Source of the DNA: Robiginitalea marina
GTDB taxonomy: Bacteria; Bacteroidota; Bacteroidia; Flavobacteriales; Flavobacteriaceae
Reading direction: 5' to 3'
Assembly: GCF_024006985.1 (NCBI RefSeq)
Contig: NZ_JAMXIB010000004.1
Span: 1-64,000, forward strand
Length of the DNA: 64,000 bases
Positions within the stretch are counted from its first letter, which is position 1, and each line of letters starts with the position of its first letter. Both the position numbers and the translations under genes were made by a program. The notes under the pieces were generated by a model that was given only the letters and a program-made list of their open reading frames with translations, searched no databases and had not been told where the DNA came from. Below, in pieces: positions 1 to 64,000 of the stretch.

Positions 1-24
1 AGGGGGGCTGGGGTTGGTTCCTGT

Positions 25-56
25 AAAAAAAGGTGGGAGTGACCCCACCTTTTTTC
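25..56. terminator. Bidirectional rho-independent terminator
   Basis: An A run and GGTGGG pair with CCCACC and a T run around a short loop, so the hairpin has a T tract on either strand. On the minus strand it lies about 145 bases past the purF stop. A second smaller hairpin (CCGAAGG at 100-106 with CCTTCGG at 119-125) sits between them. No gene is visible in 1-198. Confidence 0.7.
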
Positions 57-198
57 CCCAAATCTTACCATGAACTTAACCTACTTATGCTATGGCCTTC
101 CGAAGGTAGGGCGGTAACCCTTCGGGATTCGCATATGCCGACGAACGGCCAAAAATACCGACAAAACGCACAAAACAAGGCTTTAAGGACCTCAATTG

Positions 199-2097
199 TC
201 AGTAGGCCCGTTGGTTTTTGCCTTCATAGAAGTTCACGAATGCCCGGTTTACCACCCGGTTTCCTCCCGGGGTGGGATAGTCGCCCGTGAAATACCAGTC
301 GCCCAGGTTATTTGGGCAGGCCTTGTGGAGGTTTTCGATGGTTTGGTAAATGATTTCCACTTCTGCCCTTATTTCCGGGGGACTGAGCAGGGTGGCTATT
401 TTACGGGAGATCTCCTCTGGCGTGAAGGGCTCGTAGAATGCTTTCACGTGGTTTACGGCCTCGGTATCGGGCACCTCCGATTCGGCCTTGCATTTTTTGT
501 AGATCGCATCAATGAGGTCTTCCTGTCCGCGGTCGCGGTGGAGTTCCAGGGCGGCCCGGAAGGCGATAAAATCTTCCAGCTTCGCCATGTCGATGCCGTA
601 ACAATCGGGATAGCGGATTTGCGGGGCCGAGGAAATCACCACGATTTTATCGGGGTTCAGGCGGTCGAGGATACGCAGGATGCTCTTGCGTAGGGTGGTG
701 CCGCGCACGATGCTGTCGTCGATAATCGCCAGGTAATCCCCTTTTTTAACGGAGCCGTAGGTAACGTCATAGATGTGGGCTACCAGGTCATCGCGGCTGC
801 TGTCCTGGGTGATGAAGGTCCGGAGTTTGGCGTCCTTTATGGCCACTTTTTCAATTCGGGGCCGGCTGTCGAGGATGCGGTGGAGCGATTCCCGGTCCAT
901 CCCCGGCCCCAGGGCCAGGATTTGTTCCTCTTTCTTTTTGTTCAGGAACGATTGCGCCTCCCGGATCATCCCCAGGAAGGAGGTCTCTGCCGTGTTGGGG
1001 ATGTAGGAAAACACCGTTTTGTCGAGGTCATAGTCTATGGCCTCCAGGATCTGTGGAAAAAGGAGTTTCCCCAGGTCCTTGCGTTCCTGGTAGATTTCCC
1101 GGTCGCTACCCCGGGAGAAGTAGATGCGCTCGAAGGAGCAGGCCTTGCGCTCGCGCGGCTCCTGTATCTCCTCGATGGTTACCCTGCCGTCCTTCTTAAT
1201 AATAATGGCATTCCCGGGAGGGAGTTCCCGTACCTCCTCGTAGGGGACGTTAAAGACGGTTTGTATGGCCGGGCGCTCCGAAGCGACCACCACCACTTCG
1301 TCATCCTGGTAGTAATAGGCCGGGCGGATGCCAGAGGGGTCCCTCAGCACAAAGGCATCCCCATGCCCCAGCATCCCTGCCATGGCATATCCGCCATCCC
1401 AGTTTTTGGACGATTTCCTCAGGATTTTCCCGATTTTGATCCGGCTGGCGATCAGGGGGGAAGCCTCCATCTTGTTGTAGCCCTCCTTTTTGATGTCTTT
1501 GTACAACTTGGCCACGGCGTCATCGAGGAAGTGGCCTATCTTCTCCATCACGGTAATGGTATCGGCCATCTCCTTGGGGTGCTGCCCCAGCTGCACCAGG
1601 TTTGCGAACAATTCCTTTACATTGGTCATGTTGAAATTCCCGGCGACGATAAGGTTGCGGTGCATCCAATTGTTCTGGCGCAGGAACGGGTGCACGCTCT
1701 CGATGCTGTTCTGGCCGAAGGTCCCGTAACGGACGTGGCCCAGCAGTAGTTCCCCCACGTAAGGGATGTTCCGCTTCAGCCAGGGGACATCATTTGCCGA
1801 TTCCGGGTTATCCCTCAGGGAGGTGTTGATGCGCAGGTTTATTTTGTCGAAGATATCCTGTATGGGCTGGGACTCTATCGACCGGATACGGCTCATGTAG
1901 CGCTGCCCCGGCTGCATGTCGAGTTTGATGCTCGCCAGTCCGGCCCCATCCTGCCCACGGTTGTGCTGTTTCTCCATCATGAGGTACATTTTGTTCACCC
2001 CGTAAAAGACAGAGCCGTATTTCTCCTGGTAGTATTCCAGGGGCTTTAGCAGGCGGATGAGGGAAATCCCACATTCGTGTTTGATGGCATCACTCAT
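199..2097 (-). CDS. purF: Amidophosphoribosyltransferase (purine synthesis, first committed step)
   Basis: This cytoplasmic enzyme makes 5-phosphoribosylamine from PRPP and glutamine. The protein has 632 residues, longer than the roughly 500 of the E. coli enzyme but usual for the Bacteroidota form. An N-terminal class II glutaminase domain begins with HECGISLIRL, so Cys9 is the expected nucleophile and the first eight residues are either a cleaved propeptide or simply retained. The PRPP-binding loop of the C-terminal phosphoribosyltransferase domain is visible as AIIDDSIVRGTT at about 457-468. The gene lies 33 bases downstream of a PfkB kinase gene, with a terminator hairpin over that gene's stop codon, so its expression may depend on read-through or a promoter I cannot see. 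purN, another gene of the pathway, is 1.7 kb upstream on the same strand. Confidence 0.93.
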   Translation of the reverse strand: MSDAIKHECGISLIRLLKPLEYYQEKYGSVFYGVNKMYLMMEKQHNRGQDGAGLASIKLDMQPGQRYMSRIRSIESQPIQDIFDKINLRINTSLRDNPESANDVPWLKRNIPYVGELLLGHVRYGTFGQNSIESVHPFLRQNNWMHRNLIVAGNFNMTNVKELFANLVQLGQHPKEMADTITVMEKIGHFLDDAVAKLYKDIKKEGYNKMEASPLIASRIKIGKILRKSSKNWDGGYAMAGMLGHGDAFVLRDPSGIRPAYYYQDDEVVVVASERPAIQTVFNVPYEEVRELPPGNAIIIKKDGRVTIEEIQEPRERKACSFERIYFSRGSDREIYQERKDLGKLLFPQILEAIDYDLDKTVFSYIPNTAETSFLGMIREAQSFLNKKKEEQILALGPGMDRESLHRILDSRPRIEKVAIKDAKLRTFITQDSSRDDLVAHIYDVTYGSVKKGDYLAIIDDSIVRGTTLRKSILRILDRLNPDKIVVISSAPQIRYPDCYGIDMAKLEDFIAFRAALELHRDRGQEDLIDAIYKKCKAESEVPDTEAVNHVKAFYEPFTPEEISRKIATLLSPPEIRAEVEIIYQTIENLHKACPNNLGDWYFTGDYPTPGGNRVVNRAFVNFYEGKNQRAY

Positions 2098-2108
2098 GCT
2101 GTCGGTAT

Positions 2109-2133
2109 TAAAAAAACCCCGTATTTGGGGTTA
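2109..2133 (-). terminator. Rho-independent terminator overlapping the PfkB kinase stop codon
   Basis: On the minus strand AACCCC and GGGGTT pair around a six-base loop and are followed by a run of T. The hairpin includes the kinase stop codon (2131-2133) and its T run ends only 12 bases before the purF ATG. It therefore sits exactly between two same-strand genes and could act as an attenuator for purF. Confidence 0.7.
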
Positions 2134-3057
2134 TTGTACTTCAAAATCAAACTGGGTCAGTTCCCTGAACTGTTCCAACCTGCTGGCAATCTCAGCAGAA
2201 TTAAGGTTCAGCAGGCGTTCAGTACCGAACCGTTCCACGGCAAAGGAGGCCAGGTTGGCCCCGTGGATCACGGCGTTTTTAAGGTTTTCGAATGAAATAT
2301 TCTGCGACTCTGCCAGGTAACCGGTAAACCCCCCTGCAAAAGTATCCCCGGCCCCGGTGGGGTCAAAGACCTCTTCCAGCGGAAGGGCAGGCGCGAAAAA
2401 GATCCGGTCTTCATGGAAGAGCAAAGCCCCGTTTTCACCCTTTTTGATCAGGACGTAGGCGGGCCCCATCTGGCTTATTTTGGCGGCGGCCCTTACCAGG
2501 GAATATTCTCCCGAGAGTTGGCGGGCTTCTTCATCATTGATTGCAATAACATCTACCCTCGAAATTACATCCAGCAGAGAATCCCAGGTATGTTCCATCC
2601 AGTAATTCATGGTGTCGAGCACAGTGAGCTTCGGTTTGGCCTCCAGCTGGTCCAGTACCTGCATCTGTATTTCCGGATGCAGGTTGCCGAGCATGACCAC
2701 ATCGGCATTGCGGAAGGCTTCCGGGACCCTGGGCCTGAAATCCGAAAGCACGTTGAGTTCCGTAGCCAGGGTGTCCCTTTTGTTGAGGTCGTGCTCGTAG
2801 CGGCCGCTCCAGAAGAAGGTCTTGCCCCCCTCCACCACTTCCAGGCCGGAAATGTCTATGTTCCTGTCCCGGAACAGTTTCAGGTATTTGGAGGGGAAAT
2901 CGCCCCCCACCACTGAAACCAGGGCCGGCCTGACGTTGTAAAACGAGGCGGCAAGGCCAATAAAAGTAGCTGCACCGCCCAGGATTTTATCGGTTTTTCC
3001 GAAGGGGGTTTCAATGGCATCAAATGCCACGGTCCCGATTACCAGTAGCTTTCCCAA
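2131..3057 (-). CDS. PfkB/ribokinase-family sugar or nucleoside kinase
   Basis: The 308-residue protein is an ATP-dependent kinase of the PfkB fold. The N-terminal glycine-rich substrate region (KILGGAATFIGLAA, from about residue 24) and the C-terminal signature DPTGAGDTFAGG with the catalytic Asp are both present. The substrate cannot be read from the sequence. Proximity to purF suggests a purine nucleoside or ribose, but that is only inference. The start is a TTG: an in-frame stop lies 12 bases upstream and a TATATTTG promoter element lies about 20 bases upstream, so no ATG is available. It ends in its own terminator before purF. Confidence 0.85.
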   Translation of the reverse strand: MGKLLVIGTVAFDAIETPFGKTDKILGGAATFIGLAASFYNVRPALVSVVGGDFPSKYLKLFRDRNIDISGLEVVEGGKTFFWSGRYEHDLNKRDTLATELNVLSDFRPRVPEAFRNADVVMLGNLHPEIQMQVLDQLEAKPKLTVLDTMNYWMEHTWDSLLDVISRVDVIAINDEEARQLSGEYSLVRAAAKISQMGPAYVLIKKGENGALLFHEDRIFFAPALPLEEVFDPTGAGDTFAGGFTGYLAESQNISFENLKNAVIHGANLASFAVERFGTERLLNLNSAEIASRLEQFRELTQFDFEVQ

Positions 3058-3078
3058 ACCTTTTGTTTAAATGTGCTG

Positions 3079-3086
3079 CAAATATA
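3079..3086 (-). promoter_or_regulatory. -7 promoter element TATATTTG
   Basis: This is a perfect match to the Bacteroidota TAnnTTTG consensus, 21 bases upstream of the TTG start of the PfkB kinase gene. No good -33 element is seen. Confidence 0.5.
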
Positions 3087-3135
3087 CGCTTTTGGATGGC
3101 GATACCTAGCCTTTTGGCCGGGGTGGCCCCAAAGG

Positions 3136-3771
3136 CTATTTCCTGCCAAAGTCTGCAGGGATTTCCCCCCAGGCCCTGGTTTCCCATTTTACCACAGGGG
3201 TTGTATAGGTGTGGGTCCGGAGCCATTCCTCAGCCCTCCGGACCATGTCGAATAGTTGCCGGTTGTTCTCGGATTCTTCGAGGCGGGTATTGCATTTTTT
3301 TCGACTGACCCAACTGATGGCCGTTTTGGAATCCGAATAGAGGATGCGGTCACTGCCTTTCTTTTTCAGGTAGGCCAGCCCGTGCACAATGGCAAGGAAC
3401 TCCCCGATGTTGTTTGTCCCCTCGGGGAATGGCCCCTGCCTGAAGAGCCTTTGCCCGGTGCGGGTATCCACCCCCTGGTATTCCATTATCCCGGGATTGC
3501 CGCTCGAAGCCGCGTCTACTGCAATGGAATGGTAATTGGGCACCCCGACCCTTTTAAGGACTGCCGGATTCCTGCCCTTACCCGGGGGGCGCTCGCGTTG
3601 TACCTGTTCATAGGGGGCCTTATAGGCTTTTTCGGCTGCTGTCCGGGTGGGAAACCCCATGTAGCGCGCCCCGGGGAAACCTTCGATTTGCGCCTTGCAG
3701 GCCGCCCAACTGGAATAGATCCCCGGGGTTTTCCCGTTCCAGACCACATAAAACTGGTTTTTTTGGGCCAT
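3136..3771 (-). CDS. Ribonuclease H with N-terminal viroplasmin-type hybrid-binding domain
   Basis: The 211-residue protein cleaves the RNA strand of RNA:DNA hybrids. Residues 5-52 form the caulimovirus viroplasmin/RNase H1 hybrid-binding domain (FYVVWNGKTPGIYSSW, RYMGFPTRTAAEKAY). After a basic linker the RNase H fold begins near residue 82, with acidic residues at Asp86, Glu124 (NNIGEFLAI) and Asp147 (LYSDSKTA). This is the eukaryote-like RNase H1 layout also common in Bacteroidota, not the short E. coli RnhA. The gene begins three bases after the purN stop, so the two are probably co-transcribed. Confidence 0.88.
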   Translation of the reverse strand: MAQKNQFYVVWNGKTPGIYSSWAACKAQIEGFPGARYMGFPTRTAAEKAYKAPYEQVQRERPPGKGRNPAVLKRVGVPNYHSIAVDAASSGNPGIMEYQGVDTRTGQRLFRQGPFPEGTNNIGEFLAIVHGLAYLKKKGSDRILYSDSKTAISWVSRKKCNTRLEESENNRQLFDMVRRAEEWLRTHTYTTPVVKWETRAWGEIPADFGRK

Positions 3772-3774
3772 GGA

Positions 3775-4350
3775 TCAGGGGAATAGGAGGGATGCTATGG
3801 TTTTTGGAAAGTATTCGTACTCCAGTGTATGGATTTTTTGGGCAAGGCTTTCCGGGGTCTCTTCCCGGGAAATGTCCACCTCCTTCTGCAACACGATGGC
3901 ACCTTTGTCGTAGGCCTCGTTTACGTAGTGGATTGTAATGCCCGAGCGGGACTCCCCTTCTTCCAAAACAGCCCGGTGCACGTGCATCCCGTACATCCCT
4001 TTACCTCCGAATTTTGGCAGGAGGGCCGGGTGGATGTTTATGATTTTGTGCGGATAGGCCTCAACCATGGGCGCAGGGATTTTCCACAGGAAACCCGCAA
4101 GCACGATCAGGTCGGGGGAAAGTGCGTGCAGGAGGGCCATCAGGCCCTGCCCTTCCTGCCAGGCAGCCCTGTTAAAACAAAACAGGGGCAACCCCAGGCG
4201 GGCACACCGCTCCACTACCCCTGCCCCGGGGTTGTTGCAAAACACCCCTGCGATGCGGACCTTCGGATCATGCTGGAAATACAAATGGATGTTTTCAACA
4301 TTAGATCCTGATCCTGAGGCGAATAATACCAAGTTTTTGGGGTTGTCCAT
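3775..4350 (-). CDS. purN: Phosphoribosylglycinamide formyltransferase
   Basis: This enzyme transfers a formyl group from 10-formyl-THF to GAR, the third step of purine synthesis. The 191 residues fit the family. The N-terminal phosphate loop is SGSGSNVENI (about 12-21). The formyltransferase signature INIHPALLPKFGG is followed by GMHVHRAVLEEGE and ITIHYVNEAYDKG, supplying the catalytic Asn, His and Asp. It is transcribed divergently from acpP, and a TAAATTTG element lies 30 bases upstream. A formyl-THF cyclo-ligase gene elsewhere in the window feeds the same cofactor pool. Confidence 0.93.
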   Translation of the reverse strand: MDNPKNLVLFASGSGSNVENIHLYFQHDPKVRIAGVFCNNPGAGVVERCARLGLPLFCFNRAAWQEGQGLMALLHALSPDLIVLAGFLWKIPAPMVEAYPHKIINIHPALLPKFGGKGMYGMHVHRAVLEEGESRSGITIHYVNEAYDKGAIVLQKEVDISREETPESLAQKIHTLEYEYFPKTIASLLFP

Positions 4351-4379
4351 GTAGGGGTCCGGAAGGTGAAAATCAAGGG

Positions 4380-4387
4380 CAAATTTA
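4380..4387 (-). promoter_or_regulatory. -7 promoter element TAAATTTG for purN
   Basis: This is a perfect TAnnTTTG match on the minus strand, 29 bases upstream of the purN ATG, in the divergent purN/acpP intergenic region. Confidence 0.5.
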
Positions 4388-4460
4388 ACATAGTTGCACC
4401 TAAAATGTGTATATTGGAGGACATTTTGTCGGCAAAAGGTGGTTTTACACCAAAGTTTTT

Positions 4461-4468
4461 TATTTTTG
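4461..4468 (+). promoter_or_regulatory. -7 promoter element TATTTTTG for acpP
   Basis: This is a perfect TAnnTTTG match ending 28 bases before the acpP ATG. The surrounding leader is AT-rich, and a short inverted repeat (GGTG/CACC at about 4438-4451) lies just upstream. Confidence 0.55.
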
Positions 4469-4496
4469 CCATCATTTTAATTTAAAACCTTACAAT

Positions 4497-4733
4497 ATGT
4501 CAGACATTGCATCAAGAGTAAAGGCTATCATCGTAGATAAGCTGGGTGTTGACGAAAATGAGGTGGTTGCTGAGGCCAGCTTCACCAACGACCTGGGGGC
4601 AGATTCATTGGATACCGTGGAGCTGATAATGGAATTTGAGAAGGAATTCGATATCCAAATCCCTGACGATCAAGCAGAAAATATTGCAACTGTTGGCCAG
4701 GCAATCAATTATATTGAGGAGGCCAAAAATTAA
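4497..4733 (+). CDS. acpP: Acyl carrier protein
   Basis: The 78-residue acidic protein carries growing acyl chains in fatty acid synthesis. The phosphopantetheine site is [11 protein letters not shown], with Ser37 as the attachment residue. The start at 4497 gives a normal length and a conserved beginning ([12 protein letters not shown]). A longer reading back to 4407 would run through the promoter element. It is followed by a strong terminator and then fabF, the usual pairing. Confidence 0.96.
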
Positions 4734-4756
4734 TGACATCATACCTTTAAGATTTG

Positions 4757-4799
4757 AAATTATCCATGCGGCAATCGGGCTGCGTGGATAATTTTTTTT
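4757..4799 (+). terminator. Rho-independent terminator after acpP
   Basis: AAATTATCCA pairs with TGGATAATTT, extended by a GC-rich inner stem, and is followed by eight T. It lies between acpP and fabF and would let the small, abundant carrier protein be made in excess of the synthase. Confidence 0.8.
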
Positions 4800-4840
4800 A
4801 ATTTACGCTTGGGTTAGGCAGCAACTAAACAGATTCGTTC

Positions 4841-6091
4841 ATGCAATTAAAACGAGTAGTAGTTACCGGTCTGGGAGCCCTTACGCCCATAGGAAACACT
4901 GTTGCGGAATACTGGGAAGGGCTGAAGAACGGGAAAAGCGGATGTGCCCCGATCACCTATTTCGATACAGAAAAGTTCAAGACAAAATTTGCCTGTGAAC
5001 TGAAGGGGTTCGATCCCCTGCAGTTTTTTGACCGCAAGGAGGTAAGGAAGCTCGACCGTTTTGCCCAGTATGCCCTCGTCTCTTCGGATGAGGCCATAGC
5101 TGATTCAGGCCTCGATCTCGATACGCTCGACAAATTCCGGGTTGGGGTCATCTGGGGGGCCGGGATCGGCGGGTTGGAAACGTTCCAGACCGAGGTCCTC
5201 AATTTTGCCGAAGGTGACGGTACCCCGCGCTTCAACCCCTTTTTCATCCCGAAGATGATCGCCGACATCGCCCCCGGGAATATCTCTATCAAACACGGCT
5301 TCATGGGGCCGAACTATACCACGGTCTCCGCCTGTGCCTCCTCGGCCAATGCCCTGATCGACGCCCTGAACTACATCCGTCTGGGGTACTGCGACGTGAT
5401 TGTCGCGGGAGGCAGCGAGGCTGCTGTGACTATAGCCGGTATGGGCGGGTTCAACGCCATGCACGCCCTTTCCACGCGCAATGAAAGCCCGGAAACCGCT
5501 TCCCGCCCTTTTGACGCCACCCGCGACGGCTTTGTGCTGGGCGAAGGGGCCGGGGCCCTGATTTTGGAGGAATACGAACACGCCAAGGCCCGGGGCGCTA
5601 AAATTTACGCCGAAGTCGCCGGGGGAGGGCTCTCCAGCGATGCCTACCATATGACAGCCCCGCATCCTGACGGCATCGGGGTGGTGAGGGTAATGGAAAA
5701 CTGCCTGAAGGATGCCGGGATGGCCCCCGGGGAGGTAGACGCCATCAACACCCACGGCACGTCCACACCCCTGGGGGATGTTGCGGAACTCAAGGCGATC
5801 TCCAGGGTTTTCGGGGCCCATGCACCGGAGATCAACATCAACTCGACCAAGTCCATGACCGGCCACCTGCTTGGGGCCGCCGGGGCCATCGAGGCAATTG
5901 CCTCCATCCTGGCCATGGAACATAGCCTGGTGCCCCCGACCATCAACCACACCACGGTAGACGACCAGATCGACCCCAGTTTGAACCTGACCCTGAACAA
6001 GGCCCAGCCCCGGGAGGTGAACGTCGCCATGAGCAATACATTTGGTTTTGGGGGGCATAATGCCTGTATTGTTTTTAAGAAAATAGGATAA
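4841..6091 (+). CDS. fabF: 3-oxoacyl-[acyl-carrier-protein] synthase II
   Basis: This condensing enzyme extends acyl-ACP with malonyl-ACP. The protein has 416 residues, standard for FabF. The catalytic cysteine is Cys165 in TTVSACASSANAL, and the two histidines lie in NTHGTSTPLGD and KSMTGHLLGAAG. It follows acpP across a terminator. A near-consensus TACGCTTG element at 4804-4811 could provide a separate promoter. Six bases separate its stop from the rnc start. Confidence 0.96.
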   Translation: MQLKRVVVTGLGALTPIGNTVAEYWEGLKNGKSGCAPITYFDTEKFKTKFACELKGFDPLQFFDRKEVRKLDRFAQYALVSSDEAIADSGLDLDTLDKFRVGVIWGAGIGGLETFQTEVLNFAEGDGTPRFNPFFIPKMIADIAPGNISIKHGFMGPNYTTVSACASSANALIDALNYIRLGYCDVIVAGGSEAAVTIAGMGGFNAMHALSTRNESPETASRPFDATRDGFVLGEGAGALILEEYEHAKARGAKIYAEVAGGGLSSDAYHMTAPHPDGIGVVRVMENCLKDAGMAPGEVDAINTHGTSTPLGDVAELKAISRVFGAHAPEININSTKSMTGHLLGAAGAIEAIASILAMEHSLVPPTINHTTVDDQIDPSLNLTLNKAQPREVNVAMSNTFGFGGHNACIVFKKIG

Positions 6092-6097
6092 ATACCT

Positions 6098-6832
6098 ATG
6101 ACATTCCCCGGAAACATTTTCAATTCCCATCCCAAAGAGGATGGGGATTTTTTTTTGGGGATGACCAGGATTCTCGGGTTTAAGCCGAAAAAGATCGAAC
6201 TCTATAAAAGGGCCTTCTTACATCGTTCAGTGAACAGGAAGGATAAAAACGGGCACCCCATGAATTACGAGCGGATGGAATTCCTGGGCGATTCCATGCT
6301 GGGGACCATCATTTCGAAACACCTCTATAACGAAGTGCCCGGGGGCGATGAGGGATACCTGACCAAAATGCGGTCAAAAATCGTCAGCCGGAAACACCTC
6401 AACGAGCTGGGGAAGGACCTTGGCTTGCTGAATTATCTGGAGAGCCGGATCCCGAAGGAGCATTTTGGGGAAAACATCTACGGCAACGTTTTCGAGGCGC
6501 TGGTGGGGGCCATTTACCTCGACCGGGGGTACGACTACTGCGAACGGTTTATACAGAACAGGGTCATTGAGCCCTACGTCGACATCGAACAACTGGAAGG
6601 CCAGGTCATCAGCTATAAGAGCCTTGTGATTGAATGGTGCCAGAAGCAGAAAAAGGAGTTCCGCTTTGAGGTGTATGAGGATACGGGCCGGGATGCCCTG
6701 AAGCATTTTGCCGTGAAATTATGGATCGATGGGCAGATCAGGGCCAAAGCCAGGGCCACCTCCAAAAAGAAGGCGGAGGAGAAGGCTTCCAAGCGGGCTT
6801 TTTTCGCCCTTCAGGGCAAAAGGAAAAAATAG
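6098..6832 (+). CDS. rnc: Ribonuclease III
   Basis: RNase III cuts double-stranded RNA in rRNA and mRNA processing. The protein has 244 residues. The nuclease domain carries the signature YERMEFLGDSMLG at about 59-71, and a double-stranded RNA-binding domain fills the last 70 residues, ending in a lysine-rich tail. I keep the start at 6098 because flavobacterial RNase III usually has an N-terminal extension of this kind (NIFNSHPKEDGDFF). The next candidate is ATG 6161. The extension is encoded by a strong hairpin with a T run, described separately. The order fabF-rnc-IPExxxVDY-pyk is conserved in the group. Confidence 0.94.
   Translation: MTFPGNIFNSHPKEDGDFFLGMTRILGFKPKKIELYKRAFLHRSVNRKDKNGHPMNYERMEFLGDSMLGTIISKHLYNEVPGGDEGYLTKMRSKIVSRKHLNELGKDLGLLNYLESRIPKEHFGENIYGNVFEALVGAIYLDRGYDYCERFIQNRVIEPYVDIEQLEGQVISYKSLVIEWCQKQKKEFRFEVYEDTGRDALKHFAVKLWIDGQIRAKARATSKKKAEEKASKRAFFALQGKRKK
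6122..6156 (+). terminator. Terminator-like hairpin inside the first codons of rnc
   Basis: An 11-pair stem (6122-6132 with 6139-6149, one G-T pair) with a six-base loop is followed by a run of T, eight codons into rnc. It would act as an intrinsic terminator for fabF transcripts. As folded RNA it could also be a substrate for the enzyme encoded by the same gene. Confidence 0.65.
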
Positions 6833-6911
6833 CGCCCGCTACTACAACGTTTTCGGGCCTGATACACATTGCTTTCACCTTTGCCCAGTAGGTGGTTTTC
6901 CGCAGAACCTG

Positions 6912-6919
6912 TATCTTTA
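6912..6919 (+). promoter_or_regulatory. -7 promoter element TATCTTTA
   Basis: This is one mismatch from TAnnTTTG, and its end lies 17 bases before the ATG at 6937. The same TATCTTTA variant precedes several other genes in the window. Confidence 0.4.
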
Positions 6920-6936
6920 CCTTTCGTGATAAAGCG

Positions 6937-7398
6937 ATGGGAGCTTTGGAGGAATTTTGGGAGAGTCTCCTCGATGAGGCCTCATACAGCCTGTTTGCCA
7001 TCCACAGCAATGTAGAGGACCACGCCATGGCGTATGTCCTGAACGAGGCTTGTGGCCTCAGGCTGAAACGGACCCCCCGTGACCTGGAACTCGTGAAGCA
7101 GGGGGTGTTTACCGTATTTTCCTGGAAGGATGAAGCTTCGTTCAGGGAGTGGACCCTCTTCCGGAACCCGGGGAGGGATGCCATGGCAAACCCTTCTGAA
7201 GGGCTCTTTGCCGGGGAAACCACCCTGAAGCGGCCTTACCTGGTTCCCGAAAAGAAGGAGGTCGATTACTTCCTGAAACTCGAAGGGGAGGAGCAGGAAC
7301 TGAAAGTCCTTTCCCTCTTGCTGGCGCTCCCCAGGGTAATTACTGCCTACCGCCTTGACACTTCCAAACTAAAATCCAGATACAACCTTATTTACTAG
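6937..7398 (+). CDS. IPExxxVDY-family protein
   Basis: The 153-residue protein belongs to a small Bacteroidota-restricted family of unknown function named for a motif seen here as VPEKKEVDYFLKLEG (about 104-118). The family typically sits between rnc and pyk, as it does here (five bases before pyk). I chose ATG 6937 over an upstream GTG at 6892 because the upstream reading would run through the promoter element and the family begins close to FWES. No membrane segment or catalytic motif is visible. A link to RNA processing or glycolytic control can only be inferred from position. Confidence 0.8.
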   Translation: MGALEEFWESLLDEASYSLFAIHSNVEDHAMAYVLNEACGLRLKRTPRDLELVKQGVFTVFSWKDEASFREWTLFRNPGRDAMANPSEGLFAGETTLKRPYLVPEKKEVDYFLKLEGEEQELKVLSLLLALPRVITAYRLDTSKLKSRYNLIY

Positions 7399-7403
7399 AG
7401 CCT

Positions 7404-8846
7404 ATGCCCAATAAGAAGAAGACAAAAATCGTGGCCACCCTTGGTCCTGCAACCAGCAGGAAAGAGGTCCTGCGCGATATGATAAACGCCGGGGTGGATG
7501 TGTTCCGCATCAACTTCTCCCATGCCGATTATTCCGATGTGGAGGCGCGCATCCGGATGATCCGTGAACTCAATGAGGAGCTCGGGGTTTCCACCGCTAT
7601 CCTGGCAGACCTGCAGGGGCCTAAACTCCGGGTGGGGGTGATGTCGGGGGAGGTTGTGGTGGACCCCGGGGACGAGATCACCTTCAGGACCGGAAAGCCC
7701 TTTGAGGGGACTGCGGAAGAGGTCTACATGAACTATGAAAATTTCCCCAGGGATGTGAATCCCGGGGAGCGGATCCTGCTGGATGACGGAAAACTCATCT
7801 TCGAGGTCCTGAAGACCAACCGAAAAGACAGTGTCAGGGCCAGGGTTGTCCAGGGCGGCCCCCTGAAATCCAAAAAAGGGGTCAACCTGCCGAACACCAA
7901 TATCTCGCTGCCAGCCCTTACGGAGAAGGATATGAAGGACGCCATTTTCGCCATTTCGCAGGACGTGGACTGGATCGCCCTCTCCTTTGTGCGGTTCAGC
8001 CAGGACCTTATTGACCTTCAGCAAATTATCGAAAAGCACGCCCCCCATAAAATCCCGATCATCGCGAAGATCGAGAAGCCCGAGGCGGTGCAGAACATCG
8101 ACAAGATCGTGGCCTATTGCGACGGCCTGATGGTGGCCCGGGGCGACCTGGGCGTGGAGGTGCCGGCCCAGGAAGTCCCGCTGATCCAGAAAAAGCTGGT
8201 CCTGCGGGCCAAAAAGGCGCGCATCCCGGTCATCATAGCCACCCAGATGATGGAATCGATGATCACCAGCCTAACCCCAACGCGGGCCGAGGTTAACGAC
8301 GTGGCCAATTCGGTCATGGACGGGGCCGATGCCGTAATGCTTTCCGGGGAGACCTCGGTGGGGAATTACCCGGTACAGGTCATCGAGAAAATGACCAGCA
8401 TCCTGACCAGCGTGGAAGGGTCTGAGCTGATCAAGGTACCCCAGGAGCCCCCCCATGTCAGGACCAAGCGCTACATTACAAAGTCTGTTTGCTACCACGC
8501 GGCCCTTATGGCCAACGAGATCAAGGCCAAGGCGATTTCCACCCTCACCAACAGCGGGTACACGGCCTTCCAGATTTCAGCCTGGCGGCCCAAAGCCCAT
8601 ATCCTCGTGTTTACCTCCAACAGGAAGATCCTCTCCCAGCTGAACCTGCTCTGGGGGGTAAAGGCCTTTTATTACGACCGCTTCGTTTCGACCGATGAAA
8701 CCATTGAAGATGTGAACCGCATCGCCTGTGAAAAGGGCTTCCTCGAGGCAGGGGATATGCTGATCAGCCTGGCCGCCATGCCCATCCGGGATAAGGGGAT
8801 GGTCAATACCCTCCGGGTTACGGAAATTGAAAGCTGTTCTTTTTAA
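7404..8846 (+). CDS. pyk: Pyruvate kinase
   Basis: This enzyme converts phosphoenolpyruvate and ADP to pyruvate and ATP, the last step of glycolysis. The protein has 480 residues. It opens with KKTKIVATLGPATSRKE and INFSHADY and carries the active-site signature IAKIEKPEAVQNID followed by MVARGDLGVEVP. The MLSGETSVGNYP segment and a C-terminal allosteric domain complete it. It probably shares a transcript with the IPExxxVDY gene and converges on dinB with five bases between the stops. Confidence 0.96.
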   Translation: MPNKKKTKIVATLGPATSRKEVLRDMINAGVDVFRINFSHADYSDVEARIRMIRELNEELGVSTAILADLQGPKLRVGVMSGEVVVDPGDEITFRTGKPFEGTAEEVYMNYENFPRDVNPGERILLDDGKLIFEVLKTNRKDSVRARVVQGGPLKSKKGVNLPNTNISLPALTEKDMKDAIFAISQDVDWIALSFVRFSQDLIDLQQIIEKHAPHKIPIIAKIEKPEAVQNIDKIVAYCDGLMVARGDLGVEVPAQEVPLIQKKLVLRAKKARIPVIIATQMMESMITSLTPTRAEVNDVANSVMDGADAVMLSGETSVGNYPVQVIEKMTSILTSVEGSELIKVPQEPPHVRTKRYITKSVCYHAALMANEIKAKAISTLTNSGYTAFQISAWRPKAHILVFTSNRKILSQLNLLWGVKAFYYDRFVSTDETIEDVNRIACEKGFLEAGDMLISLAAMPIRDKGMVNTLRVTEIESCSF

Positions 8847-8851
8847 AGGCC

Positions 8852-9952
8852 TTAAAAGCCAAAACTCAACTGCACGGAAACCGAGCCCTCCCCGGGCCCG
8901 GTTTTTTCTTTTTCCGTATTGAGGTTTGAGAGGGCAATGCCGATCAGGCGTACCGAATCCTGCAGGGGCTCCTGGTAAAGCAGCTCCCTGGCCGCTTCGA
9001 GGATCAGGTCTGCAGAAGCGAGGTAATAGGGATGGGTCTTGCTGCGGGTCTGTAACCTGAAATCGCTGTATTTGATTTTCAGGGTGACTGTTTTCCCCGA
9101 CCTTTTTCGCGCCTTCAGCCGCCCTTCCAACTCGGTTGCGATTGCCTGAAGCCGCTCGAGCAGGAAGACTTCGCTGCTGAGGTTTTCAGAAAAGGTACGC
9201 TCGGCCCCTACGGATTTCGGCACCCGGCTGGGTTGCACCGGGCTGGGGTGGATACCGCGAACCACCTGGAAATAGTGGTTCCCCACCTTCCCAAAATGCG
9301 ACGTGAGTTCCTCCAGCGAGCGCCGTTTCAGGTCGGCCCCGGTGAAGATTCCCAGGGCGTGCATTTTTTCGGCCGTTACGCGGCCGACCCCGTGAAACTT
9401 TCGGATTTCCAAAGACATCAGGAACGGTTCCACGGCTTCCGGGGGAATGGTTTTCTGCCCGTTTGGCTTGTGGATCTCGCTGGCCATTTTCGCAAGGAAC
9501 TTATTGATGGAAATCCCGGCGGAAGCGGTAAGGCCTGTTTTTTCAAAGATTCTCTGTCGGATTTCCCGGGCGATCAGGGTGGCAGAGGGCAGGCCTTTCT
9601 TGTTTTCGGTTACATCCAGGTAGGCTTCGTCCAGGGAGAGCGGCTCCACCAGGTCGGTATATTCCAGGAAGATTTCCCGGATTTGGAGGGAAACTTCACG
9701 GTAGCGTTCAAACCGGGGCTTTACAAAGATGAGCCCCGGACAACTCCTACCTGCCAGGGCACCGCTCATAGCCGATCGGACCCCGTATTTCCGGGCCTCA
9801 TAACTGGCGGCGGCCACCACCCCTCTCTTGTCGCCACCTCCCACGGCTACAGGCTTTCCCCGAAGCGACGGGTTGTCCCGTTGCTCCACGGAAGCAAAGA
9901 AGGCATCCATGTCCACATGGATGATCTTGCGCAGGGTCCCGGCCGATTCCAT
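8852..9952 (-). CDS. dinB: DNA polymerase IV (Y-family translesion polymerase)
   Basis: The 366-residue error-prone polymerase bypasses damaged bases. The palm begins at IIHVDMDAFFASVEQRD and holds the second acidic cluster in SLDEAYLDVTENK. A helix-hairpin-helix thumb (KFHGVGRVTAEKMHALG) and a little-finger domain follow. The extreme C-terminus VQLSFGF looks like a sliding-clamp binding motif. The ATG at 9952 lies only three bases past a TAAATTTG promoter element. The mRNA may therefore be leaderless, or another promoter may be used. No LexA-like site is obvious. Confidence 0.93.
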   Translation of the reverse strand: MESAGTLRKIIHVDMDAFFASVEQRDNPSLRGKPVAVGGGDKRGVVAAASYEARKYGVRSAMSGALAGRSCPGLIFVKPRFERYREVSLQIREIFLEYTDLVEPLSLDEAYLDVTENKKGLPSATLIAREIRQRIFEKTGLTASAGISINKFLAKMASEIHKPNGQKTIPPEAVEPFLMSLEIRKFHGVGRVTAEKMHALGIFTGADLKRRSLEELTSHFGKVGNHYFQVVRGIHPSPVQPSRVPKSVGAERTFSENLSSEVFLLERLQAIATELEGRLKARKRSGKTVTLKIKYSDFRLQTRSKTHPYYLASADLILEAARELLYQEPLQDSVRLIGIALSNLNTEKEKTGPGEGSVSVQLSFGF

Positions 9953-9955
9953 ATT

Positions 9956-9963
9956 CAAATTTA
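9956..9963 (-). promoter_or_regulatory. -7 promoter element TAAATTTG facing dinB
   Basis: This is a perfect TAnnTTTG match on the minus strand, ending three bases from the dinB ATG. It lies back to back with the plus-strand element at 9967-9974. Confidence 0.4.
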
Positions 9964-9966
9964 CGG

Positions 9967-9974
9967 TATATTTA
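9967..9974 (+). promoter_or_regulatory. -7 promoter element TATATTTA facing the Rossmann gene
   Basis: This is one mismatch from consensus and ends four bases before the ATG at 9979. The divergent pair shares a 20-base intergenic region. Confidence 0.35.
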
Positions 9975-9978
9975 GAGG

Positions 9979-10683
9979 ATGGAAGGCGGAAAGAAAAAGG
10001 CCATCGTCCTCGGGGCTACAGGCCTTGTCGGCGGCATCCTCACACGGCGGCTCCTGGAGGACGGGCGTTACGGGGAGGTCTTGGTTTTTGCCCGACGTCC
10101 CATGGGGCTGGCCCATCCAAAGCTGAAGGTGGTCGTGGCCGACCTCCTGGAACTGGCGGGGCAGGAGACACAGTTCACGGCAGACGAAGTGTATTGCTGT
10201 GTGGGGACAACCCGGGCCAAAACCCCCGATAGGACCCTTTATGCTGCCGTGGATAAGGGGATCCCGGTTGCTGCGGCAAAACTGTGTGTGGCCAGGGGTA
10301 TCCCGTCACTGTTTGTGGTATCGGCCCTTGGGGCGGATACGGCGAGCCGGTTTTTTTACAACCGGGTCAAGGGCGAAATGGAGGAGGCGGTCTTGAAGCA
10401 GGGCCTGCCGCGGGCGGTTTTCCTGCAACCGTCCCTTATCGGGGGAGCCCGGAAAGAAAACCGTCCCGCGGAAAGGGTGGCCAGGGCGCTGATGGGTATT
10501 TTGGCCCCCCTGATGGTAGGCCCCCTGTCCAGGGCGCGCATAATTTCCGCATCGGATATCGCCGATGCCATGTTGTGGCTGGCCAACCATCCCGGGGGCG
10601 GGCCGCGCATAACTTCGGAGCACATCCGGGCCCTGGCCGGGCGGGAACAGTTGCGCCGGGCAGAAAAAGAATGTGATTCATGA
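9979..10683 (+). CDS. NAD(P)-binding Rossmann-fold oxidoreductase (HTATIP2/atypical SDR type)
   Basis: The 234-residue protein begins with the dinucleotide-binding motif GATGLVGGILTRRLL. A plausible YxxxK pair lies in FFYNRVKGEME, and YCCVGTTRAKTPDRT is typical of atypical short-chain dehydrogenases related to HTATIP2/TIP30. The substrate is unknown. The stop overlaps the start of the CYTH gene by four bases, so the two are translated together. No signal peptide is seen. Confidence 0.8.
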   Translation: MEGGKKKAIVLGATGLVGGILTRRLLEDGRYGEVLVFARRPMGLAHPKLKVVVADLLELAGQETQFTADEVYCCVGTTRAKTPDRTLYAAVDKGIPVAAAKLCVARGIPSLFVVSALGADTASRFFYNRVKGEMEEAVLKQGLPRAVFLQPSLIGGARKENRPAERVARALMGILAPLMVGPLSRARIISASDIADAMLWLANHPGGGPRITSEHIRALAGREQLRRAEKECDS

Positions 10684-11153
10684 TAGAAATCGAACGCAAA
10701 TTCCTGGTGAAGGATACCGGGTACCGCGAGGCGGCAACCTCCCGGATCCACCTGGTCCAGGGGTTTCTGAGCACTGACCCGGACCGGACGGTGCGCATCC
10801 GTTGCATCGGGGAACAGGGCTTTATCACCATCAAGGGAAAGACCTTCGGGCATGGGACGTCCCGGGCAGAGTGGGAGTACGATATCCCCCTGGAGGAGGC
10901 CAGGGAGCTGCTCTCGATCTGCCTTCCCGCGACCATAGAAAAAACCCGCTACCAGGTCCCCGTGGGCGAGCACACTTTCGAGGTAGATGAGTTCCTGAAG
11001 GAGAACCAGGGGCTGGTCCTGGCGGAAGTGGAACTGTCGGGGGAAGCGGAAGACTTTCCCCGTCCCTCCTGGTTGGGGGAGGAAGTGACCGGTAAACCAG
11101 AGTATTATAATTCCCAGCTCAGCCTGAACCCCTATTCAAAATGGAAAAAATAG
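10680..11153 (+). CDS. CYTH-domain protein (triphosphate-tunnel family)
   Basis: The 157-residue protein opens with the CYTH signature EIERKFLV (the ExExK motif) and continues with VRIRCIGEQGFITIKGK and EKTRYQVP, the alternating charged strands that line the phosphate tunnel. Bacterial single-domain members hydrolyse inorganic triphosphate or have unknown organic triphosphate substrates, so adenylate cyclase activity should not be assumed. It overlaps the genes on both sides (4 bases before, 13 bases after), pointing to one operon. Confidence 0.88.
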   Translation: MIEIERKFLVKDTGYREAATSRIHLVQGFLSTDPDRTVRIRCIGEQGFITIKGKTFGHGTSRAEWEYDIPLEEARELLSICLPATIEKTRYQVPVGEHTFEVDEFLKENQGLVLAEVELSGEAEDFPRPSWLGEEVTGKPEYYNSQLSLNPYSKWKK

Positions 11154-11626
11154 TTCGCATGCTTTCCTTTTTGGCCCTGTTGGCTTCCTGCAGGCCAGAC
11201 AACCCGCAACCTGTCGGCAGCGCCGATCCAGCCCCCGCCCCCGTTTCACAAACCATGGATTCCCTGCGCGCCAGGGGGTACCAGGTATTCGACTATGTGG
11301 ACCCGGAAACGGGCGATACCCTGGTGATGCAGCAGTACTTCATGGTTTTCCTCAAACGCGGGCCCAATCGCTCGCAGAGCCCCGGGGAGGCCGACAGCCT
11401 GCAGGGGTTGCACCTGGCGCATCTGGCGCGGATGTACCGGGAAGGGTTTGCGGACATTTCCGGACCTTTCGGCGATGAGGGGGAAATCCGCGGAATTACC
11501 ATCTACAATACCACAACCCTTGAGATGGCCGATAGCCTTGCAAACCTCGACCCCATGGTGCAGGCCGGGCGGCTGGCCATTGAGGTGCACCCCTGGTGGG
11601 CAGCCAAGGGGTATTCGTTGCGTTAG
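11141..11626 (+). CDS. Lipoprotein with YCII-related domain
   Basis: The 161-residue product has a short signal peptide ending in a lipobox (ALLASC, Cys17), so it is probably anchored in a membrane on the periplasmic side. Residues 50-160 resemble the YCII fold (FMVFLKRGP, LQGLHLAHLARM, GPFGDEGEIRGITIY, EVHPWWAAKG). YCII proteins are usually cytosolic, so an exported version is unusual. Its start lies within the end of the CYTH gene. It converges on pheS with two bases between the stops. Confidence 0.75.
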   Translation: MEKIVRMLSFLALLASCRPDNPQPVGSADPAPAPVSQTMDSLRARGYQVFDYVDPETGDTLVMQQYFMVFLKRGPNRSQSPGEADSLQGLHLAHLARMYREGFADISGPFGDEGEIRGITIYNTTTLEMADSLANLDPMVQAGRLAIEVHPWWAAKGYSLR

Positions 11627-11628
11627 GC

Positions 11629-12648
11629 TTACACGATGCTTTTGAATTGTTTGAGGAAGCGGAGGTCGTTTTCGCTCAACAGCCTGATGTCCGAAACCTG
11701 ATAAAGCAGCAGGGCGATCCGGTCAATCCCCATCCCAAAGGCAAACCCCGAGTATTCCCTGGAATCAATGCCACAGTTGTCCAACACGTTGGGGTCCACC
11801 ATCCCGCAGCCCATGATCTCCAGCCAGCCCGTGCCTTTGGTCATCCGGTAATCGGTTTCGCTTTCCAGCCCCCAGTAGACATCCACCTCAGCGCTGGGTT
11901 CGGTAAACGGGAAATAGGAGGGGCGCAGCCTGATCTTCGATTTTCCGAAAAGGGCCGTGGTAAAATACTGCAGGGTTTGCTTCAGGTCAGCAAACGAAAC
12001 GCCCTTATCGATATAGAGCCCCTCAACCTGGTGGAAAAAACAGTGGGAACGGGCAGAAATGGCCTCATTGCGGTAGACCCTTCCGGGGGAAATGGTCCGG
12101 ATCGGGGGGGTATGGTTTTCCATGTAACGGACCTGTACGGAGGAGGTGTGGGTCCGCAGCAATATATCCGGGTCAGTCTGGATGAAAAAGGTATCTTGCA
12201 TATCCCGGGCAGGGTGGTGCTCGGGCAGGTTCAGGGCGGTGAAATTATGCCAGTCGTCCTCGATTTCCGGTCCTTCGGAAACTGTAAAACCGATACTGGA
12301 AAAAATATCGATGATCTGATTGCGGACGATAGAAACCGGGTGCCGCGCCCCCAAAAGCAGGGGTTCCCCCGGTCGGGTAAGGTCCCCGAAAAGGTTTTCG
12401 GAGGGTTCCCCCGCCTGCAGTCCTTCCCTGAGGGTGGCTATTTTTTCCGTGGCGGCTACCTTCAGTTCATTTACTGCCTGGCCGAAATCTTTTTTCTGGT
12501 CGTTCGGGATGTTTTTCAACTCCTGGAAAAAGGTATTCAAAAGGCCTTTTTTCCCGAGGTATTTAATCCGGAAGGCTTCGATCGCCTCTGGGGTCTCTGC
12601 CGAAAAAGCCCTGACGGCTTCAATGTGTTCTCTCAGTTGGTCAATCAT
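11629..12648 (-). CDS. pheS: Phenylalanyl-tRNA synthetase alpha subunit
   Basis: This is the catalytic subunit of the PheST complex that charges tRNA-Phe. The 339 residues from ATG 12648 begin MIDQLREHIEAVRAF, the usual coiled-coil arm, and contain the class II motif 2 region (ISPGRVYRNE, HCFFHQVEGL) and the motif 3 region FGMGIDRIALL near the end. A longer reading to 12813 would cross the promoter element at 12697-12704. pheT is not adjacent, as is common in Bacteroidota. No T-box-like leader is recognisable, only a small GGGCT/AGCCC hairpin in the leader. Confidence 0.95.
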   Translation of the reverse strand: MIDQLREHIEAVRAFSAETPEAIEAFRIKYLGKKGLLNTFFQELKNIPNDQKKDFGQAVNELKVAATEKIATLREGLQAGEPSENLFGDLTRPGEPLLLGARHPVSIVRNQIIDIFSSIGFTVSEGPEIEDDWHNFTALNLPEHHPARDMQDTFFIQTDPDILLRTHTSSVQVRYMENHTPPIRTISPGRVYRNEAISARSHCFFHQVEGLYIDKGVSFADLKQTLQYFTTALFGKSKIRLRPSYFPFTEPSAEVDVYWGLESETDYRMTKGTGWLEIMGCGMVDPNVLDNCGIDSREYSGFAFGMGIDRIALLLYQVSDIRLLSENDLRFLKQFKSIV

Positions 12649-12696
12649 GGTACTGGCCGGTTTGGCATATGCTGGGCTTACAGCCCTGTGCTCGGG

Positions 12697-12704
12697 CAAA
12701 GGTA
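12697..12704 (-). promoter_or_regulatory. -7 promoter element TACCTTTG for pheS
   Basis: This is a perfect TAnnTTTG match, 48 bases upstream of the pheS ATG. A small hairpin lies in the predicted leader. Confidence 0.55.
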
Positions 12705-12767
12705 AAACTTTTCCCCGGCTCCCCGCCCATCCCCTGGCAATGCGTTGGGGTCCGGGGAAGGCAATTT

Positions 12768-14636
12768 TCAAGGGACTACATCTGCGACGTTTTCCTGAAC
12801 CCAGGCCACGCACTGGGCGAAATCCCTGAAGATATGGGTTTCCGGCACCAGGTCTGGGATAATGTCGATACGCTCCATCATATATCGGGGTTGCTGCATG
12901 ATGTTTACCAGCAACACGGTAATCTTCTTGCTTTCCAGGTCTCTGAGCACCTCTTCCATGGCATAGAGCCCTGATTGGTCCATGTAAGGGACCCGGCCCA
13001 GGCGGATAATCACTGTGGTGGCGGTTTTCGGGATTTGTTTGGCCAACTGCTGGAATTCCGTGGTGGTGCCGAAAAACAAAGGGCCTTTAAGGTGCTTGAT
13101 GAATACTTCCTCTTCCAGCCTCGAGGGGAAGATTTTTTCATCGGGCCAGGAATGTTCCCGCTTCAGGGGGAATACATCGGACTGTATTGCCGTGAGGTCC
13201 CCGATTTTTTTCATAAACATCAGGGAGGCAATGACCAGGCCCACACCAACCGCATACACCAGGTTCCAGAAGGTTGAAAGGAGTATCACCACAATCATGA
13301 TCAGTACTTCGGAACTTATTTTGAAGGGACCCAAACGGATGTCGCGCGGGAGGGTGGCAATGGCTTTCAACCCCTTGTAATCCATTACGCTTATCCCTAC
13401 CGTGATCAGGATCCCTGCAAGGACGGCAGCCGGAATTTGGGAAGCCACCGGCCCAAGGACCAGCAAGATGAGCAGCAGGAGGACGCCTGCAGTCATCCCG
13501 GAAAGCCGGGTTACCCCCCCGGCTTTGATGTTCACCACGGTGCGGATGGTCGCCCCGGCCCCGGGGAGGCCCCCGAAAAGGGCAGCTACACTATTGCCTA
13601 TGCCCTGGCCTATAAGTTCCCTGTTTGGGTTATGGGTGGTGCGGGTCATGTTGTCGGCGACCACCGAAGTCAGGAGGGAATCTATGGCCCCCAGCAGGGC
13701 CAGGGTAAAGGCGGTAAAAAGGTAGGGGGTCACCGCAGAAGCGCTGAACCCCGTGAACATGCTGAACTCGGGAATAGGGAAGCCCTCGGGGATTGACGCA
13801 ATGGGCCGGTATTCGAGCCCCGCGGCATAGGCAACTCCTGAAACCAGAATCAGGGCCACCAGGGTGCTGGGGACTGTCGTGGTGATTTTTTTGAACCCGT
13901 AAATAACCGCAATGGTAATGGCACAGAGCAGGAATTCCAGCCAGCGGATATGGGACAGGGCCCTGGGAAGCGACCGGATGGCCCCGATCACCCCCGAGGC
14001 GGCAGCGCCGGCAACGGTTTTGGATTCTTTCATAATGTCTTCCTCCGTAATGGTTTCAGCGCGTCGGATCGTTTCCCCGAGGTGATCCACCCTGAGGAGG
14101 TCATCCCCGGTTTCCTCCGTAAGGATTTTCTCCAGCAGGACTTCCTGGGCATAAGGCCTGAACCGGCTGACAAATTCTGCATCTTCTTCGGGGTAATAGC
14201 CCAGGGCGGGCAGCAGCTGGGTGATGATGATGATCAGCCCGATGGCAGTCATGAACCCCGAAACGACGGGATAGGGAATGTAGCGGATGTATTTGCCCAT
14301 TTTCAGGAACCCCAGGCCAACCTGCATCAGTCCGGCCAGCAGGAAGACCATCAGGATGCCCGGCAGGGCCTGGCTTACCACCCCGTTGTTCAGGGCGATG
14401 AGTTCTGCAATAAGCACCATGCTCACGGCCGTCATCGGGGCGGTGGGCCCTGAAATCTGGGTGGGGGTACCCCCGAAAAGCGCCGCAAAAAAACTGAGAA
14501 AAATGGCCCCGTACAGCCCTGCACTCGGGCCCAGGCCGGAGCTTGCCCCAAAGGCAAGGGCCAGGGGGAGGGCTACAATCCCGGCGGTAATACCGCCAAG
14601 GAGATCGCCCCTGAAATGCGCAAAAAAGTGTTTCAT
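12768..14636 (-). CDS. SulP-family anion transporter with STAS domain (first copy)
   Basis: The 622-residue inner-membrane protein has the SulP hallmark near its start (GDLLGGITAGIVALPLALAF), more than ten hydrophobic helices, and a C-terminal STAS domain (about 520-620, with RLGRVPYMDQSGLYAM). A charged insertion of about 60 residues lies between helices in the first half (EVLLEKILTEETGDDLL and following). SulP proteins carry sulfate, bicarbonate or other anions. Proximity to carbonic anhydrase favours bicarbonate but does not prove it. The start at 14636 is supported by a perfect promoter element just upstream. It is transcribed apart from the carbonic anhydrase operon. Confidence 0.88.
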   Translation of the reverse strand: MKHFFAHFRGDLLGGITAGIVALPLALAFGASSGLGPSAGLYGAIFLSFFAALFGGTPTQISGPTAPMTAVSMVLIAELIALNNGVVSQALPGILMVFLLAGLMQVGLGFLKMGKYIRYIPYPVVSGFMTAIGLIIIITQLLPALGYYPEEDAEFVSRFRPYAQEVLLEKILTEETGDDLLRVDHLGETIRRAETITEEDIMKESKTVAGAAASGVIGAIRSLPRALSHIRWLEFLLCAITIAVIYGFKKITTTVPSTLVALILVSGVAYAAGLEYRPIASIPEGFPIPEFSMFTGFSASAVTPYLFTAFTLALLGAIDSLLTSVVADNMTRTTHNPNRELIGQGIGNSVAALFGGLPGAGATIRTVVNIKAGGVTRLSGMTAGVLLLLILLVLGPVASQIPAAVLAGILITVGISVMDYKGLKAIATLPRDIRLGPFKISSEVLIMIVVILLSTFWNLVYAVGVGLVIASLMFMKKIGDLTAIQSDVFPLKREHSWPDEKIFPSRLEEEVFIKHLKGPLFFGTTTEFQQLAKQIPKTATTVIIRLGRVPYMDQSGLYAMEEVLRDLESKKITVLLVNIMQQPRYMMERIDIIPDLVPETHIFRDFAQCVAWVQENVADVVP

Positions 14637-14653
14637 GCCGTAACCGTCCTTAT

Positions 14654-14661
14654 CAAAATTA
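14654..14661 (-). promoter_or_regulatory. -7 promoter element TAATTTTG for the first SulP gene
   Basis: This is a perfect TAnnTTTG match, 17 bases before the ATG at 14636. It rules out the longer reading from 14678. Confidence 0.55.
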
Positions 14662-14735
14662 AGGCAATTTAGAAACAATCCGGTTCAGCGGCCTTTTATT
14701 TTGCCTCTCCGGGCTATGGGCGGGCCAAAAGTCGG

Positions 14736-15362
14736 TCAGAGGAAGGTCACCTTCCCGTTGCTCAGGTCGTACATGGCCCCGACAATGGCAATTTCGCCCA
14801 CCTCTTCCATGTCGTACAGGATCTTGCTTTGGGACCGGATGTCGTCAATGGCCATTTTTACGTTCATTTCGGCCACGGCATCGACGAATTTCAGGTTTTG
14901 GGAGGTCCGGAGTTTTTCCTCTTTGGGCTTTTTCACCGCAGCCACCGCCGGTTCGATTTTATGGATCAGGGAAGTCAGGTGCCCGAGCCGGGCATGGTCG
15001 CAGGCGCCTTTGATCGCCCCGCAGCTGGTATGCCCAAGGACCACCAGCAACTTGCTTCCCGCAAGCTTGCAGGCGAACTCCATGCTCCCCAGGATATCCT
15101 GGTTGACGAAATTCCCGGCGATCCGGATGCTGAAGATGTCTCCCAGTCCCTGGTCGAAGACCAGTTCGGCCGAAACCCTTGAATCGATGCAACTCAGGAT
15201 GGTGGCAAATGGGAACTGGCCGTCAGCGGTTTCGTTCACCTGCTCCAGCAGGTTCCGGTGAGCTTTCAGGTTGTTCTGGAACCGTTTGTTCCCCTCTTTC
15301 AAAAACTGCAGGGCTTTTTCAGGGGTCATGGTGGCCTGTGTTTCTCGGGTATGTGCTTTCAT
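14736..15362 (-). CDS. Beta-class carbonic anhydrase
   Basis: This zinc enzyme interconverts CO2 and bicarbonate. The 208-residue protein shows the beta-class ligands Cys58 and Asp60-Arg62 (LSCIDSR) with His111 and Cys114 (LGHTSCGAIKGA). No signal peptide is visible, so it should act in the cytoplasm. It follows a SulP gene after only 12 bases and is almost certainly co-transcribed with it. The pair would import bicarbonate and equilibrate it with CO2 for carboxylases. Confidence 0.94.
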   Translation of the reverse strand: MKAHTRETQATMTPEKALQFLKEGNKRFQNNLKAHRNLLEQVNETADGQFPFATILSCIDSRVSAELVFDQGLGDIFSIRIAGNFVNQDILGSMEFACKLAGSKLLVVLGHTSCGAIKGACDHARLGHLTSLIHKIEPAVAAVKKPKEEKLRTSQNLKFVDAVAEMNVKMAIDDIRSQSKILYDMEEVGEIAIVGAMYDLSNGKVTFL

Positions 15363-15374
15363 GGGATGTCGGGG

Positions 15375-16958
15375 TTAGGTGGTATTTTTTTGCTGGAGGT
15401 TGAAAAATTCCAGGTAGCTCATGGGGTTTTTAACCGAGCCCTTGTCTGAAATGAGCAGGACGTCTATGTTCCGGTCCCGGGCCTTAAAGGAAAAATCATC
15501 CAGGATTTCGATAATATCGTAATCCAGGTAACGGGTACTGCGCACGTCCAGCTCGAGGAAGGTGTTTTTGGGAAGCCGGTCCAGTTCATTCAAAATGGCC
15601 CCTTTGTTAAAGAACGTGACTTCCTCGGCCAGGGTCATCCGCACCCTGTGGACCCCGTTGCTTTTATCCAGGATATGCAGGAAGTGGCTGTTCTGGTAAC
15701 TTTTGACCAGGATTACCACAATGCCCACGCCCAGGCCCAGGCCAATACCCACCAACAGGTCGGTGAACACGATCCCCCCAACAGTGGCCGCGAAAGGGAC
15801 AAATTGTTTCCAGCCCAGGGAGTACATGTGGCGGAACAGCGAAGGCTTGGCCAGTTTGTAGCCCACCAGGAAGAGCACTGCAGCCAGGACTGAAAGGGGG
15901 ATCATATTCAGCAGCCGCGGGATGAGGATCACGGAGACCAGCAGGAGGAAGCCGTGAATGATGGCCGACGCCTTGGTGCGCCCCCCTGACTGGATATTTG
16001 CCGAACTGCGGACGATGACCTGGGTTACGGGCAGGCCGCCGATCAGGCCCGACAACATGTTCCCGGCCCCCTGGGCCAGGAGTTCCCGGTTGGTGGGGGT
16101 CACCCGTTTCATGGGGTCGATCTTGTCGGTTGCTTCCACGCACAGGAGGGTTTCCAGGCTGGCAACCAGGGCGATGGTAAAGGCAGTGATCCAGATTTCA
16201 GGCTGCCCGATCACCCCGAAATTCGGAAAGCTGAACTGCGCCAGGAAGGAAGACGCGTCTTCGGGGATGGGTACGTTCACCAGGTGCTCGGCAGCGATCC
16301 CCAGGGTTTTATTTCCTTTGGTGAGGGCATGGAAAAGGATCCCCAGGACCACGGCGACCAGGGGTCCCTGGACAAGCTGGAACACCCGGTGTTTTTTGGA
16401 GAGGACCCGGTCCCAGAGGATAAGGATCCCAAGGCCCACAAGGGCAATCAGGGTGGCGCCCGGGGAGATGTTCTGGAACGCCCTGAGGATCTCCGAAAAG
16501 GTGGTTTCCCCATCGACCTGGAAAAAGGCGAAGTCACCTTCCGGGTCTGCGTCATACCCGAAGAAATGGGGGATTTGCTTCAGGATAATGATGATGCCTA
16601 TACCGGTGAGCATCCCCTTGATGACCGAGGAGGGGAAATAATAGCCGATAATGCCTGCTTTCAGAACGCCGAACAGCAATTGGATGGCCCCCCCCAACAC
16701 CACGGCCAGGAGGAAGTTCTGGTAGCCCCCAAGGGTGCCGATGGCCGTCAGCACAATGGCGGCCAGGCCCGCGGCCGGGCCGCTTACCCCAACTGCCGAG
16801 CCGCTCAGGGCTCCCACCACGATGCCCCCAACGATCCCGGCAATAAGGCCTGAAAAGAGCGGGGCCCCGCTGGCCAGCGCAATCCCCAGGCAGAGTGGGA
16901 GGGCCACAAAGAAGACGACAATACTGGCAGGCAGGTCCTGCTTCAGATGCTTGAACAT
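15375..16958 (-). CDS. SulP-family anion transporter (second copy, paired with carbonic anhydrase)
   Basis: The 527-residue inner-membrane transporter begins KHLKQDLPASIVVFFVALPL, typical of the SulP subgroup often found next to carbonic anhydrase. It has about 12 hydrophobic helices and a short STAS-like tail (about 430-520, ELDVRSTRYLDYDIIEIL). It lacks the long hydrophilic insertion of the first copy and is about 95 residues shorter. A 102-residue acidic membrane protein is encoded 60 bases upstream and carbonic anhydrase 12 bases downstream. Bicarbonate is the most likely substrate by context. Confidence 0.9.
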   Translation of the reverse strand: MFKHLKQDLPASIVVFFVALPLCLGIALASGAPLFSGLIAGIVGGIVVGALSGSAVGVSGPAAGLAAIVLTAIGTLGGYQNFLLAVVLGGAIQLLFGVLKAGIIGYYFPSSVIKGMLTGIGIIIILKQIPHFFGYDADPEGDFAFFQVDGETTFSEILRAFQNISPGATLIALVGLGILILWDRVLSKKHRVFQLVQGPLVAVVLGILFHALTKGNKTLGIAAEHLVNVPIPEDASSFLAQFSFPNFGVIGQPEIWITAFTIALVASLETLLCVEATDKIDPMKRVTPTNRELLAQGAGNMLSGLIGGLPVTQVIVRSSANIQSGGRTKASAIIHGFLLLVSVILIPRLLNMIPLSVLAAVLFLVGYKLAKPSLFRHMYSLGWKQFVPFAATVGGIVFTDLLVGIGLGLGVGIVVILVKSYQNSHFLHILDKSNGVHRVRMTLAEEVTFFNKGAILNELDRLPKNTFLELDVRSTRYLDYDIIEILDDFSFKARDRNIDVLLISDKGSVKNPMSYLEFFNLQQKNTT

Positions 16959-17018
16959 GTGAGATAGGATTTGGCGGCCCCTGGGGCACGCGGGTTAAAT
17001 GGTCAGGGGGGAATGGGA

Positions 17019-17327
17019 TCAGCAGCCGGGCTTTCCCTCCGGAGGGGGGGAGGCCACTTCCCAAATCAGCTCCGGCAATTTTGGCCGGGGGTGTGCGTCC
17101 TGCGCAGCCAGTTTTTCCTGTTCCCCGGGCTGGGACAACCACGACTCGGGCAAGTCGGGGGATTCTTCGCAGCCATCCTTTTTTTCACCCTCCCCGGGTT
17201 CTTCCTCCCCTGTGCTGAAGGATACCGCAAGGGAAGGGTCATCAGCCGCACAATACAGGGCAGGGGGTGCCAGAATAGAAAACACCCACACACAAAGCAT
17301 GTATGTGACTACAAAACGGGGAATCAT
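17019..17327 (-). CDS. Small membrane protein with acidic tail, head of the SulP-carbonic anhydrase operon
   Basis: The 102-residue protein has one hydrophobic segment (about 5-27, VVTYMLCVWVFSILAPPALY) followed by a strongly acidic stretch (EEEPGEGEKKDGCEESPDL) and a proline-rich end. I do not recognise a named domain, although similar short acidic proteins occur in flavobacteria. A perfect TATCTTTG element 17 bases upstream and the position 60 bases before the SulP gene argue that it is real and co-expressed. It could be a transporter accessory subunit; that is inference. Confidence 0.65.
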   Translation of the reverse strand: MIPRFVVTYMLCVWVFSILAPPALYCAADDPSLAVSFSTGEEEPGEGEKKDGCEESPDLPESWLSQPGEQEKLAAQDAHPRPKLPELIWEVASPPPEGKPGC

Positions 17328-17344
17328 TTTAATTGGCTTCCCTT

Positions 17345-17352
17345 CAAAGATA
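17345..17352 (-). promoter_or_regulatory. -7 promoter element TATCTTTG
   Basis: This is a perfect TAnnTTTG match, 17 bases before the ATG of the small acidic membrane protein. It probably drives that gene, the second SulP gene and carbonic anhydrase. Confidence 0.55.
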
Positions 17353-17391
17353 ACAAGATATGGGAGACTGCCCCCGTTTTGCCGAAGTTCT

Positions 17392-18162
17392 TTAGAAGTC
17401 TTTCAGCAGGCGGAGGGAGGAAGACGGGGCCCAGCCGATTTGACCATCGGCCAGCCGTATTTTACGCCACTGGCCCAGGGAATCTTCCACCTGCACGCGG
17501 GTGCCCTCGTGTAACAGGAATGCTTCCTGGCTTTCCGGGTTGGGTTCGGACCGGACCGGGAGTTCCCGGGCAAATATAATGGCCGGCTGGTCCTGCTGGT
17601 AGGCCCTCAGTTGCAGGTACGAAAGTGCCGTGCTCAACAGGCCCAGCCCGAGGGCAGCGAGGCTTCCGAGCAGGGCGATGCGCTTGCGGTTCGGGGTCCT
17701 GAAAACCAGGAACATTACGTAACCCGCCACAAACAGGATCACCAGGAAAACCCCAAGATAGGCCCACTGGTTCGTAGTCAGTGCAAAAACCACCTTCTCG
17801 AAGAAGCGCTGCAGGTCGGTCTTCGGGATGGGGCTGATGGCGTCCAGGGTCATATTCCGGGCAAAGGCGAGGTTGTTGAGGACCTCCGGGTCTCCCGGTT
17901 CCAGTAGCAGGGCCTTCTCGTAGTAATAAATGCTCGGGGCGATTTCATTGTTCTTGTAATGCGCATTGGCCAGGTTAAAATAGAGCGCGGCAGAATGTTG
18001 GCCTCCCTCCAGGATTTCCTGGTAAAGGGAGATGGCCCTGTCGTATTCGCCCTGGTTGTAGGCTTCAGTAGCCTGGTCAAAAAGGGCTTCCCCCTGTGCC
18101 TTCCCGGTGGCCGTAAGGAAGAGGGCCAGCACTGCAATGCAAATTTTCAACGGCAGTTTCAT
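17392..18162 (-). CDS. batE: BatE-like TPR and SH3 protein
   Basis: The 256-residue protein has a signal peptide (ending near ATGKAQG), two or three TPR units (about 25-100, EAYNQGEYDRAISLYQEI), two membrane segments (about 135-190) and a C-terminal SH3-like domain (PVRSEPNPESQEAFLLHEGTRVQVED). This is the BatE layout of the Bacteroides aerotolerance cluster, likely a periplasmic scaffold. It is the last gene of the eight-gene minus-strand run, two bases after batD. Confidence 0.82.
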   Translation of the reverse strand: MKLPLKICIAVLALFLTATGKAQGEALFDQATEAYNQGEYDRAISLYQEILEGGQHSAALYFNLANAHYKNNEIAPSIYYYEKALLLEPGDPEVLNNLAFARNMTLDAISPIPKTDLQRFFEKVVFALTTNQWAYLGVFLVILFVAGYVMFLVFRTPNRKRIALLGSLAALGLGLLSTALSYLQLRAYQQDQPAIIFARELPVRSEPNPESQEAFLLHEGTRVQVEDSLGQWRKIRLADGQIGWAPSSSLRLLKDF

Positions 18163-18164
18163 GC

Positions 18165-19949
18165 TTACAATTCTTTATCCAGGGCCGTGATGACTTCCCC
18201 GGCTTTCTGGTAATCCTGCTCCATCTGAACCTGTGAGAAGGGGCTGTACCTGGCCCGTTCACAATTTTCCAGGAGGCTTACAAAGCCTGCAATGGTAGGC
18301 TCCTTTACTTTTTTCTCCGAAAGCAGGCTATGGATTTTATCCTTGCTGAACTCTGAGGTTTCGATGGACAGCTTGGCTTTCAGGTAATTGTGCAGGGCCT
18401 TTTCCAGGGCTACATAGAAGGCTTCTTTGTCTCCCAGGGCCGTTTTGGCCCTGGAGAGGTACTTCCGCGACAGGCGGTTTGCTTTCTTGATGCGCATCCC
18501 TTCAAAATCGGCCTCCCGTTCCTTTTGTTTTTTGCGAAGCACCAGGAAAAGCGGGATCAGCAGCAAGGGGCCCAATAACCAGGCGAGATGGCTGACGGAA
18601 CCGAAGAAAGGGGTCCATTGCCTGGCCTGCAACCCTGGCCGGAGTTTCAGGAAATAGAACTGTTCCCCGGCCTGTACGGCCTGCCTGGCCGGCTCCTGCC
18701 CGGTTGCAGGAGGGGTTACTGCGGCCACCGGGCCCTCCTCCACATTTATGGTGATTTCCTCTGAACGAAGCACCTCGTATTGCTCTGTTTTAGGGTTGAA
18801 ATAGGAAAATGAAAGGGAGGGGATGGGGTACTTGCCCTGGAAGGAAGGGACGATGGTGTATTCCTCCGTCACGCTGCCCTGCATCCCGGCTATGGTGGTT
18901 CGCACAGATTCTGAAAACTCGGGTTCATAGACTTCCAGGGAACTGGGGAGGGTCAGCCGCGGGAGCTGGAAAAGTTTCAGGTTCCCCTTCCCCGAAACGC
19001 TAACCCTGGCCTGAAGGGATTCCGAAGCATTGAGGACCTCCTTGGTGGTGGTAACCCCGAAGGTAAATTCCCCCACCGCCCCGCTGAACCCCTCGGGTTT
19101 CCCTGCCTCCGGCAGCGGCCTGACCTGGATGGTCCGCTGCCCTGCAGAAACGACCTTGTTGGCCCTGCCGTAGATGCGGTTCCCGAAGAAATCCACTTTT
19201 TCCGTGGGTACTTCCAGGGAAACGTCCAGGGCCAGGGGCTCTATTTCCAGGGCCCCGCTTTTCTGCGGATACAGGACTACCCTCTTCAAAATGACATAAC
19301 GGTATGGTTTCCCCTCGAACAGGCCTTCTTCCACCTGATAACGGGTCAGCGGGATGTCCTGGCTCCAGAAATTGTTGTACTTCGGGTTGTCGAGGGGCCT
19401 GAAATTCGAAACGTTTACGGAGGGGCTGACATAGAGTTTATAAACCACGCTCACCGGTTCGTTCAGGTAGGGGTCTGCCCTGGAGACTTCAGCCACCAGG
19501 TGCAGGCTTTCGTCAGCAATCTGGTCCACAGACGGGGCCCCGTTAGGGTTGCTGACGGCATCGGTTACAGTGACTTTTTTCGGGCTCGTCTTATAGGTAT
19601 TCCCCTCGATTTCGATGCTCGCCTGGCCGATGGTCAGCTGCCCCTTGGAAAGGGGCTGGAGCACATAAGAATACGTTTTGGAGTAGGAGCGGACCCCGTT
19701 GATCCAGGAGGAGCTGATGGCCTGGGAAGGGCCCATAAGCACCCGGAACCCGTCGAAGGCGGGTGGGATGAAATTATCCCCATCGCGGTTCATCACAAAA
19801 TCAGCCGTCAGCCTTTCATTCACCCCAAGGCGCTCCTTGCTCAGCTCCAATTCGAAGGTAACCGACTGTCGCGAATCCTGGGCCGGGGCATTGGCAGCGG
19901 AAAGCGCAAGGCAGAGCAGCATGAAGATATGTAGGCCCGGGGCTCGCAT
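18165..19949 (-). CDS. batD: BatD, oxygen-tolerance protein
   Basis: The 594-residue protein starts with a signal peptide ending near NAPAQDS. It has a large periplasmic part of immunoglobulin-like beta domains (residues 25-430), one transmembrane helix (about 450-475, LAWLLGPLLLIPLFLVL) and a cytoplasmic helical tail rich in Lys and Glu. This matches BatD of the aerotolerance operon, thought to work with the von Willebrand proteins BatA and BatB at the inner membrane. The exact function is not established. It is adjacent to batC with no gap. Confidence 0.88.
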   Translation of the reverse strand: MRAPGLHIFMLLCLALSAANAPAQDSRQSVTFELELSKERLGVNERLTADFVMNRDGDNFIPPAFDGFRVLMGPSQAISSSWINGVRSYSKTYSYVLQPLSKGQLTIGQASIEIEGNTYKTSPKKVTVTDAVSNPNGAPSVDQIADESLHLVAEVSRADPYLNEPVSVVYKLYVSPSVNVSNFRPLDNPKYNNFWSQDIPLTRYQVEEGLFEGKPYRYVILKRVVLYPQKSGALEIEPLALDVSLEVPTEKVDFFGNRIYGRANKVVSAGQRTIQVRPLPEAGKPEGFSGAVGEFTFGVTTTKEVLNASESLQARVSVSGKGNLKLFQLPRLTLPSSLEVYEPEFSESVRTTIAGMQGSVTEEYTIVPSFQGKYPIPSLSFSYFNPKTEQYEVLRSEEITINVEEGPVAAVTPPATGQEPARQAVQAGEQFYFLKLRPGLQARQWTPFFGSVSHLAWLLGPLLLIPLFLVLRKKQKEREADFEGMRIKKANRLSRKYLSRAKTALGDKEAFYVALEKALHNYLKAKLSIETSEFSKDKIHSLLSEKKVKEPTIAGFVSLLENCERARYSPFSQVQMEQDYQKAGEVITALDKEL

Positions 19950-20780
19950 TTACCAGTCTTTCTCCTTTTTTACTTTGGGTCCTTTCACCTTTTGGGCATC
20001 GATCTTTTCCTTGACCTTTTTTTCTTCGTTTTCCATGGCTTCCAGCAGGTTCTCAATCTGTTGGGGGGAAAGCTGATTCGGACGTGGCGGCTGCTTTTGG
20101 TCCGGTTCGGACTCCTCGGGTTTCTGGCCTTTCTCCTCCTTCTGCTCGCCGTCCCCTTCTTTGTTCTCTTCCTTTTCAGAATCCCCGTCCTCGGGTTTCT
20201 GGTCCTGGTCCTGCTGCTGGTCCTCCCCTCCCTGGTTCTGGTCCTGGTTTTGGTCTTGCTGTTCTTTCTGGTCCTGCTGGTCCTGATCTTGGTCGTCCTG
20301 GTCGTTTTGTTGCTGCTGGGGGTCTTTTTTGAGCAGTTCCTTCGCCAGGGCAAGGTTGTAGCGGGTTTCTTCGTCTGTCGGGTTGTTCCTCAGCGCTTCC
20401 TTGTAGGCTTCCACGGCCTTTTCATATTCCTTCCGCTGCATGTATACATTCCCCATGTTGTGGAAGGCCATGTGTTTCTCCGGCTTTTCTCCGGCCCGTT
20501 CCCCCGCTTCCCTGAACCGCCCGAAAGCCTCCCCGTAACTTTCCTTGCGGTAGTAGGCACTTCCCAGGTTATAGGGGGCCGCGGCATTCTCCTCACTTTT
20601 GGCAATGGCCCTGCGATATTTGGCCTCTGCCCCTGCGAAGTCGTCGGAGGAAAGGTCTTTGCCGGCCTCCCGGGTGAGGTCACGGGATTCCTGCAAGGCC
20701 CTGGGGTCGGGTTGCTCCTCCTGTTGCGACTGCAGCAGGGAAGGCGATAAAAGCCCGAGGATGATCAGCAGGTATTTCAT
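19950..20780 (-). CDS. batC: BatC, TPR protein with Q/D/E-rich low-complexity region
   Basis: The 276-residue protein has a signal peptide, three TPR repeats (about 35-145, AAPYNLGSAYYRKESYGEA, AFHNMGNVYMQRKEYEKAV) and then about 85 residues of Gln, Asp, Glu and Lys, and it ends with a basic helix. The disordered middle is typical of BatC, probably a flexible linker. It abuts batB and batD directly, so translation is likely coupled. Confidence 0.85.
   Translation of the reverse strand: MKYLLIILGLLSPSLLQSQQEEQPDPRALQESRDLTREAGKDLSSDDFAGAEAKYRRAIAKSEENAAAPYNLGSAYYRKESYGEAFGRFREAGERAGEKPEKHMAFHNMGNVYMQRKEYEKAVEAYKEALRNNPTDEETRYNLALAKELLKKDPQQQQNDQDDQDQDQQDQKEQQDQNQDQNQGGEDQQQDQDQKPEDGDSEKEENKEGDGEQKEEKGQKPEESEPDQKQPPRPNQLSPQQIENLLEAMENEEKKVKEKIDAQKVKGPKVKKEKDW
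20100..20345. repeat. Low-complexity repeat region inside batC
   Basis: On the minus strand the DNA repeats CAG, GAC, CAA and GAG-type codons and encodes mostly Gln, Asp, Glu and Lys. The plus strand consequently appears as a long hydrophobic leucine- and valine-rich open frame, which is not a gene. Confidence 0.8.
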
Positions 20781-21827
20781 TCAGGCGGCATTTTTTTCGT
20801 TGAACAAATCCAATTTTTTCAGCCAGGCTGTTTTGCGTTCCAGTACAAAGATATCGAGAAAAAGGACCAGGAGGGCAGCCCCCAGGAACCACTGGAACTG
20901 GTCTTTGAATTCTGCAAACTGTTTGGCCTCGAATTCCTTCTTGTCCATCCGCTCCAGAATATCCCTTACGGCAGCCACGGCCTCTTGCGTATTTTCGCCC
21001 CGGAGGTATTCGCCATTGCCCTGCTCGGCTATACCCTGGAGAATCTCCTCATTCAGGCGGGTAATGACCACTTCCCCTTCGGCATCCTTTTTCAGGCTTT
21101 CCAAAACCCCGTTCCGTTTAATGGGTATTGGGCCGCCCTTTTCCTGCCCCACGCCCAGGGTAAAGATCCGGATGCCCTGTTCCACAGCCAGGTCCACGGC
21201 ATCGGTGACCCCGCCTTCCGAATGGTCCTCCCCGTCGGAGATGATAAACAGCACGCGGTTGGTCTGCTCTTCATCGTCAAAATAAGTGGAGGCCAGTTTT
21301 ATGGCTTCGTCAATAGCTGTTCCCTGGGACGAAAGCATGTCGGTATTCATGCTTTGGAGGAACATCTTGGCGGCGCTGTAGTCTGTGGTGATGGGCAATT
21401 GGGGAAAGGCCTGTCCGGCATAGGCAATGATGCCCACCCGGTCGCTGCCCAGTTCGTTGATGATTTCCGAAACCAAACGCTTCGCTTTTTCAAGCCGGTT
21501 CGGGGCAATGTCCTCTGCCAGCATGCTCATGGAAACATCCACGGCAAAAACGATGTCTACTCCTTCCCGCTTAACCGTTTCCAGTTTGGTCCCCATTTTG
21601 GGGTTTACCAACCCAAGGGTCAGCAGGGATATCCCCAGCAACAGCATGAAGAGTTTCAGGTGGGGCTTGAAAAAAGACCGGTCAGGCGCGAGTTGCCGCA
21701 ACAGGGCAGGCTCCGCGAACCTGCGTTGCGCACGGCGCTTCCACCACAGGTGAGCGAAATACAACAGCACCAGCACCGGGATAAGCCCCAGGAGGTAGAA
21801 ATACGCTTTTTCTTCGAGTTGTATCAT
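20781..21827 (-). CDS. batB: BatB, von Willebrand factor A membrane protein
   Basis: The 348-residue protein has two N-terminal transmembrane helices (about 10-25 and 58-75), a VWA domain with the MIDAS motif DVSMSM (in FAVDVSMSMLAEDIAPN) and IISDGEDHSEGG, and a C-terminal helix (about 310-330). It is paralogous to batA, seven bases upstream. BatA and BatB are thought to form an inner-membrane complex served by the MoxR ATPase. Confidence 0.9.
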   Translation of the reverse strand: MIQLEEKAYFYLLGLIPVLVLLYFAHLWWKRRAQRRFAEPALLRQLAPDRSFFKPHLKLFMLLLGISLLTLGLVNPKMGTKLETVKREGVDIVFAVDVSMSMLAEDIAPNRLEKAKRLVSEIINELGSDRVGIIAYAGQAFPQLPITTDYSAAKMFLQSMNTDMLSSQGTAIDEAIKLASTYFDDEEQTNRVLFIISDGEDHSEGGVTDAVDLAVEQGIRIFTLGVGQEKGGPIPIKRNGVLESLKKDAEGEVVITRLNEEILQGIAEQGNGEYLRGENTQEAVAAVRDILERMDKKEFEAKQFAEFKDQFQWFLGAALLVLFLDIFVLERKTAWLKKLDLFNEKNAA

Positions 21828-21834
21828 ATGCAGG

Positions 21835-22836
21835 TCAGATAAAACTCCTGAATACCGTTATCCGCAAAACCCATTCCAGCAGGAGCAGGCCACCGGCCAG
21901 GAGCACCCAGGGGCGGAAGCGTTCTTCATAGCGGTAGTATTTGAATTCTTCTATTTCCGTTTTCTCAAGCTTGTTGATCTCATCATAAATCGTTTCCAGG
22001 GTTTCATTGTCGGTGGCCCTGAAATATTCCCCCCCGGTGGCTGTGGCGATGTCCTTCAGCAGGGCCTCATCGATCTCCACCTCCCGCATCCCGTACCGGA
22101 AGGTGCCGTCGGCATTATAGCCGATAGGGGAAAGCGCATTGCCATTGGTGCCCAGGCCGATGGTATAGGTCTTGATGTTGTATTCCAGGGCCATGTCTGC
22201 AGCGGTTTGGGGTTCTATAAACCCCGCATTGTTTACCCCGTCGGTCAGCAGGATGATCACTTTGCTGATGGCTTTGCTGTCCTTCAGGCGGTTTACGGAG
22301 GTGGCCAGCCCCATGCCGATAGCGGTCCCGTCGCTGAGCTGTCCGTAGGTAATGTCTTCCAGGGCGCTGAGGACAATGCGTTTGTCGCTGGTAATCGGGG
22401 TTTTCGTATAGCTTTCCCCCGCATAAACCACCAGGCCTATCCGGTCGCTGGGGCGTTGGCGTACAAACTCGGCGGCAACCTCCTTAAGGGCGGAGAGGCG
22501 GTTGGGGCGCAGGTCCCTTGCGAGCATGCTGGAGGACACGTCTATAGCCATCACGATATCGATTCCCTTGGTGGTTTTGGTACGGGTCGAAATATTTTCC
22601 GTTTGCGGCCTGGCCAGGGCCGTAATGACTGCGGCCAGGGCGAGCAGGCGCAAAATGAAGGGCAGCGGACGCAGGCGGCTTACCAGCGAGGGGGTTGAAA
22701 ACGCCCTGAGGCTCGAAATCCGAAGGGTGGGCAACTGTTGTTTCCGCCTGAAGAAATACCAAAGCAGGGCCACTGGCAGCAGTAAAAGCAGCCAGAAGAA
22801 CTCAGGGTTGGCAAATTGAATATCGGGCCCTATCAT
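21835..22836 (-). CDS. batA: BatA, von Willebrand factor A membrane protein
   Basis: The 333-residue protein has two N-terminal membrane helices (about 10-28 and 60-77), a VWA domain with the MIDAS motif DVSSSM (MAIDVSSSMLARDLRPN) and LLTDGVNNAG, and a C-terminal membrane helix (about 310-325). Its start overlaps the stop of the preceding gene by four bases. It is probably a metal-dependent protein-interaction module facing the periplasm. Confidence 0.9.
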   Translation of the reverse strand: MIGPDIQFANPEFFWLLLLLPVALLWYFFRRKQQLPTLRISSLRAFSTPSLVSRLRPLPFILRLLALAAVITALARPQTENISTRTKTTKGIDIVMAIDVSSSMLARDLRPNRLSALKEVAAEFVRQRPSDRIGLVVYAGESYTKTPITSDKRIVLSALEDITYGQLSDGTAIGMGLATSVNRLKDSKAISKVIILLTDGVNNAGFIEPQTAADMALEYNIKTYTIGLGTNGNALSPIGYNADGTFRYGMREVEIDEALLKDIATATGGEYFRATDNETLETIYDEINKLEKTEIEEFKYYRYEERFRPWVLLAGGLLLLEWVLRITVFRSFI

Positions 22837-24491
22837 ACAACGGTTTTAACTTCCACAGTGTTCAGGATTCGCTCCACGATTTCCTCGGCATAGGAATCCC
22901 CCTCTTCCCAGGAGAGGAATACCTGTTGCAGGAATCCATTGCCCCCAAAGAGAAGCAGGGTATATTTTCCCTTAAGGTAATTCCCGGAGCCGGGTTGTTT
23001 GAATTCGCCCCGTCCGAAGACCTTTACCCCTTTCACCCCGGAAACGGTAGTGAATTCCTCTTGCTTGGTGATGATGTTCCGGGCTCCGTTGCGTTCCATT
23101 CCCACCAGGGCCTGGTCCACGGCGGCTTCAAAATCCGGGGGGGTATCGGCCTGGTTAAAGGTGGTGGAAATTGCCGAGATCGACAGGTGTGCTTTGGGGT
23201 TGTCGTAGGCAAAGGCATCCAGGTCGCTGATGGCTTCCAAGGCTTCCGGCGGCAGGGGAACTTCCCTGCGCACCAAAACCTCCGGGGTTTCCAGCAGAAT
23301 AGGGGGGTAGCCGTAGGAACTCGCTATCCATTCCCCTTGCAGCAGCGATTTGGAGGGGGTTCCAAAAAGGGAGTCCTTAACGTTCTGTACCCCGAAGTAC
23401 GCCACGGAAGCCACCAGGGCAACCAGGAGCACCGCCCCGGCAGCCATGGCTGCTATGCGGATTTTCTTTCGTTTTTTTCGGGCCTCCCATTCCTTGCGGT
23501 AGGCTTCCTGCTGCAATAATTCTTCCTCTGTGGGTTCCGGCAGGGCTTCCCGGGTTTTCTGAACGATTTGTTCCACCTGAAGCCGGTCTTGCTCGGCTGC
23601 CCTGAGTTCCGGCCTTGAACGGGCAAACTTTACCAGGTCGGCCGTTTCCAGGATTTTCTGGAACTGCACCAGGGTCTGTTCATCCAGTTTCAATTTGCCC
23701 GCGTCCCTGAGGAGCTCCAGTTTCTCCAGCAATTGGGCGGTAGTGCTTTCCAGGGCACTTATGTGCACTTCCTCTTCCAGGTAGGCCCTTACGATACCCG
23801 TCAGTTCAGTGTAATATTGTTTGTACTCCTCCTGTATCAGGTACCTCGATTGCTCCAGGCGCTTCAGCTCGCGCATGGCCCGCTCAAAAGGGGGCAGGAG
23901 CGCTTCGGCTTCCTGCTCCGAAAGGCGGTTTTTCCGCAAAAAGTACCAGGCAACGCCTGCCGCGGCCAGCAAGACGGCCAGAATGCCCAGCAACCACTTC
24001 AACCAACCCGGGATTCCCGCCTGCACTTCCATCATGGGCTTGATGTCATACATCTTTTGGTTTACGGTATCCACGGGTACGGTGGCTACCGATATCAGGA
24101 GGGAATCCGTGAAAAAACCGCGCCCGTCAATTTCGATACGCTGGGTGGGCAGCAGGTACGAGCCGGAGTCAAACTGGGTAAGGGCATAGGTTTTTTGGAG
24201 CAGCATCCGGTCCATTTTTCGGGTGGTGTCCGTTTTGAAGGCCTCCACGGTCTCCAGGGGGGAAAAGGTCTGCCCTTCCGGGAAAATCACCTGGGCTGTG
24301 GTATCCACTTCCACGGCAACCGTCCAACGGATTTGTTCCCCTATGCGTATGGAGGCGGTATCGACCCCGGATTGCACCCGTGGGGCCTCCTGCGCCTTCA
24401 GCAGCAACGGGAGGGCCATAAAGGCCGCGAACAGCAAAGCCCTGGACCAGTACGCCATGTCCCACGAACCATATGTGCCGGTTTTCTTCAT
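22833..24491 (-). CDS. Two-segment membrane protein of the moxR-bat cluster (function unknown)
   Basis: The 552-residue protein has a signal peptide (ALLFAAFMALPLLLKAQ), a BatD-like beta-rich periplasmic region (about 35-160), a transmembrane helix (about 165-187, WLKWLLGILAVLLAAAGVAWYF), a cytoplasmic helical region (190-345), a second helix (about 350-372) and a C-terminal domain of about 175 residues. The first half resembles the BatD/DUF4381-type proteins that occur in this position, between the DUF58 gene and batA. The C-terminal domain is not one I recognise. The start at 24491 directly follows the DUF58 stop; ATG 24458 is an alternative closer to the signal peptide. Confidence 0.7.
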   Translation of the reverse strand: MKKTGTYGSWDMAYWSRALLFAAFMALPLLLKAQEAPRVQSGVDTASIRIGEQIRWTVAVEVDTTAQVIFPEGQTFSPLETVEAFKTDTTRKMDRMLLQKTYALTQFDSGSYLLPTQRIEIDGRGFFTDSLLISVATVPVDTVNQKMYDIKPMMEVQAGIPGWLKWLLGILAVLLAAAGVAWYFLRKNRLSEQEAEALLPPFERAMRELKRLEQSRYLIQEEYKQYYTELTGIVRAYLEEEVHISALESTTAQLLEKLELLRDAGKLKLDEQTLVQFQKILETADLVKFARSRPELRAAEQDRLQVEQIVQKTREALPEPTEEELLQQEAYRKEWEARKKRKKIRIAAMAAGAVLLVALVASVAYFGVQNVKDSLFGTPSKSLLQGEWIASSYGYPPILLETPEVLVRREVPLPPEALEAISDLDAFAYDNPKAHLSISAISTTFNQADTPPDFEAAVDQALVGMERNGARNIITKQEEFTTVSGVKGVKVFGRGEFKQPGSGNYLKGKYTLLLFGGNGFLQQVFLSWEEGDSYAEEIVERILNTVEVKTVV

Positions 24492-25358
24492 TCAGGCCCT
24501 TCGTTTAAAATATCCCAACAGCTTTCGCACATAGCTTTCATCTACCCGGCAATCGAGTTGCCCGCATCCGGCCCGGGTAAACGTGTCGCGGAAATAGGCC
24601 ACCTGCTCCGCGTATCGGGACGCGTAGGCGTCCCTTACCTGGCGCGAACCGGTGTTGACCCATTGGGTATGCCCGGTTTCGGCGTCGCTCATGGCCACCA
24701 CCCCGAGGTTGGGGAGGGATACTTCCATGGGGTCATAGACCCTGATGCCCGTCAGGTCGTGCTTTTTCCCGGTGATCCGGAGGTTGTGCTCGTAGTCTGC
24801 CGCCATGAAATCGGACAGCACGAAGACGATGGATTTTTTCTTTAGCACGTTCGAAAGGAATTTCAGGGCCCCGGAAAGGTCGGTAAGGTGGCTTTTGGGC
24901 TCGAACTCCAACAGCTCCCTGATAATCCGCAACACGTGGCTTTTTCCTTTTTTGGGGGGAATAAAGAGCTCTACCTGGTCGGAGAACAGGATCAGCCCCA
25001 CCTTGTCGTTGTTCTGCAGGGCCGAGAAGGCCAGGGTAGCGGAGATCTCGGTCAGTATATATCGTTTCAGCTGGGCCACCGTACCAAAGAATTCGGAGCC
25101 TGAAACATCGACCAGGAGCATCATTGTAAGCTCCCGCTCTTCTTCCCATACCTTAACAAAAGGTTCGTTATACCGGGCGGTGACGTTCCAGTCGATACTC
25201 CGCACATCGTCTCCGAACTGGTATTGCCGGACTTCGCTGAAGGTCATTCCGCGCCCCTTGAAGGTGGAATGGTATTCCCCCCCAAAAATGTGATCGGAAA
25301 GACGACGCGTCTTTATCTCGATCTTTCGGACTTTCTTTAATAGCGCTTTGGTATCCAT
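24492..25358 (-). CDS. DUF58 domain protein of the moxR-bat cluster
   Basis: The 288-residue soluble protein carries the DUF58 signature GDDVRSIDWNVTARYNEPFVK (quoted in part) and a degenerate VWA fold (MMLLVDVSGSE). DUF58 proteins almost always follow moxR and are thought to be targets or adaptors of that ATPase. The gene is 64 bases downstream of moxR. Confidence 0.88.
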   Translation of the reverse strand: MDTKALLKKVRKIEIKTRRLSDHIFGGEYHSTFKGRGMTFSEVRQYQFGDDVRSIDWNVTARYNEPFVKVWEEERELTMMLLVDVSGSEFFGTVAQLKRYILTEISATLAFSALQNNDKVGLILFSDQVELFIPPKKGKSHVLRIIRELLEFEPKSHLTDLSGALKFLSNVLKKKSIVFVLSDFMAADYEHNLRITGKKHDLTGIRVYDPMEVSLPNLGVVAMSDAETGHTQWVNTGSRQVRDAYASRYAEQVAYFRDTFTRAGCGQLDCRVDESYVRKLLGYFKRRA

Positions 25359-25422
25359 GACCGTTCACGGGTAATTTTGGCCTGCAGGCAGGCGGCAGAA
25401 ACCGGTACCCCGGGGAAAATCC

Positions 25423-26424
25423 CTACGGTACCTCGATCTCGTTTACGATCCGGTTGATGATTTCTTCGGAAGTCACATTTTCGGCCTCTGCCTCATAGGT
25501 GATCCCGATCCGGTGGCGGAGCACGTCGTGTACCACGGCCCTGACATCCTCAGGGATCACGTAGCCCCGGCGCCTTATAAACGCATGGCACTTGGCAGCA
25601 TTCGCCATGTTGATGCTCCCCCTGGGGGAAGCCCCGAAACTGATCAGGGGTTTCAGGTCGGCGAGGTTATATTTGTCGGGGTACCGGGTGGCAAATACGA
25701 TATCCAGGATATATTTCTCAATCTTTTCGTCCATATAGACTTCCCGCACCACTTCCTGCCCCCGCAAGATTTGTTTCAGGCTTACCACGGGCCTGACCGG
25801 TTGCGCCGCGCCCCTTAGGTTCTGACGCATGATCGCCTGCTCTTCCGACATTTTCGGATAATCGATCACGGCCTTCAGCATGAAACGGTCCACCTGGGCT
25901 TCAGGCAGGGGGTAAGTACCTTCCTGGTCTACCGGGTTCTGGGTGGCCATTACTAGGAAGGGCTCATCGAGGGGAAAAGTCTCATCCCCTATGGTTACCT
26001 GCCGTTCCTGCATGGCCTCCAGGAGGGCCGATTGTACCTTCGCTGGGGCCCGGTTGATCTCATCGGCCAGCACAAAGTTGGCGAAGATGGGACCCTTCCT
26101 GACCGAAAAATCGTTTTCCTTCACATTGTAAATCAGGGTTCCGATAACGTCTGCCGGGAGCAGGTCGGGGGTAAACTGGATGCGGGAGAAATCCCCTTTT
26201 ACCGCCTTGGCCAGGGTGTTTATGGCCAGGGTTTTCGCCAGGCCGGGAACCCCTTCCAGCAAGATGTGGCCCCTTCCCAGCAATCCGATCAGCAGGCGCT
26301 CAATCATGTGGCGCTGGCCCACGATCGCCTTGTCCATTTCCTGGATAAGGAGATCGATAAAGGCGCTCTCAACGGCAATTTTTTCATTCACGGCGCTGAT
26401 ATCAACCGTCCTGGTTTCTTCCAT
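25423..26424 (-). CDS. MoxR-type AAA+ ATPase
   Basis: The 333-residue cytoplasmic ATPase has Walker A at about 58-66 (EGVPGLAKT) and Walker B at FVLADEINRAP, followed by sensor 1 FLVMATQNPVDQEG. It is the first gene of the minus-strand run and probably remodels or loads cofactor into the VWA proteins BatA and BatB. No strong promoter match is seen in the 158-base divergent gap upstream. Confidence 0.92.
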   Translation of the reverse strand: MEETRTVDISAVNEKIAVESAFIDLLIQEMDKAIVGQRHMIERLLIGLLGRGHILLEGVPGLAKTLAINTLAKAVKGDFSRIQFTPDLLPADVIGTLIYNVKENDFSVRKGPIFANFVLADEINRAPAKVQSALLEAMQERQVTIGDETFPLDEPFLVMATQNPVDQEGTYPLPEAQVDRFMLKAVIDYPKMSEEQAIMRQNLRGAAQPVRPVVSLKQILRGQEVVREVYMDEKIEKYILDIVFATRYPDKYNLADLKPLISFGASPRGSINMANAAKCHAFIRRRGYVIPEDVRAVVHDVLRHRIGITYEAEAENVTSEEIINRIVNEIEVP

Positions 26425-26582
26425 AAATTGGCTTTAGTAATAGTTTGTCAATACCCCTGGTATTTGCACCCCGCAAATTGAAAATTTATTTACTCACTGC
26501 TTGTTAACGATTGGTTAAAAAAACTCGAAAACCCCCAGTTTTGTGATGGTTTTAAGGGATTTTCTCACTATTTTCACAGCCT

Positions 26583-27458
26583 GTGGAAACCCTGAAAAAC
26601 TACTCCAGAATCATCGCCGGCACCATGACCTGGGGGCAGGGCGGAATGAAATTTCCAACCGGTGAAATGGCCCGGCTGATGCACCATTGCCTTGAGGTGG
26701 GGATTACCACCTTTGACCACGCTGATATTTACGGGGGATATACCACGGAGGCTGACTTCGGGAAGGCCTTTTCCGATAGCGGTATCCCCAGGGATGCCAT
26801 CCAGCTGATCAGCAAATGCGGGATACAGTATGTGAGTGAGGCCCGTCCCGTCAGGGTAAAGCATTACGAATACGGGATGGATTACATCATCCATTCTGCC
26901 ACGGCTTCCCTGAAATACCTGAAAACCGATTACCTGGACCTCTTGCTGTTGCACCGCCCCAGTCCTTTGATGGACCCGGAAGAGGTGGCGGCCGCTTTCA
27001 GCACCCTCAGGGATTCGGGCAAGGTCCGCGCCTTCGGGGTTTCGAATTTCACCCCTTCCCAGATCCGGCTCATCGAATCCGCTGTTCCGGTGGAGGCCCA
27101 CCAGTTTGAGTGCTCCCTAACTTCGGAGGGTGCCCTTTGGGATGGCACCCTGGACGATTGCATTATTGGCCGGCGGCTGGCGATGGCCTGGAGCCCTCTG
27201 GGAAGCTATTTCAGGGAACCCGATTTGCGCAACCAGAGAATAGGGGAATGCCTGGCGACCCTTTGTCCGAAATACCAGGCTACCGAGTCGCAGGTATTGC
27301 TGTCTTGGCTGCTCCGGCACCCGGCGAAAATCCATCCCGTGGTGGGAACCACCCGGGCCGGGCGCCTTACCGAGGCAGTGGGGGCGCTCTCCCTAGAACT
27401 GGAGCTGGAAGACTGGTTTGCCCTGCTGGTCGCCAGCCAGGGCCATAAAGTACCTTGA
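26583..27458 (+). CDS. Aldo/keto reductase
   Basis: The 291-residue NADPH-dependent oxidoreductase resembles the YdhF type. The catalytic tetrad region is recognisable in FDHADIYGGYTTE (Asp and Tyr) and YLDLLLLHRPSP (His). The start is a GTG: an in-frame stop lies about 30 bases upstream and the next ATG would remove the first beta strand. The SDR gene follows 11 bases after its stop. The substrate is unknown. Confidence 0.85.
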   Translation: METLKNYSRIIAGTMTWGQGGMKFPTGEMARLMHHCLEVGITTFDHADIYGGYTTEADFGKAFSDSGIPRDAIQLISKCGIQYVSEARPVRVKHYEYGMDYIIHSATASLKYLKTDYLDLLLLHRPSPLMDPEEVAAAFSTLRDSGKVRAFGVSNFTPSQIRLIESAVPVEAHQFECSLTSEGALWDGTLDDCIIGRRLAMAWSPLGSYFREPDLRNQRIGECLATLCPKYQATESQVLLSWLLRHPAKIHPVVGTTRAGRLTEAVGALSLELELEDWFALLVASQGHKVP

Positions 27459-27469
27459 AAAATACACCA

Positions 27470-28219
27470 ATGGAACATATCGTGTTTATTACCGGGGCCA
27501 GTAGCGGGATTGGCCGGGCTACTGCCCTGCTCCTGGCGGAAAAGGGATGCCGCATCGTCGCTTGCGGCCGAAGGGAGAGCCGCCTGGCCGCCTTGAAGCA
27601 ACAGTGGGGGGAGCAGATCCACACCCTTTGTTTTGATGTGCGCGACCGGAAGTCGGTCCGCGAGGCTGTCGATTCGCTGCCTCCCGGGTTCCGGGAGGTG
27701 GATGTGCTGATCAACAATGCGGGCAATGCCCACGGTCTGGATCCCTTCGATCAGGCCAGCCTCGATGACTGGGATGCCATGATCGACATCAATGTCAAGG
27801 GCCTGCTCTATGTGACCAAAGCCCTCCTGCCATCCTTATTGAAGGATGGGCGGGGCCACATCATCAATATTGGCTCCACCGCCGGCAAGGAAGTCTATCC
27901 GAAGGGGAATGTCTACTGTGCCAGCAAGCATGCCGTGGATGCCATTAACCAGGCGTTGCGCATGGACCTGAACGCACACGGCATCAGGGTGGGGGCGGTG
28001 AACCCCGGCCTGGTGGAGACCGAATTCAGCCAGGTCCGCTTCAAAGGCGATGAAGCCCGGGCCGCCCAGGTGTACAAGGGATTCCGTCCGCTCACCCCTG
28101 AAGACATCGCGGAGATCATCCATTTTGTCATTACCCGGCCCCCTCATGTGAATATTGCCGACCTGGTGGTCATGCCGACCGACCAGGCCAGTAGTACCCT
28201 CGTGCGAAAAGAGACATGA
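27470..28219 (+). CDS. Short-chain dehydrogenase/reductase (YdfG-like)
   Basis: The 249-residue classical SDR has the cofactor loop TGASSGIGRATAL, the NNAG motif (VLINNAGNAHG), a catalytic Ser (NIGSTAGKEVYP) and YCASK. Its overall similarity is to YdfG, the NADP-dependent 3-hydroxy acid dehydrogenase that also reduces malonic semialdehyde. I chose ATG 27470; a TTG at 27455 overlapping the preceding stop would add five residues. Its stop overlaps the AlbA_2 gene start. Confidence 0.88.
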   Translation: MEHIVFITGASSGIGRATALLLAEKGCRIVACGRRESRLAALKQQWGEQIHTLCFDVRDRKSVREAVDSLPPGFREVDVLINNAGNAHGLDPFDQASLDDWDAMIDINVKGLLYVTKALLPSLLKDGRGHIINIGSTAGKEVYPKGNVYCASKHAVDAINQALRMDLNAHGIRVGAVNPGLVETEFSQVRFKGDEARAAQVYKGFRPLTPEDIAEIIHFVITRPPHVNIADLVVMPTDQASSTLVRKET

Positions 28220-29352
28220 TCAACAAGCGCCTTCTGATAAAAAACCTCCTGGCCCACAACGACGAAAACAGCTTTTACGACAAAAAGCGGTTCCTCGACA
28301 TCAGCCAGAAGGAAGGGAAGGCCAAGTTCCTGAAGCACGTCTGTGCCCTGGCCAACAGCAACCCGGCCAACCGTTCCTACATGGTGATCGGGGTGGAGGA
28401 TGCCGATAATGAAATCAACGGGGTCGATTTTTTTGACGACAGCAAAATCCAGAACCTGGTTAATGCCTACCTCGACAACCCTCCCCTGATCTCTTATGAA
28501 AACGTGCTCTTCCCGCACCTGCCCGAGGGGAAGGTGGTGGGCCTGGTCACGATCCGGTCATCCGGCCGCATCTGTTCCCTGAAGCGCAATATCTGGAAGT
28601 ACTACGGAGGCGCTGTCTTTTTCCGGGAAGGAAGCATCAGCATGCCGAGGAATTTCGACAGCACCCTGAGGGACGTCAATTCTGCGACGGTTGGGGAAAT
28701 TGAGCAGCATGCGCGCAACAATATCGAGCTCACCCTGGACGGGGTCATCGATTTCATCAACCATCGCCATCGCCACCTCGACAGCCATTACAAGGTTTTC
28801 AAGGAGCAATTCGTGGTCTGTTGGTGCGGGAACCGGAAAAAAGTGAAGGAATCGGTTTATTATTCCCGGGTAGACATTGAACTGATCAACGAGCAGGTAA
28901 AACTTTTCTATTCGGCCCTCGATGAAGTTTCCATTTCGTGGAATGAAGATTCCTTCAGCATAACGGAGTATGTCTATCTGGGCCTTGGGGACCAAAAGCG
29001 CTACTATCCGATGGAGGAGGTTTCCATCCTTTTTGCCGATAACGGAACCTACCAGATCCAGGGCAAACTGGTTTTCGAACCGCCCCAGTACGACCGCAAA
29101 ACCCTGTACCATATCCTAAACGCCAACAAGGCCCTTTTGAAGAAACTCCAGCGCGGGGGTAGCCTCCGGCCGGCCGAAAAGGCCGACCTGCGGCGTTTTC
29201 CGGCGACCTCCCTGATCTGCTTCCTGAATGGTTTTGAAGAAGCCCAGGAGGTGATGCAGGAGGCGCGGAAATGGCTCAAGGAGACCGACCCCGAGGCCTA
29301 CCTGTCGCTGAAGGAAGCCCTCAGGATCCTCCGGAAGGTACGCTATAGCTAA
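28216..29352 (+). CDS. AlbA_2 (Schlafen-like) domain protein
   Basis: The 378-residue protein begins with an AlbA_2 domain (about 15-160). The core is visible as FLDISQKEGKAKFLKHVCALANSN (quoted in part), MVIGVEDADNEING and the ending GAVFFREGS. Such domains occur in putative DNA- or RNA-binding and nuclease proteins. Residues 180-378 are an uncharacterised C-terminal region. Translation is coupled to the SDR gene by a four-base overlap, which is unexpected for a putative nucleic-acid-binding protein. It converges on the amylosucrase gene with a four-base overlap. Confidence 0.75.
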   Translation: MINKRLLIKNLLAHNDENSFYDKKRFLDISQKEGKAKFLKHVCALANSNPANRSYMVIGVEDADNEINGVDFFDDSKIQNLVNAYLDNPPLISYENVLFPHLPEGKVVGLVTIRSSGRICSLKRNIWKYYGGAVFFREGSISMPRNFDSTLRDVNSATVGEIEQHARNNIELTLDGVIDFINHRHRHLDSHYKVFKEQFVVCWCGNRKKVKESVYYSRVDIELINEQVKLFYSALDEVSISWNEDSFSITEYVYLGLGDQKRYYPMEEVSILFADNGTYQIQGKLVFEPPQYDRKTLYHILNANKALLKKLQRGGSLRPAEKADLRRFPATSLICFLNGFEEAQEVMQEARKWLKETDPEAYLSLKEALRILRKVRYS

Positions 29353-31295
29353 ATGAATCGGGAAATCCAGAGCAATTCGAAGGGAGCCGTTTCCAGAAGG
29401 CCGCTCCTGACCTGCCTTGTGCTGCCGTCGATCAGGTTGTGGTAGGCCCCTTCCCTGACATAGCCCAGTGCGGCAAGCCAGGAAGCGTTGATGACCTGCG
29501 GTTGATCGTCGAAGTTCGCAATCACCAGCAGGCCTTCCCCCGTATCGCCCTTGCGTTCAAAAACAAACAAGTGGTCATTCCCCACCGGGTGCAGGGCCTG
29601 GTTCGACCGGTCTGCCAGAACGGGGTATTGCTTGCGCAACCGGATCAGGTGCTGAAGGCCGGAGTAAATTTGTGAGGCAGGGGAATGTTCCCGGCCCAGT
29701 TGTTCAACCGCATCCCAGTCGTGCAGGGGTCGGTTCATCCAGCGGCTGTCACCGGCCCGCTTCGGGTCCTTCATATAGGAATAATCGTTCAGCATGCCGA
29801 TCTCATCCCCGGCATAGACCAGCGGGATCCCCGGGGAGGCCAGGACAATGCCGTACAGCAGGAGGATTTTGGAAATGGCCCTGTGGACCTCCGCCTCATC
29901 GCCCTGTTCCATACCCTTTTCGAGGCCGAGCAGGGAGGCGGTACTCCCCGTAATCCGGCCATCCCCGGTGGTGGGGTTGTACATAAACACCGCCCCTTTG
30001 GCAGGCGACCACGAAAGCCGTTGCCCAAAGTAATCGAGCAGGAAGCGGCGATGTGCCCCGGGGTCCCACCCCAGGGCGGCAATGTGGGCATTGTCGAACC
30101 CCAGGCCGATATCGTCGTGGCAGCGGACGTAGTTGATCCAGGTCCCATCGGAGGGTTTTCGGGGCATATGGTTGAGGCTGCGCTGCAGCAGCAGCGTTTT
30201 ACGGGTGGCCACCGAATTCCACAGGCAGGCCATGAAGGTCGCGTGATAGGCGATCTCGCATTCATTTCCCTCCAGGGCCCCTTCCCCAAAATACTTCACG
30301 ATTTCATGTGGGGCCACGATAGCTTCCGCCAGGATGGCCACTCCCGGGGCCACCACCTGCAGGCAAAGCCGGAAAAGGGCGATTAGCCGGTGGGCCTCCG
30401 GAAGGTTCTGGGAATCGGTCCCCGGTTTTTTCCACAGGAACGCCAGGGCATCGAAACGGACCACATCCACCCCCTTATCGCAGAGGGCAAGGAGGTTTTC
30501 CAGCATGCTCAGGAAGACCCTGGGGTTAGTGTAGTTCAGGTCCCACTGGTACGAGTTGAATACCGTCATCACCCACCGCTGCATTTGTGCATCGTAGGTA
30601 AAATTCCCGGGCGAGGTTTCAGGGAACACCTCCGGGAGGCTCTGTTCAAACAGGTCAGGGATGCTGCGATCGGGATAGGTGTAATAAAAGCCCTGGAATT
30701 CCGGGTCGCCTTCCCTGGCCTTCACAGCCCAGGGGAATTCGTCCGAGGTGTGGTTTACCACAAAATCGAGCATCAGGCAAATCCCTTTTTGCCTGAATTT
30801 TTTGGTCAGCCTGGCCAGGTCCTGCTCGCTTCCGTAAGCCGGGTCCACTTCCGTGTAGCTGTTGACGGCATATCCCCCGTCATTGGGCCCGGAAGGCCGC
30901 CTGGTAATGGGCATCAGGTGCAGGAAATTAATGCCAAGGGCCTCGAAATAAGGCAACTTTTCCTCTAACCCCTTCAGGTCGCCGCTAAAGCGGTCCACAT
31001 AGAGTTGCATGCCCACCCAGTGTTCGGACTGGTACCAGTTCCCCTGATTCAGGCGCTCCAGGTCGAGGCGTTGCAGCTCAACGGGCCGCAAACGGAAGCG
31101 CTCCTGCAGCAGTTGCATAAGCCCGATGAAGGTTTCCCGGTGGTGAGATTCGGGGTAGAGGGAAAAGAAGAGGTCTTTCAGCAGGGTGGCATTGGCCGCC
31201 AACCGTTTGGCGAACAGGGCCTCCCTGGCACTTGCAGGGAGGGTGCCTCCCAGGGTTTCGCCGGCCAGCAGCCGGTGCAGGGCAGCCTGGTTCAT
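29349..31295 (-). CDS. Amylosucrase (GH13 subfamily 4)
   Basis: The 648-residue enzyme uses sucrose to lengthen an alpha-1,4-glucan and releases fructose. The catalytic residues are recognisable: nucleophile Asp282 (VDVVRFDALAF), acid/base Glu324 (AILAEAIVAP) and the transition-state Asp395 (YVRCHDDIGLGF). The length and residue spacing closely match Neisseria amylosucrase. The helical N-terminal domain (1-95) is also present. There is no signal peptide, so it acts in the cytoplasm. It overlaps by four bases the fructokinase gene upstream, whose product would phosphorylate the released fructose. Sucrose hydrolase or trehalulose-forming relatives are possible alternatives. Confidence 0.9.
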   Translation of the reverse strand: MNQAALHRLLAGETLGGTLPASAREALFAKRLAANATLLKDLFFSLYPESHHRETFIGLMQLLQERFRLRPVELQRLDLERLNQGNWYQSEHWVGMQLYVDRFSGDLKGLEEKLPYFEALGINFLHLMPITRRPSGPNDGGYAVNSYTEVDPAYGSEQDLARLTKKFRQKGICLMLDFVVNHTSDEFPWAVKAREGDPEFQGFYYTYPDRSIPDLFEQSLPEVFPETSPGNFTYDAQMQRWVMTVFNSYQWDLNYTNPRVFLSMLENLLALCDKGVDVVRFDALAFLWKKPGTDSQNLPEAHRLIALFRLCLQVVAPGVAILAEAIVAPHEIVKYFGEGALEGNECEIAYHATFMACLWNSVATRKTLLLQRSLNHMPRKPSDGTWINYVRCHDDIGLGFDNAHIAALGWDPGAHRRFLLDYFGQRLSWSPAKGAVFMYNPTTGDGRITGSTASLLGLEKGMEQGDEAEVHRAISKILLLYGIVLASPGIPLVYAGDEIGMLNDYSYMKDPKRAGDSRWMNRPLHDWDAVEQLGREHSPASQIYSGLQHLIRLRKQYPVLADRSNQALHPVGNDHLFVFERKGDTGEGLLVIANFDDQPQVINASWLAALGYVREGAYHNLIDGSTRQVRSGLLETAPFELLWISRFI

Positions 31296-32245
31296 TGCAG
31301 GGCAGCCTTGAGTTGTTCCTGGTCGGGCAGGGATGGGATCGCCCCGAACCGGGTGGTGGTCAGGGCCCCGGCAACATTGGCGATTCGTACGTTCTCTGCC
31401 ATCAGTTCCTGGTTTTTTACCGCTTCAAACAGGTCCTTTTCCCTGGAGAGGAGGTACAGGAGGCAACCGATGAATGCGTCCCCTGCCCCTGTGGTATCCA
31501 CAGGTTTTATGGCAATGCTGGGAATGGTTTCCTGCCCGTTGGGGGTGCTGAGGTATGTACCCCCGGCACCCAGGGTAATGACAATGGTTTCCGCACCCCT
31601 GGCATGCAGGGCGTCACAGGCCCTGACCAGGTCTGTTTCCCCGCTCAGCAGCCGGGCCTCTTCTACCGAAAACTTGCAAAGCTGTGCCTTCTCCACAAAA
31701 CGGAGGCTTTTTTTTACGAACTCCTTTTCCCGGGTTTTCCATAGGTCGTGACGGAAATTAGGGTCGAAGCTGATGAAGGCTTCGTGAATGAGGCCATCAT
31801 AAAAATAGCGGCTGTAGGCCGATTCCAGCGGCCCCCCAAGCAGGGCGGTGGCAGCCCCGAGGTGCAGCATGTTGCCTTCGAAGGCCTTGCCCGACCGCTC
31901 CTGGTAGGCCAGTTCCCGGTCGGCACCCCGGCTGAATACAAAATCCCGTTCCCCGTCTTCGGCTATGGATACAAAGGCCAGGGTGGTGAAGGTCGGGCTG
32001 CGCTGCACAAGCAGGGTTTCCACCCCGTTTTCGGTCAGCACCTCCAAAAGGAAGTCCCCGAAGGGGTCTTCCCCTATGCATCCGACAAAGGCACTTTTTC
32101 CGCCCAGTTTTGCAATGGCACAGGCGACGTTTGCCGGTGCGCCGCCGGCTTTTTTGGTAAAGACGGTGGCGTGTCCCAGGTCATTGCCCTGGTTTTCCGC
32201 CACAAAATCGATCAGCAATTCCCCTACACAGAATATTTTTTTCAT
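31292..32245 (-). CDS. Fructokinase-like PfkB sugar kinase
   Basis: The 317-residue kinase starts KKIFCVGELLIDFVAENQGND, contains the substrate glycine pair (KKAGGAPANVACAIAKLGG) and the C-terminal signature DTTGAGDAFIGCLL. These are typical of bacterial fructokinases. Coupling to amylosucrase makes fructose the expected substrate, giving fructose 6-phosphate for glycolysis. The upstream region holds a GGGCAT/ATGCCC hairpin and two AAnCGnTT palindromes that may be operators. Confidence 0.88.
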   Translation of the reverse strand: MKKIFCVGELLIDFVAENQGNDLGHATVFTKKAGGAPANVACAIAKLGGKSAFVGCIGEDPFGDFLLEVLTENGVETLLVQRSPTFTTLAFVSIAEDGERDFVFSRGADRELAYQERSGKAFEGNMLHLGAATALLGGPLESAYSRYFYDGLIHEAFISFDPNFRHDLWKTREKEFVKKSLRFVEKAQLCKFSVEEARLLSGETDLVRACDALHARGAETIVITLGAGGTYLSTPNGQETIPSIAIKPVDTTGAGDAFIGCLLYLLSREKDLFEAVKNQELMAENVRIANVAGALTTTRFGAIPSLPDQEQLKAALQ

Positions 32246-32271
32246 GGTCTTCCCGCTCTTTTCGCTAATGG

Positions 32272-32290
32272 GGGCATGGATCTGATGCCC
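32272..32290. promoter_or_regulatory. GGGCAT/ATGCCC inverted repeat in the fructokinase leader
   Basis: A perfect six-pair inverted repeat with a seven-base spacer lies 27 bases upstream of the fructokinase ATG. It could be an operator or a leader hairpin. No function is assigned. Confidence 0.35.
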
Positions 32291-32296
32291 ATAACT

Positions 32297-32310
32297 TAAA
32301 ACCGTTTCCC
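32297..32310. promoter_or_regulatory. Possible LacI-type half-conserved operator
   Basis: The core AACCGTTT fits AAnCGnTT, the centre of many LacI/GalR-family operators, but the flanking TG and CA positions match only partly. A second such core (AACCGGTT, inside the perfect palindrome AAACCGGTTT) lies at 32411-32420. Both lie between the sucrose operon and the divergent phosphatase gene. Confidence 0.3.
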
Positions 32311-32491
32311 CATACTGACGCCAAACCGCGGGTATACTGAACTGGTCTTGTTGCCATGCAGGGCCTCAGCACGGTTTTCCGGAGTTAAATCGGAGCGAAA
32401 TGTACTGAGAAAACCGGTTTAAACCCAAAAAATACGACGGAATCTGGGGCCGTTTCGGCTGGGGGCCAATGGTTCCCTGCCCCGATTTTCC

Positions 32492-32499
32492 TAGCTTTG
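32492..32499 (+). promoter_or_regulatory. -7 promoter element TAGCTTTG
   Basis: This is a perfect TAnnTTTG match, 53 bases before the phosphatase ATG at 32553. The rest of the 32246-32552 gap holds only the palindromes described separately. Confidence 0.45.
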
Positions 32500-32552
32500 G
32501 GGCAGCAATTATAGACCTGGCCCGAATCGGACACGTAGGGGGCCTGAAGTGC

Positions 32553-33287
32553 ATGGCAGAAATGAGGACACTGGTTATTGGCGACATACACGGGGGCCTG
32601 AAGGCCCTGCAAGACGTCCTTGAAAAGGTGGAACCGGGTAAAAACGACCGGTTCATCTTCCTGGGCGATTATGTGGATGGCTGGAGCGAGGCGGCCGAAA
32701 CCATCGATTTCCTGATGGGGTTCCGCCGCAAGCACCATTGCGCCCTCCTGAGGGGCAACCACGATGACCTGTGCCTGCAATGGCTGTCGGAAGGGGTGGA
32801 GCACGAGCTTTGGCTGCAGTCTGGCGGCGCCGCCACCCGGGAGTCTTACCGGGGTCTGGGGGAGGCAACGCGTAAAGGGCATGCCCGCTTCCTGGAATCC
32901 CTGGAAGATTACTGCCTCGACGCGGAAAACCGGTTATTCCTGCACGCAGGCTTCACCAACCTTAAAGGGGTGGGGCACGAGTACTTCAGAAAGACCTTTT
33001 ACTGGGACCGCACCCTTTGGGAAACGGCCCTTGCCCTGAACCCCGGGCTGTCACAGGACGATCCGTTGTATCCCCCCCGCCTGAAACTTTACCGGGAAAT
33101 CTATATCGGGCATACCCCGGTTTCCCGCCTGGGGCTCGACACCCCCTACCGGGCGGCGAATGTCTGGAACGTAGATACCGGTGCGGCCTTCAAAGGCCCC
33201 CTGTCCGTAATGGACATACATACCAAAGAGGTTTGGCAAAGCGAACCGGTATTTGCATACTATCCCGGGGAAAAGGGCCGGAATTAG
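32553..33287 (+). CDS. Metallophosphoesterase of the PPP Ser/Thr phosphatase type
   Basis: The 244-residue protein has the three PPP motifs in order: GDIHGG, GDYVDG and RGNHDD, followed by later metal-binding histidines (FLHAGF, YIGHTPV). Targets may be phosphoproteins or small molecules such as dinucleoside polyphosphates. ATG 32553 is chosen; ATG 32562 is nearly as good. A longer reading to 32469 would cross the promoter element. It converges on the HhH protein gene. Confidence 0.87.
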   Translation: MAEMRTLVIGDIHGGLKALQDVLEKVEPGKNDRFIFLGDYVDGWSEAAETIDFLMGFRRKHHCALLRGNHDDLCLQWLSEGVEHELWLQSGGAATRESYRGLGEATRKGHARFLESLEDYCLDAENRLFLHAGFTNLKGVGHEYFRKTFYWDRTLWETALALNPGLSQDDPLYPPRLKLYREIYIGHTPVSRLGLDTPYRAANVWNVDTGAAFKGPLSVMDIHTKEVWQSEPVFAYYPGEKGRN

Positions 33288-33305
33288 GCAAAAATGGAGG
33301 AAAGA

Positions 33306-33830
33306 TCAGAGTTTGCCGTGCAGGTGTTCGCGTTGCCACCGCGCGAGTTCCTTCCATTTTCCCTCGTATGCCATGCGGGCCTGCATGGGCCAGGAAGACG
33401 GGTCGTGGAGCTTGTACCGCTCCCCCCCGGAGTCCAGCACTTCCTGGCATTTGGCCACAGAGGCTTCCGAAAGCTCCTTCCAGGTATGGATGTCGAAATT
33501 CTGGAAGAGCCCTACAATCTTGGGTCCAATTCCCTCGATGAGGGTCAGGTCGTCCTGCCGGATCGTCTTTCCGAAGGCCTTCCTTGCCGCCGCGGCGTCA
33601 AATGGGAGCGCCCTGGATATTCCCTGGCTCCTGGCCGATGCCAGCCGATCCATACAGGAATCCAATTCTCTCCTGAGTTTTTTGTTGGCGGCCTTAAGGG
33701 CCCCGGCCTCATTGCGCAGGGCAGCAGGCCCCATTGGGCCCCTTCCCAGCAAATAACCGATGACCCCGCAAAGGATGCCCGAGAGCATGGGGATAATCCA
33801 ATAAAGCAAGGTTACAGGTTCCTGGTTCAT
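33306..33830 (-). CDS. Membrane-anchored helix-hairpin-helix protein
   Basis: The 174-residue protein has one N-terminal membrane helix (about 6-30, LLYWIIPMLSGILCGVIGYLL), a short coiled-coil stretch (about 38-70) and a helix-hairpin-helix domain (DDLTLIEGIGPKIVGLFQN, about 95-115) of the kind found in small predicted DNA-binding proteins of Bacteroidota (COG3743-like). ATG 33830 is preferred to the GTG at 33839. Coupling of a DNA-binding fold to a membrane anchor is seen in this family, but the function is unknown. Confidence 0.72.
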   Translation of the reverse strand: MNQEPVTLLYWIIPMLSGILCGVIGYLLGRGPMGPAALRNEAGALKAANKKLRRELDSCMDRLASARSQGISRALPFDAAAARKAFGKTIRQDDLTLIEGIGPKIVGLFQNFDIHTWKELSEASVAKCQEVLDSGGERYKLHDPSSWPMQARMAYEGKWKELARWQREHLHGKL

Positions 33831-33989
33831 AGCCAACACGTATTAAGGGTTCCCCCGGATTGGGTCCCTACAAGATATTAAAAATATCCCTATGCCCGTC
33901 GGGGTGAAACAGGGCACTCCCCCCGGCCTTGCAGGCCGCGCTTCCCAACCGGGTTTTGCAGGCGGGGCCCAAATTTGCAAAGCATACAG

Positions 33990-34191
33990 GGAAGGGGGCC
34001 GCTTACACAATTCCGCTACCATAGAAGTTTGGAATAAGGCAAATTCGTTGAAAGCTCAAAGGAGTCCTTCCTTTAACGGTTGCAGACCCGATACGTTTAC
34101 AGGGAACCATCCAAGTGGGTTTTATTTTGGATTAGTTTGGTTAGTTTGAAAATCCGCCCTCGGTCCGCTAAGCTGCCCGGGCGGATTTTTT
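33990..34191 (+). ncRNA. Possible small RNA (weakly supported)
   Basis: The gap 33840-34252 has no credible protein gene. Its right half is more AT-rich than its surroundings. It contains local hairpins (ATTCC 34010-34014 with GGAAT 34031-34035; AAAGGA 34058-34063 with TCCTTT 34069-34074) and ends in a perfect terminator whose T run fits plus-strand transcription. No plus-strand gene ends here. It does not match tRNA, SRP RNA or a riboswitch that I recognise, and I find no perfect promoter. The terminator may simply serve the dehydrogenase gene on the other strand. Confidence 0.25.
34147..34191. terminator. Bidirectional rho-independent terminator
   Basis: AAAATCCGCCC (34149-34159) pairs perfectly with GGGCGGATTTT (34179-34189), with T runs on both strands. 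On the minus strand it lies about 62 bases past the stop of the ALDH7-type gene. Confidence 0.8.
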
Positions 34192-34252
34192 GTTAGGGGG
34201 CATGAAGCCATGGCCCGGTCGCCAGGCAACCAAACGAGCATGGACCCTTCCG

Positions 34253-35806
34253 TCAGAGGTCAAATTTGATCCCCTGGGCCAATGGGAGTTCCCTGCCGTA
34301 ATTAATGGTGTTGGTCTGCCGGCGCATGTAGATCTTCCAGGCATCAGACCCCGATTCCCGGCCGCCGCCTGTTTCCTTTTCCCCTCCAAAAGCCCCGCCA
34401 ATTTCGGCTCCCGAGGTCCCGATGTTGACGTTGGCGATGCCGCAATCACTACCCGCAACCGACAGGAAGGTTTCGGCTTCCCTGAGGTTATTGGTCATAA
34501 TGGCCGAGGACAGCCCCTGGCGCACCCCATTTTGGAGGGCGATGGCATTTTCAACCCCGCCTTTGTATTTCAAAAGGTAGAGGATGGGGGCGAAGGTTTC
34601 GTGCTGGACGATCTCATAGTGGTTTTCGGCTTCGGCAATGGCCGGCTTCACGTAGCAGCCGCTTTCGTATCCCGGGCCGTCCACAAGACCGCCGGGCACA
34701 ATGAGGCGCCCTCCCTCGGCCACCACCTTTTCAAGCGCTGCCTGGTACATACCCACTGCATCTTTGTCGATCAGGGGGCCAACGTGGTTCTTTTCATCCA
34801 GGGGGTTCCCGATCCGCAATTGCCCATAGGCAGCAACCAGGGCTTCCCTGACCTGGTCGTAAACCGCTTCGTGCACGATCAGGCGGCGGGTGGAGGTGCA
34901 TCGCTGCCCGCAGGTCCCGACGGCCCCGAATACCGCGCCGATCACCGTCATTTTGATGTCGGCATCCGGCGTTACGATAATGGCGTTGTTCCCACCGAGT
35001 TCCAGCAGGGTTTTCCCCAGGCGGGCCCCAACGGCCTGCGCCACGATTTTGCCCATGCGGATGGAACCTGTGGCCGACACCAGGGGGACGCGCTCATCGT
35101 GGGTCATGTATTCCCCTACCTGGTAATTCCCCGTAATCAGGCAGGAAATCCCTTCCGGGAGCCCATTGGCCCTGAAGACTTCCGCGGCAATATGCTGGCA
35201 GGCAATCCCGCACAGGGGGGCCTTCTCTGAAGGCTTCCAGATACAGACATCCCCGCAAACCCAGGCCAGGGCAGTATTCCAGCTCCACACGGCTACCGGG
35301 AAATTGAAGGCCGAGATGATCCCTACCGGGCCAAGGGGGTGGTATTGTTCGTACATGCGGTGCAGCGGGCGTTCGGAATGCATGGTCAATCCGTGAAGTT
35401 GTCGGGAAAGGCCCACGGCAAAATCACAGATGTCGATCATTTCCTGTACCTCCCCAAGGCCTTCCTGGTACGATTTTCCCATTTCGTAGGAAACCAGCTT
35501 CCCCAGGGGTTCCTTAAGCTCGCGCAGCCGCTCCCCGAACTGCCTTACCACTTCCCCCCTTTTCGGGGCAGGGATTGTCCGCCAGGCCTTGAAAGCCTCC
35601 ATGGCGGTCTGCACTACCCGCTCATAGTCTTCCCGGGTGGTGGCCTGTACCCGGCCGATCAGGGCCCCGTCCACCGGGGACCGGGATTCCAGGATTTCCC
35701 CGTTTGCAAAACTGTTGTCGCCCGTGGACGACCCCGGGTTCAGTTCCTGAATCCCCAACGCCTTTAGGGCGTTATCCATGCCGAAAGCAACTGCCACATC
35801 TGTCAT
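34253..35806 (-). CDS. ALDH7-type aldehyde dehydrogenase (piperideine-6-carboxylate/aminoadipate semialdehyde type)
   Basis: The 517-residue NAD-dependent enzyme is strikingly like human antiquitin (ALDH7A1) across its length, for example PAPKRGEVVRQFGERLRE, GIISAFNFPVAVWSWN and GRESGSDAWKIYMRR. The catalytic Cys lies in GTCGQRCTST and the Glu in LLELGGNNAI. The expected reaction is oxidation of alpha-aminoadipate semialdehyde in lysine breakdown. The hydroxyanthranilate dioxygenase gene 184 bases upstream suggests joint amino acid catabolism. A TAATTTTG promoter lies upstream. Confidence 0.88.
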   Translation of the reverse strand: MTDVAVAFGMDNALKALGIQELNPGSSTGDNSFANGEILESRSPVDGALIGRVQATTREDYERVVQTAMEAFKAWRTIPAPKRGEVVRQFGERLRELKEPLGKLVSYEMGKSYQEGLGEVQEMIDICDFAVGLSRQLHGLTMHSERPLHRMYEQYHPLGPVGIISAFNFPVAVWSWNTALAWVCGDVCIWKPSEKAPLCGIACQHIAAEVFRANGLPEGISCLITGNYQVGEYMTHDERVPLVSATGSIRMGKIVAQAVGARLGKTLLELGGNNAIIVTPDADIKMTVIGAVFGAVGTCGQRCTSTRRLIVHEAVYDQVREALVAAYGQLRIGNPLDEKNHVGPLIDKDAVGMYQAALEKVVAEGGRLIVPGGLVDGPGYESGCYVKPAIAEAENHYEIVQHETFAPILYLLKYKGGVENAIALQNGVRQGLSSAIMTNNLREAETFLSVAGSDCGIANVNIGTSGAEIGGAFGGEKETGGGRESGSDAWKIYMRRQTNTINYGRELPLAQGIKFDL

Positions 35807-35843
35807 TTTATAACTTTTTAAATCGAAATTGTTAGAATAGCCA

Positions 35844-35851
35844 CAAAATTA
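35844..35851 (-). promoter_or_regulatory. -7 promoter element TAATTTTG for the ALDH7-type gene
   Basis: This is a perfect TAnnTTTG match, 37 bases upstream of the ATG at 35806, so this gene need not be co-transcribed with the dioxygenase gene upstream. Confidence 0.5.
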
Positions 35852-35990
35852 CGAATTCTTGCCCCGGCGGCCCATATCCGGCGGAAGAATCTTTTGATGG
35901 CTGCCCGTGCCTCTCCGGAGCACGGATCGGGAAAGCCTGTAAGCCGGGGGGCATCCCCGTTTCTGTTGTCCGGCCCGGAAGGTTCCGCCC

Positions 35991-36536
35991 TCAGGGGTCT
36001 GGCCTGGCCACAAACCGCTCATCGGCTTCCATGACGGTGCCGCAGCGCTCACAGGTCCGAAGGGCTTGCGAATTGTAGAAATGCCTGAAATGGGGCAGGA
36101 AATCCTGCTCAATGTCCCGCAGGGTAAAATAGACTTCGTGTAATTTATGGTTGCATTGCTCGCAATACCAGAGCAGGCCGTCCTTCAGGTTCAGGCGTTC
36201 GCGCCGGCGTTCCACCACCAGCCCTATGGATCCCGGATGGCGAACCGGGGAGTGAGGCACCCCGGCCGGATGCAGGTAGAGGTCGCCGGGTCCCAGTTTC
36301 ATGGTTTTTTTCATGCCATTTTCCTGTACGTGGACCTCGATGGTCCCCTCCAGCTGGTAAAACAACTCTTCGGTCTCGTTATAGTGGTAATCTTTTCGGG
36401 CATTGGGCCCGGCCACAACCATCACGATATAATCGGTGGCCTCCTTGAAAAGGTTCCGGTTCCCCACGGGGGGCTTGAGTTCGTCCCGGTGGGTATCTAC
36501 CCATTCCAGCAGGTTGAAGGGAGGCGTTATTTTCAT
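35991..36536 (-). CDS. 3-hydroxyanthranilate 3,4-dioxygenase
   Basis: This iron enzyme opens the ring of 3-hydroxyanthranilate in the kynurenine pathway. From ATG 36536 the protein has 181 residues. The iron ligands fall at His51, Glu57 and His95, and a rubredoxin-like second metal site at Cys125, Cys128, Cys162 and Cys165. As I recall them, these are the positions in the characterised Cupriavidus enzyme. Other kynurenine genes are not in the window. The product could feed NAD synthesis or further breakdown. Confidence 0.92.
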   Translation of the reverse strand: MKITPPFNLLEWVDTHRDELKPPVGNRNLFKEATDYIVMVVAGPNARKDYHYNETEELFYQLEGTIEVHVQENGMKKTMKLGPGDLYLHPAGVPHSPVRHPGSIGLVVERRRERLNLKDGLLWYCEQCNHKLHEVYFTLRDIEQDFLPHFRHFYNSQALRTCERCGTVMEADERFVARPDP

Positions 36537-36559
36537 AAGCAGGAACAGCGTTATAACCC

Positions 36560-36567
36560 TAAAGATA
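36560..36567 (-). promoter_or_regulatory. -7 promoter element TATCTTTA for the dioxygenase
   Basis: This is one mismatch from consensus, 23 bases upstream of ATG 36536 and immediately after the terminator of the preceding gene. Confidence 0.4.
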
Positions 36568-36569
36568 GC

Positions 36570-36604
36570 CAAAAAGCCACAGCCCGCGAAGGGATGTGGC
36601 TTTT
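36570..36604. terminator. Rho-independent terminator of the CAP lipoprotein gene
   Basis: AAAAGCCACA pairs perfectly with TGTGGCTTTT (36572-36581 with 36595-36604). On the minus strand the stem runs into T, 26 bases past the CAP stop and just before the promoter of the dioxygenase gene. Confidence 0.75.
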
Positions 36605-36629
36605 CTCATAAAAGGTGTCGGCTTCCTGC

Positions 36630-37103
36630 CTACTGGAGAAAAAACAACTGGGTATAATACAGGTTGCCCTCCGTGTCTTTTTTAACGCTGACCGCAGTAT
36701 GGGAGTAATCCCCTTCCATGGTTTTGCGGTGCGATTCGCTTGCAAGCCAGCCTTCGAGGGCCTGGGCAGCGGTGGCGTAGTTTTTGGCTACGTTTTCTGA
36801 AACCGCTTTTGCATCGGCTTCAGAGGCAATCCCGGTGGCGCGCGCCGTAAAATTATGGTGGCTCAGCGTGCCGGTAGCGATCATATAGTCATTGTGTTCA
36901 TTGGCGTAGTGGTAGGCCACTTCGCTGAATGCCAGGGGGGAAAGGCCTCTGCCGACCCGGTGGTCGTTGACCAGGGCCAGTACTTCGCTTTCCATCGCTT
37001 CCAGGTTTACCCCTTTCGGACCCTCAACAGGGTCCGCCGCCTCCTTGGTACAGGAAAGGGCCAGGGCGGTAAACAGAATTACAAAGGCGTGCCGCAATTT
37101 CAT
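36630..37103 (-). CDS. CAP (SCP/PR-1) domain lipoprotein
   Basis: From ATG 37103 the product has 157 residues. The signal peptide ends in a lipobox (ALALSC), so the protein is membrane-anchored and exported. The rest is a CAP domain (LALVNDHRVGRGLSPL, YANEHNDYMIATGTLSHHNF, GWLASESHRKTMEGDYSH) as in bacterial SCP-like extracellular proteins. Ligand and role are unknown. A longer reading to 37265 lacks a signal peptide and is rejected. The 262-base gap upstream holds nothing I can identify. Confidence 0.85.
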   Translation of the reverse strand: MKLRHAFVILFTALALSCTKEAADPVEGPKGVNLEAMESEVLALVNDHRVGRGLSPLAFSEVAYHYANEHNDYMIATGTLSHHNFTARATGIASEADAKAVSENVAKNYATAAQALEGWLASESHRKTMEGDYSHTAVSVKKDTEGNLYYTQLFFLQ

Positions 37104-37365
37104 AGGTGTTCTGATTGCAAGCAGGCTTCTGTATGGCAAAGACTTGGGGGAGTGTCTTTTTCCCGGGACCGGGCCGGGATTCAATATTAGGGAGGAATTC
37201 CGCATCCCCGGATAAATCGGGGGTGTTTTTTCGACCAATGCCCCAATCCTGCCGAAGATCGGCAATAAACCTGTCCCTGATCGGACGCACGCCTACAGGT
37301 CCCGGGGGGCAACCGGTCAAAAAAGGTCGGTAAACGGCACCGGCTTAGCGGGGTTTTAGAATACT

Positions 37366-37848
37366 TTATGGCTCCAGGGCCAGGGAAAAGACCAGGTCCC
37401 CTGTCTCCCGAAGGGGCGGATAAAGTACGGAGTCTTCCAGGACCCCTGTCACCAGCCAGTCGTCGGAAACCCCTGCCCGCTCCAGGTAAATGATGAGTGC
37501 CCCAAGGATTACAGCCACCTTCACCAGTCCGAAAATTCCTCCGGCCAGGCGGTTCAGGAAGCCCAGCATGGCCAGACGGGCAATGCGCGTAAGCAATTTT
37601 GCAAGCAGGTGAACCCCGATGAGGATCCCCAGGAAGGTCGCCACAAAAGCACTGACCTTAACATTGGTGCCATTCCAATCTACCGCTTCCTCGAGGTAAT
37701 CGGAAACGAAGTAAGAGAAATGGATGGCCCCGTAAACAGCAGCGATCAGGGCAGCCACCGAGGCGATTTCCACTATGAGGCCATTTTTCAGGCCCATAAA
37801 AAAACCAGAGGCCAGCAGGAGTGCCAGTACAATATCCACGAGCTCCAT
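37366..37848 (-). CDS. CvpA-family membrane protein
   Basis: The 160-residue inner-membrane protein has four hydrophobic segments (about 3-18, 24-45, 65-85 and 98-120) and the CvpA start LVDIVLALLLASGFFMGLKNG (quoted in part). The E. coli relative is needed for colicin V production and envelope homeostasis; its molecular role is unclear. ATG 37848 is chosen because the TTG at 37866 overlaps the promoter element. Confidence 0.85.
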   Translation of the reverse strand: MELVDIVLALLLASGFFMGLKNGLIVEIASVAALIAAVYGAIHFSYFVSDYLEEAVDWNGTNVKVSAFVATFLGILIGVHLLAKLLTRIARLAMLGFLNRLAGGIFGLVKVAVILGALIIYLERAGVSDDWLVTGVLEDSVLYPPLRETGDLVFSLALEP

Positions 37849-37863
37849 GGGGATGTTTTCAAA

Positions 37864-37871
37864 CAAATATA
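37864..37871 (-). promoter_or_regulatory. -7 promoter element TATATTTG for the CvpA gene
   Basis: This is a perfect TAnnTTTG match, 15 bases before ATG 37848. The divergent element at 37885-37892 lies only 13 bases away. Confidence 0.5.
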
Positions 37872-37884
37872 AGGGATTGCTTTG

Positions 37885-37892
37885 TACCTTTG
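37885..37892 (+). promoter_or_regulatory. -7 promoter element TACCTTTG for the small-gene pair
   Basis: This is a perfect TAnnTTTG match on the plus strand, 33 bases before the ATG at 37926. Confidence 0.5.
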
Positions 37893-37925
37893 CTCCTTCG
37901 GAACCTCTTACCCATTCGATAGTCC

Positions 37926-38282
37926 ATGGCGCGCGATCCCCTGCTCAGAGAACGTTGGGACCAACTGACCCAAAAGCTTTCAGCCCAGTTTGCCGAAGGG
38001 GCTCCCCTGGAGTTGGATGCCATCATTTACCTGATCGGGGTCCAGGAGTTCGGCCACTACCACCGGCGTTATAAGAAGGACGAAAAGATCAACCTGATGC
38101 ACATTGCGATCTGTCGGTTGCTCGAGCCGTATGGGTACTACACCTTCGACCATTTTGACGAGGAAGGCTGGCCACATTACCAGTTGCTGGAGCCCCTGCC
38201 CCCCCTCAAGGCGGGGGAGCAGTCCGTTTTGATGAAAGAGGCCATCGTTGCCTATTTTTTGGAAAAGCAGTACCTGGAATGA
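37926..38282 (+). CDS. Conserved hypothetical protein, flavobacterial type
   Basis: The 118-residue soluble protein has no domain name that I recognise, but its pattern (DAIIYLIGVQEFG, KINLMHIAICRLLEPYGYY, GWPHYQLLEPLPPL) recalls a conserved family of short flavobacterial proteins. It lacks membrane segments and cysteine motifs. Its stop overlaps the start of the monooxygenase-fold gene by four bases. Confidence 0.7.
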   Translation: MARDPLLRERWDQLTQKLSAQFAEGAPLELDAIIYLIGVQEFGHYHRRYKKDEKINLMHIAICRLLEPYGYYTFDHFDEEGWPHYQLLEPLPPLKAGEQSVLMKEAIVAYFLEKQYLE

Positions 38283-38599
38283 ACGCAACCCCTCCCTATT
38301 ACGCCGTTATTTTTACCTCAAAGCGCTCAGCAGCGGGGCAGGAGGAATATGCCGCCATGTCCGAAGCCATGGAGGAACTGGCGCGGCAGCAGCCCGGTTT
38401 CCTGGGGATGGAACATGCCCGCGAGGGTATTGGGATTACCGTCAGCTACTGGGATTCGCTGGAAAATATCGCCCGGTGGAAATCCCAGGCCGACCATCAG
38501 ATCGCCCAGCAGCTGGGGCGCCGGTCGTGGTACGAATCGTACCGGGTGCGCATCTGCAGGGTAGAGCGGGAATACGGCTTTCCGCAGGAGCACCCCTGA
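38279..38599 (+). CDS. Antibiotic biosynthesis monooxygenase (ABM) fold protein
   Basis: The 106-residue protein fits the ferredoxin-like ABM/YgiN fold (PYYAVIFTSKRSA, MEELARQQPGFLGMEHAR, VSYWDSLENIARWKSQADH). Members may be small quinol oxidases or stress-linked proteins, and the family name should not be read as antibiotic synthesis. It is coupled to the hypothetical gene upstream and followed by glpD with a separate promoter. Confidence 0.82.
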   Translation: MNATPPYYAVIFTSKRSAAGQEEYAAMSEAMEELARQQPGFLGMEHAREGIGITVSYWDSLENIARWKSQADHQIAQQLGRRSWYESYRVRICRVEREYGFPQEHP

Positions 38600-38651
38600 A
38601 CCCCCCTTGGTACCGTGTCGCCGGATTTGACCTTTTCATAATACCGGCCGG

Positions 38652-38682
38652 TTGACCCCTTGCCCCCAAAGCCCTATTTTTG
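38652..38682 (+). promoter_or_regulatory. Complete promoter (TTG, 20-base spacer, TATTTTTG) for glpD
   Basis: A -33 TTG at 38652-38654 and a perfect -7 TATTTTTG at 38675-38682 have the Bacteroidota spacing. The ATG follows 18 bases later. Confidence 0.6.
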
Positions 38683-38700
38683 TAACCCAATGATCCCATT

Positions 38701-40371
38701 ATGAAAACCCCACTTCCTTTTTCTGCGCGCAACAGGGCCGAACACCTCAAAGAACTTCAATCTGCGGAATTTGACCTTGTGGTGATCGGAGGGGGCATAA
38801 CCGGGGCGGGGATTGCCCTCGATGCCGCTTCCCGCGGGCTGAAGGTGGCCCTGCTCGAGAAGGGGGATTTCGCTTCGGGGACCAGCAGCAAGTCCACCAA
38901 ACTCATCCACGGCGGGCTCCGCTACCTGAAACAATTCGATTTCTGGCTGGTGAAGGAAGTGGGTTCCGAAAGGGCCATCGTCCACAAGCTGGCCCCCCAC
39001 CTGGTATTGCCCGAAAAAATGTTGCTGCCCCTGATAGAAGGGGGGTCATACGGGAAATGGCTTACATCCATCGGCCTGAAGGTGTACGATATCCTCGCCC
39101 AGGTCAGCGGGGACGACAAGAGGAAGATGCTCGAAAAAAAGGAGGCCCTGAAACTGGAACCGCTCCTGCCTAAAAAGGGCTTAAAGGGTGCCGGCTACTA
39201 TGCCGAATACCGCACCGACGATGCCCGCCTTACCCTTGAAAGTATCAAGGCGAGCCTTCAGTACGGGGCCCTGGCGCTAAATTATGCCGAAGTGACAGGC
39301 TTCCGGTATGACGGGCAGGGCAAGGTGGCCGGGGTAATCGTTTCGGACCTGTGCGGAGGGGAATCCCTGGAGGTGGCCTCCCGATATATAGTGAGCGCCG
39401 CGGGGCCATGGGTGGATGAACTCAGGGGGTTGAACCAAAGCAAACGGGGAAAGCGGCTGCACCTGACCAAGGGGGTACACCTGGTATTCCCGCATGAGAA
39501 GCTCCCGGTCCGGCAGTCGGTATATTTCGATGTGCCCGACGGGCGCATGATCTTTGCCATTCCCAGGGGAAAGGTCACCTACGTGGGCACTACCGATACG
39601 AATTACGAGGCCGATAAGGACGATGTCAGGACCGACCTGGCCGATGCGATTTACCTGATCTCTGCCGTCAACAACATGTTCCCTTCCATAGAATTGGAAC
39701 TGTCAGACATCGAATCGTCCTGGGCCGGGTTGAGGCCACTGATCCACGAAGAGGGCAAATCTGCTTCCGAGCTGTCGCGCAAGGACGAGATTTTCACTTC
39801 CGACTCAGGGTTGGTCAGCATTGCCGGGGGAAAGCTTACCGGATACCGCAAGATGGCCGAGCGGGTGGTGAACCGCGTTGCCGCAACCATGGAAGAGGAA
39901 CACGGCCGCAAGCTGAAAGGGTGCCAGACCGACAAGATTCCCCTGTGCGGCAGCGATTTCAAAAAATTCAAACAGGTGGAAAAGTACCTCGAAGAGGTGA
40001 CGGAGCGCCTGGTTTCGGAGGGCTTTACCCCGTACGACGCCTGGTACCTGGTGACCACCTACGGCAGGCAGACCGGGCAGATCCTTGAAGGCTTTGCCAA
40101 CTTCACCGATAAAGACGCGCAATGGAGGCTGATGCGGGCAGAATTGCATTTCGGGATTGCACATGAGATGGTCCAGAACCCCATAGACTTTTTCATCCGT
40201 CGGACGGGGCGCCTGTATTTTGACATTGGATCTGTCCGCAAATACCTCGACCGGGTAGTGGAGGAATGTGGTGAACTTCTGGGGGAAGGCATCGAAAAAC
40301 GGGAGGCCTGGAAGGAAGCCATGCAGGCCGAAATTCAGCGGCACAGTGCCTTTGACCTGGAAACGGCCTGA
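38701..40371 (+). CDS. glpD: FAD-dependent glycerol-3-phosphate dehydrogenase
   Basis: The 556-residue enzyme oxidises glycerol 3-phosphate to dihydroxyacetone phosphate at the membrane and passes electrons to quinone. The FAD-binding motif DLVVIGGGITGAGIALDAA (about 22-40) is followed by GTSSKSTKLIHGGLRYL, the family signature. A C-terminal domain of about 130 residues completes it. It faces gpsA, the NAD(P)H-dependent enzyme that makes glycerol 3-phosphate, across 27 bases. Confidence 0.94.
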   Translation: MKTPLPFSARNRAEHLKELQSAEFDLVVIGGGITGAGIALDAASRGLKVALLEKGDFASGTSSKSTKLIHGGLRYLKQFDFWLVKEVGSERAIVHKLAPHLVLPEKMLLPLIEGGSYGKWLTSIGLKVYDILAQVSGDDKRKMLEKKEALKLEPLLPKKGLKGAGYYAEYRTDDARLTLESIKASLQYGALALNYAEVTGFRYDGQGKVAGVIVSDLCGGESLEVASRYIVSAAGPWVDELRGLNQSKRGKRLHLTKGVHLVFPHEKLPVRQSVYFDVPDGRMIFAIPRGKVTYVGTTDTNYEADKDDVRTDLADAIYLISAVNNMFPSIELELSDIESSWAGLRPLIHEEGKSASELSRKDEIFTSDSGLVSIAGGKLTGYRKMAERVVNRVAATMEEEHGRKLKGCQTDKIPLCGSDFKKFKQVEKYLEEVTERLVSEGFTPYDAWYLVTTYGRQTGQILEGFANFTDKDAQWRLMRAELHFGIAHEMVQNPIDFFIRRTGRLYFDIGSVRKYLDRVVEECGELLGEGIEKREAWKEAMQAEIQRHSAFDLETA

Positions 40372-40398
40372 ACCTCCGGGACGCCCGGGCTACAATGA

Positions 40399-41400
40399 TC
40401 AACTGATCTGGTCGGCCAGCTCAAGGAAGACTTTTTTGGGGTTGGCCCCTTTATAAAGCACCTTGTAAACTGCGTCGATGATAGGTGTTTTTACCGTTTT
40501 TTTGAACCCTTCCTTTATGATAAAGGCGCTTTTGACCGCATAATACCCCTCGGCCACCATATTCATCTCCATCATAGCGCTTTTAACGGTATACCCCTTC
40601 CCGATCATGTTCCCGAACATGCGGTTGCGGCTGAAGACGGAGTAGCCGGTCACCAACAGGTCACCCAGGTAGGCAGAGTGGTTGATGTTCCGGTCGATGT
40701 TGTAGAGGCATTTGGTATACCGCTTCATTTCCCTGATCGCATTGCTCATCAGTACCGCCTGGAAGTTGTCGCCATACCCCAGCCCATGGGCAATACCCGC
40801 AGCAATGGCATAGATGTTTTTAAGCATGGCCGCGTACTCGGTCCCTATGATGTCACGGCTCACCCGGGTCTTGATGTAGGAACTCTCCAGGGCGGAAGCC
40901 ACCTGCCTGGCCCGGGCCTTGTCTTCGCAGGCGATGGTCAGGTAGGAAAGCCGTTCCAGGGCTACTTCCTCAGCATGGCAGGGCCCGGCGATCACCCCGA
41001 TGTTTTTGTAGGGGATATTGTACTTGTCGTGGAAATGCTCCCCGACAATCTTCCCGCTTTCCGGCACGATCCCCTTAATGGCGGAGACGATCACCTTACC
41101 TTCGAGGGAAGCGCTGATCTTGGATAATTCCCCGTCCAGAAAGGCCGAAGGAATGGCGAAAATGAGCACCTCCGCCCCTGAAACCGCCTCATCGATCTGG
41201 TCGGTAAGCCTGAGCTGCGCGGTGTTGAAGCTCACGGAACTGAGGTAATTCGGGTTGTGGCCGTGTTCGCTGATATACCGGAGCGCCTCGGTGTTCCGCA
41301 TATACCAGGTTACTTCCCCAAGGTTCTCGCACAGCATTTTTACCAGGGCAGTGGCCCAGCTTCCCCCTCCGAGCACGGCAAATTTCGGCAGTTTCTTCAC
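40399..41400 (-). CDS. gpsA: NAD(P)H-dependent glycerol-3-phosphate dehydrogenase
   Basis: This cytosolic enzyme reduces dihydroxyacetone phosphate for phospholipid synthesis. From the GTG at 41400 the protein has 333 residues, the normal length. The dinucleotide loop LGGGSWATALVKML and the substrate region GTEYAAMLKNIYAIAAG are present. The upstream ATG at 41442 is rejected because a complete promoter lies between it and the GTG. Confidence 0.93.
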   Translation of the reverse strand: MKKLPKFAVLGGGSWATALVKMLCENLGEVTWYMRNTEALRYISEHGHNPNYLSSVSFNTAQLRLTDQIDEAVSGAEVLIFAIPSAFLDGELSKISASLEGKVIVSAIKGIVPESGKIVGEHFHDKYNIPYKNIGVIAGPCHAEEVALERLSYLTIACEDKARARQVASALESSYIKTRVSRDIIGTEYAAMLKNIYAIAAGIAHGLGYGDNFQAVLMSNAIREMKRYTKCLYNIDRNINHSAYLGDLLVTGYSVFSRNRMFGNMIGKGYTVKSAMMEMNMVAEGYYAVKSAFIIKEGFKKTVKTPIIDAVYKVLYKGANPKKVFLELADQIS

Positions 41401-41414
41401 GTGGTGATTTTTCC

Positions 41415-41442
41415 CAAAAGTACTCAAATTTGCTGTTTCCAA
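41415..41442 (-). promoter_or_regulatory. Complete promoter (TTG, 17-base spacer, TACTTTTG) for gpsA
   Basis: On the minus strand a -33 TTG at 41440-41442 and a perfect -7 TACTTTTG at 41415-41422 precede the GTG start by 14 bases. This decides the start of gpsA. Confidence 0.6.
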
Positions 41443-41556
41443 TGGAGGGGAAAAGCCGGCCCCGTCTTCTGGCCCGGGGGCAGGAGCCTTTCGGAAGGGG
41501 CGTAGGGCGAACCCCGGAATTTAGTATCTTAACGGGAAGCTTTAATCCGCACCCCG

Positions 41557-42528
41557 ATGAAAAAGAACCCGAAAGTCGAAATGGGCAACCAGGCCCACAG
41601 GGAAATCCCCGGAAACCCTTCCACAGCCACCAGTAGCCGGCGAAAGCTCAACGACCGTTCCGAAAGGAAAAGCCTGCGGTTACTTGGGGAAACCGACTGG
41701 GACCACTGGACCAGGGAGGGGTATGTGGTGGTGCGCCGGGCAATTTCCACGGAACAGGCCGAAAGGACCGCTGCCCTGCTCTGGGAATTTGAAGAGAAGG
41801 ACCCCCAGGACCCGGGAACCTGGTACACCCCGCCCCGTTCGCAAATGCAGATGAAGGAACTTGTGGGCACCGGCATGGTGGAGGTCTACAACCACCAGCT
41901 GCTTTGGGAAAACCGTCAGGAACCCCGCATCTATGACGCTTTTGTGGACATCTGGGGCACCGAAGCCCTTTGGGTGACGATCGACCGGGCCAACCTGAAT
42001 TTCCCCTCCCGCCCCGGTTTTGAACAAAAGGGGTTTATCCATTGGGACTACGACCCGGAAACCCGCCCCCAAAACGTGCAGGGCGTCCTGGCCCTTTCGG
42101 ACCAGACGGACGAGCAGATGGGAGGGTTCCAGTGCATCCCCTGGCTCTATCGGCATTACGACGACTGGAAGAAAACCCAACCTGAAGGCCGGGACCCTTT
42201 CCAGCCCGATATCACCGGCCTGGAAGACAAGTTGGTCAAGGTAAAGCTGGAGGCCGGCGACCTGCTTATTTTCAACAGCCTGCTGCCGCATGGCATCCGG
42301 CCCAACCGCTCCGAAAACAAGGTGCGCATTGCGCAGTACATTTCCATGATGCCCGCCGAGCCCGAAAACGAAGCCCTGCGGCAATGGCGCATCCATTCCT
42401 GGAAGCACCGGGTCGCCCCCGAGGGATACGCCTTTCCGGGGGACCCCCGCAACTGGGAACAAACCCGGTACGGCCGGGCCCGCCTCTCGGCCCTTGGCAA
42501 AAAATTGCTGGGCCTGGACCCCTGGTAG
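41557..42528 (+). CDS. Phytanoyl-CoA dioxygenase (PhyH)-family protein
   Basis: The 323-residue protein resembles Fe(II)/2-oxoglutarate oxygenases of the PhyH family. The iron-binding HxD lies in FIHWDYDPETRP and the distal His in SLLPHGIRPNRSENK, with the following Arg suited to bind 2-oxoglutarate. The first 40 residues are basic and poorly conserved-looking, so the start may be further in. No biosynthetic cluster surrounds it and the substrate is unknown. It converges on the GH97 gene with three bases between. Confidence 0.8.
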   Translation: MKKNPKVEMGNQAHREIPGNPSTATSSRRKLNDRSERKSLRLLGETDWDHWTREGYVVVRRAISTEQAERTAALLWEFEEKDPQDPGTWYTPPRSQMQMKELVGTGMVEVYNHQLLWENRQEPRIYDAFVDIWGTEALWVTIDRANLNFPSRPGFEQKGFIHWDYDPETRPQNVQGVLALSDQTDEQMGGFQCIPWLYRHYDDWKKTQPEGRDPFQPDITGLEDKLVKVKLEAGDLLIFNSLLPHGIRPNRSENKVRIAQYISMMPAEPENEALRQWRIHSWKHRVAPEGYAFPGDPRNWEQTRYGRARLSALGKKLLGLDPW

Positions 42529-42531
42529 GGC

Positions 42532-44655
42532 CTATTGTTTTATAAGGCTGATCGCCAGCCCCCCCCCGGCGGCCAGCCGGAAGGTTCGGCGCGACCCATG
42601 GTCGATCGCCGCTTCTTCGATCTCAATGGCTGTCGGGTTATCGCGGTAGTGGGCCTCAGCATGGTCCCTGTAGAAGGTGGCTTTATAGGAACTGCCTTCC
42701 GGCAAAAAGCTGAAGTCAATTTCCACTTCCCTCGGGGTTTCATCCGTAATGGCGCCAACAAACCAGTTGCCTGTTTCCCGCTCCTCCCGGGCAATGGAAA
42801 CAAAATCGCCCACTTCGCCGTCCAGGACCCGGGTTTGTTCCCAATCTACCCCCACCTCCCGGATAAACTGAAAAGCGGGGTTCCCCTCGTAATTTTCAGG
42901 GAGGTCGCACGCCATCTGGATCGGGCTGTAGATGACCACGTAAAGCGCCAGTTGTTGCGCCAGGGTCGTGTTGACCTGGCTTTCAGGCTTTTGTTTAAGG
43001 CCGATGTCAAACACCCCCGGGGTGAAGTCGATGGGGCCTGCCAGCATGCGGGTAAAGGCCACGATGGGGAGGTGTTCCGGAGGGTTTCCGCCTTCCACGG
43101 ACCAGGCATTGAACTCCTGCCCGCGCAACCCCTCCCGCGAAATCGCATTCGGGTAGGTCCGCCTCAGCCCGGTAGCCTTAATCGGTTCATGGGCATTGAT
43201 GGCCACCTGGTAATCCGCTGCGGTTTCCAGTACCTTGCGGTAATGGTTAACCATCCACTGGCCGTGGTGGTATTCCCCCTTTGGGATGATTTTCCCCACA
43301 TACCCGGTCTTTACGGAATGGATCCCCAGGCCCTGCATAAGGGCGTACGCCGTATCCAGTTGTTGTTCGTAGGTCCTGGGGGCTGCCGAGGTTTCGTGGT
43401 GCATGATGAGCTCCACCCCCTTTTCGCGGCCATAGGCCGCAAGGGCTTCAAGGTCGTAGTCGGGATAGGGAGTAACAAAGTCAAAAACCCCTTCCCGGTC
43501 CTCAAAGCCGATCCAGCGCTCCCATCCGGTGTTCCAGCCTTCCACCAGCACCCCTTTGATATTGTTGGCAGCTGCAAAATCGATATAGCGTTTAGTGTTT
43601 TCCGTGGTGGCCCCGTGCTTTCCGTGAGCCATTCCGGTGTCTACCCAGCGCCCCTGTTCATCCAGGGTCATGCCGTAGTCCCAGGTAGCGATCCCCAGGT
43701 GCATTTCCCACCAGATCCCGACGTACTTCATCGGTTTGAACCAGGAAACGTCCCCCAGCTTGTTCGGTTCGTTCAGGTTCTCGATCAACCGGGATTCGAT
43801 CAGCCCGCCCGCCCGGTCCGAAATCTGCAGGGTCCGCCATGGGGTTTGGAAGGGCAGGGCCCGTTTGACCTTGTGGTTGAAGCGGTCCGACCCCACCAGC
43901 CCGCTGCTGAGTTTCAGGGTGGCCGTATCCACTTTAAGGGTCATCCCGGCGTAGTCGGTCAGGTCGGCCTCGTGGAAACTCAGGTGCACCCCGTCTTCAG
44001 TGCGGAGGGTAAAGGGGGTGTTCACGGCATTTTCCGGGATATAGGTCGATGCCAGGTTCGGGTGGTCCCGTTTGGAAATCGCATCGATCTCAGAGACGCG
44101 CGTGGTATTGTAAAGGTGTTCGTAAATGTCCCAGTCCCCGGGGATCCACCAGCTCATATGGTCTCCCGTCAGCTGGAATTCGGTGTGTTCCTCCGAGATG
44201 ACCAGGGTATCGGCCCCGGCCTGTTCCGGAAATTCATAGCGGAACGCCACCCCGTCCTCATAGGCCCGGAAATGGAGAATGAGCGACCTCCCCGGTGCCT
44301 GCTCTTCCTCGAGCACGACCCTGGCAGCATTGTAATGGTTCCTGACTGTGCGCTGTTCCCCCCAGGGCATTTCCCAGGTCTCATCCTGAGCAAACGAGGT
44401 GCTTTCCTTCCACTGCATCCCCGACAGGAGTGCCGGTTGGTCCCTGAACTCGAAACCAAGCCCGGAACTGTCGATTACCATCTTCCCGTTTCGGGATACC
44501 TGGTACCCGGGCCTGCCTGTGGCATCGAGGTAAATGTTGATTTCATGTGTTCCCTCCGGGGATTTCAGGGTCATGGATTCCTTTGGGGGGCTCTGGCATC
44601 CCATGATGCCAAGGGAGACGGCGGCGAGCCATCCCATTGCTGAATTTCGGGTCAT
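42532..44655 (-). CDS. GH97 alpha-glycosidase lipoprotein (SusB-like)
   Basis: From ATG 44655 the protein has 707 residues. It starts with a signal peptide and lipobox (LGIMGC, Cys20), so it is anchored outside the cytoplasm. The N-terminal beta-sandwich and the (beta/alpha)8 domain of GH97 are recognisable (ILVEGWN-like GVLVEGWNTGWERW, ELIMHHETSAAPRT, AINAHEPIKATG, EFNAWSVEGGN). The HHET and NAHE glutamates, with a Gly instead of an Asp after VKT, suggest the inverting SusB-type mechanism acting on alpha-glucans. No SusC/SusD pair is nearby. A reading extended to 44907 would lack a signal peptide. Confidence 0.88.
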   Translation of the reverse strand: MTRNSAMGWLAAVSLGIMGCQSPPKESMTLKSPEGTHEINIYLDATGRPGYQVSRNGKMVIDSSGLGFEFRDQPALLSGMQWKESTSFAQDETWEMPWGEQRTVRNHYNAARVVLEEEQAPGRSLILHFRAYEDGVAFRYEFPEQAGADTLVISEEHTEFQLTGDHMSWWIPGDWDIYEHLYNTTRVSEIDAISKRDHPNLASTYIPENAVNTPFTLRTEDGVHLSFHEADLTDYAGMTLKVDTATLKLSSGLVGSDRFNHKVKRALPFQTPWRTLQISDRAGGLIESRLIENLNEPNKLGDVSWFKPMKYVGIWWEMHLGIATWDYGMTLDEQGRWVDTGMAHGKHGATTENTKRYIDFAAANNIKGVLVEGWNTGWERWIGFEDREGVFDFVTPYPDYDLEALAAYGREKGVELIMHHETSAAPRTYEQQLDTAYALMQGLGIHSVKTGYVGKIIPKGEYHHGQWMVNHYRKVLETAADYQVAINAHEPIKATGLRRTYPNAISREGLRGQEFNAWSVEGGNPPEHLPIVAFTRMLAGPIDFTPGVFDIGLKQKPESQVNTTLAQQLALYVVIYSPIQMACDLPENYEGNPAFQFIREVGVDWEQTRVLDGEVGDFVSIAREERETGNWFVGAITDETPREVEIDFSFLPEGSSYKATFYRDHAEAHYRDNPTAIEIEEAAIDHGSRRTFRLAAGGGLAISLIKQ

Positions 44656-44757
44656 AGGGTAAGTACTTGTTAGCCTCCCCGGACACCGACCTGTAGCGTT
44701 CAGATGGAGAAAACACGCTCCAGGGGAGCCTGCTGTATCCGGGAATCTGGTGAAGCC

Positions 44758-44765
44758 TAAAGATA
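44758..44765 (-). promoter_or_regulatory. -7 promoter element TATCTTTA upstream of the GH97 gene
   Basis: This is one mismatch from consensus and implies a leader of about 100 bases. The wider string CTTATCTTTAGG resembles those before the cytochrome c and dioxygenase genes. Confidence 0.35.
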
Positions 44766-44791
44766 AGAAAAATACCGGGTGGAATCGCGGT

Positions 44792-45379
44792 TTATATACT
44801 GTTTCCCGGTGCTTCGGCCCCGCGAAAAGGAAATTCCCGGAAGGGCTCCCAGGACTTTCCGCTGTGTTGTAGCAAAAACAGGCTGCGAACCCGGAAGGAG
44901 GCTTCAAACCCCCTTGCCTGGAATTCGGGCCAGGCCTTCAGGAAGGCGGTTTCGCTGAGGTCGCGGGTGGCAATGGTGACATGCGGGTGGATTTCCCGGG
45001 TGGTGGTTTCTTCGGCCAGCCCGGCCTCTTCGAGCAGTATCGTCCTGAGTCGCGCATGCAGGCCGATAATAGGCTCATGGTCCAGGACCCTGATGAAAAT
45101 TACCCTTGGGGGGAAGGCGTCGAAGCCCGACAGCTGTATTTCGAAGCCCGGTTCCCGCCTGGCAAAAACCTCCAGGTGCCGGACCAGGCCGGCGCGCTCA
45201 GAACTGCTGGCGCGAAAAGGCATCTGCAGGGTCAGGTGGGCCGGTGATTTCAGGGCATGGGCCGCCCCGAACCGCAACCGCATTTCCTCTTTGAGGGCCC
45301 TGATCCGCTCCCGAAGGGGGGCCTCGGGCAGCAGCGCAATCAGCAGCAGGGCATCATGGGTTGGGTTTTTCATGGCCAT
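44792..45379 (-). CDS. 2H phosphoesterase (2'-5' RNA ligase/LigT-like)
   Basis: The 195-residue protein has the two HxTx motifs of the 2H superfamily: HLTLQMPF (about residue 48) and HPHVTIAT (about 134). Members open cyclic phosphates or nucleotides, and the true substrate varies. It follows the cytochrome c gene across a strong terminator, so it should have its own promoter, which I cannot pinpoint. Confidence 0.87.
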   Translation of the reverse strand: MAMKNPTHDALLLIALLPEAPLRERIRALKEEMRLRFGAAHALKSPAHLTLQMPFRASSSERAGLVRHLEVFARREPGFEIQLSGFDAFPPRVIFIRVLDHEPIIGLHARLRTILLEEAGLAEETTTREIHPHVTIATRDLSETAFLKAWPEFQARGFEASFRVRSLFLLQHSGKSWEPFREFPFRGAEAPGNSI

Positions 45380-45390
45380 TACAACAGGGC

Positions 45391-45428
45391 AAAAAAAAGC
45401 TGCGAACCGAATGGGGTGTCGCAGCCTT
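45391..45428 (-). terminator. Rho-independent terminator of the cytochrome c gene
   Basis: On the minus strand GCTGCGA pairs with TCGCAGC around a 13-base loop and runs into eight T, starting 21 bases after the cytochrome c stop. Confidence 0.85.
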
Positions 45429-45449
45429 GGATAGGATCAGGGAAGCGCG

Positions 45450-45932
45450 TTACAGGGTCCTCAGGTATTCGGCTACAGCCCGGGCCTCTTCCTCGCTTAA
45501 ATTCTGGTTGGTCATCAGGGCATTGTTATACTCCTTCAGCAAGGCCTTTGCAATGGGATCTTCCCTAAGCATGCCATCGGGGTTCAGGATCATGTTCATC
45601 ACCCATTCGGGGCTGCGCCTTTCGAACACCCCGGTAAGGTCAGGTCCGATAAACCGCTGCCCGGCCATATGGCAGGCCGTACAAAGCATTTTGTATTTTG
45701 CCTCGCCTTGTTTTGCCAGTTCCGGATCGATCTGGTCGGGAAAGGACACCGATTTTACGGGTCCGACACCTTTATTGCTAAGGTCCACGGGAACGCCCTG
45801 GGAAGCGGTTTCCGCCGCAGGCGACTCTTTTTTGGTACGGCTCATTTCGAAGCCTTCTTTTTTCTCTTCCTTTTTCTCCCCGCAGCTCAGGGCAAGCGCA
45901 GCGCAGAGGAACATTGGGATGATCTTTTTCAT
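45450..45932 (-). CDS. Lipoprotein cytochrome c, single heme
   Basis: The 160-residue protein has a signal peptide with lipobox (ALALSC, Cys17), a charged linker rich in Lys and Glu, and one c-type heme site CTACH (about 85-89). It would be anchored in a membrane facing the periplasm as an electron carrier. Its partner is not visible nearby. Confidence 0.9.
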   Translation of the reverse strand: MKKIIPMFLCAALALSCGEKKEEKKEGFEMSRTKKESPAAETASQGVPVDLSNKGVGPVKSVSFPDQIDPELAKQGEAKYKMLCTACHMAGQRFIGPDLTGVFERRSPEWVMNMILNPDGMLREDPIAKALLKEYNNALMTNQNLSEEEARAVAEYLRTL

Positions 45933-45956
45933 GAGGATACAATCTGGATTAGGGCC

Positions 45957-45964
45957 CTAAGATA
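45957..45964 (-). promoter_or_regulatory. -7-like element TATCTTAG for the cytochrome c gene
   Basis: This has two mismatches from TAnnTTTG but sits in a context (CTTATCTTAGGG) shared with other genes of the window, 24 bases before the ATG. Confidence 0.3.
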
Positions 45965-45976
45965 AGAAAACGCGTG

Positions 45977-46939
45977 CTATTGGTGCGCCTCAAAAAATTT
46001 GAGGCTCCGGGTTTCATAATAATAGGGTTTTCCGGCAGACACAAATCCAACATGCCCGCCGTGGTCGGGCATTTCCAGGTAAAGGAAAGGGTGCTCGCGG
46101 CTTTCTTCCACCGGGAAACACTGCGGCCCCAGGAAGGAATCGTTTCTGGCATTGATCAGCAGGGTGGGGATCGCGATCCCTTTCAGGAATTGCCGGCTGC
46201 TGCACCGGGTGTAGTAGTCCAGGGCGTCGCGGAACCCGTGGGCCCGGCTGGTATACAAGTCGTCGAAGTCCTTCAGGCTTTTTACCTGAGACAACAGGGT
46301 ATCGGTGATTTCCCGGGGGAACCGTTGCTGCTTGTCCCTGAGCTTTTCCCTGAGGTTGGTAAGGAATCGCCGGGCATATATCCGGTTTTTCGGGCCGCTC
46401 AGTTGCAGCAGGGAATCGTGTAAATCGCAGGGGACTGAAATGGCTGCTGCCCCCCTGATTCCCGGATAGGAAAGCGGTTTTTCCCCAAGGTATTTCAGGA
46501 TCAGGTTGCCCCCTAGGCTGAACCCCATCAGGTAGGTTTTAGGGTAATCGCGGGTGGCCATCAGGTGTTGTAATACCGCCTCGAGGTCCTCTGTGGCCCC
46601 GGAATGGTAAGACCTGAATTTCAGGTTGGGCTCCCCGCTGCAGCCCCTCAGGTTCACGGCACAGACGTCAAAGCCCCCCTGGCTGAAGTGCCTGGCGCTA
46701 CCCAGCATATAGGGCCTTTGTGCGTTGCCTTCCAGTCCGTGCAGGAGCACGACCAGCCGCGAGGCCGCTTTCGGGGAATAGGTCCAGTCCAGGTCGAGGA
46801 AATCGCCATCGGGCAGGCTAATGCGCTCCCGCTCCTGTTCAGGCAGGGCAACCTTTCTCAGGAGGGCGGCATAAATCGTGGCCACATGCCCGTTTCTGAA
46901 GAGTAAGGGGGGGGTGTATTCCGAAGGGACCAGGGGCAT
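45977..46939 (-). CDS. YheT-family alpha/beta hydrolase
   Basis: The 320-residue protein follows the YheT pattern: NGHVATIYAALLRK near the start, the nucleophile elbow LMGFSLGGN with its Ser (about 143), VNLRGCSGEPN and a late His in PDHGGHVGF. It is a predicted cytosolic esterase of unknown substrate. It lies 38 bases downstream of the nitronate monooxygenase-like gene and may share its transcript. Confidence 0.87.
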   Translation of the reverse strand: MPLVPSEYTPPLLFRNGHVATIYAALLRKVALPEQERERISLPDGDFLDLDWTYSPKAASRLVVLLHGLEGNAQRPYMLGSARHFSQGGFDVCAVNLRGCSGEPNLKFRSYHSGATEDLEAVLQHLMATRDYPKTYLMGFSLGGNLILKYLGEKPLSYPGIRGAAAISVPCDLHDSLLQLSGPKNRIYARRFLTNLREKLRDKQQRFPREITDTLLSQVKSLKDFDDLYTSRAHGFRDALDYYTRCSSRQFLKGIAIPTLLINARNDSFLGPQCFPVEESREHPFLYLEMPDHGGHVGFVSAGKPYYYETRSLKFFEAHQ

Positions 46940-46977
46940 GGATCGGCAGGCTTTTCAGGATTGATTTCGGCCGGGGA

Positions 46978-47949
46978 TCAGGTATAGCGTTCCAGGAGTG
47001 CAGCCTGTTCCCTGAGGGCCGCCAGGAACTCTTCCCTAAGCCGGTTGACCAGGGTTTCCACCGGCAGCACATCGGCGATTGAGGCAACCCCCTGCCCGGC
47101 GGACCAAATGGTTTTCCAGGCCTTGGCTTCGGTGTCGAGTTCCTTCCCGAAATCGATTTTGGTATCCCGTTTCAGGTCTTCCGGGGTCAGCCCGGCCGCC
47201 CGCAGGCTTGGCGCGAGGAAATTGGCATGTACCCCGGAAATGGCCGCGGTGTAGACGATGTCATTCGCCCCGGCTTCTATAATCATGTTGCGGTATTCCT
47301 CCGGGGCGGCACTTTCCGAGGTATTGATAAACCGGGTTCCCATATAGGCGAGGTCGGCCCCCATCTGCAGCGCTGCCGCCACATCACGGCCCGTGCTGAT
47401 GCAACCCGACAACAGCAGGGTCTTGTCGAAAATGCTCCTAACCTCCGAAATGAGGGTCATGGGGTTGAGGGTACCCGCGTGCCCGCCGGCCCCGGCAGCG
47501 ACCAGGATGAGCCCGTCAACGCCCGCTTCCGCGGCTTTTTCCGCATGCCGTTTCTTGATGATGTCGTGAAACACCAGCCCCCCGTAACTATGGACGGCGT
47601 CCACCACCTGGCTTACTGCCCCCAGGGAAGTAATAACCAGGGGGACCCTGTGTTTGACACAGAGCCGCAGGTCGGCTTCAAGCCTCGGGTTCGTGGGATG
47701 CACGATAAGGTTGACTCCGAACGGGGCGGCTTTTTTACCCGTCTCTTTTTCAAAGGTATCCAGGGCATGCCGGATTTCTATGAGCCAGGCCTCAAAGCCT
47801 TCGCTGCTGCGCTGGTTGAGGGCCGGGAAGGTGCCCACAATTCCGTTCTTGCAGCAGGCAATAACCAGTTCCGGATTGGAAATCAGGAACATTGGGGCTG
47901 CTACGATGGGAAGGGACAGGTCTTTGATAAAGGGTGCTTTGTCTGGCAT
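46978..47949 (-). CDS. Nitronate monooxygenase-like FMN protein
   Basis: The 323-residue TIM-barrel flavoprotein matches the NMO/2-nitropropane dioxygenase family (LPIVAAPMFLISNPEL, GVDGLILVAAGAGGHAGTLN, LLSGCISTGRDVAAALQMGADLAYMGTRF in part). Such proteins oxidise toxic alkyl nitronates, and some are instead NADH:quinone reductases. A TATTTTTA element at 47967-47974 lies 17 bases upstream. Confidence 0.87.
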   Translation of the reverse strand: MPDKAPFIKDLSLPIVAAPMFLISNPELVIACCKNGIVGTFPALNQRSSEGFEAWLIEIRHALDTFEKETGKKAAPFGVNLIVHPTNPRLEADLRLCVKHRVPLVITSLGAVSQVVDAVHSYGGLVFHDIIKKRHAEKAAEAGVDGLILVAAGAGGHAGTLNPMTLISEVRSIFDKTLLLSGCISTGRDVAAALQMGADLAYMGTRFINTSESAAPEEYRNMIIEAGANDIVYTAAISGVHANFLAPSLRAAGLTPEDLKRDTKIDFGKELDTEAKAWKTIWSAGQGVASIADVLPVETLVNRLREEFLAALREQAALLERYT

Positions 47950-47966
47950 AGGAGTGATATGAGGGT

Positions 47967-47974
47967 TAAAAATA
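47967..47974 (-). promoter_or_regulatory. -7 promoter element TATTTTTA
   Basis: This is one mismatch from TAnnTTTG, 17 bases before the ATG of the nitronate monooxygenase-like gene. Confidence 0.4.
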
Positions 47975-48034
47975 GGGATAATTTAAGGGGAAAAAAGCCC
48001 CCTGGGCAAATATCAGTCCAATTTTGATATCCTG

Positions 48035-48946
48035 TCAGCCCCCGGGCCGGGCGGGAAAGCCCCGCCTGGTCTGCCGGCTTACCAGGTATACCCCTGAGAG
48101 GACCAGGAGCGTGGCCAGCAATTTCATCGGGGTAAGCAGGTCCTTGCCGGTGAGAAGGGCAAAAAGGATGCCGATTACCGGCTGTCCGTAAATGAAGGCG
48201 CTTACCGTGGAAGCTTTCAGCTGGGTTAGGGCAAATACATTGAAAAGGTAGGTGAGGAAGGTGGTGCCGATGACGACGAAGGCCATGGCCCCCAGGCCGG
48301 AAGCCGGGATTGCCGACCAGTTGATTTCCCTGAATTCGCCTAACGTCAGGGGCAGGTTCATGAAAAAGGCCAGGGTGAAAAGCCATTTCATGAGGGTAAA
48401 GGGATGGTATTTTCCGATCAGTTTCTTGACCAGGATCAGGTAAAGCCCATAACTCGTGGCGTTCAGTATAAACAGGGAATTCCCCAGGGGGATGTTCGGG
48501 GCATTTGTGCTGGTATCCTCGCTCATGAAGATCAGGGCCAGCGCCCCTGCCAGACCCATTGCGATTCCGAGTACCTTTAGCCAGGTCATGCGCTCTCGGA
48601 TCAGGAAAACCGAAAGCAGGGCTACGATGATCGGGGTAATGGTCATCAACACGGCGCTGTTGATGGGGGTGGAAAGCTCCAGGCCCTTGAAAAAAGCCAG
48701 CATGTTGATAACCATGCCAAAAAGGGAACAAAGCAACAGGCGGCCCCAGTCGCGGTGTTCGATGTGTTCCCTGGGCCCGAAGGCGGCCAGGGCCCAGAAC
48801 AGCACGGAAGCCCCGCTAACCCTGAGGAAGATGAATCCGAAAGCCTGCACGTAATGGGGCATAACCCCCTTGGCTATGGTATGGTTCAGGCCGTAGATGG
48901 CAGTGGCCCCGATCGCAGCCAAAATGGCCAGTGTCCGTTTGGTCAA
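48035..48946 (-). CDS. EamA/DMT-family transporter
   Basis: The 303-residue protein has ten hydrophobic segments in two EamA repeats (first from about residue 5, second from about 155). The family exports or imports small metabolites, and the substrate cannot be read from sequence. Its start overlaps the stop of the ArsC/Spx-family gene by four bases, so the two are co-translated. Confidence 0.87.
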   Translation of the reverse strand: MTKRTLAILAAIGATAIYGLNHTIAKGVMPHYVQAFGFIFLRVSGASVLFWALAAFGPREHIEHRDWGRLLLCSLFGMVINMLAFFKGLELSTPINSAVLMTITPIIVALLSVFLIRERMTWLKVLGIAMGLAGALALIFMSEDTSTNAPNIPLGNSLFILNATSYGLYLILVKKLIGKYHPFTLMKWLFTLAFFMNLPLTLGEFREINWSAIPASGLGAMAFVVIGTTFLTYLFNVFALTQLKASTVSAFIYGQPVIGILFALLTGKDLLTPMKLLATLLVLSGVYLVSRQTRRGFPARPGG

Positions 48947-49296
48947 GAGTGCAGGGCTTCTTTGGCTGCTGCCACAGTTTTGGCCGCATTTCCCACAAAC
49001 AGTTGTTCCCCGGCGACCACAACCGGTCGTTTCAGGAAGGTATAGTGTTCCAGCAGCAAGTCGCGGTAATCGGTTTCCCCCAGGGTTTGGGCCCCAAGGT
49101 TGCGCTCCCGGTACAGGCGTGCCCTTTTGTTGAAAAGGGCTTCATAGCTGCCGGCCATCGCCTTTAGGGCTTCCAGTTCCCCACGGGTCAACGGGGCGGT
49201 TTTGATCTCCCGGAATTCCGTGTCTGCCGGGGGGTTCAGGGCTTCGATGATTCGCCTGCAGGTGTCGCAGGTGCTGAGGTGGTATATCTTTTTCAT
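48943..49296 (-). CDS. ArsC/Spx-family thioredoxin-fold protein
   Basis: The 117-residue protein has the redox motif CDTCRR (about 9-14) and ends with a stretch resembling the ArsC substrate region (LLEHYTFLKRPVVV). It could be an arsenate reductase or a Spx/YffB-like redox regulator. The coupled gene is an EamA transporter rather than a known arsenite pump, so arsenate resistance is not supported by context. Confidence 0.82.
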   Translation of the reverse strand: MKKIYHLSTCDTCRRIIEALNPPADTEFREIKTAPLTRGELEALKAMAGSYEALFNKRARLYRERNLGAQTLGETDYRDLLLEHYTFLKRPVVVAGEQLFVGNAAKTVAAAKEALHS

Positions 49297-49342
49297 GATG
49301 CCAGGGCTGGTCCTTAGGGCTCGGGAATCAGGAGCCCGGGTT

Positions 49343-49350
49343 CAAAATTA
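49343..49350 (-). promoter_or_regulatory. -7 promoter element TAATTTTG for the ArsC/EamA pair
   Basis: This is a perfect TAnnTTTG match, 46 bases upstream of the ATG at 49296. Confidence 0.5.
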
Positions 49351-49452
49351 CGGCTATTTTTGGGATAGGCAGCCGGCCGGCCCCGGATTCGGCCCCCACC
49401 CTGCGCCCTGGATAACCACGGCTTCAAAGGGAAGGTCAAAAAGGGGTACCCC

Positions 49453-50187
49453 TTAGTATTCCCCTTTAAGGAAGGGCCGGACCTCCTCCAGGGGGAGGGC
49501 CAGGACCAGGTCCCCGTCCGCATAGGAAGCCGCTTCATAGGGGTTGTAGTGGAGCACGAGGCCTTCAGGGGCAAACCCAATATTTTCGGGGAGCTCGAAG
49601 CGCCCGCCGGGAAACATAAATCCAGTGCTGTTGATCGGTTCGTTTTCGGGGATGTGGTATTGCTGCCGAAAGGCTTTTTCGGCAAAATTGCGAAAGGCGA
49701 GGGTGTCTGCAAAGAGTTGCGCAGCCTGGAGCTGCTCCCCGGTTTTCCTGTCGAAATTCAGCAGGCGGGTACCCTCGTACCCGTGGGCACCCCCGGTAAA
49801 AATGTACGACCGGATCTGCAGGGAAAGCACCTGGGGGCTTTCATAGCTTTTGAAGGCTTCCACCCGTGCCTCCCATCCCGAAAGTTCCTCGGGGAAATCT
49901 TCCTGCAGTTTCCTGTACCCCCCCTGGAAGGCGGAAATGGCCTCCCCGATATCGGTGGCGTCCCGCGCCTCATCATAGTCGAGCAAATCGATGATCTCCT
50001 CCCTGAGGGAAGTGTTTATCGCCGTGGCCAGGGCGCTCCTGCCACTGGCCTGGGGGATGGAGATATATACCACGGGGCAATCGGGACAGACTTCCCCACT
50101 GAATTCCCTGGTTTCCATGCGGAACGCGGTTTCCTCCACACAAGCGCCCAGGACGAGCAAAAGGATAACGTAAAGGCTTCTCTTCAT
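49453..50187 (-). CDS. DUF3298/DUF4163-type lipoprotein
   Basis: The 244-residue protein has a signal peptide with lipobox (LVLGAC, Cys16). The C-terminal half carries the DUF3298 hallmark TGGAHGYEGTRLLNFD and ends with a predicted acidic segment (LALPLEEVRPFL), a layout related to the RsiV/PdaC extracytoplasmic domains. The ligand is unknown. A perfect TACCTTTG element lies 19 bases upstream. Confidence 0.84.
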   Translation of the reverse strand: MKRSLYVILLLVLGACVEETAFRMETREFSGEVCPDCPVVYISIPQASGRSALATAINTSLREEIIDLLDYDEARDATDIGEAISAFQGGYRKLQEDFPEELSGWEARVEAFKSYESPQVLSLQIRSYIFTGGAHGYEGTRLLNFDRKTGEQLQAAQLFADTLAFRNFAEKAFRQQYHIPENEPINSTGFMFPGGRFELPENIGFAPEGLVLHYNPYEAASYADGDLVLALPLEEVRPFLKGEY

Positions 50188-50206
50188 GGAAGGTTAGTTC
50201 TTGGTC

Positions 50207-50214
50207 CAAAGGTA
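50207..50214 (-). promoter_or_regulatory. -7 promoter element TACCTTTG for the DUF3298 lipoprotein gene
   Basis: This is a perfect TAnnTTTG match on the minus strand, 19 bases before the ATG at 50187. Confidence 0.5.
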
Positions 50215-50255
50215 CTATAAAGGAGGTGATATGGGGTTCATTTTCCCGCGAAAGG

Positions 50256-50286
50256 TTGGAATGTGCCCCTATTCCGAATACCTTTG
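50256..50286 (+). promoter_or_regulatory. Complete promoter (TTG, 20-base spacer, TACCTTTG)
   Basis: A -33 TTG at 50256-50258 and a perfect -7 at 50279-50286 lie 18 bases before ATG 50305, which fixes the start of the PLP enzyme. Confidence 0.6.
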
Positions 50287-50304
50287 CCCAAACCGTTCCG
50301 AGGT

Positions 50305-51465
50305 ATGAAAAAGCCCCTTCATTTCAACAGCAGGACCATCCACGGAGGCCAGCACCCCGACAAGGCCTATGGGGCCGTCATGCCGCCGATTTACCAAACT
50401 TCCACCTTTGCCCAGGAATCCCCGGGGGTCCACCGTGGATTCGAGTATTCCCGAAGCGGAAACCCCACCCGGCAGGCCCTGGAAAATTCGCTCGCCAGCA
50501 TTGAGAACGGGGAGTACGGCCTTGCCTTTTCCAGTGGCCTGGCGGCCATGGATACGGTTTTGAAACTGTTGGGACCGGGAGACGAAGTCGTCTCCACACA
50601 CGACCTGTATGGGGGGAGCTACCGGCTGTTCCGCAGGGTTTTTGAGCCACTGGGGATTCGTTTCCGGTTTGTGGACATGCAGCACCTTCCGCGGATTGAG
50701 GAAGCCATCGGCCCCAAAACCCGGCTGATATGGGTGGAAACGCCCACGAACCCCATGATGAACATCATCGATATCCGGGCGGTGGCTTCCCTGGCCTCCG
50801 GGCGCAATATCCTGCTCGCGGTGGACAATACGTTCGCCACCCCCTACCTGCAGCAACCGCTCGACCTGGGGGCCGATATCGTTATGCATTCGGCCACAAA
50901 GTACCTGGGGGGCCATAGTGACGTGGTGGCCGGGGCCCTGGTCGTGCGCGATAAGGATCTGGCAGACCGGCTATATTTCCTCCAGAATGCCAGTGGGGCG
51001 ATCTGCGGCCCCATGGACAGCTACCTGGTGCTTAGGGGAATCAAAACCCTGCACGTGCGCATGCAGCGCCACTGTGAAAACGGGAGGGAGGTAGCTGCTT
51101 TCCTCCGGGCGCACCCCCTGGTGGAAAAAGTATACTGGCCCGGGTTCGAAGACCACCCAAACCACCAGGTCGCCAGGGCGCAGATGTCCGATTTCGGGGG
51201 GATGATTTCCTTTGTCCCCAAAGGCGCCGACTACCAGGATGCCGTGCGGATCGCGGAGTCCCTCAGGGTCTTCACCCTGGCTGAGTCCCTCGGGGGGGTG
51301 GAAAGCCTTGCCGGGCACCCTGCCAGCATGACCCATGCCAGCATCCCCAGGGAAGAACGGGAAAAGAGCGGGGTCACGGACGCCCTCCTCCGCCTGAGCG
51401 TTGGGATCGAGGATGCCAGGGACCTGGTGGAGGACCTCAGGCAGGCCCTCTCTTTGCTGGGATAG
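50305..51465 (+). CDS. Cystathionine gamma-synthase/lyase-type PLP enzyme
   Basis: The 386-residue enzyme belongs to the Cys/Met metabolism gamma-family. It contains [13 protein letters not shown], the cofactor region [13 protein letters not shown] and the PLP lysine Lys199 in [12 protein letters not shown]. Whether it is synthase (toward methionine) or lyase (toward cysteine) cannot be settled by eye. It has its own complete promoter and stands apart from gdhA. Confidence 0.9.
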
Positions 51466-51549
51466 GAAGCGGGTTGCCGCCCTTCGTGGACACCGGAAAT
51501 TATTTTGTCGATTTTTCAAAAAAAGGTTCCTGCAATTAAGGGAAACACA

Positions 51550-51557
51550 TAATTTTG
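51550..51557 (+). promoter_or_regulatory. -7 promoter element TAATTTTG for gdhA
   Basis: This is a perfect TAnnTTTG match, 40 bases before the gdhA ATG. The following GCGC is shared with the ileS promoter. Confidence 0.5.
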
Positions 51558-51597
51558 CGCCTATATTTTTAAATCGACAACCATACCCTAAAGAACT

Positions 51598-52950
51598 ATG
51601 TCCGATATCCAAGCGAAGATCGAGGCTTTTATGGATGAAGTAAGAGCCCGAAATGGTCATGAGCCCGAATTCCTCCAGGCCGTACAGGAGGTAGCGGAAA
51701 CTACCATCCCGTACATTGCCCAGCACGACATTTACAACGGAAAAAACATCCTCCTGCGCATGGTGGAGCCGGAGCGCCTGATCTCCTTCCGGGTGTCATG
51801 GGTAGACGACCGGGGAGAAATCCATGTCAACCGTGGCTACCGGGTTCAGATGAACTCAGCTATCGGCCCTTACAAGGGCGGGCTGAGGTTCCATCCTTCA
51901 GTAAACGCCAGTATCCTGAAATTCCTGGCCTTTGAACAGGTGTTCAAAAACAGCCTTACCACCCTGCCCATGGGGGGAGGAAAAGGAGGCTCCGATTTTG
52001 ACCCCAAGGGGAAATCCGACGATGAGGTCATGCGTTTCTGTCATGCCTTTATGACGGAGCTGTGCCGCCATATCGGCCCAAACACCGACGTGCCTGCGGG
52101 TGACATCGGGGTTGGCGCGCGCGAGATCGGGTACCTATTCGGCATGTATAAAAAAATCCGCAATGAATTTACAGGGGTCCTGACCGGGAAAGGGCTTTCC
52201 TGGGGGGGGTCCAAAATCCGCCCGGAAGCTACCGGCTACGGCACCGTGTATTTTGCCGAAAACATGCTCGCCAGGCGAAACGAATCCGTGGAGGGTAAAG
52301 ACGTGGTGATTTCCGGTTCAGGCAACGTGGCCCAGTTTGCCGCGGAAAAGGTTATCCACCTGGGCGGAAAGGTGCTGACCCTTTCCGATTCCGGCGGGTA
52401 CATCTACGATAAAAACGGGATCGATGCCGAAAAGCTGGCCTGGATCATGGACCTCAAAAACAACCGGCGCGGCCGAATTTCGGAATATGTGGACCAGTTC
52501 CCCGGGGCTACCTTCCACAAAGGGGAAACCCCCTGGGGGGTACCCTGCCAGATCGCGCTGCCCTGCGCCACCCAGAACGAACTGGAAGGCGACGATGCCC
52601 GGGTCCTGATCAAAAACGGTTGCCTCTGTGTGGCGGAAGGGGCCAATATGCCCTCTACCCCCGAGGCGATCCACGCTTTCCAGGAGGCGAAGATTTTATT
52701 CGCCCCCGGAAAAGCTTCCAACGCGGGCGGGGTGGCTACCTCCGGTTTGGAGATGTCTCAGAATTCCCTGCGGATCAGCTGGACCCGGGAAGAGGTCGAC
52801 CAGCGCCTTCGGGCCATCATGTCCGATATCCATGATTCCTGTATCGAATACGGGATGGAAGAGGACGGTTATTGCAACTATGTAAAAGGGGCAAACATAG
52901 CAGGCTTTGTAAAAGTGGCAGATGCCATGCTGGCCCAGGGGGTCATCTAA
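51598..52950 (+). CDS. gdhA: NADP-type glutamate dehydrogenase
   Basis: The 450-residue enzyme interconverts glutamate and 2-oxoglutarate plus ammonia. The substrate region KGGLRFHPSV and LPMGGGKGGSDFDPKGKS contain the catalytic lysines, followed by DVPAGDIGVGAREIGYLFG. The cofactor domain begins near GKDVVISGSGNVAQFAAEK. Length and motifs match the hexameric anabolic NADP form of E. coli type. It is monocistronic: it has its own promoter and a strong terminator. Confidence 0.94.
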   Translation: MSDIQAKIEAFMDEVRARNGHEPEFLQAVQEVAETTIPYIAQHDIYNGKNILLRMVEPERLISFRVSWVDDRGEIHVNRGYRVQMNSAIGPYKGGLRFHPSVNASILKFLAFEQVFKNSLTTLPMGGGKGGSDFDPKGKSDDEVMRFCHAFMTELCRHIGPNTDVPAGDIGVGAREIGYLFGMYKKIRNEFTGVLTGKGLSWGGSKIRPEATGYGTVYFAENMLARRNESVEGKDVVISGSGNVAQFAAEKVIHLGGKVLTLSDSGGYIYDKNGIDAEKLAWIMDLKNNRRGRISEYVDQFPGATFHKGETPWGVPCQIALPCATQNELEGDDARVLIKNGCLCVAEGANMPSTPEAIHAFQEAKILFAPGKASNAGGVATSGLEMSQNSLRISWTREEVDQRLRAIMSDIHDSCIEYGMEEDGYCNYVKGANIAGFVKVADAMLAQGVI

Positions 52951-52976
52951 GGCGGCCCTCAGGACCTGTAACCTTT

Positions 52977-53012
52977 TAATCCCCCGGGCCGACGGCCCGG
53001 GGGATTTCTTTT
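52977..53012 (+). terminator. Rho-independent terminator after gdhA
   Basis: AATCCCCCGGGCC and GGCCCGGGGGATT form a perfect 13-pair stem with a three-base loop, followed by TCTTTT. It ends 12 bases before the recO promoter element. Confidence 0.88.
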
Positions 53013-53023
53013 GCGATTCGGCG

Positions 53024-53031
53024 TATCTTTG
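53024..53031 (+). promoter_or_regulatory. -7 promoter element TATCTTTG for recO
   Basis: This is a perfect TAnnTTTG match, 18 bases before the GTG start at 53050. Confidence 0.5.
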
Positions 53032-53049
53032 GGGCAAGCCAAACCGCCC

Positions 53050-53769
53050 GTGCCCATCCATTCGAAAGCCATTGTCCTGAATTCGCTCAAGTATGGCGAC
53101 AACAGCCTCATCGCAAAGCTGTTTACCGCTGAGGCAGGGGTGCAGTCCTTTATGCTCCGGGGGGTCCTCCAGAGCCGCAGGGGGAAGTTGAAGAAGGCCC
53201 ATTTCCAGCCTCTCACCCAATTGGAAATCATCGCTACCACAAGCCCTTCCGGCCGCCTCGGGTATGTGCGGGAGGCTGCCATCACTTACCCTTATATTTC
53301 CCTGCACTCCGATATCCGCAAAAGCGCCATTGCCATGTTCCTGTCGGAGGTGCTTGCCCAAAGCCTCAGGGAGGAGGAGCCCAACCTTCCACTTTTCAGG
53401 TATTTGGAAACGGCACTGCAGTGGCTGGACCAGCACGGGCAGGTGGCCAATTTCCACCTGGCTTTCCTCATTGGCCTGAGCCGCTACTTAGGGTTTTATC
53501 CGGCACAGGACGACCCGGAGGCCGGGTTTTTCGACCTGGCGGAAGGCGCCTTTTGCCGGGAACCCACCTTGAACCCCTGTATGGCCGGGGAGGAAGTGGC
53601 CCACTTCAAGGCGTTCCTGGGAACGGGCTTCGAGGCTATCCACCAGGTTGGCATGACGCAGAAACAGCGAAGGGCCCTGCTGGGGCACCTTGTGCAGTAT
53701 TATGAAGTACACCTGAACGGCTTCAGGAAGCCAAAGTCGCTGGCGGTACTGGATGAGGTATTTTCCTGA
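53050..53769 (+). CDS. recO: DNA repair protein RecO
   Basis: RecO loads RecA with RecR during recombinational gap repair. From the GTG at 53050 the protein has 239 residues. The N-terminal OB fold shows HSKAIVLNSLKYGDNSLIAKLFT (quoted in part), followed by a helical domain. The family's zinc cysteines are not evident (only two Cys near residues 175 and 184). GTG is preferred because it lies just past the promoter element and the conserved N-terminus begins here; a reading from 53011 would overlap the promoter. Confidence 0.9.
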   Translation: MPIHSKAIVLNSLKYGDNSLIAKLFTAEAGVQSFMLRGVLQSRRGKLKKAHFQPLTQLEIIATTSPSGRLGYVREAAITYPYISLHSDIRKSAIAMFLSEVLAQSLREEEPNLPLFRYLETALQWLDQHGQVANFHLAFLIGLSRYLGFYPAQDDPEAGFFDLAEGAFCREPTLNPCMAGEEVAHFKAFLGTGFEAIHQVGMTQKQRRALLGHLVQYYEVHLNGFRKPKSLAVLDEVFS

Positions 53770-53819
53770 GGCCCCCTGTTTTCCCTGTTCAGGACCCTCC
53801 AGGTTCCGGCTAAATTCAC

Positions 53820-53827
53820 TAATTTTG
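53820..53827 (+). promoter_or_regulatory. -7 promoter element TAATTTTG for ileS
   Basis: This is a perfect TAnnTTTG match, 41 bases before the ileS ATG. The longer string TAATTTTGCGC is identical to that before gdhA. Confidence 0.5.
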
Positions 53828-53868
53828 CGCATTTTAGAAATTTGAGGAACCGTATAGCGCAGCGCCAG

Positions 53869-56800
53869 ATGAAATTCAACGAATACCACGGCCTGGACCT
53901 ACCGCAGGTGGCTGAGGACATCCTGGAGTTCTGGAAGTCCCAAAAGATCTTCGAGAAGAGCATCAGCTCCCGCGAGGGAGGTACCCCATACGTGTTTTAT
54001 GAAGGCCCTCCCTCGGCCAACGGCATGCCGGGGATCCACCACGTGATGGCGCGCACCATCAAGGATATCTTCCCGCGTTACAAGACCATGAAGGGGTTCC
54101 AGGTAAAGCGCAAGGCCGGGTGGGACACCCACGGCCTCCCGATTGAACTGGGCGTCGAAAAGGAACTGGGCATTACCAAGGAAGACATCGGTTCTGAAAT
54201 CTCCATCGAAGCATACAACGAAGCCTGCAAAAAGGCAGTAATGCGGTACACGGACGTCTGGAACGAGATGACCGAAAAAATTGGCTACTGGGTCGATATG
54301 GAAGACCCCTATGTCACCTACAGGCCCAAATACATGGAAACCGTATGGTGGCTGCTCCGGCAGATCTACGACAAGGGGCTGCTCTACAAAGGGTATACCA
54401 TACAGCCCTATTCCCCCAAGGCAGGCACCGGGCTGAGTTCCCACGAGCTCAACCAGCCGGGCACCTACCAGGATGTTACGGATACCACGGTTACCGCCCA
54501 GTTTGAAGCCCTCCCGGAGTCCCTGCCGGCCGACCTGAGGCAGCTGGGGGGAAAGGTTTACCTCCTTGCATGGACCACCACCCCCTGGACCCTGCCGTCC
54601 AATACCGCCCTTACCGTGGGGCCGAAGATCGACTATGTACTGGTGGAAACCTACAACCAGTATACCCACCTCCCCATAAAGGTCATCCTGGCAAAGGCGC
54701 TGGTCTCCACTCAGTTTGGTCCAAAGTTCGAAGCCTGCCCCCCAGGGGGGGAATGGCCGGAGTACCAGCCCGGCGACAGGAAAATCCCCTATCGCATCCT
54801 GGCAGGGTTTAAAGGGGAACACCTGATCGGGGTCCGTTACCATCAGTTGCTTGATTATGCCCTCCCGTATGAGAATGCCGGGGACGCCTTCAGGGTGATC
54901 GGGGGCGATTTTGTGACTACCGAAGACGGTACGGGTATTGTCCATACCGCGCCTACCTTCGGGGCTGATGACATGCAGGTAGCCCTGGCGGCGAAACCGC
55001 CCGTGCCCCCCATGCTGGTGCTTGACGAGATGGGCAACCCCGTGCCCCTGGTGGACCTGCAGGGGAAGTTCCGCCCCGAAATGGGGGAACTCGCGGGCAA
55101 ATATGTCAAGAATGAGTACTACGAGGATGGCCAGGCCCCGGAAAAATCGGTGGATGTGGAACTTGCCATCCGCCTGAAAGAGGAGAACAAGGCCTTCAAG
55201 GTCGAGAAATACACCCACAGTTACCCCAATTGCTGGAGGACCGATAAGCCGGTATTGTATTATCCATTGGATTCCTGGTTCATCAAGGTCACCGCCATCC
55301 GCGACCGCATGTTTGAGCTCAACCAGCAGATCAACTGGAAACCAAAGGCCACCGGGGAAGGGCGTTTCGGCAACTGGTTGGCTTCGGCCAATGACTGGAA
55401 CCTCTCCCGCTCGCGCTATTGGGGCATCCCCCTGCCGATCTGGCGGACGGAGGACAAACAGGAAGAAGTGGTCATCGGTTCGGTGGCGGAACTCCGGGAG
55501 GAAATCCGGAAATCCATGGAAGCCGGGTTCATGGACCGCGACCCTTTTGACGGGTTTGTCCCCGGGGATATGTCTGAGGAGAACTACGAAAAGATCGACC
55601 TCCATAAAAATATCGTGGACCAGGTGGTCCTGGTTTCCCCGTCGGGGAGGCCCATGAAGCGCGAAGCTGACCTGATCGACGTCTGGTTCGACAGCGGCTC
55701 CATGCCCTATGCGCAGTGGCATTACCCTTTTGAAAACAGGGAACTGATCGATTCCGGGACCGCCTTCCCGGCTGATTTCATCGCCGAGGGGGTAGACCAG
55801 ACCCGCGGCTGGTTCTATACCCTGCACGCCATTGCCACCATGGTGTTTGATTCCATCGCCTACCGGAACGTGGTTTCCAATGGGCTGGTCCTGGACAAGG
55901 AAGGGAAGAAGATGTCGAAGCGGCTCGGGAATGCGGTGGACCCCTTTGAAACCGTGGCCACCCATGGCCCCGACGCCACCCGCTGGTATATGATCGCCAA
56001 TGCCAACCCCTGGGACAACCTCAAATTCGACATGGAAGGGGTGGTTGAAGTGAAGCGCAAGTTCTTCGGCACCCTGTACAATACGTATTCGTTTTTTGCC
56101 CTGTATGCGAATATCGACGGGTTCTGTTACCGGGAACCGGAGATCCCCGTGGTGGAGCGCCCCGAAATCGACCGCTGGATCCTTTCCGAGCTCCACACCC
56201 TGATCCTCGAAACCGACAGGGCTTACGCCGACTACGAACCCACAAGGGCTGCGCGCATGATCTCCGATTTCGTGCAGGAGAACCTGAGCAACTGGTATGT
56301 GAGGCTCTGCCGGCGCAGGTTCTGGAAAGGCGAGTACGGACAGGACAAGGTTTCAGCCTACCAGACCCTCTTTACCTGCCTCCTGAGGGTCGCGCAACTG
56401 GCGGCACCCATAGCCCCCTTCTTTATGGAGCAACTCTACCGCGACCTCCTCGGGGGCACGATCCTGGAAGGGGAAGAAAGCGTGCACCTGTCCCATTACC
56501 CCAAGTCGGACGCTGCCCTGATCGACAAGGGACTCGAGGCCAAAATGGGGAAAGCCCAGACCGTTTCCTCCCTGGTCCTTTCCCTCCGCCAGAAGGAAAA
56601 GATCAAGGTGAGGCAGCCCCTGCAGAAGGTCATGATCCCCGTGCTGAACCCCGCTCAGCGAAAAGAGATCGCATCGGTGGCCGACCTGATTAAATCGGAG
56701 GTGAATGTAAAGGAAATCGAACTACTCGATGATGCTTCCGGCCTCCTGGTCAAAAGCATCAAACCCAATTTCAAAACCCTGGGCCCCAGGTACGGGAAAG

Positions 56801-57270
56801 ATATGAAAGCCATTGCTGTTGCCGTGGCGGCCATGACCCAGGAAGATATCCAGCAAATCGAGCGGGAAGGGGAATTTCTCCTTGAACTGGAAAATAAAAG
56901 TCTTACTTTACAGTTACAAGATGTAGAAATCAGCTCCCAGGACATTGAGGGGTGGCTGGTGGCTTCTTCAGGCAATACCACGGTAGCCCTGGATGTGACC
57001 ATAAGCGACGGGCTGCGCCGGGAAGGTATTGCACGGGAGCTGGTCAACCGGATTCAGAACCTCCGGAAGGATTCCGGGTTTGAGGTAACCGACCGGATTG
57101 ACATTACATTTTTGAAAGATGAAACGGTTGAAAAGGCCGTTTTGAGCAATTTGCAGTATATTAAGTCAGAAACCCTGGCGGCCGGCCTGCAGTTTGCGGA
57201 TGAATTGGAAGAAGGCACGGAAATTGCTTTCGATGAGGTCGCCACGAAATTGTCTATTAAAAAACATTGA
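53869..57270 (+). CDS. ileS: Isoleucyl-tRNA synthetase
   Basis: The 1133-residue class I synthetase charges tRNA-Ile. The HIGH motif appears in the group's variant form (NGMPGIHHVMARTIKD), the CP1 editing domain follows (TTPWTLPSNTAL, GTGIVHTAPTFGADD), and the KMSKS loop is KKMSKRLGNAVDP. The C-terminal anticodon-binding and extra domains account for the length, which is that of the larger clade with eukaryote-like features. ATG 53869 is preferred to an upstream TTG at 53842. The dksA-like gene starts four bases after its stop. Confidence 0.95.
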   Translation: MKFNEYHGLDLPQVAEDILEFWKSQKIFEKSISSREGGTPYVFYEGPPSANGMPGIHHVMARTIKDIFPRYKTMKGFQVKRKAGWDTHGLPIELGVEKELGITKEDIGSEISIEAYNEACKKAVMRYTDVWNEMTEKIGYWVDMEDPYVTYRPKYMETVWWLLRQIYDKGLLYKGYTIQPYSPKAGTGLSSHELNQPGTYQDVTDTTVTAQFEALPESLPADLRQLGGKVYLLAWTTTPWTLPSNTALTVGPKIDYVLVETYNQYTHLPIKVILAKALVSTQFGPKFEACPPGGEWPEYQPGDRKIPYRILAGFKGEHLIGVRYHQLLDYALPYENAGDAFRVIGGDFVTTEDGTGIVHTAPTFGADDMQVALAAKPPVPPMLVLDEMGNPVPLVDLQGKFRPEMGELAGKYVKNEYYEDGQAPEKSVDVELAIRLKEENKAFKVEKYTHSYPNCWRTDKPVLYYPLDSWFIKVTAIRDRMFELNQQINWKPKATGEGRFGNWLASANDWNLSRSRYWGIPLPIWRTEDKQEEVVIGSVAELREEIRKSMEAGFMDRDPFDGFVPGDMSEENYEKIDLHKNIVDQVVLVSPSGRPMKREADLIDVWFDSGSMPYAQWHYPFENRELIDSGTAFPADFIAEGVDQTRGWFYTLHAIATMVFDSIAYRNVVSNGLVLDKEGKKMSKRLGNAVDPFETVATHGPDATRWYMIANANPWDNLKFDMEGVVEVKRKFFGTLYNTYSFFALYANIDGFCYREPEIPVVERPEIDRWILSELHTLILETDRAYADYEPTRAARMISDFVQENLSNWYVRLCRRRFWKGEYGQDKVSAYQTLFTCLLRVAQLAAPIAPFFMEQLYRDLLGGTILEGEESVHLSHYPKSDAALIDKGLEAKMGKAQTVSSLVLSLRQKEKIKVRQPLQKVMIPVLNPAQRKEIASVADLIKSEVNVKEIELLDDASGLLVKSIKPNFKTLGPRYGKDMKAIAVAVAAMTQEDIQQIEREGEFLLELENKSLTLQLQDVEISSQDIEGWLVASSGNTTVALDVTISDGLRREGIARELVNRIQNLRKDSGFEVTDRIDITFLKDETVEKAVLSNLQYIKSETLAAGLQFADELEEGTEIAFDEVATKLSIKKH

Positions 57271-57274
57271 CACT

Positions 57275-57658
57275 ATGGAACAAGATGTAAAAGTGAGATA
57301 TTCCGACAAGGAACTGGAAGAATTCAGGGCGATCATCGAAGAGAAAATCGAAAAGGCCAAAAATCACCTTGACCTGCTGAAGAGCTCCTATATGAACGAC
57401 GGGAACAACGGTACGGACGATACCTCCCCGACCTTCAAGGCGTTCGAGGAAGGGTCGGAGACCATGAGCAAGGAGGCGAACACGCAATTGGCCATCCGTC
57501 AGGAAAAATTCATCCGCGACCTGAAAAATGCCCTGCTCCGGATCGAAAATAAAACCTACGGAATATGCCGTGTTACCGGAAAACTCATCAACAAGGAACG
57601 CCTAAAGCTGGTCCCGCATGCTACGCTCAGCATTGAGGCGAAAAACATGCAGAAGTAA
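57275..57658 (+). CDS. DksA/TraR-like protein lacking the zinc cysteines
   Basis: The 127-residue protein has a long helical hairpin (about 10-85) with the family's acidic tip region, followed by the C-terminal stretch KTYGICRVTGKLINKERL. Only one cysteine is present, so the four-Cys zinc finger of classical DksA is absent, as usual in flavobacterial members. The role is probably RNA polymerase secondary-channel regulation, but this is inference. It lies four bases after ileS and before lspA, a common order in the group. Confidence 0.85.
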   Translation: MEQDVKVRYSDKELEEFRAIIEEKIEKAKNHLDLLKSSYMNDGNNGTDDTSPTFKAFEEGSETMSKEANTQLAIRQEKFIRDLKNALLRIENKTYGICRVTGKLINKERLKLVPHATLSIEAKNMQK

Positions 57659-58313
57659 TTGCAAGCGCCCTCCCGGGCGCTTTTTTTACCCTGTACTCCT
57701 GGCACTCGCAATGGGTTTCCTGCTGGTCCCCGCCAGGGCTTATCCCCAGAAGGTGCTTACCAAAACCCTGCTGAACCCGGGGATATCCTCCATCAGCATT
57801 AATGGCGACCTGTGTTACGAGGTGATCCTGGAGACCGAAGATACCCAGGAAGTAACCGTGGAGGCCCGGATGGAAGGGGAGTATGGAAAGGACCTGCTGG
57901 TGTTGTTCCGCGAAGTGGGCAGCACCCTTTTTGTAACCACCCGGTTCGGACCTGAATTCGAGCTCCCCAACGACAAACTTGGGGCCCATAAGGTGATTTC
58001 GGTACGCATGAAGGTTACTGTGCCCAGGGGCGAAAGCGTCATGCTAAATGCCCAAACCTGCCAGGTGGTGACGTCGGGACACTACCAGGATCTCAAAATA
58101 GCCTTTAATGACGGGAGTTGCCATCTTGGCCACACCGCCCTGAACTCGGAAGTGCGTACCGCTTCGGCCCCCATTTACGCCAATATTTGCCGGGGGGATG
58201 TGGACGCCCGGTCGGCCTATGGGGAGGTATTCCTGCAGCCAATTCCTTCAGGGGACCACCACCTGCACCTGCTCAGTAACAGCGGGAATATCACTGTCTC
58301 CTGCTCCCTGTAA
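57618..58313 (+). CDS. Exported DUF4097-like beta-helix protein
   Basis: The 231-residue reading has a good signal peptide only if translation starts within the end of the dksA-like gene (ATG 57618 or TTG 57633). The resulting N-terminus is basic, then hydrophobic (FFYPVLLALAMGFLLVPARA), then cut near AYPQ. Starting at ATG 57711 leaves too short a signal. The mature part has repeating beta strands ending in LLSNSGNITVSC, as in DUF4097/head GIN-type adhesin-like proteins. A terminator-like hairpin lies inside the signal-peptide codons. Confidence 0.6.
   Translation: MLRSALRRKTCRSNCKRPPGRFFYPVLLALAMGFLLVPARAYPQKVLTKTLLNPGISSISINGDLCYEVILETEDTQEVTVEARMEGEYGKDLLVLFREVGSTLFVTTRFGPEFELPNDKLGAHKVISVRMKVTVPRGESVMLNAQTCQVVTSGHYQDLKIAFNDGSCHLGHTALNSEVRTASAPIYANICRGDVDARSAYGEVFLQPIPSGDHHLHLLSNSGNITVSCSL
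57663..57687 (+). terminator. Rho-independent terminator of the dksA-like gene, inside the next gene's 5' codons
   Basis: AAGCGCCC and GGGCGCTT pair around TCCC and run into seven T, starting five bases after the dksA-like stop. If the downstream gene starts at 57618 or 57633, this hairpin is translated as part of its signal peptide. Confidence 0.75.
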
Positions 58314-58354
58314 AGGGGCCGGCATTGCGGAGGGGGCATTTGGTTTTTAATCCC

Positions 58355-58362
58355 TATTTTTG
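58355..58362 (+). promoter_or_regulatory. -7 promoter element TATTTTTG for lspA
   Basis: This is a perfect TAnnTTTG match, 19 bases before the lspA ATG. Confidence 0.5.
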
Positions 58363-58381
58363 ATCCATTGAAAACTATCGG

Positions 58382-59011
58382 ATGCTCCTGAGAAAATCGC
58401 TCCTGCTGATAGCCCTTATCCTGGTGGCCGACCAGGCGAGCAAGGTCTACATTAAAACCCATTTCCCGCTGGGCGAATCCGTGGAGGTATTCTCCTGGTT
58501 CCGCATCCTGTTCATCGAAAACGAAGGGGCGGCCTGGGGCACCAAGCTCAGCGATTTGTTGCCTGTTTCTGAGAGGAATGCAAAGCTTATCCTTACCATT
58601 TTCCGGCTCTTTGCCATCGCCGGTATCGGCTACTGGCTCTGGGGCCTGCTGAAGAAAGGAGCCAACACCACCCTGGTCCTGGCGGTCAGCCTTATTTTCG
58701 CCGGGGCAGTGGGCAATATCATAGACTCCCTGTTCTACGGGATGCTCTTCAACCACAGTTATGGCCAGGTAGCCGTTTTTTTGGCAGAGGAACCCTACGC
58801 CGGCCTGTTCTATGGCAAGGTAGTGGACATGTTGTATTTTCCCCTGATCGATACCACCTGGCCCCAATGGGTCCCTTGGGTAGGGGGGCAGGCCTTCCGG
58901 TTTTTCGAACCGGTGTTCAACATAGCCGATACTGCAATCAGTACCGGGGTGGGGATCTTGCTGGTCTTCAATAAAAAAGCCTTCGGGCAGGAAGCCCCTC
59001 AAAAGGAATAG
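58382..59011 (+). CDS. lspA: Lipoprotein signal peptidase II
   Basis: This inner-membrane aspartyl protease cleaves prolipoproteins at the lipobox and would process the lipoproteins in this window. The 209 residues include four membrane helices and the catalytic aspartates Asp149 (YGKVVDMLYFP) and Asp183 (VFNIADTAISTG). It is longer than the 164 residues of E. coli LspA because of an insertion after helix 3, usual in flavobacteria. It overlaps the end of the convergent cyclo-ligase gene by 13 bases. Confidence 0.93.
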   Translation: MLLRKSLLLIALILVADQASKVYIKTHFPLGESVEVFSWFRILFIENEGAAWGTKLSDLLPVSERNAKLILTIFRLFAIAGIGYWLWGLLKKGANTTLVLAVSLIFAGAVGNIIDSLFYGMLFNHSYGQVAVFLAEEPYAGLFYGKVVDMLYFPLIDTTWPQWVPWVGGQAFRFFEPVFNIADTAISTGVGILLVFNKKAFGQEAPQKE

Positions 59012-59559
59012 GCCGCCCCGGGGGTTATGCAGAAATCCAGGCGGGCGTCCCCTTCATGCAGGTCCGCAATCTTTTCAACAGGTTCGAAAAAAGACAGCCC
59101 CACGGTGCGCACCCCTTCGCGGCACGAGGCAAGGAAGCGGTCGTAGTAGCCGCCCCCATACCCCACCCGAAAACCCTGCCGGTCAAAAGCGAGGAGGGGA
59201 ACGAAAACCACATCGATCTGTTCCGGGGTCACCTCGATCCCTCCCTGGGGTTCGGGAATTCCCCAGTCATTCGGCTTTAGCAGGGTATTGTCGGTCAGCA
59301 GGTAATGCCTGAGCACGCCCCCCGGGGCCACCCTGGGGACGACGACGTCTTTGTCCATGCCCTGGAGGGCAGTAAGCAGGAATGAGGTATCCACTTCATT
59401 TTTTTCAGGGATGCTCATAAAGAGGTGGTAGACCCGGGCTCCCCAGATCGGGAGTTCCAGGCACCGGTTGGCTATGGCGAGGCTTTTTTCTTCTCGCTGG
59501 TCCGGGGTAAGTGAATTTCTGAGACGGCTGTGGGTTAACCGAAGCGCCTTTTTGAGCAT
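58999..59559 (-). CDS. 5-formyltetrahydrofolate cyclo-ligase
   Basis: The 186-residue ATP-dependent enzyme converts 5-formyl-THF to methenyl-THF. The signature VPLLAFDRQGFRVGYGGGYYDRF (quoted in part) holds the substrate loop and Tyr residues. The N-terminal basic helix (KKALRLTHSRLRNSL) is typical. It lies 50 bases downstream of a predicted 28-residue membrane microprotein and probably shares its transcript. Confidence 0.92.
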   Translation of the reverse strand: MLKKALRLTHSRLRNSLTPDQREEKSLAIANRCLELPIWGARVYHLFMSIPEKNEVDTSFLLTALQGMDKDVVVPRVAPGGVLRHYLLTDNTLLKPNDWGIPEPQGGIEVTPEQIDVVFVPLLAFDRQGFRVGYGGGYYDRFLASCREGVRTVGLSFFEPVEKIADLHEGDARLDFCITPGAAYSF

Positions 59560-59609
59560 AGCGTCCGATTAAACTTTTGGGGAGTAGGGGGGATGCTTTT
59601 TAAGCAGCG

Positions 59610-59696
59610 TTATTCCTTGGCGGAAACCGCCACGTAGATCTTGAAAAAAAGCATCAAAATCAGGTACATGCCCAGGGTGATAAGGTAGTTGTCCAT
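59610..59696 (-). CDS. Predicted 28-residue single-span membrane microprotein
   Basis: The frame starts MDNYLITLGM and ends VAVSAKE, with about 17 mostly hydrophobic residues in the middle. It has an ATG start and a TAA stop. On the minus strand it is preceded by a TTG, a 17-base spacer and TAAATTTA (59718-59725, one mismatch from consensus), giving a 21-base leader. It sits 50 bases upstream of the cyclo-ligase gene. It is too short for ordinary gene finding. The clean composition, promoter and position argue for a real gene, but conservation is untested. Confidence 0.5.
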   Translation of the reverse strand: MDNYLITLGMYLILMLFFKIYVAVSAKE

Positions 59697-60009
59697 AAGG
59701 TGCTGGTCTTTATCGTTTTAAATTTAAGTAAAAAAAATGTTGCCAAAACCATAAACGGTATCAAAAAATCGATGAAATGCACACATTTAGTATTTTTTTA
59801 ACCAAACAGCAAATTCACAGCGGTCTGCAATCTGCGGCTTTATAATAGATAAATTACTATAAATCAGAAAAATACGTCTATGTTTCTCAGTTCCCACCCG
59901 ATAAAGATCCAATGCGTGCCTGCAATTTTCCATCACCTCTATCCCTGAGGCGAAAACGGGGGGTGTCGCAACAGGTTGGCTTCAGGGCCCGATTCCGTCC
60001 CGGGAGCCG
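59697..60009. other. AT-rich intergenic region before uvrC
   Basis: The gap between the microprotein and uvrC is about 340 bases. Its left half is markedly AT-rich for this genome (runs of A and T at 59715-59740 and 59790-59875). Apart from the two promoter elements I see no gene, repeat or clear hairpin in it. Confidence 0.6.
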
Positions 60010-60017
60010 TATCTTTG
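60010..60017 (+). promoter_or_regulatory. -7 promoter element TATCTTTG for uvrC
   Basis: This is a perfect TAnnTTTG match, 19 bases before the uvrC ATG. Confidence 0.5.
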
Positions 60018-60036
60018 TAGGGCCTATGCAGTATCC

Positions 60037-61827
60037 ATGAGCGAGTTGCCCATTTCGGTCCAGTTAAAAACCCTGCCCGACAGCCCGGGGGTCTATCAGT
60101 TCTTCGACGCCGAAGGGAAGATCCTCTATGTGGGAAAGGCCAAGAGCCTGAAGAAAAGGGTGGGTTCCTATTTTGCCAAAACCCACCCGAACGGAAAGAC
60201 CCGGGTTATGGTGCGCAAAATCGATTCCATCAGGCATATTGTGGTCGCCACTGAATCCGATGCCCTGCTACTGGAGAACAACCTGATCAAGGAACACCAG
60301 CCCCGCTACAACGTCCTGCTGCGCGACGACAAGTCGTACCCCTGGCTGTGTATCAAGAAGGAGCGTTTCCCCCGGATTTTTCCCACGCGAAGGCGCATCC
60401 GTGACGGCTCCGAATATTTTGGCCCATATACCCAGATGAAAACGGTCAGGGCCCTGCTTGACCTGATCAAAAGCGTGTATCCCCTCCGCACCTGTACCTA
60501 CGACCTTTCGGAAGAAAAGGTCAGCAAGGGGAAGTACAGGGTTTGCCTCGAATACCACCTTGGGAACTGCCTGGGCCCCTGCGAGGAATTCCAGGATGAG
60601 GCGTCGTACCAAAAACAAGTAGACGACATCCGGGAGATCATCAAGGGAAATTTCCGGCACTCCCTCCAGAACCTCCGCCAGCGGATGGAACGGCTTGCGG
60701 GGGAGATGCATTTTGAGGAAGCCCAGGCGATCAAGGAAAAAATAGCCGTGCTGGAAAGCTACCAGGCCAAATCTACCGTGGTGCACCCCAATATTTCCGA
60801 TGTGGATGTGTTCTCCATCGTTTCGGACGCCACCCATGCCTACGTGAATTACATGCAGGTAAGCCATGGTCTTGTGGTTCGTTCCCACACGGTGGAAATA
60901 AAGAAAAAGCTGGAAGAACCCGATGAGGAGCTGCTCGCCCTGGCTGTGGTCCGTTTGAGGGAGCGTTTCGAATCGGCCTGCCGGGAGCTCTACCTGCCCT
61001 ACAGGGTACCCCTTCCGGGGGACCTGAAGGTCACTGTCCCCAAACTGGGCGACAAAAAGAAGCTTGTGGAGCTTTCCCGGCACAATGCCCGGATGTACCG
61101 GCAGGAACGCTTCAAGCAGATCAGGATCACGGACCCCGACCGGCATACGAAAAGGCTTATGGACCAGATGAAAAGGGACCTTCGCCTGCCAGGGGAGCCC
61201 CGGCATATCGAGTGTTTCGACAACTCCAACATCCAGGGCAGCAACCCGGTGGCGGCCTGTGTGGTGTTCCGGGACGGGAAACCTTCCAAAAAAGAATACC
61301 GGCACTTCAATATTAAGACCGTTACGGGCCCCGATGATTTTGCTTCCATGACGGAGGTTGTTTTCAGGAGGTACCGAAGGATGCTCGACGAAGGGGAGGA
61401 GCTTCCGCAGCTTATCCTGATCGACGGGGGCAAAGGCCAGCTCTCAGCTGCCGTGAAAAGCCTCGACGAGTTGGGCCTGAGGGGAAAAATCTCCATTATC
61501 GGCATCGCCAAACGCCTCGAGGAAATTTACTTTCCGCAAGACCCGATCCCGCTCTACCTAGACAAAAAATCGGAGACCCTCCGGGTGCTGCAACAGCTGC
61601 GCAATGAAGCCCATCGTTTCGGGATCACGCACCATCGGAACCGGCGTAGCAAAGGGGCCATTTCCTCGGCCCTGGAAGGGATTGACGGCATAGGTGAAAA
61701 AACGGCCGGCCAACTCCTTCAGAAGTTCAAGTCGGTCAGGCGCATCAGGGAAAGCTCCCTGGAAGACCTGGCTGCGGTCATCGGCCCCGTTAAAGCCCGG
61801 AAAGTATATGATAGTTTGCGGGAATAA
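60037..61827 (+). CDS. uvrC: Excinuclease ABC subunit C
   Basis: UvrC makes both cuts in nucleotide excision repair. The 596-residue protein has an N-terminal GIY-YIG nuclease domain (PGVYQFFDAEGKILYVGKAKS, in part), a UVR motif (EEAQAIKEKIAVLESY), the RNase H-like nuclease domain (IECFDNSNIQGSNPVAAC) and tandem helix-hairpin-helix motifs at the end (IDGIGEKTAGQLL, IGPVKARKVYDSL). It has its own promoter and is followed after 14 bases by the patatin gene. Confidence 0.95.
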   Translation: MSELPISVQLKTLPDSPGVYQFFDAEGKILYVGKAKSLKKRVGSYFAKTHPNGKTRVMVRKIDSIRHIVVATESDALLLENNLIKEHQPRYNVLLRDDKSYPWLCIKKERFPRIFPTRRRIRDGSEYFGPYTQMKTVRALLDLIKSVYPLRTCTYDLSEEKVSKGKYRVCLEYHLGNCLGPCEEFQDEASYQKQVDDIREIIKGNFRHSLQNLRQRMERLAGEMHFEEAQAIKEKIAVLESYQAKSTVVHPNISDVDVFSIVSDATHAYVNYMQVSHGLVVRSHTVEIKKKLEEPDEELLALAVVRLRERFESACRELYLPYRVPLPGDLKVTVPKLGDKKKLVELSRHNARMYRQERFKQIRITDPDRHTKRLMDQMKRDLRLPGEPRHIECFDNSNIQGSNPVAACVVFRDGKPSKKEYRHFNIKTVTGPDDFASMTEVVFRRYRRMLDEGEELPQLILIDGGKGQLSAAVKSLDELGLRGKISIIGIAKRLEEIYFPQDPIPLYLDKKSETLRVLQQLRNEAHRFGITHHRNRRSKGAISSALEGIDGIGEKTAGQLLQKFKSVRRIRESSLEDLAAVIGPVKARKVYDSLRE

Positions 61828-61841
61828 AGTAACTTTCCCCT

Positions 61842-64000
61842 ATGCGAAACCTCTTTTGCCTCTTATTGCTGATCCCCTTCCTGGGAAGGGCCCAGGATAC
61901 CCTTCCGGGGCAGGCCGGGCCCAGGGTTGGGCTGGTGCTCAGCGGGGGCGGGGCAAAAGGCATGGCCCATATTGGGGCGCTCCGGGTCATTGAAGAGGCC
62001 GGCGTCCGCATCGATTATATCGGGGGCACCAGCATGGGGGCCATTGTGGGGGCGTTATATGCATCGGGGTATTCGGCCCGGCAGCTCGATTCCCTGTTCG
62101 CTGCCACCGATTTTTCGCAACTTATCCAGGACAACCTGCCCCGTTCGGCCAAATCCTTCCACGAAAAGGAAGATTCGGAGCGCTATGCCCTTACCCTGCC
62201 CTTCAACAAGTTCAGGGTTTCTTTCCCGGCCGCCCTTTCAGGGGGTCAGAACATCTACAACGAGCTCGTAAGGGCCCTCTACCATGTGAGGGATGTCAGT
62301 GATTTCAACCAGTTGCCCATCCCGTTTTTTTGCATTGCCACCGACGTGGAGACGGGGGAGGAAATCCGCCTCGACCAGGGATACCTCCCCGAGGCCATTA
62401 TGGCCAGCGGCACGTTTCCATCCCTGTTCGAACCCGCCGAGGTCAATGGACGGATCCTTATTGACGGGGGCGTCCTGAACAATTACCCGGTGGATGAAGT
62501 ACGGGCCATGGGGGCAGACCTGGTGATCGGGGTCGACGTTCAGCACGGCCTGCGGGACCGCGAATCCCTCACCTCGGCCACAGAAGTCCTGCTGCAGATA
62601 AACAACTACCGCACGGTAGGGCAGATGAAGGAGAAATCGCTGAGGACGGACCTGTACATCAGGCCGGAAATGGACCAGTACAGCGTCATTGATTTTGCCC
62701 TTCGCGACAGCATCATAGCCGAAGGGGTGCGGGCAGCGGAAAACCAGCGTCCTGCCATGGAGGCCCTGGCAGCCCGTCAGGGGAACCCCCCGCCAAGGCC
62801 GCTACACCCCGGGTTGGCGGATTCCCTTCAGGTGAACCGGCTGGTCATTAAAGGGGCGAACAATTATTCCCGGGGCTATGTCAAGGGGAAATTGCGATTC
62901 GACCTTTCCGAGAAAATCTCGTTTTCGGACCTCAATGAAGGGATTTCCAACCTCGCCGCCACGGGAAATTTCCAGGCCATTCGGTATGAACTGCTTTCCA
63001 GCGGGGAAGGGGAAGACATGGTCCTGAAACTGAATCAAAACCCCGTCAGGACCTTTCTGCGCATCGGGGTCCATTACGACGACCTTTTCAAGAGCGGGGC
63101 CCTGATCAACCTGACCCGGAAACGGTTCCTGTTAGACGACGATGTGGCCTCCTTTGACCTGATCCTGGGCGACAAGGTCCGCTACAATGCCGAATATTAC
63201 GTGGACCGCGGAAGTTACTGGAGTTTTGGGGTGAATTCGCGGTATAACGAGTTCGACCATGAAATCAACTACCGTGTGATCCAGTCCAATTTCCAGACCC
63301 GTGAAAACCCCAACATCAACAACATCACCCTCGATGTTGTCGACCTGACCAACCAGGTATACCTGCAGACGGTTTTGCGCGAAGAATTTGCCTTTGGGAT
63401 CGGGATCGAACACAAGCTGCTGAAATACAGCACCACCAACCTCAATGAATTGGACCCGGCGGAAAGCGCGGCGGAATTCGTGCCTCCTGCTGAGCGCACC
63501 TTTTTCGAAAAAAGCCATTATTTCAGCACCTACGGGAGCCTTATGCTCGACACGTATGACAATCGGTACTTTCCCAGTCGCGGCCTCTATTTCGACGGGG
63601 ATTTCCACCTCTACCTTTTTTCTTCCGATTTCAACGATAATTTCAGGGAATTCGCGGTGGGCAAGGCGCGGATGGGGGGAGCATTCCCCCTGTGGGGAAA
63701 CCTCAGCCTGAACCTGGAGACGGAAGGCGGTTTCAAATTGGGGACTTCCCCCGTGACCTCCCTCGATTTTGTGCTTGGGGGCTATGGAAGCATTACCCTG
63801 AATAACTTTATCCCCTTCCTCGGATACGATTTTTTGAGCCTGCCCGGCAACAGCTATGTAAAGTCCTACGCCCGGCTCGACTGGCAGTTCTCCCCAAAGC
63901 ACCACCTGATGCTCTCTGCCAATGCGGCCAACGTGGAAGACGACCTGTTCCGGACCGGGGAATGGTTTACGGCCCCAAACTTTACAGGGTATGGCCTGGG
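61842..64000 (+). CDS. Patatin phospholipase fused to POTRA/Omp85-like outer-membrane region (partial)
   Basis: The frame is open from ATG 61842 to the window end (719 codons), so the 3' end is missing. A signal peptide (LLLLIPFLGRAQ) is followed by a patatin domain with the oxyanion loop GGGAKG (35-40), nucleophile Ser64 in GGTSMGA and Asp208 in LIDGGVLNNYP. From about residue 325 a POTRA-like segment (VNRLVIKGANNYSRGYVKG) and then beta-strand-rich surface-antigen sequence follow. This is the PlpD/FplA type of outer-membrane-linked phospholipase common in Bacteroidota. The catalytic domain would face the periplasm or the surface. Confidence 0.88.
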   Translation, partial: MRNLFCLLLLIPFLGRAQDTLPGQAGPRVGLVLSGGGAKGMAHIGALRVIEEAGVRIDYIGGTSMGAIVGALYASGYSARQLDSLFAATDFSQLIQDNLPRSAKSFHEKEDSERYALTLPFNKFRVSFPAALSGGQNIYNELVRALYHVRDVSDFNQLPIPFFCIATDVETGEEIRLDQGYLPEAIMASGTFPSLFEPAEVNGRILIDGGVLNNYPVDEVRAMGADLVIGVDVQHGLRDRESLTSATEVLLQINNYRTVGQMKEKSLRTDLYIRPEMDQYSVIDFALRDSIIAEGVRAAENQRPAMEALAARQGNPPPRPLHPGLADSLQVNRLVIKGANNYSRGYVKGKLRFDLSEKISFSDLNEGISNLAATGNFQAIRYELLSSGEGEDMVLKLNQNPVRTFLRIGVHYDDLFKSGALINLTRKRFLLDDDVASFDLILGDKVRYNAEYYVDRGSYWSFGVNSRYNEFDHEINYRVIQSNFQTRENPNINNITLDVVDLTNQVYLQTVLREEFAFGIGIEHKLLKYSTTNLNELDPAESAAEFVPPAERTFFEKSHYFSTYGSLMLDTYDNRYFPSRGLYFDGDFHLYLFSSDFNDNFREFAVGKARMGGAFPLWGNLSLNLETEGGFKLGTSPVTSLDFVLGGYGSITLNNFIPFLGYDFLSLPGNSYVKSYARLDWQFSPKHHLMLSANAANVEDDLFRTGEWFTAPNFTGYGL

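What the first reader, a model, noticed from the sequence alone, without database searches (positions are those of the whole stretch)
29349..32245. Two-gene sucrose-to-glucan operon
Amylosucrase and fructokinase overlap by four bases, so the cell can turn sucrose into alpha-glucan and fructose 6-phosphate without losing the glucosyl energy. No sucrose transporter, glycogen synthase or SusCD pair is seen in the window, so sucrose may be taken up elsewhere or made internally as a compatible solute.
Basis: partly seen in the sequence, partly recalled or inferred. Interest (0 to 1): 0.5.

Follow-up and report, generated by a model that had tools for sequence, protein, structure and literature searches.

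The report
Sucrose-to-glucan enzyme and fructokinase operon
A Robiginitalea bacterium carries a two-gene unit that probably turns sucrose into a starch-like polymer plus usable fructose phosphate; it resembles the ordinary sucrose-use operons of its phylum, but without a transporter gene of its own.

Summary
A 648-aa amylosucrase-type GH13 enzyme and a 317-aa PfkB kinase lie on the minus strand with a 4-base ATGA overlap. The closest named genomes are Robiginitalea. The catalytic and polymerisation-linked residues checked match Neisseria amylosucrase, except one subsite +2 arginine that is proline, as in Deinococcus enzymes. The kinase lies directly upstream in 29 of 30 Flavobacteriaceae loci examined.

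Internal sucrose synthesis is not supported: no sucrose synthase or sucrose-phosphate synthase was found in this genome. Uptake from elsewhere is favoured. In 17 of 20 Bacteroidota loci outside the family a transporter lies just upstream of the amylosucrase; in 0 of 30 Flavobacteriaceae loci. This genome has one SUT-like transporter, beside glgE, maltokinase and glgB genes. A GlgA-like protein is also elsewhere, so its absence from the window means little.

Enzyme activity, kinase substrate, transporter specificity and flux are inferred. A frk-ams pairing is already described in cyanobacteria, so this is a new member of a known kind, of low interest.

The parts
31292..32245 (-). First gene of the operon: PfkB-family sugar kinase, probably fructokinase (317 aa)
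   Evidence: PF00294 194.5 bits; best solved relative is called fructokinase, E 8.3e-51; best NCBIfam match is fructokinase PRK09434 but below its cut-off, 198.2 of 450 bits
29349..31295 (-). Second gene: amylosucrase-type GH13 enzyme (648 aa); D282 nucleophile, E324 acid/base, D394 by mapping to NpAS
   Evidence: PDB amylosucrases E 5.6e-160; residue map; residue counts over 49 relatives; PF00128 150.2 bits
31292..31295 (-). ATGA overlap of kinase stop and amylosucrase start
   Evidence: sequence; -4 spacing in 13 of the 27 loci measured
32246..32468 (-). Upstream region in which the operon promoter should lie; none recognised
   Evidence: sigma-70-type scan of 29200-32700: 0 found, 1.2 expected; TANNTTTG pattern: no minus-strand match here
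28216..29352 (+). Convergent neighbour (Schlafen AlbA_2 + DUF5929), overlaps the end of the amylosucrase gene by 4 bases; bounds the unit, not part of it
   Evidence: PF19351 and PF04326; coordinates; neighbour in most Flavobacteriaceae loci

Best explanation
It is a two-gene operon for intracellular use of sucrose that comes from outside the cell. The amylosucrase attacks sucrose through a covalent glucosyl-enzyme on D282, passes the glucosyl group to the end of an alpha-1,4-glucan chain and releases fructose. The kinase made from the same message phosphorylates fructose to fructose 6-phosphate for glycolysis. The glucan joins the cell's glycogen pool, where the GlgB branching enzyme encoded elsewhere can add branches. 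Sucrose most likely enters through a transporter encoded elsewhere; the leading candidate is the genome's one SUT-like MFS protein at G000:C22:67.6-69.1 kb. The pair looks like a transporter-less form of a transporter-(kinase)-amylosucrase operon that is common among amylosucrase-bearing Bacteroidota. Shown: the genes, their order and overlap, residue conservation, comparative gene order, no match for the synthesis genes. Inferred: both catalytic activities, the kinase substrate, co-transcription, transporter specificity, glucan branching, and that the transporter was lost rather than never gained.
For: Best solved relatives are amylosucrases, Deinococcus ones first. D139, H182, R280, D282, E324, H393, D394, R416, F418, R447 and R518 equal the Neisseria residues; F417 and R446 of that enzyme are tied to polymerisation and the +2 position is arginine or proline in amylosucrases (PMC6949346, passages). 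Kinase directly upstream in 29 of 30 Flavobacteriaceae loci; those 29 amylosucrases form one clade (SH-aLRT 100). Transporter upstream in 17 of 20 Bacteroidota loci outside the family, 0 of 30 within it. Profile of 10 amylosucrase-linked SUT proteins finds a relative in 30 of 32 amylosucrase-bearing Flavobacteriaceae at E 1e-20, one of them in this genome, which groups with the linked L142 and L144 proteins (100/100). No sucrose synthase or SPS match. GlgB over its cut-off, GlgE and GlgA-like protein present. Both genes under purifying selection by a rough dN/dS.
Against: No activity has been measured. The kinase is far below the curated fructokinase cut-off (198.2 of 450 bits). No NCBIfam model shown for the amylosucrase reached its cut-off and none is an amylosucrase model (best 25 of 33 shown). 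The candidate transporter sits among glgE, maltokinase, glgB and an alpha-glucosidase gene and its close orthologues (700 bits or more) occur in 4 of 24 amylosucrase-bearing and 23 of 275 amylosucrase-lacking genomes, so they do not track the operon. L083 has an amylosucrase without the kinase. The amylosucrase tree is rooted only at its midpoint, so loss of the transporter is not proved. No promoter was recognised.
Confidence: 0.7

Rival explanations
1. The enzyme is in practice a sucrose hydrolase, like SUH/SuxB of Xanthomonas: it gives glucose and fructose, and the kinase then phosphorylates fructose. No glucan is stored.
For: Solved sucrose hydrolases share the fold and match well (3cze, 449.6 bits, E 1.4e-133). 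The sux locus shows an amylosucrase-fold hydrolase working with a SuxC transporter (PMC1790865, passages).
Against: Amylosucrases score higher (537 to 489 bits against about 450); F418 and R447 equivalents of the polymerisation-linked residues are present in all 30 Flavobacteriaceae proteins aligned. I did not compare pocket residues with 3cze.
Confidence: 0.15
2. Sucrose is made inside the cell as a compatible solute and the operon recycles it, as proposed for Synechococcus PCC 7002 and methanotrophs.
For: The same frk-ams pair ends the spsA-sppA-frkA-amsA operon of Synechococcus PCC 7002 (PMC11046441, passage).
Against: PF00862: no match in this genome, while the control Synechococcus elongatus rings. 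TIGR02472: none of 32 amylosucrase-bearing genomes over the cut-off; 7 of 32 have weak matches of at most 71 bits against 576, none of them among the 10 Robiginitalea. The S6PP match is a Cof-type HAD protein.
Confidence: 0.04
3. Sucrose is split outside the cell by the GH32 protein; the kinase mainly serves imported fructose, and the amylosucrase acts mostly as a maltodextrin-remodelling transglucosidase.
For: A GH32 protein with N- and C-terminal domains and a lipoprotein-like start (by eye) is encoded at C47:29 kb. The one SUT-like transporter is among glucan genes.
Against: Kinase and amylosucrase stay adjacent in 29 of 30 loci, which fits fructose arising from this enzyme. Relatives outside the family place a transporter beside the amylosucrase (17 of 20).
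Confidence: 0.08

Closest known systems
spsA-sppA-frkA-amsA operon of Synechococcus sp. PCC 7002 (PMC11046441, passages seen; the primary paper was not seen)
   Same: fructokinase gene directly before amylosucrase gene; same proposed saving of ATP by putting the glucosyl group on glycogen
   Different: no sucrose-phosphate synthase or sucrose-phosphate phosphatase gene beside the pair, and no SPS match in this genome
Deinococcus geothermalis amylosucrase and relatives (PDB 3ucq, 9isa, 7esh, 4ays; species names recalled)
   Same: best solved matches; proline at the +2 position
   Different: the Flavobacteriaceae proteins form a clade of their own among Bacteroidota sequences (Deinococcus was not in the tree)
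Neisseria polysaccharea amylosucrase (PDB 1g5a)
   Same: catalytic and most substrate-binding residues
   Different: R226 is P221 here; no fructokinase operon compared
sux locus of Xanthomonas campestris (PMC1790865, passages)
   Same: cytoplasmic amylosucrase-fold enzyme fed by a sugar transporter of the inner membrane
   Different: there TonB receptor, transporter and regulator genes sit in the locus and the enzyme is orthologous to a hydrolase; here none is in the locus and a kinase is
Transporter-(kinase)-amylosucrase loci of other Bacteroidota
   Same: kinase-amylosucrase order in 12 of 20
   Different: transporter upstream in 17 of 20 there, in none of 30 Flavobacteriaceae loci

Membership tests
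Amylosucrase (GH13, EC 2.4.1.4) | GH13 catalytic residues and amylosucrase substrate-binding residues | tested here: met
   equivalents of NpAS D144, H187, R284, D286, E328, H392, D393, R415, R446, R509 present; R226 is P, which amylosucrases also have
Amylosucrase (GH13, EC 2.4.1.4) | Phe417 and Arg446, conserved in microbial amylosucrases and linked to polymerisation | tested here: met
   F418 and R447, in 30 of 30 Flavobacteriaceae proteins aligned
Amylosucrase (GH13, EC 2.4.1.4) | closer to amylosucrases than to sucrose hydrolases | tested here: inconclusive
   by score yes (537 to 489 bits against about 450); pocket residues of the hydrolase not compared, no tree with both
Amylosucrase (GH13, EC 2.4.1.4) | makes alpha-1,4-glucan from sucrose | not testable with these tools
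   needs an assay
PfkB fructokinase | PfkB domain | tested here: met
   PF00294, 194.5 bits
PfkB fructokinase | curated fructokinase cut-off (NF006957) | tested here: not met
   198.2 of 450 bits, though it is the best match; filed as a PfkB kinase, probably acting on fructose
PfkB fructokinase | phosphorylates fructose | not testable with these tools
   needs an assay
spsA-sppA-frkA-amsA sucrose solute operon | frk directly before ams | tested here: met
spsA-sppA-frkA-amsA sucrose solute operon | sucrose-phosphate synthase and phosphatase genes | tested here: not met
   not in the locus; no SPS match in the genome; S6PP match is a Cof-type HAD protein
Transporter-(kinase)-amylosucrase uptake operon of Bacteroidota | SUT-like or sodium:solute transporter gene upstream of ams | tested here: not met
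   0 of 30 Flavobacteriaceae loci, 17 of 20 outside the family

The most novel reading that the evidence does not exclude
In one Flavobacteriaceae clade the sucrose-to-glucan pair became separated from its uptake gene and fixed among housekeeping genes, so that a single SUT-like transporter beside the GlgE/maltokinase/GlgB genes feeds both maltose and sucrose into one glycogen pool. Building glycogen from sucrose without ADP-glucose would then be a core trait of Robiginitalea.
Probability: 0.25. Interest if true: 0.4.

Novelty: new member of a known kind. Interest (0 to 1): 0.2.

Why it matters
If true, these Flavobacteriaceae can bank the glucosyl energy of sucrose directly as glycogen, and all 10 Robiginitalea genomes held have the gene for it. 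The family also offers a natural comparison between loci with and without a transporter, and a set of Deinococcus-like amylosucrases to assay. The chemistry and the frk-ams pairing are already known, so the gain is in distribution and gene arrangement.

Tried and rejected
Internal sucrose synthesis: not supported. The C22 SUT-like transporter as a gene strictly linked to amylosucrase: not supported; close orthologues (700 bits or more) in 4 of 24 amylosucrase-bearing and 23 of 275 amylosucrase-lacking genomes of one draw. At the looser E 1e-60 a SUT-like match occurs in 22 of 24 and 173 of 275, but related genomes are not independent, so I rest nothing on it. A SUT-like gene beside a malic-enzyme-like gene (recognised by eye), in 16 of the 20 transporter loci fetched, looked like the missing transporter, but it also occurs in an amylosucrase-lacking genome (L202), and this genome has no second SUT-like match. 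Promoter: nothing recognised on the operon's strand; terminator-like sites were found (9, against 4.7 expected), none just past the end of the amylosucrase gene on its strand.

Rows left out: amylosucrase-bearing Flavobacteriaceae known at the end numbered 33 (32, and G529); 30 were examined for gene order, not G133, G156 or G529. Of 23 amylosucrase-bearing genomes outside the family, 20 were fetched, not G461, G598 or G672. L143 was missed by my gene caller, so it is absent but counted. Some loci were shorter than 20 kb (L047 9.0, L082 12.5, L077 16.5 kb). My greedy gene caller made antisense false genes (for example family f32) and missed the kinase in L049 and L052, which tblastn then found.
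Full report
Observation. The kinase gene (31292-32245) and the amylosucrase gene (29349-31295) run on the minus strand and share four bases, ATGA. The end of the amylosucrase gene overlaps by four bases with the convergent Schlafen/DUF5929 gene, and a divergent phosphoesterase gene lies upstream. The unit is therefore two genes long. GC content (0.59 and 0.57) lies within that of four neighbours (0.535-0.595); the kinase has a somewhat lower third-position GC (0.667 against 0.71-0.75). Nothing points to recent arrival.

Host. The two named genomes with close copies are Robiginitalea aestuariiviva (69% identity) and R. myxolifaciens (67%). The window is on contig C44 of a 3.25-Mb assembly scored 99.99% complete. 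All 10 genomes held of the genus have the gene, as do 24 of 299 drawn from the family and 27 of 395 drawn from the phylum.

The enzyme. The 18 PDB sequences that match below E 1e-120 are amylosucrases or their sucrose-hydrolase relatives. Mapped to the Neisseria enzyme, D139, H182, R280, D282, E324, H393, D394, R416, F418, R447 and R518 are the same residues, while R226 becomes P221. A review says that the +2 position is arginine or proline in microbial amylosucrases and that Phe417 and Arg446 may aid polymerisation (PMC6949346, passages). Over 49 aligned relatives the three catalytic residues and H182, D139, R280, H393, R447 and R518 never change; R416 is lysine in 2 of 30 Flavobacteriaceae, F418 is tyrosine in 2 of 19 others, and the P221 position is P in 29 and L in 1 of 30 Flavobacteriaceae, P in 12 and R in 7 of 19 others. 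None of the 25 NCBIfam matches shown (of 33) reached its cut-off or was an amylosucrase model. The comparison with sucrose hydrolases is by score only.

The kinase. It is a PfkB protein whose best solved relative is called fructokinase. It stays far below the curated fructokinase cut-off (198.2 of 450 bits), so its substrate rests on best match and on the partner gene.

Conservation. The kinase is directly upstream on the same strand in 29 of 30 Flavobacteriaceae loci; the exception, L083, has a 45-46% identical amylosucrase. The flanking genes are much the same in most of them. The 29 amylosucrases form one clade (SH-aLRT 100; quick tree), and L083 falls elsewhere. Against the nearest relative, dN/dS is about 0.22/1.72 for the amylosucrase and 0.20/1.38 for the kinase; dS is near saturation, so this only says that selection is purifying.

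What is missing, and where it is. Sucrose synthesis: PF00862 finds nothing in this genome, with Synechococcus elongatus ringing as control. TIGR02472 finds nothing over its cut-off in 32 amylosucrase-bearing genomes; 7 of 32 have weak matches of at most 71 of 576 bits, none of them Robiginitalea. One S6PP match passes the Pfam cut-off, but its protein is over the cut-off of the Cof-type HAD model and below both sucrose-phosphatase ones. Glucan genes lie elsewhere: at C22 a GlgB over its cut-off, a GlgE, a putative maltokinase just below its cut-off (351.6 of 375.05 bits) and an alpha-glucosidase-like protein; at C47 a 517-aa GlgA-like protein below the curated glgA cut-off (234.7 of 328.45 bits). 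So the absence of glycogen synthase from the window is not informative. A GH32 protein is encoded at C47.

Transport. Outside Flavobacteriaceae, in 17 of 20 Bacteroidota loci a transporter gene lies on the same strand upstream of the amylosucrase, gene centres within 3.0 kb: 10 SUT-like MFS and 7 sodium:solute symporters. Within the family it is 0 of 30. Twelve of the 20 also have a PfkB kinase beside the amylosucrase and one has a ROK kinase. The simplest reading is that the pair is a transporter-less form of such an operon; the midpoint-rooted tree does not prove the direction. A profile of 10 amylosucrase-linked SUT proteins finds a relative in 30 of the 32 amylosucrase-bearing Flavobacteriaceae given to the search (none in G006, which is 74% complete, and G175). 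This genome has one, beside glgE, and it falls on the same side of a 100/100 branch as the linked proteins L142 and L144. Against it as a dedicated sucrose importer: its neighbours are glucan genes, the locus with SusC-, SusD- and LacI-like genes (by eye) and a GH65 gene has no SUT-like gene of its own, and close orthologues do not track the operon. It may serve both sugars.

Comparison with what is known. A review describes frkA-amsA as the end of an spsA-sppA-frkA-amsA operon in Synechococcus PCC 7002, with the same energy argument, and shows putative amylosucrases of the FCB group in a tree (PMC11046441, passages). The Xanthomonas sux locus couples the SuxC transporter to an enzyme orthologous to a sucrose hydrolase (PMC1790865, passages). 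Five searches (amylosucrase with fructokinase and operon; with Flavobacteri; with Bacteroidetes and transporter; with SPS and methanotroph; Robiginitalea with sucrose) listed no paper whose title or abstract start describes this pair in Flavobacteriaceae. The library holds open-licence papers only, and I saw listings and passages, not whole texts.

Verdict. A real, conserved and ordinary sucrose-use operon. The enzyme assignment is strong, the kinase assignment fair, uptake elsewhere likely with an uncertain transporter, and internal sucrose synthesis unlikely.

Noticed in passing
L060 (G000:C22:53000-72900), 6485-16109: SUT-like MFS, GlgE, putative maltokinase, GlgB and an alpha-glucosidase-like gene in one row: a GlgE-type glucan cluster in a Bacteroidota genome, also seen in other Robiginitalea (L197, L198).
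   Followed up: partly
L057 10931-11803 (G000:C44, about 94.9-95.8 kb): A 290-aa protein that holds only the starch-synthase catalytic domain PF08323, next to pantoate-beta-alanine ligase; too short for a whole glycogen synthase.
   Followed up: no
window 12768-16958: Two sulfate-permease-family transporters with a beta-type carbonic anhydrase gene between them, possibly a bicarbonate uptake set (the bicarbonate reading is recalled).
   Followed up: no
window 28216-29352: Schlafen AlbA_2 domain fused to DUF5929, a neighbour of the operon in most Flavobacteriaceae loci examined; function unknown.
   Followed up: no
window 34253-35806: L-piperidine-6-carboxylate dehydrogenase over its curated cut-off (823.2 of 730 bits), near the operon in most relatives; suggests a lysine catabolic step.
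   Followed up: no
L182-L188, L190-L196, L200, L201 (other Flavobacteriaceae): A lone SUT-like transporter gene beside a malic-enzyme-like gene (by eye) in 16 loci, also in amylosucrase-lacking L202; substrate unknown.
   Followed up: partly
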